This document shows, in pieces, positions 1-46,282 of a stretch of DNA of 46,282 bases; positions within the stretch are counted from its first letter, which is position 1, and every line of letters begins with the position of its first letter. Under the pieces are notes generated by a model that was not told where the DNA came from, ran no database searches, and was given only the letters and a program-made list of their open reading frames with translations. The stretch is from a virus. The translations under genes and the position numbers were made by a program. Location: positions 1 through 46,282 of the IMG/VR virus record IMGVR_UViG_3300012210_000010; one strand, 5' to 3'.

Positions 1-9
1 GAGTTCACC

Positions 10-219
10 GTGGCGCCGAAGGGCGCGTGGGATGACGGCTTCGTCTACGCGCGCAAGCTGCACACCAAGCACGGCTACGGCCCCGGCGATATCAGGGACG
101 CCGCCAACGCATACCAGCGCCCCACGTACAAGCTGGATTCGGAGCGCGAGGCCTACGACGACGGGATCGCGGCGTACCTGTACGCCACGTTCCACAACAC
201 GTCGGAGGCGACGTCGTGA
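10..219 (+). CDS. Small hypothetical protein, possibly 5'-truncated
   Basis: I do not recognise this 69-residue protein. It is acidic and aromatic-rich (Tyr, Trp, Asp) with no membrane segment or Cys/His cluster. The GTG at base 10 is the first start in the window, but the frame stays open to base 1 and too little sequence lies upstream to see a ribosome binding site, so the gene may begin outside the window. It ends in a 4-base overlap with the next gene (GTGA), which argues for translational coupling. It is the first of three plus-strand genes that run toward the leftward structural genes. No function can be assigned. Confidence 0.6.
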   Translation: MAPKGAWDDGFVYARKLHTKHGYGPGDIRDAANAYQRPTYKLDSEREAYDDGIAAYLYATFHNTSEATS

Positions 220-512
220 CGAACTTCGCAACGATCCAGGTGCGCGAGCAGCTCAGCCTGGGCTGCCTGATGGCGATCTACTGGGATGCGCTGGTGAACG
301 CAACGGGCGGCGCAGACCAGGCTGAATACGCCGTGATGTACGGGCCTGCGGAGTACATGGAGCGCGGCCAGGTGCAGAGCCGGGTGCGCGAGTGGCTCGG
401 CTGGTACGGCTCGCGGTCGGTGGAATGCGGACCGCGGACCGAATATACGAATGACGCGACGGAGCGCATTATCAGGGCGGTCGTGGCCAAGGCCTACCGG
501 CTGACGTACTGA
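216..512 (+). CDS. Small hypothetical protein
   Basis: This 98-residue protein starts at a GTG that overlaps the previous stop by four bases (GTGA). The sequence looks helical, with a middle part rich in Tyr, Glu and Arg, and lacks signal peptide, membrane segment and metal ligands. The next gene follows after 19 bases with its own AGGGAAG-like ribosome binding site. I see no family motif. Position just upstream of the Toprim protein suggests a shared transcript in the non-structural arm of the genome, but that is context only. Confidence 0.65.
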   Translation: MTNFATIQVREQLSLGCLMAIYWDALVNATGGADQAEYAVMYGPAEYMERGQVQSRVREWLGWYGSRSVECGPRTEYTNDATERIIRAVVAKAYRLTY

Positions 513-531
513 GAGATCAGGGAAGACACAC

Positions 532-1509
532 ATGAGCAAGATCCGATATGAGATGCGGTCGTTCACCCCCGCCGGACTGGCGGTCGTGCAGGCCGCCGAC
601 GCTATCTGCGACCAGTATGCGGACCAGGGGCTGCGGCTGACGCTGCGCCAGCTCTACTACCGGTTCATCGCCACCGACGCGTTCCCCGATGAGCGCTACT
701 TCACCGCTGGCAAGCGGACCCCCGGCAACCCGGACGGCACCGGCACCAAGAACTGCCAGCAGAATTACAAGTGGCTCGGCGACCTGATCGCCGACGGCCG
801 TGTCTCCGGCCTCGTCGACTGGGACCACATCGAGGACCGCGGCCGGGCGTCGGCCGGTGGCGACTTCGGATGGTCCAGCCCCGAGCGTGCGGTCAACTCG
901 ATCGCGCAGCAGTACGGCATCACCCACTGGGACGGCCAGCCCGAGCACGTGGAGGCCTGGGTGGAGAAGGACGCGCTGGTCGACGTCATCGCCCGTGCGG
1001 CGGCGCCGCTGGACGTCAGCTACACCGCGTGCAAGGGCTCGCCCTCGCACTCGCTGATCCACGACGCCGCCCTGCGGCTGAAGAGGTTCGAGCGGGACAG
1101 CGTGAAGACCCGGATCCTGTACCTGGGCGACCACGACCCGACCGGGCTCGACATCCCCCGGGACATCCAGGAGCGGCTGGCACTGTTCGGCAGCCGGTGC
1201 TACGTCGAGCGCATCGCGCTGACGATGGACCAGGTTGAGCAGTACAACCCGCCGCCCAACTACGCCAAGGCCACCGACAGCCGGTTCGACGGCTACGTCG
1301 AGCAGTACGGTACCGACTGCTGGGAGCTGGACGCGCTGGAGCCCCAGGTGCTGACCGACCTGGTGGACGGGAAGATCCGCGAGCACCTGGACGACGACCT
1401 GCGCCAGGTGCGTCTAGACCGCGAAGGACGAGAGCGGGTGGAGTTGGACGCCATCGCGGACAATTACGCCATGGTCAGGGAGCACCTGGTCGAACAGGGT
1501 GCCCTGTAA
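532..1509 (+). CDS. Spo11/topoisomerase VI subunit A-like Toprim protein
   Basis: A 325-residue protein with the order expected for topoisomerase VI-A/Spo11 relatives. Near residues 36-47 is LTLRQLYYRFIA, similar to the winged-helix segment that carries the catalytic Tyr (candidates Y42 or Y43). A Toprim-like fold follows, with a conserved Glu in VEAWVEKDAL (E145) and a DxD pair in LYLGDHDPTG (D200, D202), the usual Mg2+ ligands. The C-terminal part has a PPPNYAKATDSR segment. In the known family subunit A cuts DNA through a tyrosyl link and works with a GHKL ATPase subunit B. No such partner is visible here, so it may be a nuclease or a stand-alone DNA-processing enzyme. Start chosen by the AGGGAAG sequence upstream of ATG. 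The domain call is good, the reaction is inferred. Confidence 0.8.
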   Translation: MSKIRYEMRSFTPAGLAVVQAADAICDQYADQGLRLTLRQLYYRFIATDAFPDERYFTAGKRTPGNPDGTGTKNCQQNYKWLGDLIADGRVSGLVDWDHIEDRGRASAGGDFGWSSPERAVNSIAQQYGITHWDGQPEHVEAWVEKDALVDVIARAAAPLDVSYTACKGSPSHSLIHDAALRLKRFERDSVKTRILYLGDHDPTGLDIPRDIQERLALFGSRCYVERIALTMDQVEQYNPPPNYAKATDSRFDGYVEQYGTDCWELDALEPQVLTDLVDGKIREHLDDDLRQVRLDREGRERVELDAIADNYAMVREHLVEQGAL

Positions 1510-1523
1510 GCAGCAGGCTGCAG

Positions 1524-1592
1524 TCCCCGGCAGTTGGAGGCCCGAAGCGGTGCGCGCCGCGGAGGGAGCGGGTTCGAGACCCGCCCGGGGAG
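1524..1592 (+). tRNA. tRNA-like cloverleaf, degenerate, no usable anticodon
   Basis: Bases 1524-1530 (TCCCCGG) pair perfectly with 1585-1591 (CCGGGGA), leaving G1592 as discriminator. A canonical T arm lies just inside: stem 1568-1572/1580-1584 with loop TTCGAGA. Between them two short hairpins can form: 1534-1537/1542-1545 with a 4-base loop, and 1547-1551/1556-1560 with loop GCGC. The total is 69 bases and CCA is not encoded. The anticodon-position arm has a loop of only 4-6 bases, so no anticodon can be read, and the D arm is too small. It may be a decayed tRNA, a tRNA mimic, the remnant of an attachment site, or a structured terminator between convergent genes. It lies 14 bases after the Toprim gene stop. 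Confidence 0.45.
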
Positions 1593-1600
1593 CTCGTCGT

Positions 1601-1810
1601 TCACACCTTCAGCACGTAGCCGTGGCTCTCCAGCTCGGCCGCGTTCAGCCCGTCCAGGGCCACGAGGTCGTCGACCGCGAACGGAACGCCGTCGATCACG
1701 ATCTCCCGGATCACCCGGTGCGTGGGCTCGAGCTCGGGCTGCGCCTTCTTGGCCTTAGCCGCGGAAGCCGCCTTGGCGGACCCGGTGCTCTTCCTTGCCT
1801 GAGCCGTCAT
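1601..1810 (-). CDS. Small hypothetical protein, Ala/Lys-rich N-terminus
   Basis: This 69-residue protein has a basic, Ala/Ser/Lys-rich first 25 residues, then a compact part with the pattern IDGVPFAVDDL...LNAAELESHGYVLKV. That pattern resembles small phage domains in which a Gly-x-Val strand is followed by a helix and a final Gly. The ATG is preceded by GGGAGG at good spacing. It is the last gene of the leftward transcript and its stop lies 9 bases from the tRNA-like element. Function unknown; a DNA- or virion-associated role would fit the basic tail but is inference. Confidence 0.75.
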   Translation of the reverse strand: MTAQARKSTGSAKAASAAKAKKAQPELEPTHRVIREIVIDGVPFAVDDLVALDGLNAAELESHGYVLKV

Positions 1811-2024
1811 TCCGGCCTCCCTGTGCTGTCACCGGCAGGCAGCCGGTTATCGGATCCGCCCGCGGGTCGAGCCGTGGCTGCGGTTCTGGTGCGCCCTCGC
1901 GGTCGGGCACGTCGCGGCCGAGCAGCCGCAGCACCCGGCGCACACCGACCTGCTCGACGCCGGACTCCAGCAGCGTCTCCATCGCCGCGACGGTGCGGTC
2001 CACATCCTGCCTGCGCATATCCAC
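1755..2024 (-). CDS. Small hypothetical protein overlapping the next gene
   Basis: An 89-residue frame starting at GTG 2024; an ATG two codons later (2018) is an alternative. Residues 1-45 look like a real helical protein (DRTVAAMETLLESGVEQ, then VRRVLRLLG), while the last 40 residues are Pro/Arg/Gly-rich and run 56 bases into the following gene in another frame. No strong ribosome binding site is visible before either start. I do not recognise the family. The long overlap is odd for this genome, where overlaps are normally 1, 4 or 11 bases, so the C-terminal part may not be under selection. Confidence 0.5.
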   Translation of the reverse strand: MDMRRQDVDRTVAAMETLLESGVEQVGVRRVLRLLGRDVPDREGAPEPQPRLDPRADPITGCLPVTAQGGRNDGSGKEEHRVRQGGFRG

Positions 2025-2040
2025 ATGCTAACCGCTGACG

Positions 2041-2409
2041 TCAACGGTTCAGCGGATCACTCTCATCGTGATCTGCCCTGACCCGGTTCACTTCGTTCTG
2101 CCTGCGTCCGCGCGGGGTGTCGTGCTGCTGGATGCGGTAGGCCCATCGGAGTCGGTATACCTCGATCAGCCCGTCCAGGTAGAGCGACACGATGTAGTAC
2201 CAGGCGGCGAATCCGCTGCTGAAGTTGATACCGAACGTGATGTGCAGCAGGGTCGGCAGCAGCAGCAGCTGGCTGGCTGCGGAGAAGGACACCATGCCGC
2301 GGCCCCAGGGGTTTTTCCACCAGGGGGCGAGGATGCTGTAGCCGATGATGTACGCGACCGAGCAGAAGAATGCGACGAAGAACCCAGACTTCAGGAGGTC
2401 AATGACCAT
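2041..2409 (-). CDS. Membrane protein, holin-like
   Basis: This 122-residue protein has about three hydrophobic segments: residues 8-30, 40-60 and 65-85. Between the first two lies LAPWWKNPWGRGMV, a Trp-rich loop typical of a family of actinophage membrane proteins often labelled putative holins. The C-terminal 35 residues are charged and would face the cytoplasm. An AAGGAGAGGGG ribosome binding site precedes the ATG. The gene overlaps its upstream neighbour by 11 bases and sits after the tail genes with two other small membrane or coiled-coil proteins. A holin role (timed pore formation for endolysin release) is plausible from topology, but there is also a small membrane protein next to the endolysin at 42 kb. 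Confidence 0.7.
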   Translation of the reverse strand: MVIDLLKSGFFVAFFCSVAYIIGYSILAPWWKNPWGRGMVSFSAASQLLLLPTLLHITFGINFSSGFAAWYYIVSLYLDGLIEVYRLRWAYRIQQHDTPRGRRQNEVNRVRADHDESDPLNR

Positions 2410-2653
2410 GCTGCCCCTCTCCTTCGTATCCGTCGCGCAGCGCCTTTGCCACGCGTTCCCCGATGTGGTTCACCCGCTGCATCTCCCGGACCCTCTTCAG
2501 CAGGCGCTGCACTTCCGGCTCTCGGGCCTTGGCCTCGGCCACCGCTTCCTTTGCGACCCTCTCTGCGGTCGTAGCCTCTTGCATCCCATCCCGGCCCTCC
2601 TGCAGTAGGCCGGAATCATCCTCCTTATCTTTCCACGGCAGGCGCAGACGCAT
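2399..2653 (-). CDS. Small coiled-coil protein
   Basis: An 84-residue protein starting at the ATG at 2653, chosen because GGAGG stands seven bases upstream; longer frames reaching 2815 would run through the next gene. After a basic RLRLPWK start, residues 20-65 are a charged helix (VAKEAVAEAKA, then PEVQRLLKRVREMQ) followed by RVNHIGERVAKAL. Small proteins with this pattern are common beside holin-like genes in actinophages and are of unknown function (DUF7620-like by memory, not checked). It overlaps the upstream gene by 29 bases and the downstream holin-like gene by 11. Confidence 0.75.
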   Translation of the reverse strand: MRLRLPWKDKEDDSGLLQEGRDGMQEATTAERVAKEAVAEAKAREPEVQRLLKRVREMQRVNHIGERVAKALRDGYEGEGQHGH

Positions 2654-2951
2654 CTGGCTCCTCCTTGGGCGCGATGGGTAGCGCAGCGATGATCCGGTTG
2701 CTGGCATAGCCCAGTTCCAGTAGGTGCTCTGCGTGCCGTGCATCGATCCTGCGCGCCTCCTCGCTGTATTCGTAGGCGATGCGCCAGCGGGCCGCCTCGT
2801 TGTTCGACTGCTCAACCCGCTTGTCGCAGTCCTGTCGGACGTCCTTCAGTTGTTTGTGCCAGACCAGCTTCCCGGTGAGCACCAGGACGATGGTCAGGCA
2901 CAGCATCGCGCCCGCACTGGCTTGAAGTGCGGATATCCCGAGCTCGAACAT
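2625..2951 (-). CDS. Single-pass membrane protein with charged tail
   Basis: A 108-residue protein beginning at the ATG at 2951, just after the tail-fibre stop. Residues 8-30 form one hydrophobic helix (AGAMLCLTIVLVLTGKLV). The rest is a long charged helix rich in Arg, Glu and Asp, then a Pro/Ala tail. The layout (short N-terminal outside part, one membrane helix, cytoplasmic coiled coil) fits an accessory lysis protein such as an antiholin or a spanin-like partner, but no motif proves this. It heads a run of three small genes behind the tail fibres. Confidence 0.7.
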   Translation of the reverse strand: MFELGISALQASAGAMLCLTIVLVLTGKLVWHKQLKDVRQDCDKRVEQSNNEAARWRIAYEYSEEARRIDARHAEHLLELGYASNRIIAALPIAPKEEPDASAPAVER

Positions 2952-2953
2952 CC

Positions 2954-5641
2954 TCAGTACACCTGCTGGACGCCCGCGAAGACCTTGGGGATCTCCGGTG
3001 ACCCCTGGATCTGCGACCACACGTCGTAGCTCTGTCCGGCCGTCAGCGTCAGCATGCCACCCGGGCCCACCAGGCACTGAGCGACCCACCCCTTGACGGT
3101 GGTGGACGGCAGCCAACTGGCTGCATACCAGGTCACCGGCTGGGCTGGCGCGTTCAGATTGCCACTGGAGACCGGGAACGCCATCTGCACGACGAGCGGC
3201 AGGACCGTCGGGTCGACGACCGTACCGGCCAGGTCTGACGTCCACAGGATGTTGATCTCCTGCAGGCTGATCGAGGCGATCGGCGTGAAACCGGCCACGA
3301 GCACCGCCTTCCATCTCGCGCTGGCGGGCTTGGCAGCCCACCGCTGGGTCGCCTTTATTGTCCATCTGCCCGCAACAGGCTCGGCTGCCCATCGCGTGCG
3401 CTGCGCCGCCGTCTGCCATCTGCGCGGCAGTGCACCGGCTCGCCACGTCACCGTGCCGGTGAAGCCCGGCGCCGGAACGAACAGGGTGTCGACCCCGGTA
3501 CCGACGTCGGCGACGTGGAGGGCAATCACAACGGTGTCGGCCGCGGTACCGGCGTCTCCGAGCAGCACTGTGGCCGCGGGGATCGCCATGACGTCGGCTC
3601 CGGCGCCCGAGACCACGAATGCGACTGCAGGTGTGAGTGCGTCCGCGGCCGATCCCGCATCGGTAAGAGGAACCGACAGGGCGAGTGCGTCGGCGGCACT
3701 GCCCGCGTCGGGAAGCAGGAACGCGATCACAACGGCGTCCGAGCCGACGCCGGTGTCCGTGACTCCGAACATGACCGCAGTCGCGTCCGCCCCGGTGCCG
3801 CCGTCCGACAGCCCTATGGCGGCAACGAGCGCGTCCGACGCCGTGCCCGTGTCAGGCAGCAGGACCGTGGCCGCGAGGCCGTCAGAACCGGCTCCGGTGT
3901 CCGTCATCTGCACCACGACGGCCGAGGCGTCTGATCCCGTGCCCGTGTCGGACAGCGGGACCGCGGCGACGACCGTGAGCGAGTCGGAGCCTGCGCCCGC
4001 GTCCGCCAGGGCGACCGGCGTGCCGATCACGAGCGTGTCGAGGCCGGTGCCCGAGTCGAGGAGCAGGACGGTGACCGCGGGAGCGTCGGATCCCGCGCCG
4101 ACGTCGGACAGGGCGACGGCGGTCAGGAAGGTGTCGGCGCCTGCGCCGGAGTCCGACAGCTTGGGCGAGACCGCGAGAGCGTCCGACGCGGTGCCCGAGT
4201 CGGCCGCCGCGATGCCGATGACGACCGTGTCTGCGGCCGAGCCCGTGTCGGACAGCGGCACTGTGGCGGTCACCGAGGCTGTGTCCGAGCCGGTGCCGCT
4301 GTCCGTCAGGGGGATCGTAACCGACAGCGCATCGGAGCCCGTACCGGAGTCGGACAGTGCCACGGTGATCGAGGCGGTGAGTGAGTCGGCGCCGGTTCCA
4401 CTGTCCGCCAGGCCGATCGCGATGACGATCGTGTTGGACGCGGTGCCCGAGTCAGCCAAGGGCACCACAAGCGCTGTGAGGCTGTCTGAGCCGGTTCCTG
4501 AGTCAGGCAGAGCGGGAGCGGCTGAGACCGCGTCAGCGCCTGTGCCAGCGTCGGCTAGAGGCACTGTGATGACAAGCGTGTCCGACCCGGCGCCGGTGTC
4601 CGGCAGCGGGATCGTTGCGACCACGGTGAGTGTGTCGCTCCCGGCGCCGGTATCGGCGATCAGGATCGTGAAGGCGGACGTGTCCGCGGCCGTGCCGGAG
4701 TCTGCGAGGGGCACCGACAGAGCGAGTGCGTCGGCGGCGGTACCGGAGTCGGTGAACGCTACCGCCGGGGTGAGGGAGTCCGTTCCCGCGCCGGTGTCGA
4801 CAACGGCGGTCGCGAGTGCGAGGCTGTCCGCTCCGGCACCCGTGTCTGCCAGCGGCACTGCGACTGCGAGAGCGTCCGATCCTGCGCCGGAGTCCGTCAG
4901 GGAGACCGCGACCACGGGGATGGACGACGACAGCGGCTGTGCGGGACGCCGCCGCGCCGACGGTCCGGTGATCCGCAGTACGGGGCGCTGCGGCATCTGC
5001 GCGGGTACCAGAGCGAGGTGGTCGGACACCATGATGGCAATCGAGTTCGATATGCCAGCCGTCTGGGTCATCGTCGGGGACACGGACCCCGTGACCGCCA
5101 CGTTGTACATCTCGGGGTTGCCGTTGGCGTCGCTGTTCGCCACGAATCCGGAGGGCAGCGGCGTGCCCGCGCTGCCCGGAACACGGGAGTGGCCCCAGTA
5201 GAGCTCGCCGTTCACGGTGTCGATCGACGGCGCCAGCGTGGGGAAGCTGACAGTGGTCGATGATGCATTGGACAGGGTGCCGAAACCGTCTGGAGTCCAG
5301 ACGGGACTGGCCAGTGTCGAGTGGAACGGATGGGCATCGATGTCCATGGCGATGCCGGTGACGCTGCCCGAGTAGGTGAAGGTGATCGTCTGGGCACCGG
5401 TGGCGTTCATGGTGCCGATCCAGACCGACTCGTTCGCCGTGCCGGTGCCGTCCAGCCAGTTCCCTGTTACGTCAACCCACCCCGTGGCGCCTCCGCCGGA
5501 GACTCCCGTGGTGGTGATACTCGCGCTCTTGACGACTATGAAGACAACCCAGAGGTCGTTCACCGCAGTCGCGGTTACGGCCTGGGTCGTGAGAGCGGTT
5601 CCAGTGGAGGTGGCGAAGGCCGCGGCGGATGAGATGGTCAT
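2954..5641 (-). CDS. Tail fibre protein with 29 tandem DxG repeats
   Basis: An 895-residue tail-associated protein in four parts. Residues 1-215 form a beta-rich head domain (Thr, Ser, Val, Gly; no signal peptide). Residues 243-724 are about 29 tandem repeats of mostly 16 residues with the core D-S/T-G-x-x-x-D-x-L and a preceding P/A-L pair, such as PLADTGAGADSLALAT; some units are 18-19 long. Residues 725-780 carry spaced Arg-Trp pairs. The final 110 residues form a separate beta-rich tip. The hydrophobic/turn periodicity suggests a trimeric beta-solenoid or beta-spiral shaft, and the regular Asp residues could bind Ca2+; both are inference. Its place among tail genes supports a fibre or receptor-binding role. 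The repeats also create a long open frame on the other strand. Confidence 0.85.
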   Translation of the reverse strand: MTISSAAAFATSTGTALTTQAVTATAVNDLWVVFIVVKSASITTTGVSGGGATGWVDVTGNWLDGTGTANESVWIGTMNATGAQTITFTYSGSVTGIAMDIDAHPFHSTLASPVWTPDGFGTLSNASSTTVSFPTLAPSIDTVNGELYWGHSRVPGSAGTPLPSGFVANSDANGNPEMYNVAVTGSVSPTMTQTAGISNSIAIMVSDHLALVPAQMPQRPVLRITGPSARRRPAQPLSSSIPVVAVSLTDSGAGSDALAVAVPLADTGAGADSLALATAVVDTGAGTDSLTPAVAFTDSGTAADALALSVPLADSGTAADTSAFTILIADTGAGSDTLTVVATIPLPDTGAGSDTLVITVPLADAGTGADAVSAAPALPDSGTGSDSLTALVVPLADSGTASNTIVIAIGLADSGTGADSLTASITVALSDSGTGSDALSVTIPLTDSGTGSDTASVTATVPLSDTGSAADTVVIGIAAADSGTASDALAVSPKLSDSGAGADTFLTAVALSDVGAGSDAPAVTVLLLDSGTGLDTLVIGTPVALADAGAGSDSLTVVAAVPLSDTGTGSDASAVVVQMTDTGAGSDGLAATVLLPDTGTASDALVAAIGLSDGGTGADATAVMFGVTDTGVGSDAVVIAFLLPDAGSAADALALSVPLTDAGSAADALTPAVAFVVSGAGADVMAIPAATVLLGDAGTAADTVVIALHVADVGTGVDTLFVPAPGFTGTVTWRAGALPRRWQTAAQRTRWAAEPVAGRWTIKATQRWAAKPASARWKAVLVAGFTPIASISLQEINILWTSDLAGTVVDPTVLPLVVQMAFPVSSGNLNAPAQPVTWYAASWLPSTTVKGWVAQCLVGPGGMLTLTAGQSYDVWSQIQGSPEIPKVFAGVQQVY
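3470..4915 (-). repeat. Tandem protein-coding repeat array, about 29 units of 48-57 bases
   Basis: The array encodes residues 243-724 of the tail fibre. Units are diverged at DNA level but keep the D-G-D spacing. Most are 48 bases; six longer ones of 54-57 bases are scattered through the array. Units near the middle are most alike (DSGTGSD), while those at the C-terminal end have substitutions (VVSGAGAD, ADVGTGVD). It is a coding array, not CRISPR. Confidence 0.9.
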
Positions 5642-5661
5642 ATCACCGCTGCCTCACCCGG

Positions 5662-6240
5662 TCAGTTGAGTCCGTAGACGAGGAACTCCAGCAGCTGGAT
5701 CGAGTTAGAGGCCGAGGAGGCGGAGCACGCCACGTTGAAGTTGAGGAAGTTCTGAATCGTCGGGTCGAACGTCGAGAACGAGCCGGGCTGCGCCGCGCCG
5801 CCCCACAGTTCGTAGGTGAAGGGGGAGGCCAGTCCGGCCGGACAGGTGATCATCCCAGCGCCGGTGCCCGAGCTCGCCGCTCCGGATCCGGACGGGTCCT
5901 TGAAGATGATGCTGCCCTCGAACTCCCAGCCCTTGTTCGTGATCGTCGTCGCGGTCGTCAGCGCCGCCGATCCGAGGAGGATCGCGGCCGTGATGTTGCC
6001 GATCGTGCCCGATCTGAGGGTGAGCGTGTACGTCGGGGTGCCGGTGCTCGACAGGATGCCGCGCGCTTCGATCCGCAGGCCCTTGCGCGAGTAGTTGACG
6101 AATCCCTGAGGCAGGAAGGCCGCCGGACCGCCGCCGGTCTGGTCGTCGATCGTCACCTCGGTGGTGAAGGTGTTCTTCGCCGTGAACGCCGTGTCGTTCG
6201 CGTAGATCAGTTCGCAGTTCGTGCCGGTCAGGAAGGACAT
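5662..6240 (-). CDS. Virion-associated beta-sandwich protein, probably tail
   Basis: A 192-residue protein made of alternating beta-strand-like segments rich in Thr, Ser, Gly and Ile. It shows a pattern seen in many actinophage tail-region proteins: an opening TGTNCELIYAN strand, FLPQGFVNYSRKGLRIEARGI, then TPTYTLTLR and a final hydrophobic strand. No catalytic motif, membrane segment or metal site is visible. It sits between the repeat fibre and another small tail protein, spaced by 20 and 12 bases, so it is likely a structural or fibre-attachment component. The exact role is unknown. Confidence 0.75.
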   Translation of the reverse strand: MSFLTGTNCELIYANDTAFTAKNTFTTEVTIDDQTGGGPAAFLPQGFVNYSRKGLRIEARGILSSTGTPTYTLTLRSGTIGNITAAILLGSAALTTATTITNKGWEFEGSIIFKDPSGSGAASSGTGAGMITCPAGLASPFTYELWGGAAQPGSFSTFDPTIQNFLNFNVACSASSASNSIQLLEFLVYGLN

Positions 6241-6252
6241 GTTCCAGCCCCG

Positions 6253-6582
6253 TTAGTTGAGCGGGCCGATGACGGTGCGCTGGCTCGCGCCGAACGAGTA
6301 CGTGCCCGGCGTGGTATATCCGGACGGCGGGCTGGTCAAGGCGCCCGTGCTGTAGAGCTGGTACAGCGCGTCGGCGTCCGCGAACGCGCTGAGGATGGCC
6401 GACGCGCTCGTGGCGTCCAGGCTTACCGGCGCCGCCTCCAGGTCGGCGGCCGAGTACGCAGCCAGCCACTGGCGGAAGTTGTGGCAGTCCACCAGCGCGT
6501 TCCGCAGCACGGTCAGCGCGTTCTGCGCGGTGGCCACAACCTGCGATGTGTTGGTTCCGGCCGGGAATCCGACGCCCACCAT
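6253..6582 (-). CDS. Small tail-region protein
   Basis: This 109-residue protein starts with helical sequence (TSQVVATAQNALTVLRNAL) and holds the segment NFRQWLAAYSAADLEA, followed by a Ser/Thr/Gly-rich end. Small proteins with a QWLxxYSxxDL core occur among tail-fibre genes of actinophages; the function is not established. The start ATG at 6582 is preceded by an AGGAGA-like sequence. It lies 13 bases behind the 227-residue protein and is probably translated with it as part of the fibre or baseplate set. Confidence 0.75.
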   Translation of the reverse strand: MVGVGFPAGTNTSQVVATAQNALTVLRNALVDCHNFRQWLAAYSAADLEAAPVSLDATSASAILSAFADADALYQLYSTGALTSPPSGYTTPGTYSFGASQRTVIGPLN

Positions 6583-6595
6583 GAAGATCTCCTGT

Positions 6596-7279
6596 CTACG
6601 TGAAGCTCAGCGTGACCGTGACGGTCCAGGTCGTGCTCGCGCCCTTGGTGCCGGGCGTGGCCAGGCCGTGGTTGACCATGTCGGCGGTCGCGGTCACGGT
6701 GTTCGAGACCGCGGTCGCGGTGCCGGAGTCGACGGCGAACTCCTGCCAGGCGGCGCCGGTCCCGTAGGCGGAGGTGAAGCTCGATGTGAAGGCGACGGTG
6801 GCCGGGGCCGCGGTGTCGACGATCGTCGGCGCCGCGCCGCACAGCACCCAGTTGCCGGTGCCGGTCAGGCTCGTGATCGCGGTCAGAGCGGTGTCGCCGT
6901 ACGCCGGGGTCGTCGAGCCGGTGCCGATGCCGATCCGGCCGACCGAGGCTGTGAACTGCGTGGTGTGCGTGCCGCCGTTCCAGTTGGCCGCCAGCAGGCA
7001 GTGGTCCCACCCGGCCTTGGTGATCAGGTTGCAGTCGTCCTTGGTGTACACCTCGGACGGTTCGACGCCGAACTGCCGGAACTTCGCCCGGGGCAGCTGC
7101 AGTCCGGGCACGTCCTCCAGCTTGACCGCGCCCAGATGTCCGAAGAGCTTGCGGGCGACCCAGTGACTCTGGTCGGCGTCCCACTTCTGAATCTGGATGC
7201 TGCCCGTCTCCCGGCCGCCATCCGTCAGTACGGCGCCGATACCCATCGCATCGCCCGCCAGGCCTCGGTCAGTCGCCAT
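6596..7279 (-). CDS. Tail-associated structural protein
   Basis: A 227-residue protein. Its first half is mixed and contains KWDADQSHWVARKLFGHLG and GWDHCLLAANWNGG; the second half is a Thr/Ala/Gly-rich beta domain ending in a TWTVTVTLSF strand. The segment SVGRIGIGTGSTTPAYGDTA is typical of a virion protein type found repeatedly in actinophage tail modules. No enzyme motif is seen. GAGGAGG stands upstream of the ATG. A 60-base gap separates it from the next upstream gene; apart from the ribosome binding site I see no promoter or hairpin there. Structural role inferred from composition and position. Confidence 0.75.
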   Translation of the reverse strand: MATDRGLAGDAMGIGAVLTDGGRETGSIQIQKWDADQSHWVARKLFGHLGAVKLEDVPGLQLPRAKFRQFGVEPSEVYTKDDCNLITKAGWDHCLLAANWNGGTHTTQFTASVGRIGIGTGSTTPAYGDTALTAITSLTGTGNWVLCGAAPTIVDTAAPATVAFTSSFTSAYGTGAAWQEFAVDSGTATAVSNTVTATADMVNHGLATPGTKGASTTWTVTVTLSFT

Positions 7280-7339
7280 CGTTGCCTCCTCGTATCCTTA
7301 CGGGTCATTGTGCTCTTCACAGCCGTGTCCCGACAGCGC

Positions 7340-8701
7340 TCACATATCGATCACGATGGCGGTCAGTCCGGTGTGCGAGACATTCACGACGTTGTTGGCC
7401 GAATTGACGCTACAGCTGGCGCGGAGTTTGGCGACGTATGTTCCTGCCGTTACTCCGGTGATCCGCCAGGAGCGCGCGCAGCAGGATCGGGCCGTGACCG
7501 CCCCGGCCTCGAACACCGCCTGCTGGCTGCGGTCTGATCCGTTCCAGTTGAGGAAACCGATAAAGGTGATGTTGGTGGATGGCGCCTGGGACGAGAAGTC
7601 GAACTGTCCATACACGACGACAGTGGCGTTCGATCCGGTGACCACAACGGATACGGTGGCGCCGGGCACATCGGCCTCGGTGGTGAAGCTCGCCAGATTG
7701 CTGCTGGCGTCGGCACCATAGCTTCGCACCATCCCGAGCGTGTTGCTCCCCGAGTCCGTCCACTTCGGCACGCTGCTGGAGACCGTCAGGCCGCTGTTCC
7801 TGGCCGCGCCGTAGAGACCGGCTCCGAGCTGGCCGTCCTGGATCGACATCCAGTAGTCGTACGTCACCGATGTCGTGAGCGGATAGTGGTACGAGGTGAG
7901 GCCGTGGATCAGCGGGATTCCGTTGGAGTCGTTCTGATCCGGTGTGATCGCGCTGAAGGCCACGTGCGGGTTGGCGCCCGAGATGGCCGACAGCATCTCG
8001 GACTCGGTCATCGAAGATGTGGCCGCGATGCTCGACAGGGCATCCGGGTTCATCGACTCGAAGTCGTGCAGCGTGGCGGTGCCGTGGATGGTCGTGATCG
8101 TGGAAGCGGCCAGGAACTCCGCGAACACCGCAGGGGCGTTCTGCGACGGACCCCAGTTGAAGGTGACGTTCTCGTTGGGGCCCGCCAGGCCGTAACCGGC
8201 CAGGTTGTTGTGGAGTGTGGTCAGCGTGGCCAGGCCGCCGATTGCGGTGGCGCTGCTGGTGTTGGCTCCGCCGACGCACAGGCCGCCGCCCAGGACGCTC
8301 AGCGTGAGGCCCTGTCCTAGGCCGGTCGTGTCCTGACGCCACGGGAACGAGGTCTTGACGCCGTTGTAGACGGACACGCAGACGGTCAGCTCGCTGGCCG
8401 TCGGGATGTTCACCGTGACCGAGGACAGCGAGTGGGCCACGTTGCAGTAGGCGAGGAAGCAGCCGCTGCCGCCCGTGTAGATGGCCGGAGGGTTGCTGGC
8501 CGTGTAGTTCCCCGGAAGGGCCCAGGTGTTGCCGCCGCCGTTGTCCGTGATGGAGCTGACCGGGACGCTGGACGACCCCCCGGACGGATACCCCTCGACC
8601 ACGACGAACTGCCCAGCCGACGCGCTGATGCCCAGCGTCATCCCCGAGATACCGCCGCCCGTGAGGCGGTTGGCCGTCGTACGAACGAAGCTGACGGACA
8701 C
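7340..8701 (-). CDS. Minor tail or tail-fibre protein
   Basis: A 453-residue beta-rich protein starting at GTG 8701, behind a GGAGG ribosome binding site. The first 200 residues (Gly, Ser, Thr, Val, with few charges) look like a jelly-roll domain and resemble in style the N-terminal domain of the repeat fibre at 2954-5641. The middle has ATLHDFESMNPDALSS and a lectin-like stretch (TYDYWMSIQDGQLGAGLYG). A further beta-sandwich with a Cys pair (SCCARSWRITGV) closes the protein. These features fit a receptor-facing tail component. No hydrolase motif was found. The specific ligand cannot be told from sequence. Confidence 0.75.
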   Translation of the reverse strand: MSVSFVRTTANRLTGGGISGMTLGISASAGQFVVVEGYPSGGSSSVPVSSITDNGGGNTWALPGNYTASNPPAIYTGGSGCFLAYCNVAHSLSSVTVNIPTASELTVCVSVYNGVKTSFPWRQDTTGLGQGLTLSVLGGGLCVGGANTSSATAIGGLATLTTLHNNLAGYGLAGPNENVTFNWGPSQNAPAVFAEFLAASTITTIHGTATLHDFESMNPDALSSIAATSSMTESEMLSAISGANPHVAFSAITPDQNDSNGIPLIHGLTSYHYPLTTSVTYDYWMSIQDGQLGAGLYGAARNSGLTVSSSVPKWTDSGSNTLGMVRSYGADASSNLASFTTEADVPGATVSVVVTGSNATVVVYGQFDFSSQAPSTNITFIGFLNWNGSDRSQQAVFEAGAVTARSCCARSWRITGVTAGTYVAKLRASCSVNSANNVVNVSHTGLTAIVIDM

Positions 8702-8710
8702 GGCAACCTC

Positions 8711-9109
8711 CTAGATCTGGACGGTTACCGCTCCGGCGGACACGGTGAACGTGTTGCCGTTGGCGACGGAGATGGGCTGGCCGTTCCAAGTGCCGTACCA
8801 CCAGCGAATCGGGGTTCCGGCGGAGTCCCAGATCTCGATGCCGACGATGGACCAGGTCGAACCGGACGAATTCGTCCAGGAGATCGTGCTAGTCGGACCG
8901 GTGGTCGAGTTGGAGGACGTCGAGCTGAAGGACACCGCCTGGCCGCCGGACGTATATCCACTACCTGTGAGTTGTGTCCCAGCCGTCGAGGCGGTCGGAG
9001 AGTTGGTCGTCAGCCTGATGTTCGCCGACCCCGAGAACGCGGTCAGCGTCGCCACACCCAGACTGGCCTTCAGCAGGGCCGCAGCCTGGGTCGTCGTCAG
9101 TGCGGTCAT
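8711..9109 (-). CDS. Small virion protein, beta-rich
   Basis: A 132-residue protein with a helical start (TTTQAAALLKASLG) and a Ser/Thr/Gly beta domain containing QAVSFSSTSSN and IRWWYGTWNGQPISV, then a GNTFTVSAGAVTVQI end. This arrangement, where an added GQAVSF-type strand is followed by W-x-G and a final G-x-V-T strand, is common in small actinophage tail-region proteins. A 12-base palindrome overlaps its ribosome binding site (GGAAAGG). It probably binds the baseplate or fibre; exact role unknown. Confidence 0.75.
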   Translation of the reverse strand: MTALTTTQAAALLKASLGVATLTAFSGSANIRLTTNSPTASTAGTQLTGSGYTSGGQAVSFSSTSSNSTTGPTSTISWTNSSGSTWSIVGIEIWDSAGTPIRWWYGTWNGQPISVANGNTFTVSAGAVTVQI

Positions 9110-9116
9110 CGTCTAC

Positions 9117-9128
9117 CTTTCCGGAAAG
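9117..9128 (-). promoter_or_regulatory. Palindrome overlapping a ribosome binding site
   Basis: CTTTCCGGAAAG is a perfect 12-base inverted repeat lying 8 bases before the ATG at 9109. On the minus strand its right half forms part of the GGAAAGG ribosome binding site. In the RNA the pairing could be intermolecular or a weak hairpin; a protein-binding site is also possible. It may only reflect chance in a short intergenic stretch (9110-9160). Confidence 0.3.
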
Positions 9129-9160
9129 CGTCAGGGTGATGGGCGGTGCGAAGATCTCCG

Positions 9161-10933
9161 TCATTGGCTGTATCCGATCAGAGCACCCTGCGAGGGCTGG
9201 ATGATGAGGTCTGCCCCTATGATCGTCCCGTTGTTCGTGATCGCGATACCGGCCGGGAAGCTGTTGCCGAAGGCGTCGACCCCCGCCTGTCCGGCGATCG
9301 AGACGAACAGGGTTCCGACCGCAGCCACTCCGTTGTAGACGAGGATCTGGCCCTGCCCGCCCTGCACGGTCAACGTGCCCGTGTTGATGTTGAGCGCGTC
9401 GACTGCTCCGGCCGCGATGAGACCGGCCACGATGGCGTTAGCCGCGATCGAGTTGGTGGTGACGGCCCCGGTCTGGATCGCGCCGGGGTAGACCGCGCCA
9501 GCCGCGAGCTGGCCTGCGCCGACGGCTGCGTTGGCCAGCTGCTGTGTGGTGACGGCCTGGTCGGCGATCTGAACCGCCGTGATGGCGTCGTTGGCCAGGG
9601 CCGTGCCCGCGAGCGTCCCGTCGGGGATGTTGGACCCGTCGATGAATCCGAAGCTCGGAGCGACGGTGATACCGGCGGTGTAGACGTTGCCGTACGCGTC
9701 CGTACCCGCCTGGCCCGTCATCGAGATGATCAGGTTGCCGAAGTTCGGCACGCCGTTGTACACGAAGATGCCGTTGCCGGTGCCCGAGGAGGCGACCTCG
9801 AGCGTGGCGGTGTCGACCGTGGTGCCGTTGATGATCCCGGCGACGACCACACCGGCCGCGATCTGGGTGGCGGTGACCGTGCCCGTCTGAATCAGGCCGC
9901 CGGGCACCTGCGGCAGCGCCGTGACGGCTTGGCCGTACATGGTGTACGTGCTGACCTGGCCGGGTGTGGAGAACACCGGCCCGGCGCTGTCTACTCCGGA
10001 CGACGGCGCGGTGACGACCGCGGTGAGCTGCGTCCAGGTGTTCGGCGTGACCGTGAACGTGTTGACGACGTCGGACACCCAGGAACCGGCCAGCAGGAAC
10101 GACAGCCCGAGGCTCACCGAGGTCCCCGGCGTGTAGAACAGGCCGGTCACCATGTACTGCGATCCGAATACCACCGGGAACGCCGGAGGGCCCGGCTCCC
10201 AGGCTTCGCCGAGGCCCGAGCTGTCGGAGATCAGCTTCAGCGCGTAGGTGTAGGGGGAGCCGGACGGCTGGGTGTTGACGACGCTGACGGTGCCGCTGCC
10301 AGCGCGCTCGGCCCAGCCGGTGACGTCGCCGCCGGTGAAGTAGGGGTTGGCGTTCAGGACGCCGATGTATCCGATGGCGCTGGCGGTGACCGGTGAGATC
10401 AGGACGGTCGACGGCACGGCGGACACCTGGGTGCTGACCGCGCTCTTCACGCTGGACGTGTTGGCCGCCACCAGGACGACGTAGTAGGTGGTGCCGAAGG
10501 ACAGCGGCTGCACGGTGATCTGCCCGGCCTTCAGGAGGACCGCACGCATCGTGGCGCTGCTGGGGGTGAAGCCGGACGAGGTCGAGACGTGCACCTCGAC
10601 GTCTGCGAAGTCCATCGGCTGCGCCGTGCCGCCGGAGAACGTGCCGTCCCAGGCGATCGTCAGACCGGCGGGCGCGGAGGTCACGGTCGGCGTCGAGGGG
10701 ATCGGCGGGGCGGGGCCGTTGTGGTCGATGCTGGTGACGGTGCCGTCAGGCTGCATGCCGATGATCTGGCGGACCGTTCCTCCGCTGACGACGGTGAGGA
10801 ACCCGTCGTCGATGCTGGACTGGCCCAGCTGCCCCCTGGTCTGCGCCTGCTGCAGCGTCTTGACCTGGCCCTGAAGCCTGATCACCTCGTTGTTGAGGGC
10901 GGCTATCGCCTTGGCCAGCCCGGGGTCGATCAT
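9161..10933 (-). CDS. Minor tail protein with FN3-like and duplicated fibre modules
   Basis: A 590-residue protein. Residues 1-45 form a helix with heptad character (AIAALNNEVIRLQGQVKTLQQ), likely a trimer zipper. Residues 78-175 are fibronectin III-like, and residues 185-335 look like a carbohydrate-binding beta-sandwich (NANPYFTGGDVTGWAERAG). After residue 360 two copies of one module occur (363-424 and 501-562), each with I-x-VYNGV and GQAG-D-A-F/Y-GN. Between them lies an Ala/Val/Ile-rich stretch with a short period typical of trimeric fibre shafts. It overlaps the upstream tail gene by four bases (ATGA). The role is probably central fibre or receptor binding; domain identities are by pattern. 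Confidence 0.8.
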   Translation of the reverse strand: MIDPGLAKAIAALNNEVIRLQGQVKTLQQAQTRGQLGQSSIDDGFLTVVSGGTVRQIIGMQPDGTVTSIDHNGPAPPIPSTPTVTSAPAGLTIAWDGTFSGGTAQPMDFADVEVHVSTSSGFTPSSATMRAVLLKAGQITVQPLSFGTTYYVVLVAANTSSVKSAVSTQVSAVPSTVLISPVTASAIGYIGVLNANPYFTGGDVTGWAERAGSGTVSVVNTQPSGSPYTYALKLISDSSGLGEAWEPGPPAFPVVFGSQYMVTGLFYTPGTSVSLGLSFLLAGSWVSDVVNTFTVTPNTWTQLTAVVTAPSSGVDSAGPVFSTPGQVSTYTMYGQAVTALPQVPGGLIQTGTVTATQIAAGVVVAGIINGTTVDTATLEVASSGTGNGIFVYNGVPNFGNLIISMTGQAGTDAYGNVYTAGITVAPSFGFIDGSNIPDGTLAGTALANDAITAVQIADQAVTTQQLANAAVGAGQLAAGAVYPGAIQTGAVTTNSIAANAIVAGLIAAGAVDALNINTGTLTVQGGQGQILVYNGVAAVGTLFVSIAGQAGVDAFGNSFPAGIAITNNGTIIGADLIIQPSQGALIGYSQ

Positions 10934-12225
10934 GACGTCACCGTAGTGCCGGACGGCTGGTAGGTGAAGGAGTCGCTGCGTGCCAGGGTGAGCGTCCCCA
11001 TCCTGGTCGCCGGGTCGTAGGTGAACGACTTGACCCGGTGCCAGATGTCCTGTCCGGCCAGCCAGCCGTTCCTGACCGAGACCAGGATGTCATCACCCTG
11101 CTGGAAGCTCCCGAGAGGCGCGTTCGGGTGGTTCTGCCAGGTGCAGCTGCTGATCTGCCCGGCCAGCGGGGCCTGCAGCGACGTCAGCGCCCGCTGGGCG
11201 AGGGCCTCCAGCCGGTCCTCGTCGGTGATCGTCTGATTGACGACGGATCCGCACCTGCGCAGCCGGAAGGTGTCCGGCGCCCCGACTCCGGTTCTGATCG
11301 CGATCGAGCCGGTGCCCGCGCCGACCCCGAGGATCTCGTTGGCGTACGCGGTTCCGCTCCGCGACACGTCGACCAGCGCGGTGATGTTCTCGCCCTCGAC
11401 GAACCGGAGATCGAGCTCCCGGTTGCCGATCCGCGGGTAGCCGAGGATCAGCCGGTGGGCCACGGTGTTCTGGGTCGCGTCCGTCCATGCGTGCGTCTCG
11501 AACATGTCGAACGGCGTGGTCTGCGCGAGGTTGGACAGCTCCTGCCCGCAGTCGCTGGCGTTGTACCAGGCGAGGATGTACGGGCTCAGGGCGGTGATGA
11601 CCTGCACTCCGGCTGGCACGTTGCCCGTCGCGGGCAGCGTCTGGTACGTGAAACCGTTGGCTATCCGGTTCGCCGTCGTGTTCAGCGCCTGGACCTGTGC
11701 CAGGGTCAGGTTGATCGACGCCGCGATCTGAGTCAGCGTCTGGCTCCCGAGCGACACGATGTATGTGGCTTTACCTACCCGGGACGTGCTGGTCGTGCTG
11801 TCGACGGTGAGGCCGATGTTCCCGTTGGGCTGAGACTGCAGGTACGACCAGATGAACCGGACCACAGCCAGCGGGTCGACGGCGTTCTGCGAGTAGACGG
11901 CTCCGTTGTAGATGTTGCCGTTCGGGTAGCCGCGGAAGCCGATGGCGTTGAGCACCCAGGATGACCCGGTGAAATCGGAGTCGACCAGCAGCCCGCCCCA
12001 GCGGATGACCCCGGACTCGACGGCGTATATCGCGGTCGACCACTCGTCGAAGAGAGGGCGCCCGTCGATCGCGGTGCGCTCCTTGTCCCGCGGGGAGATC
12101 GTCCCCTGGAACTGGTCGGTGGCCAGGTCCCAGGTCATCGTGACGGCCGTCATCTGCGCACCGACCCGGTCCAGCCAGGTGCCGTCCAGGATGCGCTGGG
12201 CGATGTACTGCCAGTGCTCTGCCAT
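10930..12225 (-). CDS. Baseplate/minor tail protein with LysM-like insert
   Basis: A 431-residue protein placed where siphophages keep the tail-associated baseplate protein. The N-terminal part (GTWLDRVGAQMTAVTMTW, then RPLFDEWSTAIYAVESGVIRW) and the C-terminal VSVRNGWLAGQDIWHRVKS region match the general look of the Gp37-like minor tail family of actinophages. Residues 152-200 read like a LysM repeat: ATYIVSLGSQTLTQIAASIN, then LTLAQVQALN with a later G-F-x-Y strand. LysM domains bind GlcNAc-containing glycans, so this insert could contact peptidoglycan. The gene abuts its upstream neighbour directly (TAG then ATG). Confidence 0.75.
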   Translation of the reverse strand: MAEHWQYIAQRILDGTWLDRVGAQMTAVTMTWDLATDQFQGTISPRDKERTAIDGRPLFDEWSTAIYAVESGVIRWGGLLVDSDFTGSSWVLNAIGFRGYPNGNIYNGAVYSQNAVDPLAVVRFIWSYLQSQPNGNIGLTVDSTTSTSRVGKATYIVSLGSQTLTQIAASINLTLAQVQALNTTANRIANGFTYQTLPATGNVPAGVQVITALSPYILAWYNASDCGQELSNLAQTTPFDMFETHAWTDATQNTVAHRLILGYPRIGNRELDLRFVEGENITALVDVSRSGTAYANEILGVGAGTGSIAIRTGVGAPDTFRLRRCGSVVNQTITDEDRLEALAQRALTSLQAPLAGQISSCTWQNHPNAPLGSFQQGDDILVSVRNGWLAGQDIWHRVKSFTYDPATRMGTLTLARSDSFTYQPSGTTVTS

Positions 12226-13200
12226 CTACTGCGGTGCCTCGAGGAAGTGGCACTGGAGCGTCTCCGTGGAGGCTCCGTTGATCTGCATCGTCCCCTGCAC
12301 GTTGGCGCTGTTGACGATGCGCGCCTGCGGCTGGACCGTCACGGTCTGCCCCTGCAGCGAGGAGACGTTGATGTTGTCGCCGAGCATGCCGACCGACTGG
12401 AACCCGGTGAGGACCGCGCCCACACCCGGGTCGCCCATGCCGCCGATTTGCGACACGATCGACGACCCGACCTTTATCTGCATCACGATGCCGATGCCAT
12501 AGGTGGCGCCTCCGATCGCGCTCGCCGCGACCATGAACACGACACGCATCGTCACAGCCCACGTCGGGATGTAGACGGCGGGGAACGCGGGCCCCCAGTT
12601 GCGCATCACCGTCTTGCTGTCCGTGGCGGCGTTCATCGTGTCGTTCGACACCGGAGTGTTGACGTAGAGGTCCGTCTGGCGGGCCGGGTTGGCCAGCGCA
12701 CGCAGGTCGGTGATCATCGCGTTGGTGATCGCCGACGTGCTGACGGGGATGTCGATCCGGGCGAGCGGGATGCCGGTGGTACCGGCGGGCACCAGAACCG
12801 TGCCGCCCGACACGCCCGAGATGTCGCGCGAGTAGATCAGGTTCTGCGTCGCCGGGTTCCACGACCAGGGGGTGCCGCTGAACGTCGGGTCCTCGACCCT
12901 GGCGATGATCAGGTCGGATCGGATGGACCCGCCGGTGGCGGACACGGACACCGTGTCGACGCCGTTGTTGAAGCCGAAGTAGCTGCCCTGCTGGCCGCCC
13001 GAGAGCTCCTGTCCTGCGATGACGCAGGAGCCACCGGCCACGTTGACACCCGCGCCCGGCGTGCTGAACGCCGTGACCTTCAGGTCCGTCGGCGCCATGA
13101 TTCCAGACCTTTTGAGCGAGCTTGCGTAGAGCTGCTGGCGCCACAGCGATGCGTCGAGGGTGTTCCCGTCGACCGCCCACAGTCCTTGCGTCCAGGTCAC
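12226..13200 (-). CDS. Minor tail protein
   Basis: A 324-residue protein starting at GTG 13200, overlapping the Dit-like gene by four bases. The beginning (WTQGLWAVDGNTLDASLWRQQLYAS) and the segment RSDLIIARVEDPTFSG followed by PLARIDIPVST resemble a baseplate-attached protein type found after Dit-like proteins in many actinophages. After residue 180 comes a beta-sandwich. Known relatives are structural; some carry fibre-anchoring roles. No enzymatic residues stand out. Confidence 0.75.
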   Translation of the reverse strand: MTWTQGLWAVDGNTLDASLWRQQLYASSLKRSGIMAPTDLKVTAFSTPGAGVNVAGGSCVIAGQELSGGQQGSYFGFNNGVDTVSVSATGGSIRSDLIIARVEDPTFSGTPWSWNPATQNLIYSRDISGVSGGTVLVPAGTTGIPLARIDIPVSTSAITNAMITDLRALANPARQTDLYVNTPVSNDTMNAATDSKTVMRNWGPAFPAVYIPTWAVTMRVVFMVAASAIGGATYGIGIVMQIKVGSSIVSQIGGMGDPGVGAVLTGFQSVGMLGDNINVSSLQGQTVTVQPQARIVNSANVQGTMQINGASTETLQCHFLEAPQ

Positions 13201-14612
13201 GGCACCGAGCCTCCTATCATCTTGAAAGCATTGCGCCAGGACACCGTGCAGCGCGAGGTCCCGGTCAGATCCTGGGACGAGTAGGTGACCGGCACCGACG
13301 CCCCGCCCGGAACCATCAGGGAGTCCAGCGAGTTGCCGCGCACGACTCCGGCCAGCGACGCGGCGACCGGGGTAGCTCCGTACGGATCGGCTCCGATCGA
13401 GCTAGTGACGCCAACGTACCGGTTCCACGGCACGGTGGAGATCACCGCCGTCTGGTTCGCCGCCAGGCTGGTCTGCAGCAGCAGAGAGACCGAGTTCCCC
13501 TGATAGATGATCGACGGATTGGTGCACGGTCCCGTGATCGTGATGACCGGCCAGGTGTCCGTGGTGCCGGAGTTCAGGATCGCGTTGCCGTAGTAGACAC
13601 CCTGCGTCACGACGACCGTGTCCACGTAGAAGCTGACGGCGCCGCTCGCCGCGTAGCTGACGGACAGAGCCAGCCAGGCCGCACCGGTCGGGGCGGCCTG
13701 CAGACCGCTGATCTGTACCCCGGTGCTGCCCGTGGTGGCCGTCGCCGTGCCGAAGGTGACCGGCGACCCGATGTTCGCCAGCGCTCCGTTGAGCCACTGC
13801 CCGGTCAGCGTGGCCGTGCCGCTGCCCGAGCTGACCCGCACGCGCATGGCGGCTTCGTAGGACAGCCCCGCGACCACCGACAGGTTCGCGTACTTGACCG
13901 ACGCGGTGCCCGCCCCGGTGATAGCCGCCTTCATCGAGTACGTGCCGATCGCGGCCCAGTCGGTCGACTGGCCGAGGGAGGAGATCAGCGTCTGCGCGAC
14001 CCAGTTGCCGGTCCACGGCAGCTCGAAGTCGGAGTCGGCCGCGGGCACCATGTTGTTCGCCGTCTGAACCGCGGCCAGTGCCACCGGCGGGGTGAGCGGA
14101 GGGGCCACGCCGCCGCCGGAGAACGCGAAGGCGGTGCCCAGGGTGAAGGAGTTGAGCACGTCCCCGTAGAACGTGTTGTCGGCGCAGTCGAAGTCGGCGG
14201 TGAACGGCACATAGCCCTGATTCACCATGCCGAGCACCGGAGCGCAGTTGCGGCCCCGGCCGTAGACCCGCCGGGTGACGGAGCTGCCCCGATAGAACAT
14301 CCGCAGGACACTGATCGCGCCGGGGGTCCATCGGACGGTCTTCTTCTCCCAGGCCGCGGCGAACGCGTCGTACGCGTCCATCTGCGCCAGTCCGGTGTCG
14401 CCCTGGCGGAACGCCTGTCCGGTGAAGGAGATGGCCATGCCGGGCAGCACGTCGAAGCCGAACCGGCGCCCGTCGTTGTTGACCAGCTGGACATCCTGCG
14501 CGATCGAATTGCCGGGGCTGATCGCCGTCTTGGCGATCGAGACGGACTGACCGGCTCCGAACACCAGGCCGTCGATGGAGTACTGGCCCGAGCTGAGGAT
14601 CGGATCGCTCAC
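13197..14612 (-). CDS. Distal tail (Dit)-like protein
   Basis: A 471-residue protein starting at GTG 14612, which overlaps the tape-measure stop by four bases (GTGA). A longer in-frame extension to 15161 exists but lies inside the tape-measure gene and is rejected. Residues 1-150 have a Dit-like pattern: IDGLVFGAGQSVSIAKTAI, then FGFDVLPGMAISFTGQAF and a W-x-P-G strand. Residues about 190-335 look like an inserted carbohydrate-binding domain (SDFELPWTGNWV, then TYSMKAAITG), as in evolved Dit proteins. The remainder returns to the Dit fold. Dit forms the hexameric hub at the tail tip. Position directly behind the tape measure agrees. Confidence 0.8.
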   Translation of the reverse strand: MSDPILSSGQYSIDGLVFGAGQSVSIAKTAISPGNSIAQDVQLVNNDGRRFGFDVLPGMAISFTGQAFRQGDTGLAQMDAYDAFAAAWEKKTVRWTPGAISVLRMFYRGSSVTRRVYGRGRNCAPVLGMVNQGYVPFTADFDCADNTFYGDVLNSFTLGTAFAFSGGGVAPPLTPPVALAAVQTANNMVPAADSDFELPWTGNWVAQTLISSLGQSTDWAAIGTYSMKAAITGAGTASVKYANLSVVAGLSYEAAMRVRVSSGSGTATLTGQWLNGALANIGSPVTFGTATATTGSTGVQISGLQAAPTGAAWLALSVSYAASGAVSFYVDTVVVTQGVYYGNAILNSGTTDTWPVITITGPCTNPSIIYQGNSVSLLLQTSLAANQTAVISTVPWNRYVGVTSSIGADPYGATPVAASLAGVVRGNSLDSLMVPGGASVPVTYSSQDLTGTSRCTVSWRNAFKMIGGSVP

Positions 14613-17600
14613 TGTCCCACCACCGTCGCCTGCAGCGCCGTCATGCGCAGTGTGCTGGTCAGCTCGCGCAGGGCGTAGGCGGTGTCCCCGGTGCCGTAGT
14701 AGGCCGTCTGGTACGTGCCGATCATCGGGCGCTCGTTGCGGACCGCCGCGATGAGCTGTCCGAGGACTCCGGCCATCCCGCCGCCGCCGCGCGCTCCGTA
14801 GGACGCCAGCGGTGTGACGCTGACCGCCTCGGGTCCGCGCTCGCCGACGCCGATCACGGTCGGGTGGCTGAAGATCGCATCGAGCCCGCCGCCGTACCAG
14901 TTGAAGGCCTTCTCGTGCGACGCCGCTCCGGCCGGGCCGCCGTACCGGCCCAGCATGTACTGGACCATCCACCAGATCTGCACGGCGGGATCGGAGCTGC
15001 CACCGGCGAACGGCGGCTGGCCCATCTTCGGGTACTTGGTATACGGCAGCGCCTGCGCGATGCCGTACGCGCCGGAGGACGGGTTCATCGCGGTGTTGGA
15101 CCAGCCGCTCTCCCGCATCGCGACGTAGTTCCAGTTGATCCAGTTCTGCCCGGTCGCCCACGCGGGGTACAGCACCCTCGCCAGCGCCGCGTTCGCCGCC
15201 ACTCCGCCACCGCTGCCGACTCCCGGGCCGACACCGCTGCCGCCGCCGCCTCCCAGGACGCCCAGGGCGTAGCTCATGGCGGTGCTTACGATCTTCTTCG
15301 GGATCAGGGTGAACATCTTGGCCAGGTCGCCGGTCGTGTTCGAGTCGACGCCGACCAGCTTGAGAAGCTCGCCGGACAGGGCTCCCAGACTGCCCGTTGC
15401 GATGGACGAGAGGATGCTGCCGACGACTCCGCCGGTCGCGTAACCGGGAACGCCCACGGCCGCGAACAACGGTGCGAGCATGCGCGAGTGGGCGGCCGAC
15501 ACGACGGTCTCGCCGCGGCTGGCGCGGATCAGCACGTCGTCGGCGGTCGGTCCGGTGCCGGACGTGATCATTCCGCCTGCAGCCAGCGGTTGGACGTATG
15601 GCAGCTTGGGCCCGCCGATCGCACCCATCACGTCGTTCCAGAACCGCTCGATCCCGTTGTCGTACACGGTCTTGATCAGGAAGTTGATCGGGTCCTTGAA
15701 GATCTGTTCGATCTTGCCCCAGGCGGTCTTGATCGCGGACACGCCCGTGTCGAACCAGCTCGGCACGGTCTTGGTGATGAAGTGCATGATCTTCACGCCG
15801 AAGTCATCCCAGAACCACCGGCCGAAATCGAGTCCGACCTGTTTGATGTCACCCCAGATCTGAGCCCAGTGCTTGTAGAGCTCGATGGCGCCCAGGGCGA
15901 TCAGGCCGACCGGCCCGAGCAGCGGCAGCAGGAACTTGCCGAAGCCGTTGTAGATGAAGTTCCAGGCGTCCGCAGCCCAGGCCTTGATGTCACCCCAGAC
16001 CTGCTTCCAGTGCACGACCAGCAGGGTGATCGCCCCGACCAGGCCGACGATCGCGATCACGACCAGCCCGATGGGGTTGGCCGCCAGGGCGAGGTTGAAC
16101 AGCCAGACCCCGGCGGTCACGGCGGCGATCAGCGGCACCAGCCAGGGCATCTTGGTCAGCAGCCAGGTGATCCCCTCCAGGATGGAGGTCAGCCCGGCGG
16201 CCAGCAGGGTGACCAAGATCGTGGCGAACTGCGATATCAGAGTGATGATCACGGGCAGTATCGGAGCCAGCTGCTGCAGAAGCAGATTGATCAAGGCACC
16301 CAGCGGCTTGACGATCGCCTCCAGGGCGTTGCCGATCACGGCGAACACCCCGCTGTTCTCCAGTACGACAAAGGCCTGCGACAGTACGTCCGCGAAGATC
16401 TTCAGTCCGGGCGCGATGTTGGTCAGCAGCTGGGCCAGGGCGGTGAACGCGGATACAAGATCACCCAGGATGGCGCCCGCCAGGGAGGCCAGCACCTTTC
16501 CGACGATGGCCAGGAACGGCAGCAGGGACTTGATCGTTCCGGCGAAGGCGGAGAACACAGGGGCCAGCGCCGAGGCGAAGATCGCTGCCAGCTGGCCGAT
16601 GATCGGGAACAGGGCGGACAGGACGGACAGGAGTGAATTCAGGACAATAGCGCTAGCCTTGATCACTGGTGCGAAGGCTGTGAACATCTGCCCGAGCCCC
16701 TTGCCGATGATCGACAGCCCTCCGAACAGGGCGTTTACCGCTGGCTGCGCTCCCTTCAGCAGCGTGATCAAGCCGGGGAGCAGTCCGGAGATCAGGCCGC
16801 CGAGTCCGTCGAGCATGGGGCGCATCAGCGGCGCGACGGCGGCGAACGCCTGGCCGAGCAGCGGCAGGATCTGCTGTGCTACGTCGCCGAGTCCTTGTAT
16901 AAAGGGCTGGACAAGCTTGGTCGCGTTGCCGAAGAAGCCCTGGAGCGCGGGCTGCAGCCGCTGGAACACGCTGGCCACCGAGGACATGGCCCCGGCGAAC
17001 AGCGGTGCGAACGAGGCGGTGAAACTCTGCCAGGTGTTCTGGATCTGCTGCTCGGAGTTGTAGATGGAGCGCATGGCCGGGCTGAGGGCGGCCAGGGAGA
17101 CCGCGAGCTGCTTCTGCTCTCCGGCAATCGTCTTGGCGCCCGCGGCGGTCGAGCCGAGCCCGGCGGCCTGCTGCGCCTGGATCTGGCTGGACAGCCCGCT
17201 GGCCGGTGCGATCTGGGACTGGATGCCCTTGAACAGAGCCGCGCTGGCTCCGATCCCGATCCCGCCGATGCCGAGAGCGCCCAGGCCCGCGAACGTGGCG
17301 GGTAGCGCGCCGAGCAGCGACCCGCCCCCCGCGATGATCCCGGTGGCCTTCGCCCCGATGCCGAGGATCCCCGGACCGATCCCGCCCGCCAGGCCCTTGG
17401 CGAAACCACCCCCGGACCGGTCTCCGGCCAGTGCCTTCTGCAGCAGTGACGTCTGCTGCTTGGAGTTGTCCGCCATGTCCTTGGCGGCCTTCGTCTGCGC
17501 TGCGGCGGCGGCCATGGCAGCCTTGTCGGACGCCCCGCCGCCGCCCGTGATCCGGCCGAGGATCCCGGACAGGAAACCGCCGCCGCCGAAGATGCCGCCG

Positions 17601-17998
17601 CCCGCGTTGCCGCCTCCTGGACCACCGGCGGTACCGCCACCGCCTCCGCCGGGTGTGGCGAACATCTTGCCGAGCAGACCCTGCTGCCCGGCCTGCTGGG
17701 CGGTCGGAGAGCCCGTTACCGGGTGCGGGGAGAACAGCGCGTTGAGTGAGCCGAGCACAGACCCCTGCGGACTGGTGCGCAGCCGCATCGACGCGTCCCG
17801 GGAGACCTGCTGGTCCAGGTCGGCGAACATCTTGCGGGCCCGGGTCATCGAGGCCGTGTCGAAGACGGCGGATACCTTGACCTCGTGCGTGCCCGCCTCG
17901 ATCTTGCGGACACGCGCCTCGGCCTTGTCCAGGTCGCGGTTGAACTGTTCGAGGCGGACGGTCAGGGAGGCTTCGATGCTGCCAGCGTCGAACGACAT
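14609..17998 (-). CDS. Tape measure protein with lytic transglycosylase domain
   Basis: The longest gene, 1129 residues. The N-terminus is a charged helix (SLTVRLEQFNRDLDKAEARV), followed by Gly/Ala-rich linkers and several long hydrophobic stretches between residues 200 and 700, typical of tape measures that fill the tail tube. Residues 937-1035 form an SLT lytic transglycosylase domain: NYVAMRESGW with catalytic Glu963, then NPSSGAYGIAQALP. That domain would cut peptidoglycan during DNA entry. GERGPEAV motifs follow. Tape-measure length sets tail length; by the usual rule of about 0.15 nm per residue the tail would be near 170 nm. The start overlaps the chaperone stop by one base (TGATG). 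Confidence 0.95.
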   Translation of the reverse strand: MSFDAGSIEASLTVRLEQFNRDLDKAEARVRKIEAGTHEVKVSAVFDTASMTRARKMFADLDQQVSRDASMRLRTSPQGSVLGSLNALFSPHPVTGSPTAQQAGQQGLLGKMFATPGGGGGGTAGGPGGGNAGGGIFGGGGFLSGILGRITGGGGASDKAAMAAAAAQTKAAKDMADNSKQQTSLLQKALAGDRSGGGFAKGLAGGIGPGILGIGAKATGIIAGGGSLLGALPATFAGLGALGIGGIGIGASAALFKGIQSQIAPASGLSSQIQAQQAAGLGSTAAGAKTIAGEQKQLAVSLAALSPAMRSIYNSEQQIQNTWQSFTASFAPLFAGAMSSVASVFQRLQPALQGFFGNATKLVQPFIQGLGDVAQQILPLLGQAFAAVAPLMRPMLDGLGGLISGLLPGLITLLKGAQPAVNALFGGLSIIGKGLGQMFTAFAPVIKASAIVLNSLLSVLSALFPIIGQLAAIFASALAPVFSAFAGTIKSLLPFLAIVGKVLASLAGAILGDLVSAFTALAQLLTNIAPGLKIFADVLSQAFVVLENSGVFAVIGNALEAIVKPLGALINLLLQQLAPILPVIITLISQFATILVTLLAAGLTSILEGITWLLTKMPWLVPLIAAVTAGVWLFNLALAANPIGLVVIAIVGLVGAITLLVVHWKQVWGDIKAWAADAWNFIYNGFGKFLLPLLGPVGLIALGAIELYKHWAQIWGDIKQVGLDFGRWFWDDFGVKIMHFITKTVPSWFDTGVSAIKTAWGKIEQIFKDPINFLIKTVYDNGIERFWNDVMGAIGGPKLPYVQPLAAGGMITSGTGPTADDVLIRASRGETVVSAAHSRMLAPLFAAVGVPGYATGGVVGSILSSIATGSLGALSGELLKLVGVDSNTTGDLAKMFTLIPKKIVSTAMSYALGVLGGGGGSGVGPGVGSGGGVAANAALARVLYPAWATGQNWINWNYVAMRESGWSNTAMNPSSGAYGIAQALPYTKYPKMGQPPFAGGSSDPAVQIWWMVQYMLGRYGGPAGAASHEKAFNWYGGGLDAIFSHPTVIGVGERGPEAVSVTPLASYGARGGGGMAGVLGQLIAAVRNERPMIGTYQTAYYGTGDTAYALRELTSTLRMTALQATVVGQ

Positions 17999-18270
17999 CA
18001 GTCAGGACCGCCTCTCCGTCTCTTCCGTGCCTCCTCGAGATCGGCGCGCATGGCGTTAAGGTCCAGCACGGACGCACCGATGTCCACATTCTCCCTGGTT
18101 GCCGGGCCTACGTCACCCGAAGACTCACCGGGGGTCGGCGTATCGATGTGGAACGGTATCTCCTCATCCGCATCGAGGTGGTCCAGATACATCTGCTGGT
18201 AGTCCCAGCCCAGCGAGTCCCATTCGGTCGGGCTGATGCCCAGGTAGCGCCTGACGACGCAGAGGATCAC
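17998..18270 (-). CDS. Tail assembly chaperone, second part
   Basis: A 90-residue reading unit from GTG 18270, which overlaps the first chaperone's stop by four bases (GTGA). Early sequence RRYLGISPTEWDSLGW matches the C-terminal half of split tail assembly chaperones (G-T type) seen before tape measures, and the end is acidic then basic (EEARKRRRGG). The frame is -1 relative to the first gene, as needed for a classic programmed frameshift. However, no X-XXY-YYZ heptamer is visible in the shared region, so coupled re-initiation at the GTG is an alternative. The protein guides tape measure and tail tube assembly and is absent from the virion. Confidence 0.75.
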   Translation of the reverse strand: MILCVVRRYLGISPTEWDSLGWDYQQMYLDHLDADEEIPFHIDTPTPGESSGDVGPATRENVDIGASVLDLNAMRADLEEARKRRRGGPD

Positions 18271-18716
18271 CCGGCGGCTGCGGATCGAAGCGGAATCACC
18301 GCCGCGATCCCAGCGCCGGGACCGGCTTCCGGGGATACCACTTCCTCCTGCAGCCAGGCGAAGAACTTGACCCGGACCCGCAGCGGCAGATCCATGATCT
18401 CCTCGGCTGACGGGTGCCCCGAGCACAGGGCGGCGTAGGCGGTGGCCAGCCCGCGGAACACGCCGAGCAGCTTCTCCGGGTCGTAGGAGTCGAGCTGTCC
18501 GAAGAAGGCCGTCGGGTCGGTGACGTCTCCGACTCCGTTCCCGACGATCGTTCCGGCCTCCTTCATCGTGTCGCGAAGACTGGTGAGGAAGGCTGCGATC
18601 TTCTCGTCGCTGGGCTCGGTGATCGTGCCCTTCGCCGACTTGCGCGAGTAGCCGCGGACCGTGGTGAAGTCGTAGTCGAGAGGCTCGACTACGGCTCCGG
18701 CATCGAATTTCGGCAT
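18267..18716 (-). CDS. Tail assembly chaperone, first part
   Basis: This 149-residue protein starts at the ATG at 18716 (PKFDAGAVVEPLDYDF). It is acidic and helical, with residues like SDEKIAAFLTSLRDTMKEA and DLPLRVRVKFFAWLQEE. It lies two genes upstream of the tape measure in the fixed chaperone slot. Small acidic proteins here act with their frameshifted longer form to coat the tape measure during assembly. The last 20 residues are Gly/Ala/Pro-rich and overlap the start of the second part. No membrane or enzymatic features. Confidence 0.8.
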   Translation of the reverse strand: MPKFDAGAVVEPLDYDFTTVRGYSRKSAKGTITEPSDEKIAAFLTSLRDTMKEAGTIVGNGVGDVTDPTAFFGQLDSYDPEKLLGVFRGLATAYAALCSGHPSAEEIMDLPLRVRVKFFAWLQEEVVSPEAGPGAGIAAVIPLRSAAAG

Positions 18717-18724
18717 AGCGGCTC

Positions 18725-19210
18725 CTACGGCTGTATGGGGGTCAGCGAGTACGCACGGACGGACAGGGTGGTCGTGGTAGTGAAGTCGACCACGACGCAG
18801 CCCTGCGCGGCGGCGGTCAGTGCCGTGGCGTTGATCGCTCCGGCGTACGTCACGTTCGCCGGGGCCTGCTGATTGAACGTGGCCGGTGACCACGGGCCCA
18901 GCCAGCCGGACGAGTTGGCCGCGATCGTGTATGGGTAGGCCGTTGCCGGGAGGACTTGCCCCGTACCGCCGACCAGGTCGCCGACGAGCACCTGGGTGGC
19001 ACCAGCGAGCGTGGCCCCGCACACGTAGTACAGCATGACCTGGCCGTTGTTCGGGATGATCACACCCGAGATCACGCCGGGCCACGCGGTGGCGAACGCC
19101 GTGCCACCGGCCCCCACCGCGTCGACACCCGCCGCCGGGGCGACCGGGAATGCACTGCCGTTCGCGCCCAGGTTGAAGGGAACCGGCAGGACGGCTACTC
19201 GTGCAGACAT
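18725..19210 (-). CDS. Virion structural protein in the major-tail position
   Basis: A 161-residue, Ala/Gly/Val-rich beta protein. By position, after the tail terminator and before the chaperones, it is where the major tail (tube) protein normally sits. By sequence it looks more like a small decoration domain: IPNNGQVMLYYVCGATLAGA, SSGWLGPWSPATFNQ and a final VVVDFTTTTTLSVRAY strand. A protein at 21511 looks more like a tail tube, so I leave the precise role open: tail tube or tail decoration. GGGAGTGTGAG precedes the ATG. Confidence 0.65.
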   Translation of the reverse strand: MSARVAVLPVPFNLGANGSAFPVAPAAGVDAVGAGGTAFATAWPGVISGVIIPNNGQVMLYYVCGATLAGATQVLVGDLVGGTGQVLPATAYPYTIAANSSGWLGPWSPATFNQQAPANVTYAGAINATALTAAAQGCVVVDFTTTTTLSVRAYSLTPIQP

Positions 19211-19213
19211 GTC

Positions 19214-19624
19214 TCACACTCCCGCGATCATCACGTAGTTGCAGGTGTACTCGAAGCGGCGGTCCGCCGGGTCGAGGGGAAGCGGAGCAGGCCGTGCCGA
19301 CAGCCGGTGCACGTGCTGGATGTGCACGCCGTCCACGGTAGTCGGGAAGTTCGCACCCAGGATCATCGCGTCCAGCTGCCGTGCCGCGTCCTCGGCGGCG
19401 AGCGGGTCGTCGGACGGCCCGCGGACCCGTGCCTGGAAGGCCCAGCCGTCGGTGGCGGGCTCCTCGGTGAGATACCCCGGGCCGCCGGAGCCGGTGATGT
19501 GCACGACCTTGTCCGGCTCTTCCAGGATCTCCGGGCCGGGCAGCAGCGGGTAGCCCGACTCCTGCCGGTCGTCCCAGCCGATCGAGATGATCCAGTCCAT
19601 GATGACCTTCGTCTGCGCGGTCAC
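19214..19624 (-). CDS. Tail terminator-like protein
   Basis: A 136-residue protein whose start, GTG 19624, overlaps the neck protein stop by four bases. The longer frame to 19852 runs through the neighbour and is rejected. Features: AQTKVIMDWIISIGWDDRQE, VVHITGSGGPGYLTEEPAT, an AAEDAARQLDAMILG helix, and a last beta part with IQHVHRLSARPAPLPLDPADR, matching the alpha/beta layout and size of phage tail terminators (lambda gpU class). The family caps the tail tube and joins it to the connector. Order neck, terminator, tail protein, chaperone supports it. Confidence 0.75.
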   Translation of the reverse strand: MTAQTKVIMDWIISIGWDDRQESGYPLLPGPEILEEPDKVVHITGSGGPGYLTEEPATDGWAFQARVRGPSDDPLAAEDAARQLDAMILGANFPTTVDGVHIQHVHRLSARPAPLPLDPADRRFEYTCNYVMIAGV

Positions 19625-20151
19625 AGCCGACCCCGCAGCCCGTGGGGCTCGTTCTTCCCGGGGATGCGCATGACCTTGCCGTTGCGCATGAAGTAGACCG
19701 TGAGGCCCGCCGCCAGCCGTGCCCGGAGGGTGGCGCGGCTCTTGGCCCGCAGCTCCTCCTTGGTGAGCCGGTGCACCTTCGGCGGCCGGTCGTAGATCTC
19801 GCGCGCACCGAGGTGCACCTGCGGGTGGCCGGACTTGAGCAGGTCGCCCCACTCGCGCGGAGCGCTCAGCTCGACCTGGTCGGACAGGTGCTCGGCCGAG
19901 CGCTTCATCGCCTCCTGGCCGCCGTCGTGCAGCACGGTGTGCGCGTAGTCGTCCAGGTATTCCCGGTAGTGCGTGAGGAACGGCTGCTCGAGGAACTTCG
20001 CCTGGCCGCCGCGCGGGTGGTGGAACTCCAGGTGCTCGTGCTGGTAGTGGGCGTACACCTGGTTGACCTCGACGCTGGCTCGGATCATGCCTTCGGAGCT
20101 GCCGGTCATCTCCCGCAGCTGTGCGATCTGATCGGCGAACGTCGAGGTCAT
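19621..20151 (-). CDS. Neck or tail-completion protein (gp10-like)
   Basis: A 176-residue protein beginning at the ATG at 20151, which overlaps the adaptor stop by four bases (ATGA); an upstream in-frame start at 20199 is inside that gene. Helical segments (ADQIAQLREMTGS, then VEVNQVYAHYQHEHLEF and HYREYLDDYAHTVLHDGG) resemble HK97 gp10-like neck proteins that have a helix-rich core and a basic end; here the tail is Arg/Lys-rich (KSRATLRARL...MRNGKVMRIPGKNE). In that family the protein links head adaptor and tail terminator. Confidence 0.7.
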   Translation of the reverse strand: MTSTFADQIAQLREMTGSSEGMIRASVEVNQVYAHYQHEHLEFHHPRGGQAKFLEQPFLTHYREYLDDYAHTVLHDGGQEAMKRSAEHLSDQVELSAPREWGDLLKSGHPQVHLGAREIYDRPPKVHRLTKEELRAKSRATLRARLAAGLTVYFMRNGKVMRIPGKNEPHGLRGRL

Positions 20152-20681
20152 CCCTGGTACCACGTGCTTCCCGAGATGTCGGAGTACCCGGGCCGCCACA
20201 TGTCCGACGGCACGTCGGCCTGCAGGCCGCCGGTCATCGGGTTGATCGTGGTGTTCGAGTCGTCCCCGTTGAAGATGCTCGGAATCCTGTTGATCACTAC
20301 GCCGGGCACTTCGCCGACTCCGCCGGGGATCGCGACGTCGAGCCGCAGGTTGCCGTCGCGCACGGCGTTGAGGATGCCCTGTGCGTCCTTGTACCGCAGC
20401 ATGACCGGGTGGTCGACCGCCAGCACCTTGCTCTTCATGTAGGTGACGGTCGCCCAGAACGTGGCCAGGTCGAGGGTCAGGTCATGGAAGATGGCAGGCG
20501 GTACGGCCTGCGGCGTGGAGCTGTCGAAGACGTTGCCCGCGTACACGCTGACCCGGTTGGACGCGGCCTGCAGCGCGAGGGTGAGCTGTGCGTCGCTCAG
20601 CTGCGCCGCGGTGCCGGAACCGGCGTCGGTGCTGTCCATGGTCAGCCGGAGGTCGGCGAGCGTCGCGTACAGGGTGGTCAT
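20148..20681 (-). CDS. Head-to-tail adaptor
   Basis: A 177-residue protein with the pattern of gp6/DUF1320-like adaptors: TLYATLADLRLTMDST, an LSDAQLTLALQAASNRVSVYAG helix that in related proteins packs on the portal, and later DLTLDLATFWATVTYM. The C-terminal half is loop-rich. In known siphophages this protein forms a dodecameric ring under the portal. It is flanked by a tiny membrane protein upstream (ATGA overlap) and the neck protein downstream (ATGA overlap), so the three are probably coupled. Confidence 0.8.
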   Translation of the reverse strand: MTTLYATLADLRLTMDSTDAGSGTAAQLSDAQLTLALQAASNRVSVYAGNVFDSSTPQAVPPAIFHDLTLDLATFWATVTYMKSKVLAVDHPVMLRYKDAQGILNAVRDGNLRLDVAIPGGVGEVPGVVINRIPSIFNGDDSNTTINPMTGGLQADVPSDMWRPGYSDISGSTWYQG

Positions 20682-20851
20682 GTCACACCGATGTCGAAGG
20701 AGAAGTGCCCGAGGTGCAGGGACAGGGCTCCGCCGCCTGCCTGGTGGATGATGTACGCCACCAGGATGATCAGAAGGATCACGATCAGCAGCCAGAAGAT
20801 CGTCCAGACGAAGCCCGGGACCGTGATGCTGCCTACCGTCCGCGGCGCCAT
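20678..20851 (-). CDS. Tiny single-pass membrane protein in connector module
   Basis: A 57-residue protein, easily missed for its size. The ATG at 20851 follows the previous stop by one base and the TGA overlaps the adaptor's ATG by four bases, so it fits precisely into the gene chain. Residues 11-34 are one strongly hydrophobic helix (VPGFVWTIFWLLIVILLIIL), then VAYIIHQAGGG and a short LSLHLGHFSFDIGV tail. Membrane proteins are unusual in the head-tail connector set. It might be a virion component acting at DNA entry, or a lysis accessory. No known family recognised. Confidence 0.7.
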   Translation of the reverse strand: MAPRTVGSITVPGFVWTIFWLLIVILLIILVAYIIHQAGGGALSLHLGHFSFDIGVT

Positions 20852-20852
20852 G

Positions 20853-21275
20853 TCAGTTGCTCACTCCCACCGCTAGCCCGGTCGCCGAGCCGGTGCCGGA
20901 CCAGCAGCCGGTGCCGCCCGCCAGGCTGCGGGTCGGCGCCCAGATGTTGCCGGGCAGCTGCTGCAGGATGTTGTTCGGCGAGGCCTGCGCGGTGATCAGA
21001 TTCGGCTGCGAGTAGACGGGCGGGTAGTCCGACACGTCGTACGGGTCGGTCCACGCCCAGGTCGGCGCGGCCGAGAAGGTCACCGAGATCGAGTAGCCGG
21101 GCGGCAGCAGGACGTTCTGCGGCGTAGTGGTGCCGACCTGCGTCTGGTTGCCCGACTGGTCGTAGGTGTAGATGAAGGTCGACGTGCCGCCCGTGAGCGC
21201 GACCCGCACGGTCTGGCCGGTCGTGTTGGCGACCTTCACAGTGGTCAGCGGGACAGCCGGAGTCGGAACTGACAT
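20853..21275 (-). CDS. Head-region structural protein with duplicated beta domain
   Basis: A 140-residue beta protein. Residues 11-76 (NTTGQTVRVALTGG, TFIYTYD, QVGTTTPQNVLLPPGYSISV, PTWAW) match the middle domain of the protein at 22750-23409 in order and spacing, so the two are paralogous. The remainder is Gly/Ser-rich and ends GLAVGVSN. ATG at 21275 overlaps the previous stop by one base (TGATG). Likely a decoration or head-surface protein; inference from composition and place between capsid and connectors. Confidence 0.7.
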   Translation of the reverse strand: MSVPTPAVPLTTVKVANTTGQTVRVALTGGTSTFIYTYDQSGNQTQVGTTTPQNVLLPPGYSISVTFSAAPTWAWTDPYDVSDYPPVYSQPNLITAQASPNNILQQLPGNIWAPTRSLAGGTGCWSGTGSATGLAVGVSN

Positions 21276-21499
21276 CAGCTGGTGCCTCCTCCCGAATCCG
21301 GGTTGTCCGAGGGCGCGCCGCCTCCGGCATCGATGACGTCCTGTGCGACGGACAGACTGACCATGTTGCCGGTGCCGATCGCCGTCTCCAGCGCACTGCC
21401 GACCGGGACGTCGACCACGGTGCCAGCCTGGATCCGCTGACTGGCACCGTCGTAGGTGAACGTCGTGTCCACGGTCACCATCCGTACGTTCGCGCCCAT
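21275..21499 (-). CDS. Small head-region protein with TAIGTGN motif
   Basis: A 74-residue protein. Two ATGs exist (21505 and 21499); AAGGAG lies one base before the first and seven before the second, so 21499 is preferred. Pattern: RMVTVDTTFTYDGASQRI, AGTVVDVPVGSALETAIGTGN, then an acidic Gly-rich tail. The strand-G-V-helix-G layout and the TAIGxGN signature are shared with the proteins at 22430 and 25256. Function unknown; small head accessory by position. Confidence 0.7.
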   Translation of the reverse strand: MGANVRMVTVDTTFTYDGASQRIQAGTVVDVPVGSALETAIGTGNMVSLSVAQDVIDAGGGAPSDNPDSGGGTS

Positions 21500-21510
21500 C
21501 GCCATGCTCC

Positions 21511-22119
21511 TTATGACGTCGCGATTGCGGTCAGGTCGGTGTAGGTGATCTGGTTGAACGGGCAGATCGCCGTCAGGGTCAGCGGGTAGATCCGCTGCTG
21601 TGCCGCGCGCCGGTAGGCGGTCTGAACCTGGCCTGCGGAGACGACGGTGGGGATGTAGACCACCCGGGCGAATCCGTACAGGTTCTTGCCGACCACCGCG
21701 ACCGCCACGTTCGTGAAGGTGGTGGACAGCGTCAGCACCGACTTGCCTGGCTGGCCCGCGCCGGGCGGCGTGACTGCGATCGATCCGCAGTTGCCGTAGG
21801 CGAGGTTGACGTTGGCCAGAGTCTCCTCTGTCAGCGAGGTGGTGACCTGCAGGTCGGCGGTGTTGACGGACACGCCGACCGGCGTCGGCTGCTCCTCGAT
21901 CATGATGTTCTGCGTGGTCGGGTTGAACGTGACCGTGACTCCGGCCTCGGTGGCGCCGACGTACGCCCAGCCTAGGCCGGTCCACGAACTGCCCACGCCC
22001 AGGTTCTGATCGGACGGGACCGAGGTGCCGGTGGCCGCGGTGAACAGGATGCCAGTCCCGTAGATGACGTTGGTGGTGGTGTAGTTCGGCGGCGAGTAGA
22101 CAAGAGGCGGACCGGGCAT
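21511..22119 (-). CDS. Tail-tube-like structural protein
   Basis: A 202-residue protein resembling phage major tail (tube) proteins: YGTGILFTAATGTSVPSD, WTGLGWAYVGATEAGVTVTF, an I-x-EEQ strand followed by SLTEETLANVNLAYG, and a late VSAGQVQTAYRRAAQQRIYPL. These are the usual features of tube subunits. Its location between capsid and connector genes is unusual, since tube genes normally come after the tail terminator. It could be the true major tail protein in a rearranged order, or a head protein built on the same fold. GGAGGGCTGAC precedes the ATG. Confidence 0.65.
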   Translation of the reverse strand: MPGPPLVYSPPNYTTTNVIYGTGILFTAATGTSVPSDQNLGVGSSWTGLGWAYVGATEAGVTVTFNPTTQNIMIEEQPTPVGVSVNTADLQVTTSLTEETLANVNLAYGNCGSIAVTPPGAGQPGKSVLTLSTTFTNVAVAVVGKNLYGFARVVYIPTVVSAGQVQTAYRRAAQQRIYPLTLTAICPFNQITYTDLTAIATS

Positions 22120-22120
22120 G

Positions 22121-22417
22121 TCAGCCCTCCAGATCCTGAGTAAGGGTCACGCCTGCGTCGGCTGCGGCCTGCACGTACGCAGCAGCCATGCCCGCGGGGA
22201 CCTCGGTGTACTCGGTGCCGATGATCCGTCCAGCGAAGTGCAGCTCCGAGTGGGGCGGTTCGACCTTCAGGCGCACCGGAAGGCCGTTGACAGTCGCCGC
22301 CGGTGAACGTCGAAGAGCGGCCAGCTGCTTCTCCAGTTCGACGATCCGCGCATCGCGGGGGTCTTCAGCTTCCTGCTTGCTGCCCTCATCAGGCTGCTTG
22401 CTGCTCGCTGCTGGCAC
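22121..22417 (-). CDS. Small head-region protein
   Basis: A 98-residue protein starting at GTG 22417 behind GAGAGGAG. The first 40 residues are charged and helical (DPRDARIVELEKQLAALRRS), the rest compact with LRLKVEPP-like and ELHFAGRIIGTEYTEVPAGM segments, then an Ala-rich helix and TLTQDLEG. Small proteins with a coiled coil plus a G-x-E-x-x-x-VP element occur beside capsid genes in actinophages. Function unknown. Confidence 0.7.
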   Translation of the reverse strand: MPAASSKQPDEGSKQEAEDPRDARIVELEKQLAALRRSPAATVNGLPVRLKVEPPHSELHFAGRIIGTEYTEVPAGMAAAYVQAAADAGVTLTQDLEG

Positions 22418-22429
22418 GGTCCGCTCCTC

Positions 22430-22750
22430 TCAGTTGCTCAGGCCGGAGTGTCCGACGTCGTCGGCCGAGGTGATCTGGGTCAAATTTCCCGCGCCGATCG
22501 CAGTGTAGAGCTTGCCAGCCGGATCGAGCAGCAGCTCCATGCCCTGCAGCCACGTAGTCGACCCACCGGCCGCGCCAGCTCCGCTGCCCCATGTGCCCAC
22601 GCCTGCGGGACCGTAGCTGCCGGTACCGAAGTTCGCGGGCGCGCCGACGCCGACGGCGGTGGACGCCGTGCCGGAGTTGTTGTCGTCCGGGAGGAACGTC
22701 CCAGACGTCACCGTGATCTTGGAGTTCAGGCGGTAGCGGTTGATCGCCAT
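22430..22750 (-). CDS. Small head-region protein with TAIGAGN motif
   Basis: A 106-residue, Gly-rich protein starting at the ATG at 22750, overlapping the preceding stop by one base. It opens with INRYRLNSKITVTSGTFLP, has a Gly/Ala-rich low-complexity middle and then TTWLQGMELLLDPAGKLYTAIGAGNLT, ending GHSGLSN. The TAIGxGN signature recurs in two other small head genes. No membrane segment or metal site. Possibly a head decoration or connector accessory; inference. Confidence 0.7.
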   Translation of the reverse strand: MAINRYRLNSKITVTSGTFLPDDNNSGTASTAVGVGAPANFGTGSYGPAGVGTWGSGAGAAGGSTTWLQGMELLLDPAGKLYTAIGAGNLTQITSADDVGHSGLSN

Positions 22751-23409
22751 CAGAACCCCCAGCCTGGCGCGGCCGGGACAGCCTCGCCGACCCCGGAACC
22801 GGAGTAGGCGGAGGTGAGCACCAGATCGCCGAAGCTCTTGGCGGTGTTGTGGGCGTTCGCGAAACCGGGGGCCGCGATCACGATCGAGGTCGCGGTCGAG
22901 CCTGAGCCGACGGTCACGATCTCCGACAGCGCGGCGTCGCTGAAGTACAGCGACTCGCCAGCCGTGAACGCGGCTCCGCCCGCGGCGATCGGGAGCGCCA
23001 CCGCGTTGGCCGCCACCGAGCCGTTGCTGACGGGTAGGACCCACGTCCATGTGCCGACCACGGAGTACGTGACCGAGATGGTGCCGCCTGCGGGCACGGC
23101 GTAGGCCGCGTTGGTGGTGCCGACCTGGACGCCGTTGACGTAGACGAAGGTCAGCGTGAACCCGCTCAGGGTCACGATGACGATCGAGCCCTTGGTGTTG
23201 GTGACCAGGTTGGTGGTCGCCGTGCCGCTGGCGGGAACGCCGGGTGCGGATCCGACGGTCACCAGGCCGGGCGTGAACTGCCACTCACAGCCAGCACACC
23301 GGGAGATGGTCCCGTTGATGTTGACCATGTTGTGCCGCACGCGAGTACCGCACCGCGGACAGACCACCACGGCGGCCACCGGCTCGCTCGGAATCCCAGA
23401 CGACGCCAC
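22750..23409 (-). CDS. Head-region protein with zinc knuckle and beta domain
   Basis: A 219-residue protein with start GTG 23409. Residues 17-41 have two Cys pairs (C17-x-x-C20 and C38-x-x-C41) spaced like a zinc ribbon (VCPRCGTRVRHNM, then SRCAGC). Residues 64-126 form a beta domain related to that of the protein at 20853-21275 (NTKGSIVIVTLSGFTLTFVY, QVGTTN, VPAGGTISVTY, GTWTW). The C-terminal 90 residues are another Ala/Val/Gly beta part. Zinc-ribbon plus beta modules suggest a surface or assembly role. It lies among capsid genes. Confidence 0.7.
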   Translation of the reverse strand: MASSGIPSEPVAAVVVCPRCGTRVRHNMVNINGTISRCAGCEWQFTPGLVTVGSAPGVPASGTATTNLVTNTKGSIVIVTLSGFTLTFVYVNGVQVGTTNAAYAVPAGGTISVTYSVVGTWTWVLPVSNGSVAANAVALPIAAGGAAFTAGESLYFSDAALSEIVTVGSGSTATSIVIAAPGFANAHNTAKSFGDLVLTSAYSGSGVGEAVPAAPGWGF

Positions 23410-23417
23410 GGCTCACC

Positions 23418-23813
23418 TCACCCGGTCCCGGCACGCGCTCCCGCGCGGGCACGCCGCGGCGGCAGGTCCACCGCTTCCTCCATCGGCTTCTGCTCGCTGT
23501 CCGGCTGCGGCTCGGCCATCTCCGGGATCTTCTGCAGAACCTGGACGCCGCTGGAGCCGCCGGGGTCCGGACGGACACCGGCCGGGGGGCCGAACTGCCG
23601 GTTGGAGAGCATCCGCGGCAGGATCTGCGGCATCTCCTGGCTCTGCTCCTCGATCCGGCGGATCCGCGGCGGACCGTACTTCGGGTTGAGCAGGTTCTGC
23701 ACCCGGGACTCGTCCGCCTCGAACGTCTCGCCGGGCGTGATCAGGTCGGACTGCTTGTCGACGTCGCCCTTGCGGGGCAACGAGATGTTCATCAGTGCCT
23801 GCCAGCGCGGCAT
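23418..23813 (-). CDS. Head-region protein with Pro/Arg-rich tail
   Basis: A 131-residue protein taken from the ATG at 23813, two bases after the capsid stop; the longer frame to 24176 lies inside the capsid gene. The first 50 residues (WQALMNISLPRKGD, DLITPGETFEADESRVQNLLN) have the short strand-G-helix layout of a small phage domain found next to capsid genes. The remaining 80 are rich in Pro, Glu, Gln and Arg and likely flexible. Function unknown; perhaps a head-completion accessory. Confidence 0.65.
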   Translation of the reverse strand: MPRWQALMNISLPRKGDVDKQSDLITPGETFEADESRVQNLLNPKYGPPRIRRIEEQSQEMPQILPRMLSNRQFGPPAGVRPDPGGSSGVQVLQKIPEMAEPQPDSEQKPMEEAVDLPPRRARAGARAGTG

Positions 23814-23815
23814 CC

Positions 23816-24727
23816 TCACACCCCCGACAGAAGGCAGACGGCGAGCGGCTGGTCCAGGCCGATGGCGCTGGCCCGCTGCGTGTCCGACCGCCAGGTCTTG
23901 CGGGGCTCGTCCCGGTACAGCGGACCCGCGAGGAACGGCAGCTCGTCGGCGTAGAAACCGGCGCGGTGCCGCTGCATGATGATCGCGTTGCCAGCCGGGA
24001 CCTGCCGGGAGACCAGCGTGTCCAGGTTGAAGATCTTCTGCGGCAGCATGCCCGTGTACAGCAGGTTCTCCGACGCGATGTCGCCGATGTACGGCGCGGC
24101 GAACGTGCTGCTCTGCAGCAGCGTGTTCTTCGTGCCGTGGTTGATGATCAGCGTGTCGGCTTCGAAGCCAAGCCACTGCGTGACCCCGGAGGGGCTCACG
24201 ATGTTGGCGTTCTCCACCAGGTAGCAGCCCTGGGCGATGTCGGCGCGGATCGTCGCCGAGGCGGACGACCAGGCGTTCGACACGGCGAGGGTCTGGATCG
24301 AGGCGTTGGCCACCACGGCGGAGTAGAAAGCCGTGTTCCAGCTGTAGACCATCGTGTTCTTGACCTGCAGCAGCTGGCGGGTCACCGGGTCGATGGTCTG
24401 ACGGCGGCGCATCTCGTCGGAGACCATGATCGCCATCGCGCGCTCGTGGGTGAACACCACGCGCGGGATGCCGATGGAGGTCGGCACGACAGGGACCTCA
24501 CCGAACTCGGGCCGGACCTCGGGGTAGTCGTCCGCGTACAGCGGCGTCGACTCCGAGTACCGGACCGCGCCGCTCGGTGCGGCACCGCCGTTGCGCAGCA
24601 CCGAGTCCACGATGAACTCGTTCTGCGTGATGTCCAGGATCAGCGCCGGGATGACCAGCGGATCCTTCAGTAGCTCATTGACGGTGATCCTCGGTGAATC
24701 CGAGTAACCGCGCGCACCAGTCGGCAT
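23816..24727 (-). CDS. Major capsid protein (HK97 fold)
   Basis: A 303-residue protein. The layout is typical: an N-terminal arm (ITVNELLKDPLVIPALILDI), the E-loop region (SESTPLYADDYPEVRPEFGEVP), the spine helix around HERAMAIMVSDEMRRRQTID, a P domain with WNTAFYSAVVANASIQTLAV, then the A domain with ADTLIINHGTKNTLL and a C-terminal part ending in LAVCLLSGV. AGAGAGGGGTGA precedes the ATG. It follows a decoration protein and a protease-scaffold gene, which is the expected order. The protein forms the icosahedral shell. Start is clear and length is typical. Confidence 0.9.
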   Translation of the reverse strand: MPTGARGYSDSPRITVNELLKDPLVIPALILDITQNEFIVDSVLRNGGAAPSGAVRYSESTPLYADDYPEVRPEFGEVPVVPTSIGIPRVVFTHERAMAIMVSDEMRRRQTIDPVTRQLLQVKNTMVYSWNTAFYSAVVANASIQTLAVSNAWSSASATIRADIAQGCYLVENANIVSPSGVTQWLGFEADTLIINHGTKNTLLQSSTFAAPYIGDIASENLLYTGMLPQKIFNLDTLVSRQVPAGNAIIMQRHRAGFYADELPFLAGPLYRDEPRKTWRSDTQRASAIGLDQPLAVCLLSGV

Positions 24728-24744
24728 CGATAGTCACCCCTCTC

Positions 24745-25242
24745 TCAGTAGATCCGGGCCCGGCCCAGGAAGTAGGTGCTGCCGCCGATGAGCGTGTTGG
24801 CGGCGAGCATTCCGGCCGTGATCCCGCCGGGGTGGGTGCACTTGCCAACGATCTTGTTCGGGTCGGTGGCGGCGTTGTTGAACACCACCGTTCCGTTCGT
24901 GGTGCCACTGATGACCAGCAGGTCACCCTCGGACACCACGCCCTGGTACCACACCCAGATGTCCACCATGCCGTAGTAGACGGCGGTGTAGTCGTCCAGC
25001 ACGCTGATGTCGATCGCGGGCTGGCCGTAGGTGTTCGCCGCGCCGGTCTGCACCGCGATGGTGTTGGCATCCTTGCCCGCCACGCCCAGGTAGTACCTGG
25101 TGTTGGCGGCCGAGCAGGGCGCGACGGTCAGGTCGGTGGCCGATCCGATGGTCGTCGGGCAGACGATCATCCCGCCGATGACAAGCGTGGACACCTGCTT
25201 GTTCATCGGCCCTTGCTTGTAGTGCGGGAGAACCGCGGTCAT
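24745..25242 (-). CDS. Capsid decoration-like protein
   Basis: A 165-residue protein, small-residue rich and beta-type, just before the major capsid gene. Segments QVSTLVIGGMIVCPTTIG, RYYLGVAGKDANTIAV and EGDLLVISG resemble DUF2190-like head decoration proteins, which bind the capsid surface and stabilise it. The C-terminus has AGMLAANTLIGGSTYFLGRARI. GGAGG stands upstream of the ATG. Function by family resemblance and position. Confidence 0.75.
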   Translation of the reverse strand: MTAVLPHYKQGPMNKQVSTLVIGGMIVCPTTIGSATDLTVAPCSAANTRYYLGVAGKDANTIAVQTGAANTYGQPAIDISVLDDYTAVYYGMVDIWVWYQGVVSEGDLLVISGTTNGTVVFNNAATDPNKIVGKCTHPGGITAGMLAANTLIGGSTYFLGRARIY

Positions 25243-25255
25243 CGGCTCAGCCTCC

Positions 25256-25459
25256 TCAGACTCCGTTGCTCACGGCGAACGATTCGCCGCTCGACTCGCG
25301 TGTCGTCGCCGTGGACACCGCGCGCAGGTTGCCCCCGCCGATCGCCGTGACCTCAGCGGCGCTGAGCTCCAACACCTCGCGCGTGTGGATCACACGCGGA
25401 GGCTGGCCGTAGCCCGAACCGGCGACCGTAGTTGCCACGGTCACGACGTAGCGCGGCAT
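25256..25459 (-). CDS. Small head-region protein with TAIGGGN motif
   Basis: A 67-residue protein from the ATG at 25459, four bases after the protease stop. It has RYVVTVATTV at the start, IHTREVLELSAAEVTAIGGGN in the middle and ends AVSNGV. The layout, two strands then helix and TAIGxGN, repeats in the genes at 21275 and 22430. Unknown function; probably a head accessory. Confidence 0.7.
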   Translation of the reverse strand: MPRYVVTVATTVAGSGYGQPPRVIHTREVLELSAAEVTAIGGGNLRAVSTATTRESSGESFAVSNGV

Positions 25460-25463
25460 CGGG

Positions 25464-26639
25464 TCACCCGCCGAACATCTGCGCGCGGGCACGGGACACG
25501 ACGTCGTCGCGTTCCTGCTGCGCGACGCCCTGCTGGTCGGGCTCGTCCATCGCCGAGCCCATCTCGACCGACAGATCCATCATCTTGGCGGCCTTGGCGT
25601 ACTCGGAGAGCACCTTGCGCATGATCTGCCCGGCGTCGACCGCCTTGCCGTTCGAGAGGTCGACGGTGTGGCCCGTCCCCTCCAGCAGCGGCCTGGCCAG
25701 CTCCACGATGAACGGCGGGACGCCGGAGTCGCGCACGAGCCGGGCCCTCTCGGCCTCGTACCGCTGGCCGTCCAGCTCGGTGGTGATCACCGAGAGCTGC
25801 CGCGCGTTCTCGTCGGCGCGGACGTTGGCCATCTCGATCGCCATCGCGGCCTGGTTGGACAGGCCGGGGGCCATGGCGGCCACCTCGCCCTCGAACTCGG
25901 CCTGAAGTTCGGCCAGCTCGTCGGCAGGCATGTCGGCGATGAGCTGCGCCAGCTCCTCGTCGCTCAGCTCCTCGCTGCCGTCGCCGGTCAGCAGACCGAG
26001 GTCTGAACCGGCGAGTGCCACGAGAGCGTCGATCTTGTCTTCGGGGAGCTGCAGCAGCTTCGCGAGCTGTCCGCGCTCCTCAGCAGTGAACTGCTCACCA
26101 GACACTGTCTTCTCCTCGCCCGTGAAACTGAATGTTGAAAGATCCAGAACCGTCTCGACGTCGTTGGACGCCTCGACCGCCTGCCAGCCGCCGAGTCCGG
26201 GAATGCGCGGATCGAGAGTGCCGAGCACGTGCTGGACGGCGGCGGTGAAGAACTTGCCGTCACTGCGCGCGTAGTCCTCCACGATCCTGGCGGACACCCC
26301 GAGGTTCGGGTTCTCCTTCAGGACCTTCTCGCCGCGCTCGGTGGCCGCGAGCTTGATGTACAGCCCGTCAGGCTCCAGATCGAACGAGGTGACCTCGCCG
26401 CCGAACCGCTCGACGTCGTTGGTGTGGCTGTTGTCGTTCCCAGCCAGCTGGAACGGCACCTGGTCATAGGCGCGCTCACGGAACGACTGAGCCAGCCCGG
26501 CCAGGTAGTCACGGGTGAAGTGCAGCGTCCGGCCCTTGTAGTCGACGTCGCCGACGGGCAGAACGCGCTTACGCCACACACGGCCGCTGAGTTCGACGGC
26601 GCGAGCGCCGGTGAACGGAGTCAGGACGGCCGTGGTCAC
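25464..26639 (-). CDS. Capsid maturation protease fused to scaffold
   Basis: A 391-residue protein from GTG 26639 (GTGA overlap). Residues 1-150 look like a prohead protease: VPFQLAGNDNSHTNDVERFG with His72, NLGVSARI with Ser116, and VQHVLGTLDPRIPG with His137, together a possible Ser-His-His set as in assemblin-type proteases. Residues 175-391 are acidic, helical and low in aromatics (EEVSDEELAQL-like), ideal for a scaffold that is digested during maturation. It lies directly before the decoration and capsid genes. The catalytic residues are proposed by pattern. Confidence 0.8.
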   Translation of the reverse strand: MTTAVLTPFTGARAVELSGRVWRKRVLPVGDVDYKGRTLHFTRDYLAGLAQSFRERAYDQVPFQLAGNDNSHTNDVERFGGEVTSFDLEPDGLYIKLAATERGEKVLKENPNLGVSARIVEDYARSDGKFFTAAVQHVLGTLDPRIPGLGGWQAVEASNDVETVLDLSTFSFTGEEKTVSGEQFTAEERGQLAKLLQLPEDKIDALVALAGSDLGLLTGDGSEELSDEELAQLIADMPADELAELQAEFEGEVAAMAPGLSNQAAMAIEMANVRADENARQLSVITTELDGQRYEAERARLVRDSGVPPFIVELARPLLEGTGHTVDLSNGKAVDAGQIMRKVLSEYAKAAKMMDLSVEMGSAMDEPDQQGVAQQERDDVVSRARAQMFGG

Positions 26640-27640
26640 TTGGCGCCCATATTCTGGGCCCGCTTGGCGAACGCGAGGGCGCGCTCAGCCGGGAAGCCAC
26701 GGCCCTTCAGCTTGGCGTAGATCGCCTTGCCCTTCGGCGTCAGGCCGTCCATGTTGTCAGCTCCGGAGGTGTCTCCGCTGCCGGACTTGGTGACCCGCGG
26801 GCCGTCTCCGGCCGACACCGTCGGGGTGGCCAGCGCGCTGATCGCCGGGACGCCGAACTTCTCCATCAGCGGCGTCTGCTGCGGGGGCTGCGCGTAGGGG
26901 ACCGCGGATGTGGAACGGTCGAACGTGGTCGACCCGCGGTTCCAGGTGCCGAGCAGCTCCATGAGCGCGGCCCGCTGGTGCGTGTGCCCGATCAGCGTGT
27001 TGCCGCCGTCGGGGGTGGCCGCCCAGCTGCCGTCGCCCTGCCGCTTGATCGATCCGATGTCCACGCCGCCGCGGCGGTGCCGCACCTGCGCGCTGCCGTC
27101 GGACCCGCGGCTGATCAGCACGTCCCACGGACTGGTCACGGGCATCCGCCGGGACAGGCCGACCGCCTGACCGCCGGTGTTGGACATGGACCCGTAGTTG
27201 CCGGTCCGCGACCCGACGCCGAGGCGCTGGGCCTGGAACCCGGTCGACTTCTGGCTGCCGAGCTGCGGGGTGCGCAGCTTGGACGATCCGCTCTCGAAGC
27301 CGGGGACGCCGCTCGATGAGGATCGGCCGTCGTTCATCTGGCCACCGGCCGTGTATCCGTCCCCGGTGCCGGTGTGCGTGTGCGCGAGCGACGCGAAGTC
27401 ATGACGGTGGGTCACGACGTGGCTGTGCTCGTAGCCGCCCTCTTCCGAGGCGAGACCGAGGGTGTTGCTGTGCGACTGGCCCGCCTGCGCCAGCTTCGCC
27501 ATGCCCTTGCGCCCGTACTTCTTCCGGCCGATGTACGCGGCCAGTGCGTCGGGATTGTGCGCGCCGCGTGCTGCCAGGGCACCCGACAGCTTGTCGAAGT
27601 TGGCTCCTGATCCCGGTGGGGCTCCGGCGTACGTCGCCAT
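26636..27640 (-). CDS. Head-associated protein of unknown function
   Basis: A 334-residue protein from the ATG at 27640 (GGAGG ten bases upstream). N-terminal ALAAYIGRKKYGRKGMAKL and C-terminal LTPKGKAIYAKLKGRGFPAERALAFAKRAQ are two basic helical motifs that recur in actinophage head-module proteins; between them is a Gly/Ser/His-rich region with repeated His (EHSHVVTHRHDFASLAHTHT). Its stop overlaps the protease start (GTGA). It is likely a virion or assembly protein placed with scaffold and capsid. The His-rich segment could bind metal. Confidence 0.65.
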   Translation of the reverse strand: MATYAGAPPGSGANFDKLSGALAARGAHNPDALAAYIGRKKYGRKGMAKLAQAGQSHSNTLGLASEEGGYEHSHVVTHRHDFASLAHTHTGTGDGYTAGGQMNDGRSSSSGVPGFESGSSKLRTPQLGSQKSTGFQAQRLGVGSRTGNYGSMSNTGGQAVGLSRRMPVTSPWDVLISRGSDGSAQVRHRRGGVDIGSIKRQGDGSWAATPDGGNTLIGHTHQRAALMELLGTWNRGSTTFDRSTSAVPYAQPPQQTPLMEKFGVPAISALATPTVSAGDGPRVTKSGSGDTSGADNMDGLTPKGKAIYAKLKGRGFPAERALAFAKRAQNMGAK

Positions 27641-27761
27641 GTGGCCTATCCTCCCGTGCGCGCTTGCGCAGAGATCGTCTCTGGGGGCATGGTACCGCCT
27701 GGCAGGCAAGACAGCACCTGCCTCTCATGAGCTCGTTGATCCGGAGGGACGCCGAGGCGGT
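27641..27761 (-). promoter_or_regulatory. Short non-coding stretch with two hairpins
   Basis: If the coding frame of the preceding gene ends at 27762 (see that entry), this is one of the longer gaps in the head module. It holds an inverted repeat at 27669-27683 (CAGAGA, three-base loop, TCTCTG) and another at 27701-27722 (GGCAGG/CCTGCC, ten-base loop). The GGAGG ribosome binding site of the next gene is at the left end. No T-run follows, so a terminator is not clear. I see no obvious promoter. Confidence 0.35.
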
Positions 27762-29340
27762 CTACCAGTTCTCGACGCCAGTCGTTTCGCCGCTCTCCGG
27801 CGAGGTCGATTCGGGCTGCCTGCTCCGTAATTCCCGAGCCAGCTGCAGGGCCGCGGCCTTCCGCTCGGGCTCGGGCATATCGGCGTAGCCAGGAGGGATG
27901 CTCAGAAACTCCCGGCGAGGAGTGCTCGGTGACGCCGCCGCCTGTTCCGCCTGTGTCAATTTCCTGACCTCCTGCCACATCCCAGATAGCGAGCTGGTCC
28001 CGGCTCTTGCCCGCGCCGATCGCCTCGGTGCGATCGGCGATGTTCTCCGACGGGTCCAACCACAGCTTACCGTCGCTGACCCATCCGCCGAGGTGGACGC
28101 CGGGTCGCTTGAAGGCCTCCCGCTCGGACATCAGGAACTTGTCGATGGCGTCGGCAAGCTGCTTCTCGTCCTTCATGATCGTGTCGGGGTACTGGTGCGT
28201 GTGGCCCGGCAACGCGACCATGAATCCTCCGGTCGGCGCCTTCCCCGTTTTCGGATCGAGCGAGAAGCCCATCGGGTCGACGTGCGGAGCCATCACGCCG
28301 CCGGACGTGGACCACCGGCCGTGCGCGTCCCGGAGTTGGTCCTCCCAGCCGAAGTCCAACTCCATCGACAGCGCCGTGGTGCCGGACGCCGTGGCGATGT
28401 TCTGCTGCTGCGCGTGTGCGATCCAGGTCTTCCACGCGTTGGCGGTGCGGGTGCCCCGGCCCTTCGCCATCCCCTTCAACTTCGGGTCCGTGACGGCGGC
28501 GTCCTGGGCCTCGTTCGCCTGTTGCTGGACCAGCCAGGTGATCGCCTGCATCTGGCTTGGTGTGATCGTACGGCCCTCGCGCTTGCTGGCCTCGATCGCT
28601 GCCTTGCGGTACTCGTCGGCTACCACCTGGTAGTACCGGTCATCGCCGATCGGTGGCTTGTCCTTGTCGCTGAGCCGTTCACCGGCCGCCACGGACAGGG
28701 CGTGCCGGTCGATCACCACCTCGCCGTACGGGTCGTTCGGGTCGTCCTGCCCCTTGTTCTCGATCAGCCGGGCGAAGGCGTTGGTCTTGGGCGCTGGCAG
28801 CGCCTCGTCGAAGCTCTTGCCGTCGAAGATCTTCTGAGCGGCGTTGGCGTGCGACTGCATCACGGTCGCGCCCTCGTGCGGGCCGATAGGACGGCCGAGT
28901 TCGACCGAGCGCGCGGCGTTGAACATGTTGACCGGCCATGACGTCTGCGGCGAGTAGGCCGAGAGCAGCCCGGCGCCCTTGTACTGGTCTCCATGCGCGA
29001 TGGCACCGGCCACCAGCCCGGCGTCGGCGTACCAGCGCATGCCCTGCTCCTTCTGCCCCTCGTTGGCCATCGAGTAGGCGTGCAGGACGTTGGCGGCCTT
29101 CATCGGGTGTTCCTTGAAGAACGGATGGTCGGCCGGGTCGGGGATCGGCGAGCGCGGGTTGATCAGCCTGCTGTGCGGCGGCACCTGATAGTCGACGCTG
29201 CCGCCCTGGACGTGCGGAGACGGCGACGCTTCTCCAGCGCCTCGGACCCACTGGCCGTGCGCGCCGCGCATCTCGTGCATCCAGGCGTCCTGCCAGCTGC
29301 CCAGCTCGACGGCCTGGCGGCTGATCGAGTCACCGGACAT
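27646..29340 (-). CDS. Large head-associated protein with RDAHGRW modules
   Basis: A 564-residue frame from the ATG at 29340. Residues 20-34 (MHEMRGAHGQWVRG) and about 335-350 (QLRDAHGRWSTSGG) are copies of a short module also found in the next two upstream genes. Residues 60-300 are helical with WYADAGLVAGAIAHGDQY and VIDRHALSVAAGERL; residues 350-480 have PGHTHQYPDTIMKDEKQLAD and end near QLAIWDVAGGQEID. Beyond about residue 470 this frame turns Arg/Pro-rich and unlike a protein, while the +1 frame gives a sensible 72-residue sequence; the true C-terminus may be there. Functions of these head proteins are unknown; MuF-type or internal proteins are the closest analogy. Confidence 0.65.
   Translation of the reverse strand: MSGDSISRQAVELGSWQDAWMHEMRGAHGQWVRGAGEASPSPHVQGGSVDYQVPPHSRLINPRSPIPDPADHPFFKEHPMKAANVLHAYSMANEGQKEQGMRWYADAGLVAGAIAHGDQYKGAGLLSAYSPQTSWPVNMFNAARSVELGRPIGPHEGATVMQSHANAAQKIFDGKSFDEALPAPKTNAFARLIENKGQDDPNDPYGEVVIDRHALSVAAGERLSDKDKPPIGDDRYYQVVADEYRKAAIEASKREGRTITPSQMQAITWLVQQQANEAQDAAVTDPKLKGMAKGRGTRTANAWKTWIAHAQQQNIATASGTTALSMELDFGWEDQLRDAHGRWSTSGGVMAPHVDPMGFSLDPKTGKAPTGGFMVALPGHTHQYPDTIMKDEKQLADAIDKFLMSEREAFKRPGVHLGGWVSDGKLWLDPSENIADRTEAIGAGKSRDQLAIWDVAGGQEIDTGGTGGGVTEHSSPGVSEHPSWLRRYARARAEGRGPAAGSGITEQAARIDLAGERRNDWRRELVDRLGVPPDQRAHERQVLSCLPGGTMPPETISAQARTGG
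27762..27980 (-). CDS. Alternative +1-frame C-terminus or small separate protein
   Basis: A 72-residue frame inside the 3' end of the preceding gene. Its later part (FLSIPPGYADMPEPERKAAA, LQLARELRSRQ) is protein-like, with high GC at third codon positions, and ends TTGVENW, whereas the overlapping frame there looks random. It is +1 relative to the upstream gene. Either the two are joined by a frameshift or a sequencing indel, or this is a separate gene starting at the ATG at 27980, which lacks a good ribosome binding site. Unresolved. Confidence 0.4.
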   Translation of the reverse strand: MWQEVRKLTQAEQAAASPSTPRREFLSIPPGYADMPEPERKAAALQLARELRSRQPESTSPESGETTGVENW

Positions 29341-31270
29341 GATCGAGCTGCCCGGAGATGTTGTCGCTGTTCGCCGCAGCCGACAGGCGCCAGCCGTCGA
29401 CCTGCACCCACTGCTGGACCATCGCCGCAGCGGTCTGGTTCGCCATCTCGGGGGTGAGGCCTCCCTTGACCAGGCCCTGGACTACCAGGGTGTGCACCTT
29501 CCCGAGCACGGTACCGGCATCGGAGGACATCTGGATGGGGATTTTCTGAGCCTTGGCCGCAGTCACCGCACCGTGTGCCGCGCCCTTGATGATGCCGATC
29601 GCACCCTTGGTGACCTGCACCGGGAATGCAAACGCCTTCATACCCCGGCCTCGGCCGATGACATGGAACTCGGCCAGCTCGGAGGCGATGAGCGGGAACG
29701 TAGTCGTCGCCAGGATCCCCACCAGCGGCATGGCCATCCCGGCGGTGAGCGCTGCGGCTATCACGCCGACGGCGATGAATCCGAGGTGGACCGCCAGCGT
29801 CGCCCTCGGCTCGGTCCGCTCCTGCTTCACGGCCTCCTGCTTCAGCTCTTCGATCTCCTCCATCGCCTTGCCGATCTCGATGTCGGTGTACACCCGGGAG
29901 TGGATGGCGGCCCTCGCGACCGCCTGCAGCGATGCCGGGTTACCGGCCAGGGGCGTGCTGCTCTGCGCTGGCTCGGGGAGCCTGGATGGCACGGCGGCGG
30001 GGCTGGGCGCTGCGGGTGCCTGCTCCGCCGGTACCCGCGTCGGCCTGCCCACCGTGGCCGCGCTGTACGTCCGCGTGAACCGGCCGTGCGCGTCCCGGGG
30101 CTGGTGCTTCCAGCTGTCATGCGCCAGGTCCAGTGCTTGTCCGGAGATGGTCGACAGATCCTGCTCCCCGTCCATCAGCTCCCTGAGCCACTTGGCTTCG
30201 GCCGGGTAGTTGTCGAGGACGTGCTGGGTGAGCTTCTGCGCGTGCTCGTAGGTGCCCTGCAGATGCTTCTCGGCGTGGTCGGCGTCGAACTGCCAACACG
30301 CGTCGTCCGTGTCGTTGAGCATCGCTTCGGTGTGCCGCTGGGCGTGCGCGGCGTCGTACAGGATCGTCTGGAGCAGGTGCGCGAACGAGGACGCCTTGGC
30401 CGCCGGGCTCACCGACTTCGCCAGGTCCATCACCCGCTGGTCACTGATGCACATCTGCACATCGCCACCGCCGAGCGGGAACCGGACCACGTCCTTGCCG
30501 CGATGCACCGACAGATGTGTGATGATCACCGGGGTCTGTGGCACCGGGGCCGGGAACGGCTCGCCGGGCTTCACGTACGCCAGGGTGACGTGCGACTTCC
30601 AGTCCTTGTGTTCACTGGCCGACAGGTCCGCCAGTCCTTGGCGGATCGAGTCCGCCCCGGGCAGGTCGACACCGGCCCACACGGGCATCCCGTCGCTACC
30701 CGGCGGGAACGATCCGATCCCGCCGACCGATCCCTTCAACGGGCCGGGAACCGCAGCCGCCGCCTTCTGCGCCCGGTCGCACGCCTCGGCTAACGCGTCG
30801 TCGTCCACGTCGGGCCCGAGGTACACCACCGTGATGTGGTGGTCGTCCACGCCGCCGGGAACGGGAGCGATAGTGCCGGACGGCAGGTCGAGGGAGATCA
30901 TGCCGGAACGCGGATTCAGCTTGTACCCGGTGGCCATCCCGATCTCGTTCGCCAGGTTCATCACCCGCGCCAGCATCCGCCACTCGTCCGACTCGGCCGG
31001 GTAGTGCGCCAGCATGTTCTCCTTCAGCTGGTTCGCCTGGTCCAGAGTGATGTTGATGTGGTTGGCGAGGTGCAGGTTGTTGTAGTGCCGCAGCTCTCCG
31101 CCGGTGCTGCACATGACCTTCATGCGTTCCTTGGCGTGCGCCAGCTCGTCTGCGATGTCGTTGATCCGGTGCGCGGTGAACATCGCCACCGCGGTCGGGT
31201 TGTCCGGGACCGGCGGCAGCTTGTGCAGCTGGCCGCTGATGCTCGTACCCGCCTCGCCCGGCCCGGTCAC
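29330..31270 (-). CDS. Head protein with 2H phosphoesterase domain
   Basis: A 646-residue protein from GTG 31270 (GTGA overlap). Residues 140-270 are a 2H phosphoesterase (2'-5' RNA ligase-like): DDHHITVVYLG with H145-x-T147 and SHVTLAYV with H227-x-T229, separated by the usual distance. The family cleaves or opens 2',3'-cyclic phosphates or related RNA/ADP-ribose bonds. Residues 290-400 are helical, with His/Asp-rich pairs. A PRDAHGRFTR module occurs near residue 405. Residues 490-530 form two hydrophobic helices, so the protein may contact membranes. A related gene type sits near MuF proteins in actinophages. Overlap with the next gene is 11 bases. Confidence 0.8.
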   Translation of the reverse strand: MTGPGEAGTSISGQLHKLPPVPDNPTAVAMFTAHRINDIADELAHAKERMKVMCSTGGELRHYNNLHLANHINITLDQANQLKENMLAHYPAESDEWRMLARVMNLANEIGMATGYKLNPRSGMISLDLPSGTIAPVPGGVDDHHITVVYLGPDVDDDALAEACDRAQKAAAAVPGPLKGSVGGIGSFPPGSDGMPVWAGVDLPGADSIRQGLADLSASEHKDWKSHVTLAYVKPGEPFPAPVPQTPVIITHLSVHRGKDVVRFPLGGGDVQMCISDQRVMDLAKSVSPAAKASSFAHLLQTILYDAAHAQRHTEAMLNDTDDACWQFDADHAEKHLQGTYEHAQKLTQHVLDNYPAEAKWLRELMDGEQDLSTISGQALDLAHDSWKHQPRDAHGRFTRTYSAATVGRPTRVPAEQAPAAPSPAAVPSRLPEPAQSSTPLAGNPASLQAVARAAIHSRVYTDIEIGKAMEEIEELKQEAVKQERTEPRATLAVHLGFIAVGVIAAALTAGMAMPLVGILATTTFPLIASELAEFHVIGRGRGMKAFAFPVQVTKGAIGIIKGAAHGAVTAAKAQKIPIQMSSDAGTVLGKVHTLVVQGLVKGGLTPEMANQTAAAMVQQWVQVDGWRLSAAANSDNISGQLDHVR

Positions 31271-33099
31271 AGCGCTGCCGCCTGCTTGGTCAGTGCCGCC
31301 GCCTGCGCGAGCGCGCCCTTGATCGCCTGCCTCAGCCATCCGACCTGCTGCGCCTTGCTCATTCCAGCCGTCTTGGCCTTGAACGTGGAATGCGCGATGG
31401 TAGCCGGGGTCTTCGCCGCCACGGTCTTCTTCGCCGGAGTGCTGGACGCCGTCTTGCCCGTCGACCCGGCCTTAGTCGCGGCGGCCGTCGCCGCCTTGGT
31501 CGCCTTGGCCGCCGCAGCCGCCGCCGTCTGCTTTTTGGCGGTGGTCTTCTTCGCGGTCGTGAGCGCCGCGAGCATCTTCGTGTACGCAACGGCCATCGCC
31601 CTGAGCTGGGCGGCCTGAGCCAGCAGGGCCTGCTTCTTCGCGGCCTTCTGCTGGGGACTCATCTGCGCGGCGCCCGCCGCCGCGCCTCCGGAACCAAACT
31701 GGCCGTTGACGGCCCTGGGATCCAGGGCCGCCCCGGCCGCGGTGCCGACCAGCTCGACCACGCCAGCCCACGAATCGGCGGTGTGTTCCTGCTGGCTGGC
31801 CTGTCGGATCGCCATGCCCGGATTGCGGTACGGCAGACCGACACGCTTGCCGTTGACCACTGCGTAGTGCAGTCCGCCGACCTTCTCGGTCGTGACCGTG
31901 CTCGGCTTCGACGGGCCGGGACGCTTGCCGACACGCCCCGAGAGCTCGGCGCCGTGTGAATCAATGACCTGCTGCGCATGGGCCGTGGCACGCTGCGGGG
32001 TCTGGAACTCGTGCGCGTCACCCTTGATCGGCTGGCCGTTGATCGTGGCCACGTGCACCGTGCCGCCGCCGTACTGGGGGTCGACGGCGCGCTCAGCCGA
32101 TCCTGCCTGCCACTTGCCGTGGGAGTCGCGCATTTCAGCCGCGGCCCCCACCAGCTCCACTACTCCCGCCCACGAATCCGCGGTGTGGCCGTGGACGGCC
32201 TTCGCGCGTGCCTGCCGGGTCAGCTCCCCGCCTTCAGCCGCCGCGCTCGCTGCGCGCACCTCGGGGTGCACCTTGCCGCCGCCGGACGACCAGCGGCGGA
32301 TCGCACCGCGGGCGATGGCGTACGCCTTGCCGGGGTCCATCCCACGCTTGCGGATCAGCGCCTTGACGATTTGCTGGAGGTAGGCGGTGTGGCCCATGCC
32401 CTCGACGTCGTACAGACCGGGACCGCCCGGCCGCCCGCGCGGGGCTGGTGTGGCCGCCAGTCGGGCCGTCTGCGCGGACAGCTCGATCATCCGATCGATG
32501 TCGTCCCAGGACAGCACCGCCTGCGGCATCGGACGTCCCGGCAGCTGGCGCTCCTTCCCGCTCGGCGCCTTCGGGCCACCGGCCATCGCCCGATCGGTGC
32601 CGGTGTTCTGCGCCGGGGCGGGCACCATCGCGGCGCGCACCGTCTTGGGCACGCCGGGTCCGCCGTCGGGACCGGCGGCGCCGGGGAGCTTCAGAGGGTT
32701 CATGGAATCACCCATCGGCAGGTTGCCCGGCTGGGTGAAGGTGGCCGGTGTGGCGCGCAGACCTTGGTTGTGCGCCTCGCCGTCCTCCAGGTCACTGACC
32801 AGCATGTGGTGCCGGTTGATCAGGTCCATGTTGACCTTGGCCTTGGCGTGGCCGTCGTCGTCGAGGATGCCGTGGCGCATCAGCGACAGCGGAGCCATGG
32901 TGTGCATCGCGGCTTGCAGGTGGCGCTTCGCGCCCGTGTGGTTGCCGGACTCCAGCGCGCGCGCCGCGTCGCGCAGGTGCTGCGGCGCGGCCATGCCGGG
33001 AAGCTCCTCGTCGATCTTCCCTGCCAGGGCGCGCATGCCGCTGGCGGTGCGCTCCTTCATCTGGGACAGAGGGACCGCGTTCTTGCGCGCGAACGTCAT
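31267..33099 (-). CDS. Large head-associated protein with histone-like tail
   Basis: A 610-residue protein. N-terminal 100 residues are helical and His/Met-rich (PQHLRDAARALESGNHTGAK). Around residue 250 comes YLQQIVKALIRKRGMDPGKA followed by AIRRWSSGGGKVHPE, a motif found in actinophage head-assembly proteins. Two copies of HTADSWAGVVELVG follow (near residues 305 and 440), one before a MRDSHGKW module. Residues 515-576 are a Lys/Ala/Thr-rich, acid-free tail (13 Lys) like histone H1 or bacterial histone-like tails, probably binding DNA. Located between the MuF-like and 2H genes; perhaps an internal head protein packed with DNA. Confidence 0.75.
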   Translation of the reverse strand: MTFARKNAVPLSQMKERTASGMRALAGKIDEELPGMAAPQHLRDAARALESGNHTGAKRHLQAAMHTMAPLSLMRHGILDDDGHAKAKVNMDLINRHHMLVSDLEDGEAHNQGLRATPATFTQPGNLPMGDSMNPLKLPGAAGPDGGPGVPKTVRAAMVPAPAQNTGTDRAMAGGPKAPSGKERQLPGRPMPQAVLSWDDIDRMIELSAQTARLAATPAPRGRPGGPGLYDVEGMGHTAYLQQIVKALIRKRGMDPGKAYAIARGAIRRWSSGGGKVHPEVRAASAAAEGGELTRQARAKAVHGHTADSWAGVVELVGAAAEMRDSHGKWQAGSAERAVDPQYGGGTVHVATINGQPIKGDAHEFQTPQRATAHAQQVIDSHGAELSGRVGKRPGPSKPSTVTTEKVGGLHYAVVNGKRVGLPYRNPGMAIRQASQQEHTADSWAGVVELVGTAAGAALDPRAVNGQFGSGGAAAGAAQMSPQQKAAKKQALLAQAAQLRAMAVAYTKMLAALTTAKKTTAKKQTAAAAAAKATKAATAAATKAGSTGKTASSTPAKKTVAAKTPATIAHSTFKAKTAGMSKAQQVGWLRQAIKGALAQAAALTKQAAAL

Positions 33100-33100
33100 G

Positions 33101-33424
33101 TCAGCTGCCCACCTTCTCGCTCGTGCCGTCCCAGACGAACTCTTCCACCGGGCGGTGCTTATGGCAGCCGCAGCAGTAGGTGCCGCCGTAGAACTTCGGG
33201 TTGCGCGCGTACGTCTCAGCCAGGGCCGTGCTCATCGTCGTGAGGGTGCCGCACGGGGGCTCTGCGCCGGTGTGCACGTAGCTTCGCCGCACCGGCCGGA
33301 CGAAGCCCTTGGCGCGCTCCTCCTCGCTCAGCACCAGGTACGCGGAGGCCTGCGGTACCGGCTCCTCGTCGTTGCCATGCGTGAGCTCCGGGTCGTTCGG
33401 GTCGGTGGTCAGTCTGCCCATCAT
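33101..33424 (-). CDS. Small Cys-rich, putative zinc-binding protein
   Basis: A 107-residue protein from the ATG at 33424 (ATGA overlap); a second ATG follows immediately. The C-terminal half has PPCGTLTTMSTALAETYARN and FYGGTYCCGCHKHRPVEEFV, where Cys58, Cys84/85, Cys87 and the His pair could hold a zinc ion. Proteins with a G-T-Y/F-C-x-x-C-x-x-H-x-PV core are widespread in actinophage head modules and of unknown function. It lies between two head genes, so an assembly role is possible. Confidence 0.75.
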   Translation of the reverse strand: MMGRLTTDPNDPELTHGNDEEPVPQASAYLVLSEEERAKGFVRPVRRSYVHTGAEPPCGTLTTMSTALAETYARNPKFYGGTYCCGCHKHRPVEEFVWDGTSEKVGS

Positions 33425-34011
33425 GCATCCACCATTTCTCCGTTGCGGATGAACCCGTGCCAGCCGTCGGGCTGGCTGTGCCAGATTGACGGATTGACGT
33501 CGATCGCAGGCGGAGTGCCGTTGACCGTCCAGAACCCGCCTCCGGACGCGCCCTGGCTGGTGATCCATTGACCGCCGTCCGGCAGGGCGACGCACCATGA
33601 CTCGACGTGCTGCGGATGGCGGACGGAGAAGTGCGCGTCAGCCCACGGAAGCCGCCACATGGTGCCGGGCGGGACGGCGGCCAGGCTGCCCCAGTGTGCG
33701 AATTCGAAGCCGTCCGGCCTGCGATACATCTTGAGGTCGTTGCGCTGCCACTCGTCCGCGTCGGCGAAGTGGTAGTCGCAGTTCTCGCACTGTGACGGCC
33801 ATCGCTCGTCTTCGCGCGGCCAGTTGTCCCCGTGGACCAGCTCGGCCGCAGCCTCGGGGATGTATTCGATCGTCGCGGTGGCGTCGTGCCCCATCGGGAA
33901 CTGCCCCTGCACACGTCCGGGGCAGGGCGTGCCGCGGCTGCCGTAAGTGAACCGGCGCAGGTCGCGGCGGTACAGGCCGGTCGGCTCGGCGATGATCAGC
34001 GGGACCCCCAT
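33421..34011 (-). CDS. Trp-rich head-region protein
   Basis: A 196-residue protein from the ATG at 34011, preceded by GGGAGGGTGAC. It is rich in Trp, Pro, His and Asp, with a Cys pair C75-x-x-C78 (SQCENCDYHF) and segments RRPDGFEFAHWGSLAAVPPG and MWRLPWADAHFSVRHP. The second half has TSQGASGGGFWTVNG. Related actinophage proteins share a W-P-x-x-C-x-x-C-x-Y-x-F pattern with an aromatic core; function unknown. Its stop overlaps the next start by four bases. Confidence 0.7.
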   Translation of the reverse strand: MGVPLIIAEPTGLYRRDLRRFTYGSRGTPCPGRVQGQFPMGHDATATIEYIPEAAAELVHGDNWPREDERWPSQCENCDYHFADADEWQRNDLKMYRRPDGFEFAHWGSLAAVPPGTMWRLPWADAHFSVRHPQHVESWCVALPDGGQWITSQGASGGGFWTVNGTPPAIDVNPSIWHSQPDGWHGFIRNGEMVDA

Positions 34012-34012
34012 G

Positions 34013-34729
34013 TCACCCTCCCAGCAGTTGACCGAGTCGGCGCTGCAGCCGGGCGCCGGGCACCGGAGCACCCGCCGACGGCAGCATCGGAGCGCCGGGG
34101 AACGGCCCGACCGGCGTGCACCGGCACTTCGCGTGCACGGTGCCGGGGAAGCCGATCAGCGGCATCTGGTCGGCCCGGAAGTTCTTCCCGTCGGCCGCCA
34201 GGCAGTCCGGCGTGACCCGGTCGTCCCGGTGCGTCATCCAGCCGAGCAGCAGCCCATGCTCCATCGCGGCCATGTCGACGGCCATGGCCGCCTTGGCGCG
34301 GGACCAGATCGCGTCCCGGTGCATGCCGAAGTACCGCCGTTCTCGCGTCACGCCGTCGAGCAGCGCCCGGAGCGCGCTCTTGCCGTTCGAGCGCGCGCTG
34401 CGCATGTCGCCGGTCAGCCGTCGGCCGATCGACAGGACCATCTGCCCGCGCCTGACCTGATTGAGGTAGGAGACCTGGGCGGTCGCCGGTCCGGCAATCC
34501 CGGTCGCCTCGGGTGGCATCGACATGACGATCTGCAACGCACCCTGCAGGGCCGGACCCTCGACACCTGCCCGGCTGTACAGCTTCGCGAGCGCAGCCGA
34601 AGCCGCGTCCACGGTGATCGCTACAGCGAGCGCCGCCGCAGCCGCAGCCGCCAGGTCGTCATCGCTCGGTTGCTGCGGCGGTTGCTGTACCGGTTGCTGC
34701 GGCGGTTGCTGCGTCGTCGGGGTGGTCAC
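34013..34729 (-). CDS. MuF-like minor capsid / head morphogenesis protein
   Basis: A 238-residue protein from GTG 34729 (GTGA overlap with portal). A Gln/Pro-rich N-terminus (PPQQPVQQPPQQP) is followed by an Ala-rich helix, then a MuF-type end: MTHRDDRVTPDCLAADGKNF, DQMPLIGFPGTVHAKCRCTP. The DRVTPDC...P...H-x-x-CRC signature is the mark of the Phage_Mu_F family, which sits beside portal and takes part in head morphogenesis. It is shorter than full MuF proteins; the three large head genes downstream may supply other parts. Confidence 0.85.
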   Translation of the reverse strand: MTTPTTQQPPQQPVQQPPQQPSDDDLAAAAAAALAVAITVDAASAALAKLYSRAGVEGPALQGALQIVMSMPPEATGIAGPATAQVSYLNQVRRGQMVLSIGRRLTGDMRSARSNGKSALRALLDGVTRERRYFGMHRDAIWSRAKAAMAVDMAAMEHGLLLGWMTHRDDRVTPDCLAADGKNFRADQMPLIGFPGTVHAKCRCTPVGPFPGAPMLPSAGAPVPGARLQRRLGQLLGG

Positions 34730-36324
34730 GGCGACCGCGGCGGGTTCTGGCCGCCCGCGCCGAGGCGGGACGGCTGCGGCGGCGGCGCCGGAGGACCGGC
34801 GGGCACGCCGCGCAGCCCCTCGGGCACGCCGCCCTGCTTCTGGGCGGCCTGCTTGGTCAGGTTCTGCGCCGCGCCGACAAGGCCCTGCACCTGGCCGAGC
34901 CCGGCGGCGGCCGAGGCGGGCATCCCCGGGGGCGGCTGGGCGGCCATCTGCTCGGAGCGCTGCTGGACGGTGGACACCAGAGCCTGGTGCACCTGGTCGA
35001 GGTCGAGCTGCAGGATCGAGGCCATCCGCTCGGTGATCAGGTCGAGCACCGGCACGGGGATGTGCAGCGCGGGCGCGGCGGCCAGCTGTCCGAACAGAGT
35101 GAGCAGCGCCTGCATCTGCTCGTCCTGCAGCGGGCCGAACTTCCAGGTGGGGAACGCCGCGCCGGGTCCGAAGTTCAGCATCACCAGCGGTCGGATGACG
35201 TCGTAGCTCAGCGATTCGCCGATCTCCTTGGCGACGGCCTGCCGGGACTTGAGGTAGAACGCGCTCTGGTCCTGGGACAGCGAGTACGCGCCCTTCCCGG
35301 CGGTCGCGCCGCCGACCAGGCCCATGAATCCGGCGAGCACGCTCTGCGTCTGCCAGCCCTCCAGGAACATCATGGCGTCGGAGAAGAACTTCCCGGCGTC
35401 AGTGGGCTGCGGGATGACCTCGAAGGCCTTCTTGGCGTCCGGCGGGTGGACGAGACCGACCACGCCGGAGCCCTTCAGCTGGGCGATGTCGTCGGCGTGT
35501 GCGTTGGCCTCGGGCTGGTCGGACCCGTAGACGATGATGCGCTGCATCGCCTGGTTCTCCAGGAAGTAGTACCAGAGGAACAGCAGCTTCATCTTGGTCT
35601 GATACACCCAGTAGCTGACGTCCATCTCCGACACCCCGATCAGCGGCTCGCGGTACTTGCCGTGGGTGTGGATGAAGGAGCGGACCTTCGGGATGTCGAC
35701 GTAGCCGGGGACCTTCTGCTCCTTGGTGAGCATCAGGTTGCCGCCGAACAGCCAGACCTGTTGACGGAATCCGTTGGGGACGGCGGTGCGCGAGTTGTAC
35801 CGGGCCTGGCAGGTGGCGGGCGGACGGAAGGCGATCTTGTCGTATATGATCTTGCCGTCGTCCTCGCGGACCTTCCAGATCTTCTCGAAGAACGCCCGTC
35901 GGTAGATCTGCGCGCTGGTGACCTGCCCGACCAGCTCGTGCACGGGGGTCGCCATGCCGCCCTCGGTGTCCGGAGTCATGATCACGCTGCGCACGAACGC
36001 GGTCTCGCCCGAGTCGCCCTTGGTGGGCTCGATCGAGAATGCGGCCTCGCGGATCGGCAGGGTGAGCACCGACTCGACGGCCGAGCAGATGCCGTCACGG
36101 CGGAACATCGCCTTCATGTCCCGGGCTGTGTACTCGCCGTAGTCGAAGACGTCGCCCTCGCCGTACCAGGCGAACAGCCGCTGGCCCAGGTCGAACTGCG
36201 TGCCCAGCTCCTTGCCGAGCAGATCCCGCTTCGCGGACGGCTTGATGTCGGGGAACGCGTAGATCTTCGCCGAACCGGACGCTGGCGGATCCGACGCTGC
36301 TGCACTGCTCTGCGCCTTGGCCAC
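34726..36324 (-). CDS. Portal protein
   Basis: A 532-residue protein from GTG 36324 (GAGGAG upstream); the longer frame to 36435 has no ribosome binding site. The fold pattern fits portal proteins: N-terminal FDLGQRLFAWYGEGD, FRRDGICSAVESVLTLP, a wing region with FRPPATCQARYNSR, then a KGSGVVGLVHPP-like strand and TDAGKFFSDAMMFLEGWQTQ, followed by stem and crown helices. The C-terminal 110 residues are Pro/Gln/Ala-rich. Dodecameric portal is the DNA gate and packaging seat. A 46-base gap to the terminase holds only the ribosome binding site. Mu gp29-like family is the best guess. Confidence 0.9.
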   Translation of the reverse strand: MAKAQSSAAASDPPASGSAKIYAFPDIKPSAKRDLLGKELGTQFDLGQRLFAWYGEGDVFDYGEYTARDMKAMFRRDGICSAVESVLTLPIREAAFSIEPTKGDSGETAFVRSVIMTPDTEGGMATPVHELVGQVTSAQIYRRAFFEKIWKVREDDGKIIYDKIAFRPPATCQARYNSRTAVPNGFRQQVWLFGGNLMLTKEQKVPGYVDIPKVRSFIHTHGKYREPLIGVSEMDVSYWVYQTKMKLLFLWYYFLENQAMQRIIVYGSDQPEANAHADDIAQLKGSGVVGLVHPPDAKKAFEVIPQPTDAGKFFSDAMMFLEGWQTQSVLAGFMGLVGGATAGKGAYSLSQDQSAFYLKSRQAVAKEIGESLSYDVIRPLVMLNFGPGAAFPTWKFGPLQDEQMQALLTLFGQLAAAPALHIPVPVLDLITERMASILQLDLDQVHQALVSTVQQRSEQMAAQPPPGMPASAAAGLGQVQGLVGAAQNLTKQAAQKQGGVPEGLRGVPAGPPAPPPQPSRLGAGGQNPPRSP

Positions 36325-36370
36325 GGCTCTCCTCGCTGGTGATCGCTGTCTGCAGGATATCGCCGGTAGG

Positions 36371-38092
36371 TTAGAACGGCGATGAGTCGGTCGACCACGA
36401 GCGCACGTTGCCGCGCCGCCCGTGCTCGGGTGCATCGTCAGGGTCCTGCGGACCCCAGGCGTCCAGGTCTCCGAAGCCGCCCGCCGCAGCCGCCTGCTGG
36501 AGCTGCATGCGGCGCACCCCCCGGGGCACCGCGAGGCGGTCGTCCTCGGGGTTCGGCGCGGCGATGGGGTCGCCTCCGCGCTCGCGCTCGAGCGGCACGG
36601 CGTCCGCCAGCGGGCCGCCGTTGCGCGCCCACTTGGCCACGAGCGCGCGCTGCACCGGGCCGAAGCTCAGCGACAGGAACGGGCTGGCCGCCCACACGAG
36701 GGAGTCGAGCCGGTCGGGGGACCGCTCGCCGTGCGCACCGGTGAAGGTGGCCTGCTGGTCCTCCAGCTCGGTGAACCGCTCCGTCTCCTCGCGCCACTGC
36801 AGTTCGCCGGTGTCCAGGTCCACCATCTGGAAGCGGTTGACCTTCTGGCAGTGCTTGACGATGCCGCGTTCGTACAGCCCGGAGATCGGCTCGGCGCGGG
36901 TGCGCTTGGACTCGCTGGCGTGGATCTTCTCCACGCGCACCCGCTTCTTGATGACCCCCTCTTTGAGCAGGCCGCGCTGGATCTGCTCGATCAGCTGCAT
37001 CATCCACTCGCCGCCGTGGTTCTTCTCCACGACGACGGTGGCGTCCAGCTGTGCCGCACGGATCAGGAACCGGCGGGCGAACGGTGCCGGGGCCTCCTGC
37101 CCACCCCAGGACTCGACGACGTAGATCTGGTCCCGCATCGGGTTGAGGCCGACGACGGTGTACGCCTGCTCATCGGACTCCTCGGTGCCGTCGGACGGGT
37201 CGACGCCCATCTTGATCGAGGTCAGGTACTCGGGACCGCCCGGTTCGCCGATGCCGGGGCTCTGCGCCTCCTCGAGCATCTCGCGCGTCCACAGCGCGTT
37301 GGCGACGTCGTCGAGCAGCTCGCCCTCGAGCTCCTGGCGCTCGAGCCGGGTGCCCTTGGCCGCGCCGACCACCGATCGGAAGAACGACTCCGACAGGTTC
37401 AGGATGTTGTCGATCGTGCGCAGCTTCCGCACGATCACCGGCCCGTCGCTGAACTCGTCGTCGCCGCGTCCGGCGCGGATCAGCCGACGCACCAGCTTGC
37501 GGGCCGGACGGGAGGCCTTCGGCGTTCCGGTGACGATGATCTTTGACACGCCCTTACGGACGGCGAACCGGACCGACTCCTCCCAGGCGACCTGCCAGCG
37601 CTTCCACAGGCCGATCTCGTCGCCCCACGCCGCCCGCAGGTTCTTGCCCTGGACGCGCAGTGCGCCGTCGTCGGCCGAGTCGACGTAGATCACGTGCCCG
37701 CTGCGCAGGCCGATCTCCCCGTAGCTGCGGTAGGCGTATTCGACCGACTGGGACTTGCCGTGCTTGACCTCACCGGCCGTGGTGCCCAGCGCCCGCAGGA
37801 TCCCGGCCTCGCCCTCGACGCACACCGTCCAGGCGTCCCGGTAGGTGGGTGCGATGATGCCGTACTCGCCGGGCGGATCGAAGTCCATGTCAGCTTCGAT
37901 CAGCTCGGCAAGTCCGGCGGATCCCGACCGGGTCTTCCCGCTGCCACGGCCGCCCTGGTAGTAGACGACTCGCCAGTCGCCTTCGGGCAGCCGCTGCTCC
38001 GGACGGGCCTCCCGACGCCAGACGGCCGATGCCTTCTCGACGACCGCCTCGGGGTCCATCCGCCGCGCCCACTCGGCCAGCAGGTTCACCAT
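36371..38092 (-). CDS. Terminase large subunit
   Basis: A 573-residue packaging motor and nuclease. Walker A is GGRGSGKT (47-54), Walker B ends at AWGDEIGL (D158-E159), and motif III is VTGTP (187-191). The nuclease domain shows the acidic ligands GVDPSDG (D298), VVVEKNHGG (E356) and LDSLVWA (D463). The N-terminal part has a DWRVVYYQ adenine-binding strand. The C-terminus is Ala/Gly/Asp-rich. It follows a PLD-like gene after four bases. In the family it cuts concatemers and drives DNA into the prohead with ATP. No small subunit is recognised nearby. Confidence 0.95.
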   Translation of the reverse strand: MVNLLAEWARRMDPEAVVEKASAVWRREARPEQRLPEGDWRVVYYQGGRGSGKTRSGSAGLAELIEADMDFDPPGEYGIIAPTYRDAWTVCVEGEAGILRALGTTAGEVKHGKSQSVEYAYRSYGEIGLRSGHVIYVDSADDGALRVQGKNLRAAWGDEIGLWKRWQVAWEESVRFAVRKGVSKIIVTGTPKASRPARKLVRRLIRAGRGDDEFSDGPVIVRKLRTIDNILNLSESFFRSVVGAAKGTRLERQELEGELLDDVANALWTREMLEEAQSPGIGEPGGPEYLTSIKMGVDPSDGTEESDEQAYTVVGLNPMRDQIYVVESWGGQEAPAPFARRFLIRAAQLDATVVVEKNHGGEWMMQLIEQIQRGLLKEGVIKKRVRVEKIHASESKRTRAEPISGLYERGIVKHCQKVNRFQMVDLDTGELQWREETERFTELEDQQATFTGAHGERSPDRLDSLVWAASPFLSLSFGPVQRALVAKWARNGGPLADAVPLERERGGDPIAAPNPEDDRLAVPRGVRRMQLQQAAAAGGFGDLDAWGPQDPDDAPEHGRRGNVRSWSTDSSPF

Positions 38093-38096
38093 GTGC

Positions 38097-38702
38097 TCAG
38101 GATGACGTCTTGTGCGCCTGCTGCAAAGCCGTGATGTGCTCGGCGTCCAGCCGGGCGCCGAACCTGGACAGGAACACCGGGTTGGCCGACACCATCAACG
38201 TGTTGTTCTGCGCCTTGAAGCCGGGCTTCGGCTTCTGCGTCGGGTCGAGCTTGATCCCGGTGCCCTCGCCCGAGGCCGACCAGTTGGTGGAGCCCTCGAA
38301 TCCGAGGCCCTGGCCGAGCAGGACGCCGCCCTTGGTGTGGCTGATCTGATGCGTCGCCGACTGGCCGACCACGAACGAGTTGAAGAACTCCGGGTCGTTG
38401 GCCGCGTCGTGGGCGAGGATCGCTCGCTCGTGCACGCCGCCAGCCTGAGACTTGTCGAGGGTGCCCTGCACGCGCACGTTCGGGTTTCCCATCAGCGCGA
38501 GGATCGTGGTGTTCAGCTCGTCGTCGTCGTAGCCGAACATGTTCAGCTTCAGCCCGAGAGTCTCAGCAGCGAGCAGCGCGAGCAGGATGCCGTGCACGTC
38601 GTCCCTGCCGACGAAGAACAGGTAGTGGTCGCCGTAGCCGGGGGTGAGCTGCTGCTCGGGTGTGAAGACCCCGAATTCGGCGATGCGCGGGTCGTCCGTC
38701 AT
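38097..38702 (-). CDS. Phospholipase D-like protein with degenerate HKD motif
   Basis: A 201-residue protein from the ATG at 38702 (ATGA overlap). It has the PLD-nuclease pattern: beta-strand HYLFFVGRDD, then ISHTKGGVLLG with H122-x-K124, and GSTNWS (137-142), with an NNTLMVSANP strand later. The Asp expected after H-x-K-x4 is missing (Leu/Gly there), so catalysis may be altered. Single-motif PLD proteins of this size are usually dimeric phosphodiesterases or nucleases (Nuc/BfiI-like). Position before the terminase suggests a DNA-processing role, but the missing Asp leaves this open. Confidence 0.7.
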   Translation of the reverse strand: MTDDPRIAEFGVFTPEQQLTPGYGDHYLFFVGRDDVHGILLALLAAETLGLKLNMFGYDDDELNTTILALMGNPNVRVQGTLDKSQAGGVHERAILAHDAANDPEFFNSFVVGQSATHQISHTKGGVLLGQGLGFEGSTNWSASGEGTGIKLDPTQKPKPGFKAQNNTLMVSANPVFLSRFGARLDAEHITALQQAHKTSS

Positions 38703-38965
38703 GTGGCTGTGGCCTCCGTCGGCGGTTCGAACTCCTTCAGAAACGGCACCGGATTGACCGTCTGCACTCGGCGCACTGGTGTGATCACGTACTCCCAGGC
38801 GGCACCGTTGGGATTCTTGGCCAGCCAGGTGACCACCTGGCTCTCGCTGGTCATCAGCGTGACCGGCCACTCGCCCCGGTTCTGGGCCAGCCAGACCTTC
38901 CCGGCCAGCCGCTCGTTGAGGTGGCTCGCGTCGCCGCGGGAGATCTCCCCGCGCGATGTCGTCAC
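38699..38965 (-). CDS. Small hypothetical protein
   Basis: An 88-residue protein starting at GTG 38965 (GTGA overlap) and ending in a four-base overlap with the PLD-like gene. Middle part: ERLAGKVWLAQNRGEWPVTL, then NGAAWEYVITPVRR and an acidic end. No known motif. Probably part of the same translation-coupled group as the gp49-like and PLD-like genes. Confidence 0.7.
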   Translation of the reverse strand: MTTSRGEISRGDASHLNERLAGKVWLAQNRGEWPVTLMTSESQVVTWLAKNPNGAAWEYVITPVRRVQTVNPVPFLKEFEPPTEATAT

Positions 38966-39330
38966 AGGTCCGTCCCCGTGCCGCCGTCGCCGAGGTGAAC
39001 AGGCTGCATCGGATATAGCTCCTCCTCGTGTAGCTGCTGGCGCAGCAGGTATCCCTCTAGGGCCCAGACGTGCTCGCGGGCCTTGTCATAGGCAAGCTTG
39101 CGACCGATCTCCGCGTCGAAGTTGTCCACACTGGCCGAGGCGGAGTAGCCGACCACCTGGAAGCCGTTCTCCAGCGTCAGCACGCAGACCGTCAGCGACG
39201 TGCCGTCGGGGTTCCAGTACTTCGCACCGGAGATCTTCCCGTCGATGTGCTCGGGGGTGACCCGCGGCGCGGTGTGCCCGCTCGCCTCGATGTCGACGTG
39301 CAACTGCTCGTCGGTGTACTGGCCACTCAT
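38962..39330 (-). CDS. Gp49-like phage protein
   Basis: A 122-residue protein with features of the Phage_gp49_66 family: RVTPEHIDGKISGAKYWNPD, TSLTVCVLTLENGFQVVGYS, then FDAEIGRKLAYDKAREHVW and LEGYLL. This family is common in phages and prophages; the function is not settled. A GAGGAACAACC-type ribosome binding site stands before the ATG. It precedes the PLD-like and terminase genes. Confidence 0.85.
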   Translation of the reverse strand: MSGQYTDEQLHVDIEASGHTAPRVTPEHIDGKISGAKYWNPDGTSLTVCVLTLENGFQVVGYSASASVDNFDAEIGRKLAYDKAREHVWALEGYLLRQQLHEEELYPMQPVHLGDGGTGTDL

Positions 39331-39345
39331 GATGGTTGTTCCTCT

Positions 39346-39897
39346 CTACTGCCACTGTCCGTTGAAGCGCCACCAGTCGGCGGGCGTAACCAGCTCCTGC
39401 GCGCCGCCGGGGTGCGCAAGTCCGAGCTTGCCATACGCCCACGCTGCAGCGCTGGAGCACACCACGTGCGGCGGCCGGGAGACTCCGTCGTTCCAGCCCC
39501 ACCAGCGGTCGACGATCTTGGCCAGATCCTCGGCGTGCAGAGACGCGTCGAAGTCGGCGACGATTCCGCCGACCCAGTCGTAGCTCGTGCCGAGCAGGCC
39601 CTCCATCAGCTTGCAGACGGCCTGCCGCTGCGCGAGCGTCCGGGGCTGGCTGAAGTTGCCGCGTGCCGCGCGCAGCTGCGCGCGGGTGGCGAAGTAGCTG
39701 GACATGTCGACCCAGCCGACGCCGGACGGACGGCCTTCGATACCCCACCACACGCCGTTCTTGTCCTGGTGGTGGACGGTGACGACGTGGTCGACCGGAG
39801 CGCGGTGCCCGGCCAGCCACGACCCGATGATGATCGGGATGCGTCCGAACCCGACGGCGTCGACCGCCCAGACGTCCCCCGGCTGGAATGCGGTCAC
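39346..39897 (-). CDS. Permuted NlpC/P60-like (papain-fold) protein
   Basis: A 183-residue protein from GTG 39897 (GTGA overlap with the papain-like gene). The order is circularly permuted: His first (APVDHVVTVHH, H37), a possible Glu in WWGIEGRPSGV (E54), then Cys in PPHVVCSSAAAWAYGKLGL (C147). That matches YiiX/LRAT-like NlpC/P60 proteins, which hydrolyse amide or thioester bonds; phages use relatives as peptidoglycan amidases. No signal peptide or wall-binding domain. As the third hydrolase in a coupled cassette, it may help lyse the host or be carried in the virion. Confidence 0.7.
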   Translation of the reverse strand: MTAFQPGDVWAVDAVGFGRIPIIIGSWLAGHRAPVDHVVTVHHQDKNGVWWGIEGRPSGVGWVDMSSYFATRAQLRAARGNFSQPRTLAQRQAVCKLMEGLLGTSYDWVGGIVADFDASLHAEDLAKIVDRWWGWNDGVSRPPHVVCSSAAAWAYGKLGLAHPGGAQELVTPADWWRFNGQWQ

Positions 39898-40886
39898 GGA
39901 AGCATCTTCTTCAGGACAGCGATCAGGTGCTCCAGAGCCTGAATCAGCCACTTGATGACGTTGGGCTCCGGGGGCACGGGCACCGGCGGCGCGGGCGGGA
40001 CCGGCACCGGCGGCAGCGGCGGCACAGGCGTCGGGATCGGCGGGGGCGGCGTCGGCGTGGGCGCGGGAGTCGGGGCCGGGGCCGGTACCGGCGCCGGGAA
40101 CGGCTTTCCGGTGATGTCGGTGTAGTCGGCGGCGAGCTGCGCCAGATCGACACTGGCCAGAAACTCCTTCGAGCCCAGGTGCTCGGGCCAGACGACCACC
40201 CAGCACTCACTGACCTGGTGAGACCAGAACGAGTCGGTGAACGACGTCTCCTCGGCCCAGGTGATGAACTTCTCGTCGGCGCCCAACTGCGGTGCGCTGC
40301 TCGGAGGAGCGGCGCCGTACCCGCCGACCAGCACGCTGTGCCCGCCGACATCGGGCGAGCCGGGAACGTAGTCCCACGGCTGGCTGGAGTCGAACTCGGT
40401 CTCGTTGGCCGCCAGCACGTCGAAGCCGACCCACACGCCGCCGAAGATCGCGATTGCGGCCTTGACCTCGTCCGGGTTGGTGTGGTCGACCGCGGCGAAG
40501 CCGAGCGCCTTGACACCGTCAGGCCCTCCGGTCGACACCAGGTACTCGAGCAGCGTCTGGATGTCCATGCCGTTGTCGCCGCCGCCTGGGTTCTGCGTGG
40601 CGTAGACCTTCAGCACCTGGGAGAGCGGCGGGTAGACCTCGCTGCTCAGCCAGGCCGTGGTCAGCCTGCGCAGGTTCGACCAGGTGACGGCGACGCAGTC
40701 GCCGAGGCTGTCGTTGCCCAGCATCTGCCACCCGCTGAGCCTGGCGAGGTTGTCGTCGGCGGGCGGGTAGCTGAGCACGACGCCGGTCAGCGAGCGGGAC
40801 AAGTGCAGTCGCGGACGACTCGGGTCGTTGGGCAGTCGTCCGTACTTGCCGCGACGGCGCTCTCGAGTGCTGTCCGAGCGGCTCAC
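39894..40886 (-). CDS. Papain-like cysteine peptidase with proline-rich linker
   Basis: A 330-residue protein from GTG 40886 (GTGA overlap). Residues 45-230 carry a papain-like core: LGNDSLGDCVAVTWSNL (C64), VGGHSVLVGGYG (H183) and FITWAEE (W210). The N-terminal 40 residues are basic. Residues 264-309 are a proline-rich linker (bases 39960-40097), and the end is an amphipathic helix (WLIQALEHLIAVLKKML) that could bind membrane. Known relatives in actinophages are listed as putative cysteine proteases. It is probably a wall- or envelope-acting hydrolase beside the endolysin, but the substrate is not clear. Confidence 0.7.
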   Translation of the reverse strand: MSRSDSTRERRRGKYGRLPNDPSRPRLHLSRSLTGVVLSYPPADDNLARLSGWQMLGNDSLGDCVAVTWSNLRRLTTAWLSSEVYPPLSQVLKVYATQNPGGGDNGMDIQTLLEYLVSTGGPDGVKALGFAAVDHTNPDEVKAAIAIFGGVWVGFDVLAANETEFDSSQPWDYVPGSPDVGGHSVLVGGYGAAPPSSAPQLGADEKFITWAEETSFTDSFWSHQVSECWVVVWPEHLGSKEFLASVDLAQLAADYTDITGKPFPAPVPAPAPTPAPTPTPPPPIPTPVPPLPPVPVPPAPPVPVPPEPNVIKWLIQALEHLIAVLKKMLP

Positions 40887-41860
40887 TTGAACGTTCCGGT
40901 GACCGTGGTCGGGAAGGCCGGGAGCTTCACGGCCGCGCCGATGGCCGCGCCGAGGGCGGCGACCTGCGCGTCGGTGAGGCTGATCGCGGTCTTTCCGCTC
41001 ATGGCGGACACCCGGTTGTAGTAGTCCAGGCTGACCGGCTTCACCGGGCCGTACCGGGTGACGTAAGCCGGTCCGGAGTCCTTCCAGGTGGCCTGGTCGA
41101 AGTGGACGACTCCGAGGCCTTCGTACACGCCGAAGAACCCGGTGGTGCCGGTGGATCCGGGCTGCGTGGGGTCGGGGCTGACGCTGATGAGGTCCATGAA
41201 GATCTCTCCTGGAGGTACGACGGGGGGCGGCGGAGGCGGAGGCGGCGGAGGCGGAGTCACCACGGAGGTGTAGCCGAGCAGCGTCTTGAGCTGGTCGACG
41301 GTCCCTCGGTAGGCGTTGAAGTCCACGAGCAGCCCGGAGTACGGCTGACGGTCGGTGTACTGCCAGATCTCCGGGGTCGAGCCGCCGTACGGCTGCCAGC
41401 CGGAGCCGTTGTCCGAGTAGGTGACGTAACTGCTGGAGACCAGGTGCAGACCCGAGGAGCGCAGCGGCGCGAGCGCCGGGGATCCGATCTGCCCCCAGTA
41501 CCACTTCGGCAGGTAGTCCACGGTGCACAGCCCGCCATGCTGCCGGTAGCGCACGGCGAAGTCGACCGCGTCCTGGACGCTCGGGTTGCTGCTCCCCGTC
41601 GGCTCCTGGTCGATCATGATGTTGATGCCGGGGCCGGTCACGGCGAAGCAGTGGTCGGCCTGCGCCGCGCCGTACCCGGCGTGCAGGAAGTGATACCCGA
41701 AGAAGACTGCGCCGACGCGGGCGGCCTCCGCCTTGAAGTGCCCGTAGTACGGGTCCGTGTAGCCGGTTCCTTCGGACGCCTTCGCACACACCGCGACCGT
41801 GCCCGCTTCGAGAGGCATGGACTTGTTGTAGTTGGAGACGTCCGGATACCAGATCGTCAT
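40883..41860 (-). CDS. Endolysin, GH25 muramidase
   Basis: A 325-residue protein from the ATG at 41860, preceded by GAGGTGAGG and overlapping the small membrane protein's stop (ATGA). Residues 1-195 are a glycoside hydrolase 25 fold: WYPDVSNYN (D7), INIMIDQEPTG (D84, E86) and LLVDFN (D180), the expected acidic residues for cleaving MurNAc-GlcNAc bonds. A linker of 11 consecutive prolines (about residues 203-213) leads to a 110-residue C-terminal domain of unknown type (GTTGFFGVYEGLGVVHFDQ), likely the wall-binding part. No signal peptide, so release depends on a holin. Confidence 0.9.
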   Translation of the reverse strand: MTIWYPDVSNYNKSMPLEAGTVAVCAKASEGTGYTDPYYGHFKAEAARVGAVFFGYHFLHAGYGAAQADHCFAVTGPGINIMIDQEPTGSSNPSVQDAVDFAVRYRQHGGLCTVDYLPKWYWGQIGSPALAPLRSSGLHLVSSSYVTYSDNGSGWQPYGGSTPEIWQYTDRQPYSGLLVDFNAYRGTVDQLKTLLGYTSVVTPPPPPPPPPPPVVPPGEIFMDLISVSPDPTQPGSTGTTGFFGVYEGLGVVHFDQATWKDSGPAYVTRYGPVKPVSLDYYNRVSAMSGKTAISLTDAQVAALGAAIGAAVKLPAFPTTVTGTFK

Positions 41861-42027
41861 TTCGACCTCACCTCTCGCATCGTCTCCTCGTGGTGCCTGT
41901 CCAGCTTCTTCATGACCGTCTTGTGATGCCAGATCAGAGCCGGAACGGTCCACACGACGGAGGCGAGCAGATTGGACCACACGCCTCCGCCGGGCCAGGC
42001 GAAGAACGCGTTGATCGTGGCTACCAC
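41857..42027 (-). CDS. Small membrane protein next to endolysin (holin candidate)
   Basis: A 56-residue protein, below usual size cut-offs, starting at GTG 42027 seven bases after the previous stop and ending in an ATGA overlap with the endolysin. It has VATINAFFAWPGGG, one or two short hydrophobic stretches (SNLLASVVWTVPALIW) and a His/Lys/Glu tail (HHKTVMKKLDRHHEE). Proteins of this size and pattern are frequent beside actinophage endolysins. The strict coupling to the endolysin supports a holin-like or lysis-regulating role. GTG has no clear ribosome binding site. Confidence 0.65.
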   Translation of the reverse strand: MVATINAFFAWPGGGVWSNLLASVVWTVPALIWHHKTVMKKLDRHHEETMREVRSK

Positions 42028-42034
42028 CGGCGGA

Positions 42035-42316
42035 TCAGAGACCGTGGACGGCCAGCTGGGCGAGCGCGGCCTTCAGGTCGGCCTCCAGATTGGCGACCAG
42101 CGCGGTGACCGCCGACTTGACCTCGGGCTCGGCTGCGGCGACCGCCGCCTCGGCGTCGGACTTGGCCTTCGCCAGCAGGTCGTCGACCGTGCTGCGCACG
42201 TTCTGGGCCTCGGACTCCAGGTTCAGCAGGGCCGCCTCGGCCGCGCGGGCCGCCTCGCCCGTGATCTCGCTGAGCAGGTGCTTGGCCGATGCGAGGAAAC
42301 TGCCGAAGTTACCCAT
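42035..42316 (-). CDS. Ala-rich helical protein of lysis cassette
   Basis: A 93-residue protein predicted almost entirely helical: ARAAEAALLNLESEAQ, VDDLLAKAKSDAEAAVAAAE, then VTALVANLEADLKAALAQLA. No Cys or membrane helix. It resembles phasin or apolipoprotein-like amphipathic bundles. AGGAG lies upstream of the ATG. First gene after the terminator and the shared -10-like element, so it heads the leftward lysis/structural transcript. Its role is unknown; a membrane-associated lysis factor or scaffold would fit. Confidence 0.7.
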   Translation of the reverse strand: MGNFGSFLASAKHLLSEITGEAARAAEAALLNLESEAQNVRSTVDDLLAKAKSDAEAAVAAAEPEVKSAVTALVANLEADLKAALAQLAVHGL

Positions 42317-42363
42317 GATCTAGATCTCCTGACGGCTGACGACAAGGTCGATTCGGGACAAGC

Positions 42364-42382
42364 GTACTGCGGACAATGATAT
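42364..42382 (-). promoter_or_regulatory. Putative promoter/operator element, copy 3
   Basis: On the minus strand the element reads ATATCATTGTCCGCAGTAC, aligned with two other intergenic copies (44874-44892, 45386-45404). TATCAT fits the TANNNT -10 pattern, and TTGTC-NN-CAG is the shared right half. It is 47 bases upstream of the ATG at 42316. No good -35 box is seen 16-18 bases before. It could be a promoter needing an activator, or an operator. Confidence 0.45.
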
Positions 42383-42400
42383 GCCACCAGGCACGACGAA

Positions 42401-42422
42401 GGCCCGGACCGTAGTCCGGGCC
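42401..42422 (-). terminator. Strong hairpin terminator
   Basis: A perfect 9-base-pair stem (GGCCCGGAC/GTCCGGGCC) with a 4-base loop lies 17 bases beyond the stop of the gene at 42439. On the minus strand it is followed by TTCGTCG rather than a T-run, as often in high-GC phages. It separates the small-gene unit at 42.4-44.8 kb from the lysis cassette. The same stem would work on either strand. Confidence 0.65.
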
Positions 42423-42438
42423 TCGCTGGTATCCATCC

Positions 42439-42747
42439 TCACCTCAGCTGCCACCCACCGCCTGTGAGCTCCCAGCTCCTCGTGTCATCGGTCGAGCGCA
42501 AGATCGTACCAGGCGTCTCGTTGTCCACCACCCCGGACGCGATGATCACCTCGCACTGCGCTCCGGTGGCGTGCAGCACGGCCTGGTCCGCCAGAGCCGC
42601 CAGGGCATCCTTCAACCGGTAGATCTCGGCGTCCTGCTCGGCCAGCGCTGCGTTCGCCAGCTCGTAGATCCTCAGGGCGTCGGGGTTGCCCGCAACCCCG
42701 TACCGGGCCATCCGCAGCCGGGTTCGCGCGTCCACGTCAGTCGTCAT
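42439..42747 (-). CDS. Small hypothetical protein
   Basis: A 102-residue protein. The first half is helical (DALRIYELANAALAEQDAEI, then YRLKDALAALADQAVL); the second has a Cys and ends in WELTGGGWQLR. GAAGGAGTGG precedes the ATG, which overlaps the previous stop by 11 bases. It is the last gene of the small-gene unit before the terminator. No known motif recognised. Confidence 0.75.
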   Translation of the reverse strand: MTTDVDARTRLRMARYGVAGNPDALRIYELANAALAEQDAEIYRLKDALAALADQAVLHATGAQCEVIIASGVVDNETPGTILRSTDDTRSWELTGGGWQLR

Positions 42748-43225
42748 CGATGATCCACTCCTTCTGGTAGCCGGGTCGGCCGACGTAGACGGCCGCGTCC
42801 AACAGGACCGTCTTGCACGGCCACACGTCCGGCTCCCAGTCGTCGGACATGCGTCCGGCCCGGTCGCTCAGGCACACCAGGCAGCGTGACGGCATCCTGC
42901 GTGTGTCGGGGCTATGCAGCTTGAGCCGAGCCCGCTTGACTTCCAGTTCGACGAATACCCGGGCCGGGTCGTGCATCGCGGTGTGCCGCGCCGTCGGCGC
43001 CGTCATGCACAGCATGCTGCTGCCCTCGCAGTCCCACAGGTCGACGTCGTCGGCCGCGGAGACGGACCCGTAGCCGTGGCCGCTGCGCAGGCCGGTTCCC
43101 AGGCCGGTGCTCTGCTCGCCGACGGCGTAGGCGGTCCACGGCGCCGGGTCGGCTTCGGCGGACGCACGCGCGGCGGCTTCCTCTTCGTCGTACTGCGCGG
43201 TCAGGAACGCGATGATCTCGATCAC
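42737..43225 (-). CDS. DUF6221-like protein
   Basis: A 162-residue protein from GTG 43225 (GTGA overlap). The opening EIIAFLTAQYDEEEAAARAS, the HTAMHDPARVFVELEVKRA segment and the late PDVWPCKTVLLDAAVYVGRP part match the layout of DUF6221 proteins, which are common in Streptomyces genomes and their phages; function unknown. Cys clusters (SRCLVCLSD and WDCEGSSMLC) may bind metal. It belongs to a run of small coupled genes. Confidence 0.75.
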   Translation of the reverse strand: MIEIIAFLTAQYDEEEAAARASAEADPAPWTAYAVGEQSTGLGTGLRSGHGYGSVSAADDVDLWDCEGSSMLCMTAPTARHTAMHDPARVFVELEVKRARLKLHSPDTRRMPSRCLVCLSDRAGRMSDDWEPDVWPCKTVLLDAAVYVGRPGYQKEWIIDDD

Positions 43226-43470
43226 GTCGCACACCTTCCCTTGTGCCGGGTGTGCAGGACGCACCCAGGCGTCTCGACGCACGGGCCGGGCCACTCGCCG
43301 GTGTACTCGCGGCGGTCACCGGCGATCCACTGGATCACCGTGTAGCCGGTCGAGGAGTCCGGGTTGGGATGCCTGCCCCGGTGGTGCTGGTCGCTGTGCC
43401 TGTTCCTGCCGCACTGCGTGGTGTGCTCCTGACCGGCCGCCCAGTGGATCTTCCACGGGCACTGCGTCAC
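43222..43470 (-). CDS. Small Cys/His-rich protein
   Basis: An 82-residue protein from GTG 43470. Cys4, Cys20 and a His cluster (RNRHSDQHHRGRH) lie in the first half, and Cys64, Cys70, Cys80 plus His73 and His76 near the end (CVETPGCVLHTRHKGRC), so one or two zinc sites are likely. Similar small proteins in Streptomyces phages have a W-A-x-G-x-EH-x-x-QC start. Function unknown. It is coupled on both sides by GTGA overlaps. Confidence 0.7.
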   Translation of the reverse strand: MTQCPWKIHWAAGQEHTTQCGRNRHSDQHHRGRHPNPDSSTGYTVIQWIAGDRREYTGEWPGPCVETPGCVLHTRHKGRCAT

Positions 43471-43724
43471 GGCGTCACCTCTTCCCAGCCGTAGAGCTTG
43501 GCCAGCCCCGGCACGTCGGCCGCCGCGATGCCGTGGCAGGTGACGTAGATCCGCGGCACTCGCCAGCAGGCGAGGCCGCTGCCGACCGGCATCGTGGGCA
43601 GCTTGTCCTTCACGGAGTCGCGGTACTTCGTCCACGCGGACCGCTTCATGCGATGGTCCACACCGCAGCAGCAGTCCTTGATCATGATGAAGATCTCCGG
43701 GGTCTTTTCCTTGGTGTGGCTCAC
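43467..43724 (-). CDS. Small hypothetical protein with CCC motif
   Basis: An 85-residue protein from GTG 43724 (GTGA overlap). It contains MIKDCCCGVDHRMKRSAW with three adjacent Cys, later SGLACWRVPRIYVTCHGI, and a C-terminal ADVPGLAKLYGWEEV helix. The Cys and His residues could bind metal. I do not recognise the family. Part of the small coupled gene run. Confidence 0.7.
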   Translation of the reverse strand: MSHTKEKTPEIFIMIKDCCCGVDHRMKRSAWTKYRDSVKDKLPTMPVGSGLACWRVPRIYVTCHGIAAADVPGLAKLYGWEEVTP

Positions 43725-44074
43725 GACGTGCTCCTCGATCTGACAGGGCCGGAGCCCGGCCTCGGTGCGAGTTCCTCGGCCAGGGCCTTTGCCCAGTCCG
43801 GCCACGCATTGCTCGGCTGGCCGTTGATGTGGACATACAGAGCGTTGTCCCTGGGCTGGCCCAGGCTGCCGTCCTTGCGGATGACGTAGCCGACGACACG
43901 TCCGTCTGAGAGAGCCCACGACTCTCCCTGGGTGATGGTGGTGTACGACAACTGCAGCTTGACCAGCTGCAGTTTTTCGTTGCTGTACGGCCTGTCGAAC
44001 TGCGGCGTGTCTGCGGGGAGCAGCACCGTCAGCGTGGTAGTGGTGATCTCCCTCTCCACATTGATCTTCGTCAT
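43721..44074 (-). CDS. Small hypothetical protein
   Basis: A 117-residue protein with a beta-type first part (EREITTTTLTVLLPADTP, then LQLVKLQLSYTTI) and a later DGRVVGYVIRKDGSLG. The last 30 residues are Pro/Arg/Ser-rich. GGAGGCGAC precedes the ATG, which overlaps the next upstream stop by four bases (ATGA). No motif identified. Confidence 0.7.
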   Translation of the reverse strand: MTKINVEREITTTTLTVLLPADTPQFDRPYSNEKLQLVKLQLSYTTITQGESWALSDGRVVGYVIRKDGSLGQPRDNALYVHINGQPSNAWPDWAKALAEELAPRPGSGPVRSRSTS

Positions 44075-44271
44075 GTCGCCTCCACGCGCTTCACGTACTC
44101 GGGGTCATCGTGGTCCGCCATCGCGTCCCAGGCTTCCTGCTCCTCGCGCGCCTGGGCTTCGTTGGCTCCGTACACCGCGCGGTTCACCGCGTCGGCCGCC
44201 GCGTTCCACCGCGCCAGGCGACCGGCCACGGTGGATCCGGCCGCCTCGTATCCGCACCAACAGCGATCCAT
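44071..44271 (-). CDS. Small hypothetical protein
   Basis: A 66-residue acidic, Ala-rich helical protein (ARWNAAADAVNRAVYGANEA, then QAREEQEAWDAMADHDD). A Cys-rich start (DRCWCGYEA) may bind metal. The ribosome binding site before the ATG is weak. It lies two bases after the preceding gene and overlaps the following one by four. No function can be given. Confidence 0.65.
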   Translation of the reverse strand: MDRCWCGYEAAGSTVAGRLARWNAAADAVNRAVYGANEAQAREEQEAWDAMADHDDPEYVKRVEAT

Positions 44272-44273
44272 GG

Positions 44274-44840
44274 TCAGCCCCTACCCTTGCCGAGCAGCTG
44301 GCGCGCGTGGCTGTGGTTCAGCGCGTACGCCACGTAGTCCGCGCAGCCGAAGTCGGTGACCTCGTAGTACTCGTTGGGGTCGCGGACCAGGCCGAGGTAG
44401 GCGTCTTTCTCGTAGTCGTAGACCCGCCAGCACGCCTCCTCGATCATCTCCGCCTCATAGCGGGCCGCGTCGCCCGCGAGGTATGCGGCGCGGTGCGCAG
44501 CTCTGAAAGAAACCGGCCGCAGGTCTGAACCAGTGTCGGTATCCGGAGCGAGGTCAGCGCGCTGCGTGTCGGCAACGCCGGACGCGCGGCGCGCCAGGGT
44601 GGCCTTCAGCATCGCCTTCAGCTCGACCTTGACGCGCCGAGCGGTCTCGCCGCGCCACGTGGCTGCGTTGGACAGGAAGTAGCGGACGATGTCGTCCGCC
44701 TCATCGTGCCCGAACGAGTCGTTGATCGTGTTGAGCCTCAGCATCGCCTCGAGGTAAGGCACGGCGCCGAAATACGGGCTCTTCCAGTCGCGCACGATCT
44801 CACGCGCGATCTGGGAGAGCGGGCGGGTCGTGTTGGTCAT
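44274..44840 (-). CDS. Conserved phage protein of unknown function
   Basis: A 188-residue protein preceded by AAGGAAGG. The first 75 residues (LSQIAREIVRDWKSPYFGAV, then PYLEAMLRLNTINDSFGHDE and YFLSNAATWRGETARRVKVE) are a helical unit seen in many Streptomyces phages next to lysis or small genes; the second half is another helical part with EEACWRVYDYEKDAYLGL. Function is not known. It heads the small-gene unit and follows a shared regulatory element at 44874. Confidence 0.75.
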   Translation of the reverse strand: MTNTTRPLSQIAREIVRDWKSPYFGAVPYLEAMLRLNTINDSFGHDEADDIVRYFLSNAATWRGETARRVKVELKAMLKATLARRASGVADTQRADLAPDTDTGSDLRPVSFRAAHRAAYLAGDAARYEAEMIEEACWRVYDYEKDAYLGLVRDPNEYYEVTDFGCADYVAYALNHSHARQLLGKGRG

Positions 44841-44873
44841 GGGGGCCTTCCTTCTTGATCTTCCCTGAACTGT

Positions 44874-44892
44874 CTACTGATGACAAGTCTAG
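44874..44892 (-). promoter_or_regulatory. Putative promoter/operator element, copy 1
   Basis: On the minus strand this reads CTAGACTTGTCATCAGTAG. TAGACT fits TANNNT, and the TTGTCATCAG half is identical in the copy at 45386. It lies 33 bases upstream of the ATG at 44840 in the 57-base gap 44841-44897. No convincing -35 is seen. Confidence 0.5.
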
Positions 44893-44897
44893 CAGGC

Positions 44898-45359
44898 CTA
44901 GTCAAGAGTCGTGCCGGACTCCTTCGCCAGCGTGGCCGGGTTCTCCGGGAAGGCGCTGCCGACGCCGGTCACCACGACGATGAATCTGGAGCCGAGCAGC
45001 ACCCTGTCCGCGTTGCCGGGTCCGGGGATCTTGAAGTACTCGGCGTCGGCGGCCATGGCCTGGGCGGATGTGTATGTGTACGTATACACCGTGACCTGCT
45101 CGCCGTCGGCGAACGAGCCGCTGGCGTACTGGTCGCCCTCGGTGTCGATCGGGCCGGAGATCCGACCGTCGGTCGGGACGTGCATTGACGCCAGCACCGC
45201 GGCCGGATCGACGGGCTGCGCCGGGGCGGCCTGCACCTGCACCGGTGGACCGGCGTCGCTGTTCCCGGACGTCTCGTACATCGTGAAAACGGTTGCCGCG
45301 ACGGCAGCCGCTATGACGGCCGCGATCTTCCTGTGCGTGCGTGTGCGCGTGACCTTCAT
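44898..45359 (-). CDS. Membrane-anchored exported protein
   Basis: A 153-residue protein from the ATG at 45359. Basic start KVTRTRTHRK is followed by a hydrophobic helix (IAAVIAAAVAATVFTMYETS), so an uncleaved signal-anchor or signal peptide; no lipobox Cys. The rest would lie outside the cell: a Pro/Gln linker, then ISGPIDTEGDQYASGSFADG, TVYTYTYTSAQAMAADAEYF and RFIVVVTGVGSAF. It has its own upstream element. Such phage-encoded exported proteins can act in superinfection exclusion or membrane modification, but no motif decides this. Confidence 0.75.
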   Translation of the reverse strand: MKVTRTRTHRKIAAVIAAAVAATVFTMYETSGNSDAGPPVQVQAAPAQPVDPAAVLASMHVPTDGRISGPIDTEGDQYASGSFADGEQVTVYTYTYTSAQAMAADAEYFKIPGPGNADRVLLGSRFIVVVTGVGSAFPENPATLAKESGTTLD

Positions 45360-45385
45360 GTCTCTCCCTGACCTGGTTTCCGATA

Positions 45386-45404
45386 CTTCTGATGACAACT
45401 ATAC
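45386..45404 (-). promoter_or_regulatory. Putative promoter/operator element, copy 2
   Basis: On the minus strand it reads GTATAGTTGTCATCAGAAG. TATAGT is the best -10 match of the three copies, and TTGTCATCAG is identical to copy 1. It lies 26 bases upstream of the ATG at 45359 in the 53-base gap 45360-45412. The nearest -35 candidates (TGTGAC at 16 bases or GTGTGA at 17) are weak. Confidence 0.55.
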
Positions 45405-45412
45405 CCGGTCCG

Positions 45413-45679
45413 CTAGTTGGTCACACCACGGTGCCACTGCGGCATCGGCACCTCGGTGTCGGGATCGGCTACGCCGTCCGCGGTGAAGTCGGTCTCATTG
45501 GCCGGGCGCACCGGGGTGCGCGTCGCCTGCGGGGCGCCCTTCGAGACGTCCCGGCTAATAGCTGCGTACAGGCTGGTGAGCACACCCGGACGAATGCTGA
45601 TCCGCAGGGTCTGCTCGGGACGCGGCATCCGCTGCGTGGCGCTCGGCGCCCACAGCGGGTGGCGGCTGTAGATCGTCAT
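45413..45679 (-). CDS. Small hypothetical protein
   Basis: An 88-residue protein from the ATG at 45679, overlapping the previous stop by one base (TGATG); the longer frame to 45826 lies inside the neighbour. Segments RHPLWAPSATQRMPRPEQTL, RISIRPGVLTSLYAAISRDV and a final MPQWHRGVTN. No clear motif. It precedes the gap holding regulatory element copy 2. Confidence 0.65.
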   Translation of the reverse strand: MTIYSRHPLWAPSATQRMPRPEQTLRISIRPGVLTSLYAAISRDVSKGAPQATRTPVRPANETDFTADGVADPDTEVPMPQWHRGVTN

Positions 45680-45909
45680 CAGTTGCTCACCGCCTTGCGC
45701 AGCCCCGGCACGCCGTCGAGCAGCCTCAGGTCTTGATGCGGGTAGCTGACCGTGCCAGCCGGAGCGGCGACCGCCGATCCGTTGCTGATCAGCCGGGAGG
45801 CGTTGACGTCGTCGGCGTCGTCCCACACGTCGCCGGGCATGATGTCCGGCCAGCGCGCCCGCTCCGTCCCGGCCTGGATCCTCACGAGCGCCTGCAGTCG
45901 AGTGGTCAT
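45679..45909 (-). CDS. Small hypothetical protein
   Basis: A 76-residue protein with RLQALVRIQAG, IMPGDVWDDADDVNASRLIS and a C-terminus ending LRKAVSN. The G-D-V-W...LISNGSAV pattern is the small strand-helix-G domain also seen in head accessory proteins of this phage. Weak ribosome binding site. Function unknown. Confidence 0.65.
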   Translation of the reverse strand: MTTRLQALVRIQAGTERARWPDIMPGDVWDDADDVNASRLISNGSAVAAPAGTVSYPHQDLRLLDGVPGLRKAVSN

Positions 45910-45925
45910 GTCCGCAATGTACCGC

Positions 45926-46189
45926 TCAGCACTCCTCGAGCAGATGCCTGGCGTGGGCCAGGTTGTCGCACTTGCGGCAGATGTCGTTGGCCGGGTACCA
46001 GGTGCCCGCCTCGTCTTCGAGCTCTAAGACGATCTGCAGGCGAGTCTTGGGAACGCCGTTCGCCCCTTTGTTGAACGGGTTGATGGTCTGGCCGAGGGTG
46101 GCGGAGCGCTTGAGCCGCGCACTGCACCCGCGACACTTGACGTACTTGGTGACATAGCGGGTGACCCGCTCGAATTTATAGGTCGGCAT
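45926..46189 (-). CDS. Small zinc-ribbon-like protein
   Basis: An 87-residue basic protein with two Cys pairs, C19-x-x-C22 (VKCRGCSARL) and C71-x-x-C74 (ICRKCDNLAHAR), which together could form one zinc site; the spacing is wide for a classic zinc ribbon. GAGGA before the ATG is a good ribosome binding site. Function unknown; nucleic-acid binding is plausible but unproven. Confidence 0.7.
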   Translation of the reverse strand: MPTYKFERVTRYVTKYVKCRGCSARLKRSATLGQTINPFNKGANGVPKTRLQIVLELEDEAGTWYPANDICRKCDNLAHARHLLEEC

Positions 46190-46190
46190 A

Positions 46191-46282
46191 TCAGTGTCCT
46201 CCTGATTCGATGGCGATCCGGTAGTCCGGCAGCAGCGCGGGCACGCGGCCGGTGACGTACGCCTCGGCGACGTGGTCTCGGA
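46191..46282 (-). CDS. Truncated 3' end of a leftward gene
   Basis: The last complete codons in the window (reading from 46280) give RDHVAEAYVTGRVPALLPDY then RIAIESGGH and TGA at 46191-46193. The gene begins outside the window. The ending, with a V-A-E-A-Y-V-T-G-R-V pattern, is protein-like and the downstream gene's ribosome binding site lies within its last codons. Too little remains to name it. Confidence 0.6.
   Translation of the reverse strand, partial: RDHVAEAYVTGRVPALLPDYRIAIESGGH

Follow-up and report, generated by a model that had tools for sequence, protein, structure and literature searches.

A tail-module gene of an uncultured phage encodes a 29-unit repeat array ahead of a conserved C-terminal domain with a putative internal start

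Genome context and organization of the repeat gene

The window, which is the whole stretch of 46,282 nucleotides that was analyzed, is a fragment of an uncultured phage with 68% G+C and was identical, over the stretches tested, to a 71.9-kb IMG/VR contig (G001). The contig coordinates imply a circularly permuted genome of approximately 71.7 kb, and the G+C content and the relatives of this phage suggest that its host is probably actinobacterial. The strand that carries the repeat gene also carries the terminase, portal, major head, tape measure, Dit-like and minor tail genes. The repeat gene is located between minor tail genes and a gene for a holin-family membrane protein, and its neighbors match tail PHROGs, indicating that it is encoded within the tail module. 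A preliminary description had named its product a tail fiber, which is likely given this location, an assignment made by gene position only. The features of the locus are as follows.

2954 to 5641, minus strand: full-length open reading frame (895 aa), with an N-terminal beta-rich domain, 29 repeats, an RW-motif linker and a C-terminal domain
4907 to 5641, minus strand: N-terminal domain (approximately residues 1-245), proposed adhesin head, swapped in L004 and others
3461 to 4894, minus strand: array of 29 D-x-G-x-[GA]-x-D units with a period of mainly 16, in some units 18 (repeat scan and AlphaFold2)
3299 to 3460, minus strand: R-W motif linker, TWRAG..RRW..RW..RW..RW..RWK (from sequence; fused relatives keep the same kind)
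3307 to 3316, minus strand: Shine-Dalgarno (SD)-like AGATGGAAGG within the open reading frame, coding for the last R-W-K motif
3296 to 3298, minus strand: putative internal start GTG at residue 782, 8 nt past the SD-like element
2954 to 3298, minus strand: C-terminal domain, proposed to dock on the virion and putatively a separate product; 114 aa when counted from the internal start
5662 to 6240, minus strand: upstream neighbor of 192 aa, missing from the compact locus L005
6253 to 6582, minus strand: upstream neighbor of 109 aa; in L005 it lies immediately 5' of the gene for the C-terminal domain alone
6596 to 7279, minus strand: upstream neighbor of 227 aa with a weak match to a tail-fiber PHROG

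The preliminary description was silent on the strand, the flanking domains and the internal start. No Pfam family was matched by the window protein at E ≤ 1, N-terminal domain included, and a PDB search with the whole protein returned just two weak matches, both to designed proteins. A long antisense open reading frame (3093 to 5201, plus strand) was judged to be a by-product of the codon pattern.

Several other features of the window were also observed. A 325-aa protein encoded on the strand opposite the structural genes (532 to 1509, plus strand) strongly matches a DNA topoisomerase PHROG (E 2e-85) and has no Pfam match. Between the portal and major head genes, a 669-aa protein (29330 to 31339, minus strand) shows weak matches to 2'-5' RNA ligase and LigT phosphoesterase. 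A 564-aa protein (27646 to 29340, minus strand) contains a DUF7178 domain (E 1e-36). The tape measure protein (14609 to 17998, minus strand) has PHROG transglycosylase matches near its C-terminus, at residues ~946-1035. Sequences of 22-26 bases at 45386 to 45411 and 42399 to 42424, which are single copies in the window, recur in G001 at 38066, 46931 and 26570; the latter, AAGGCCCGGACCGTAGTCCGGGCCTC, is an inverted repeat and may be a terminator.

The repeat array is old and nearly fixed in length

A dynamic-programming scan of the 895-aa open reading frame identified 29 units on the minus strand, extending from the first Asp at residue 250 (window 4894) to approximately residue 727 (window 3461). 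The chain score was 249, compared to 11.5 ± 3.6 in residue shuffles (maximum 24.5, n=300), which confirms the tandem array of about 29 units that had been proposed. Among the 28 spacings between units, 21 are 16 residues long and five are 18, with one each of 17 and 19. The previously described D-S/T-G-x-x-x-D-x-L core was slightly too strict; while the D, G and D residues are near-invariant (D1 in 27/28, G3 in 28/28 and D/N7 in 28/28 units), S or T is found at position 2 in 20/28 units and Leu at position 9 in 16/28. Position 5 is G or A in 28/28 units, hydrophobic residues alternate at positions 9, 11, 13 and 15, and the array consists nearly entirely of A, T, G, D, V, L, S, P and I. Across 15 repeat proteins, 190 unit spacings were even and 25 odd; mostly even unit lengths are expected if a beta strand lengthens by residue pairs.

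DNA identity between units averages 56% and Tandem Repeats Finder did not call an array at the repeat region, both indicating that the array is old. Two full-length relatives, L003 (57% identical) and L004 (52% identical), carry 29 and 32 units, respectively; L004 combines an array and C-terminus of this kind with an N-terminal domain that is either unrelated or has diverged strongly. When units were compared to those of the window by position, protein identity was 0.485 versus 0.380 after permutation for L003 (z 6.1) and 0.502 versus 0.417 for L004 (z 4.6). Moreover, long units coincide at 5 positions (p=0.0013), and in the comparison with L003 the array has a dN of 0.42 and a dS of 1.02. Units that are orthologous by position, together with counts of 29, 29 and 32, indicate that each unit has been inherited in place, with a single indel of three units. 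The array is therefore an old, stable spacer of nearly fixed length, with divergence conserved by position, and variation in unit number that tunes fiber length, as had been suggested, was not seen among these close relatives. In distant relatives, both array length and repeat type differ.

The repeats are predicted to form a periodic beta-structured spacer

A single-chain AlphaFold2 model of 10 units (mean pLDDT 76, pTM 0.69) predicted one strand of 11 residues per unit, running from D7 to the next D1, and a 5-residue loop. The same pattern was found in the full-length model, the strands spanning 11-13 residues across the two models, with pLDDT values of 70-82 over most of the array; the head and C-terminal domains were modeled with low confidence (mostly <60), with strands predicted in the head. 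These models support a periodic beta-structured spacer, and the earlier proposal that the regular spacing reflects a periodic beta shaft agrees with a strand per unit in both models, with the even unit lengths and with arrays of the same type in minor tail proteins of mycobacteriophages.

The repeats could alternatively be a disordered low-complexity linker without a defined fold, a state that the preliminary description had named as evidence against its own proposal. The composition of almost only nine residue types is compatible with such a linker, as is the outcome of a Foldseek search of the repeat model against PDB and BFVD, which found nothing at E ≤ 0.001; the top PDB rows were the functional amyloids FapC and CsgA and beta-solenoids, with probabilities ≤0.10 and low TM-scores, and were taken as uninformative. 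By comparison, the even periodicity and alternating hydrophobic residues, the repeat-region pLDDT of mostly 70-82 in two models, and unit-by-unit conservation with dN below dS make disorder improbable.

A calcium-stabilized beta-roll of the RTX type, which had also been suggested, is improbable as well. Aspartate pairs surround a Gly-rich loop in every unit, and G-x-G-x-D-x-L resembles part of the RTX nonapeptide. However, the RTX family PF00353 (GGxGxDxUx nonapeptides) was not matched by the window protein at E ≤ 1, the best RTX structure in the fold search was non-significant (E=2.0), and the units have a period of 16 or 18 with one strand of 11-13 residues each; in addition, the repeat types of L013 to L018, found at the same place in related proteins (see below), lack paired aspartates.

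Phage fibers are usually trimers, and this, along with even spacing and alternating hydrophobic residues that fit a beta shaft, could be taken to favor a triple beta-spiral, as previously suggested, or another obligate trimeric shaft. The adenovirus-shaft family was not matched in Pfam, and whereas the 15-residue spiral repeat has two short strands, the single-chain models show one long strand in each 16- or 18-residue unit. A trimeric shaft of this kind is considered unlikely.

A conserved C-terminal domain is combined with different heads and repeats

Searching IMG/VR with the C-terminal domain identified 14 loci, the window's own genome included, with 51-100% identity. No relatives of this domain were found in 84,980 bacterial and archaeal genomes, nothing significant was found in annotated phages, and the domain had no match in Pfam (E ≤ 5) or PDB (E ≤ 1) and no convincing PHROG relative. 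At 13 of the 14 loci the domain is fused, and around the conserved ~114 aa both heads and repeat types are exchanged. The N-terminal domain is a DUF4082 domain in L017 and L018, and the repeats in the fused relatives have a similar period (16-20 aa) and belong to several sequence types. D-S-G-T-G-S-D repeats are found in the window, L003 and L004 and, interrupted, in L011; A-G-T-A-S-x-x-S-x-A-S-G-x-L repeats in L013; L-S-G-T-G-T-L repeats in L014 to L018; and D-V-A-G-A-V-D repeats in L019 and L060. L058 is fused without such an array. Alignment of head domains among relatives was too weak for a claim of homology, and BLAST gave no matches for the L014-type repeat, a result made uninformative by the low-complexity filter. 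In L018 (3096 to 5417), a GFSKSG sequence between DUF4082 and the repeats resembles a hydrolase nucleophile elbow, possibly that of an enzyme in the fiber head.

The remaining locus, L005/L012, encodes the C-terminal domain by itself, as a standalone gene. The 5.4 kb upstream of this gene are 79% identical to the window, and the 38.9-kb contig, which is possibly incomplete, carries neither a head nor an array. From its conservation and position, we infer that the C-terminal domain may dock the protein on the virion. An exchanged N-terminal part and a conserved C-terminal part suggest an order with the head at the N-terminus and the dock at the C-terminus, which is opposite to the order in many phage fibers.

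A Shine-Dalgarno-like sequence and an in-frame start precede the C-terminal domain

The last R-W-K/R motif before the C-terminal domain is encoded as AGATGGAAGG (window 3307 to 3316) or a close variant. An SD-like sequence precedes the C-terminal domain in all 14 loci, and each has an in-frame start at the corresponding place (ATG in 9, GTG in 4 and TTG in 1), located 2-5 codons ahead of an F/Y-x-P-I/V motif. Among 43 in-frame candidates in the window, the GTG has the strongest predicted anti-SD pairing (-11.5 kcal/mol), a value that falls inside the range for gene starts of the window. The Arg of the last RW motif is encoded by AGA or AGG in 12 of 14 loci versus 42 of 223 other Arg codons (Fisher p=4e-7), SD strength exceeds that after synonymous-codon randomization (combined p=3e-6, with mostly modest per-sequence values of 0.002-0.35), and the chance of four Val encoded as GTG plus one Leu as TTG is ~5e-4; all of these tests count related sequences as if they were independent and therefore overstate significance. 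In L018, where R-W has turned into R-G, GGGAGG and the rare TTG start are nonetheless kept. The internal SD-like sequence and start are hence conserved at the codon level, suggesting that the C-terminal domain is probably also made alone from the putative internal start.

The main rival to this interpretation is that a once-separate C-terminal gene was fused to an upstream fiber gene, leaving an old ribosome binding site and start that are unused, so that only the long fiber is made. The standalone gene of L005/L012 fits fusion as the origin of the gene, but the retention of the SD-like sequence and start in 14/14 loci, down to ~51% protein identity and including L018, makes an unused relic rather unlikely. 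A virion gene family in which each frame specifies two proteins, i.e., a long fiber with an exchangeable head, an exchangeable beta-repeat spacer and a dock, and the dock alone, with the SD in the R-W-K/R codons, is given a chance somewhat short of even. If true, such a two-protein gene would set the ratio of fiber-bearing to bare docking subunits.

Comparison with known phage systems

A three-unit DNA pattern was found in 26 stretches in IMG/VR, cultured mycobacteriophages among them, not all of the same type and some representing unrelated low-complexity matches. Sbash gp21 and its relatives (192 records, mostly annotated as minor tail proteins) resemble the window protein in having tandem D-x-G-x-G-x-D units at 16-19 aa and a location in the tail module ahead of the lysis genes; with tandem units at 16-18 aa in the tail module, the window gene shares the arrangement of these actinophage tail proteins. 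By contrast, the gp21-type proteins have just ~5-7 units, which precede a Gly-rich domain, and lack the window-type C-terminal domain. Orf64 of Rhodococcus phage REQ1, a hypothetical protein, has ~10-12 related units after a Gly-rich N-terminal domain (PF21722), but it has a different C-terminus and its gene adjoins the large terminase gene. Short tails unlike that of the window protein were observed in the repeat proteins of L027, L040, L047 and L006 (REQ1), and L040 and REQ1 have a common Arg-rich tail with repeated R-x-I/V-x-V motifs.

The location of REQ1 Orf64 beside a terminase gene, and not among tail genes, would be compatible with a fiber that decorates the head or the tail tube instead of the tail tip, which the place of the window gene after the tail genes would also allow. 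As repeats of the same type in mycobacteriophages are in minor tail proteins encoded within the tail module, a decoration fiber is seen as doubtful.

In phage endolysins, an in-frame internal start with its own ribosome binding site has been shown experimentally to yield the C-terminal domain alone along with the full-length protein (PMC9430671). The same arrangement is predicted for the window gene, with an internal ribosome binding site and in-frame start conserved in 14/14 loci; the endolysins are, however, lysis enzymes and not virion proteins. In SPP1, a single gene supplies one virion subunit, that of the tail tube, in two forms, plain and decorated. A +1 frameshift adds a C-terminal domain to gp17.1 to give gp17.1*, with a plain to decorated ratio of 3:1 (PMC6316719), whereas internal initiation in the window gene would drop the N-terminal part. 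In mycobacteriophages such as Douge, BppU baseplate accessory proteins join a ring domain of ~100 residues to a carbohydrate-binding module (PMC13033339), but their ring domain is N-terminal, which reverses the order, and no BppU-type match to the C-terminal domain was found by sequence or profile.

A modular fiber model and its implications

Taking these observations together, the favored explanation, with a probability of roughly 0.55, is a siphovirus-type modular adhesion fiber with an exchangeable N-terminal head, a beta spacer and a C-terminal dock that is also made alone. The N-terminal domain would be the host-facing head, held off the virion by the 29 repeats, a beta-structured spacer whose length hardly varies, and the ~114-aa C-terminal domain would be the dock that attaches the fiber to the virion, probably close to the tail tip. 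Through the SD-like AGATGGAAGG and the GTG that follows, the gene may give two products, the full-length fiber and the docking domain alone. Free docking domains could then dilute the fiber-bearing ones, so that the docking ring or complex would consist of many short subunits, only some of which carry a fiber.

The repeat spacer itself is ordinary; a fiber gene built from cassettes with a probable second start is of more interest. In uncultured phages, which probably infect actinobacteria, a single conserved dock may be fitted with different receptor-facing domains and different spacers, each exchanged as a cassette of its own, and one gene could mix bare and fiber-bearing virion subunits. The repeat family is common to many cultured mycobacteriophages, in which its structure and function could therefore be tested.
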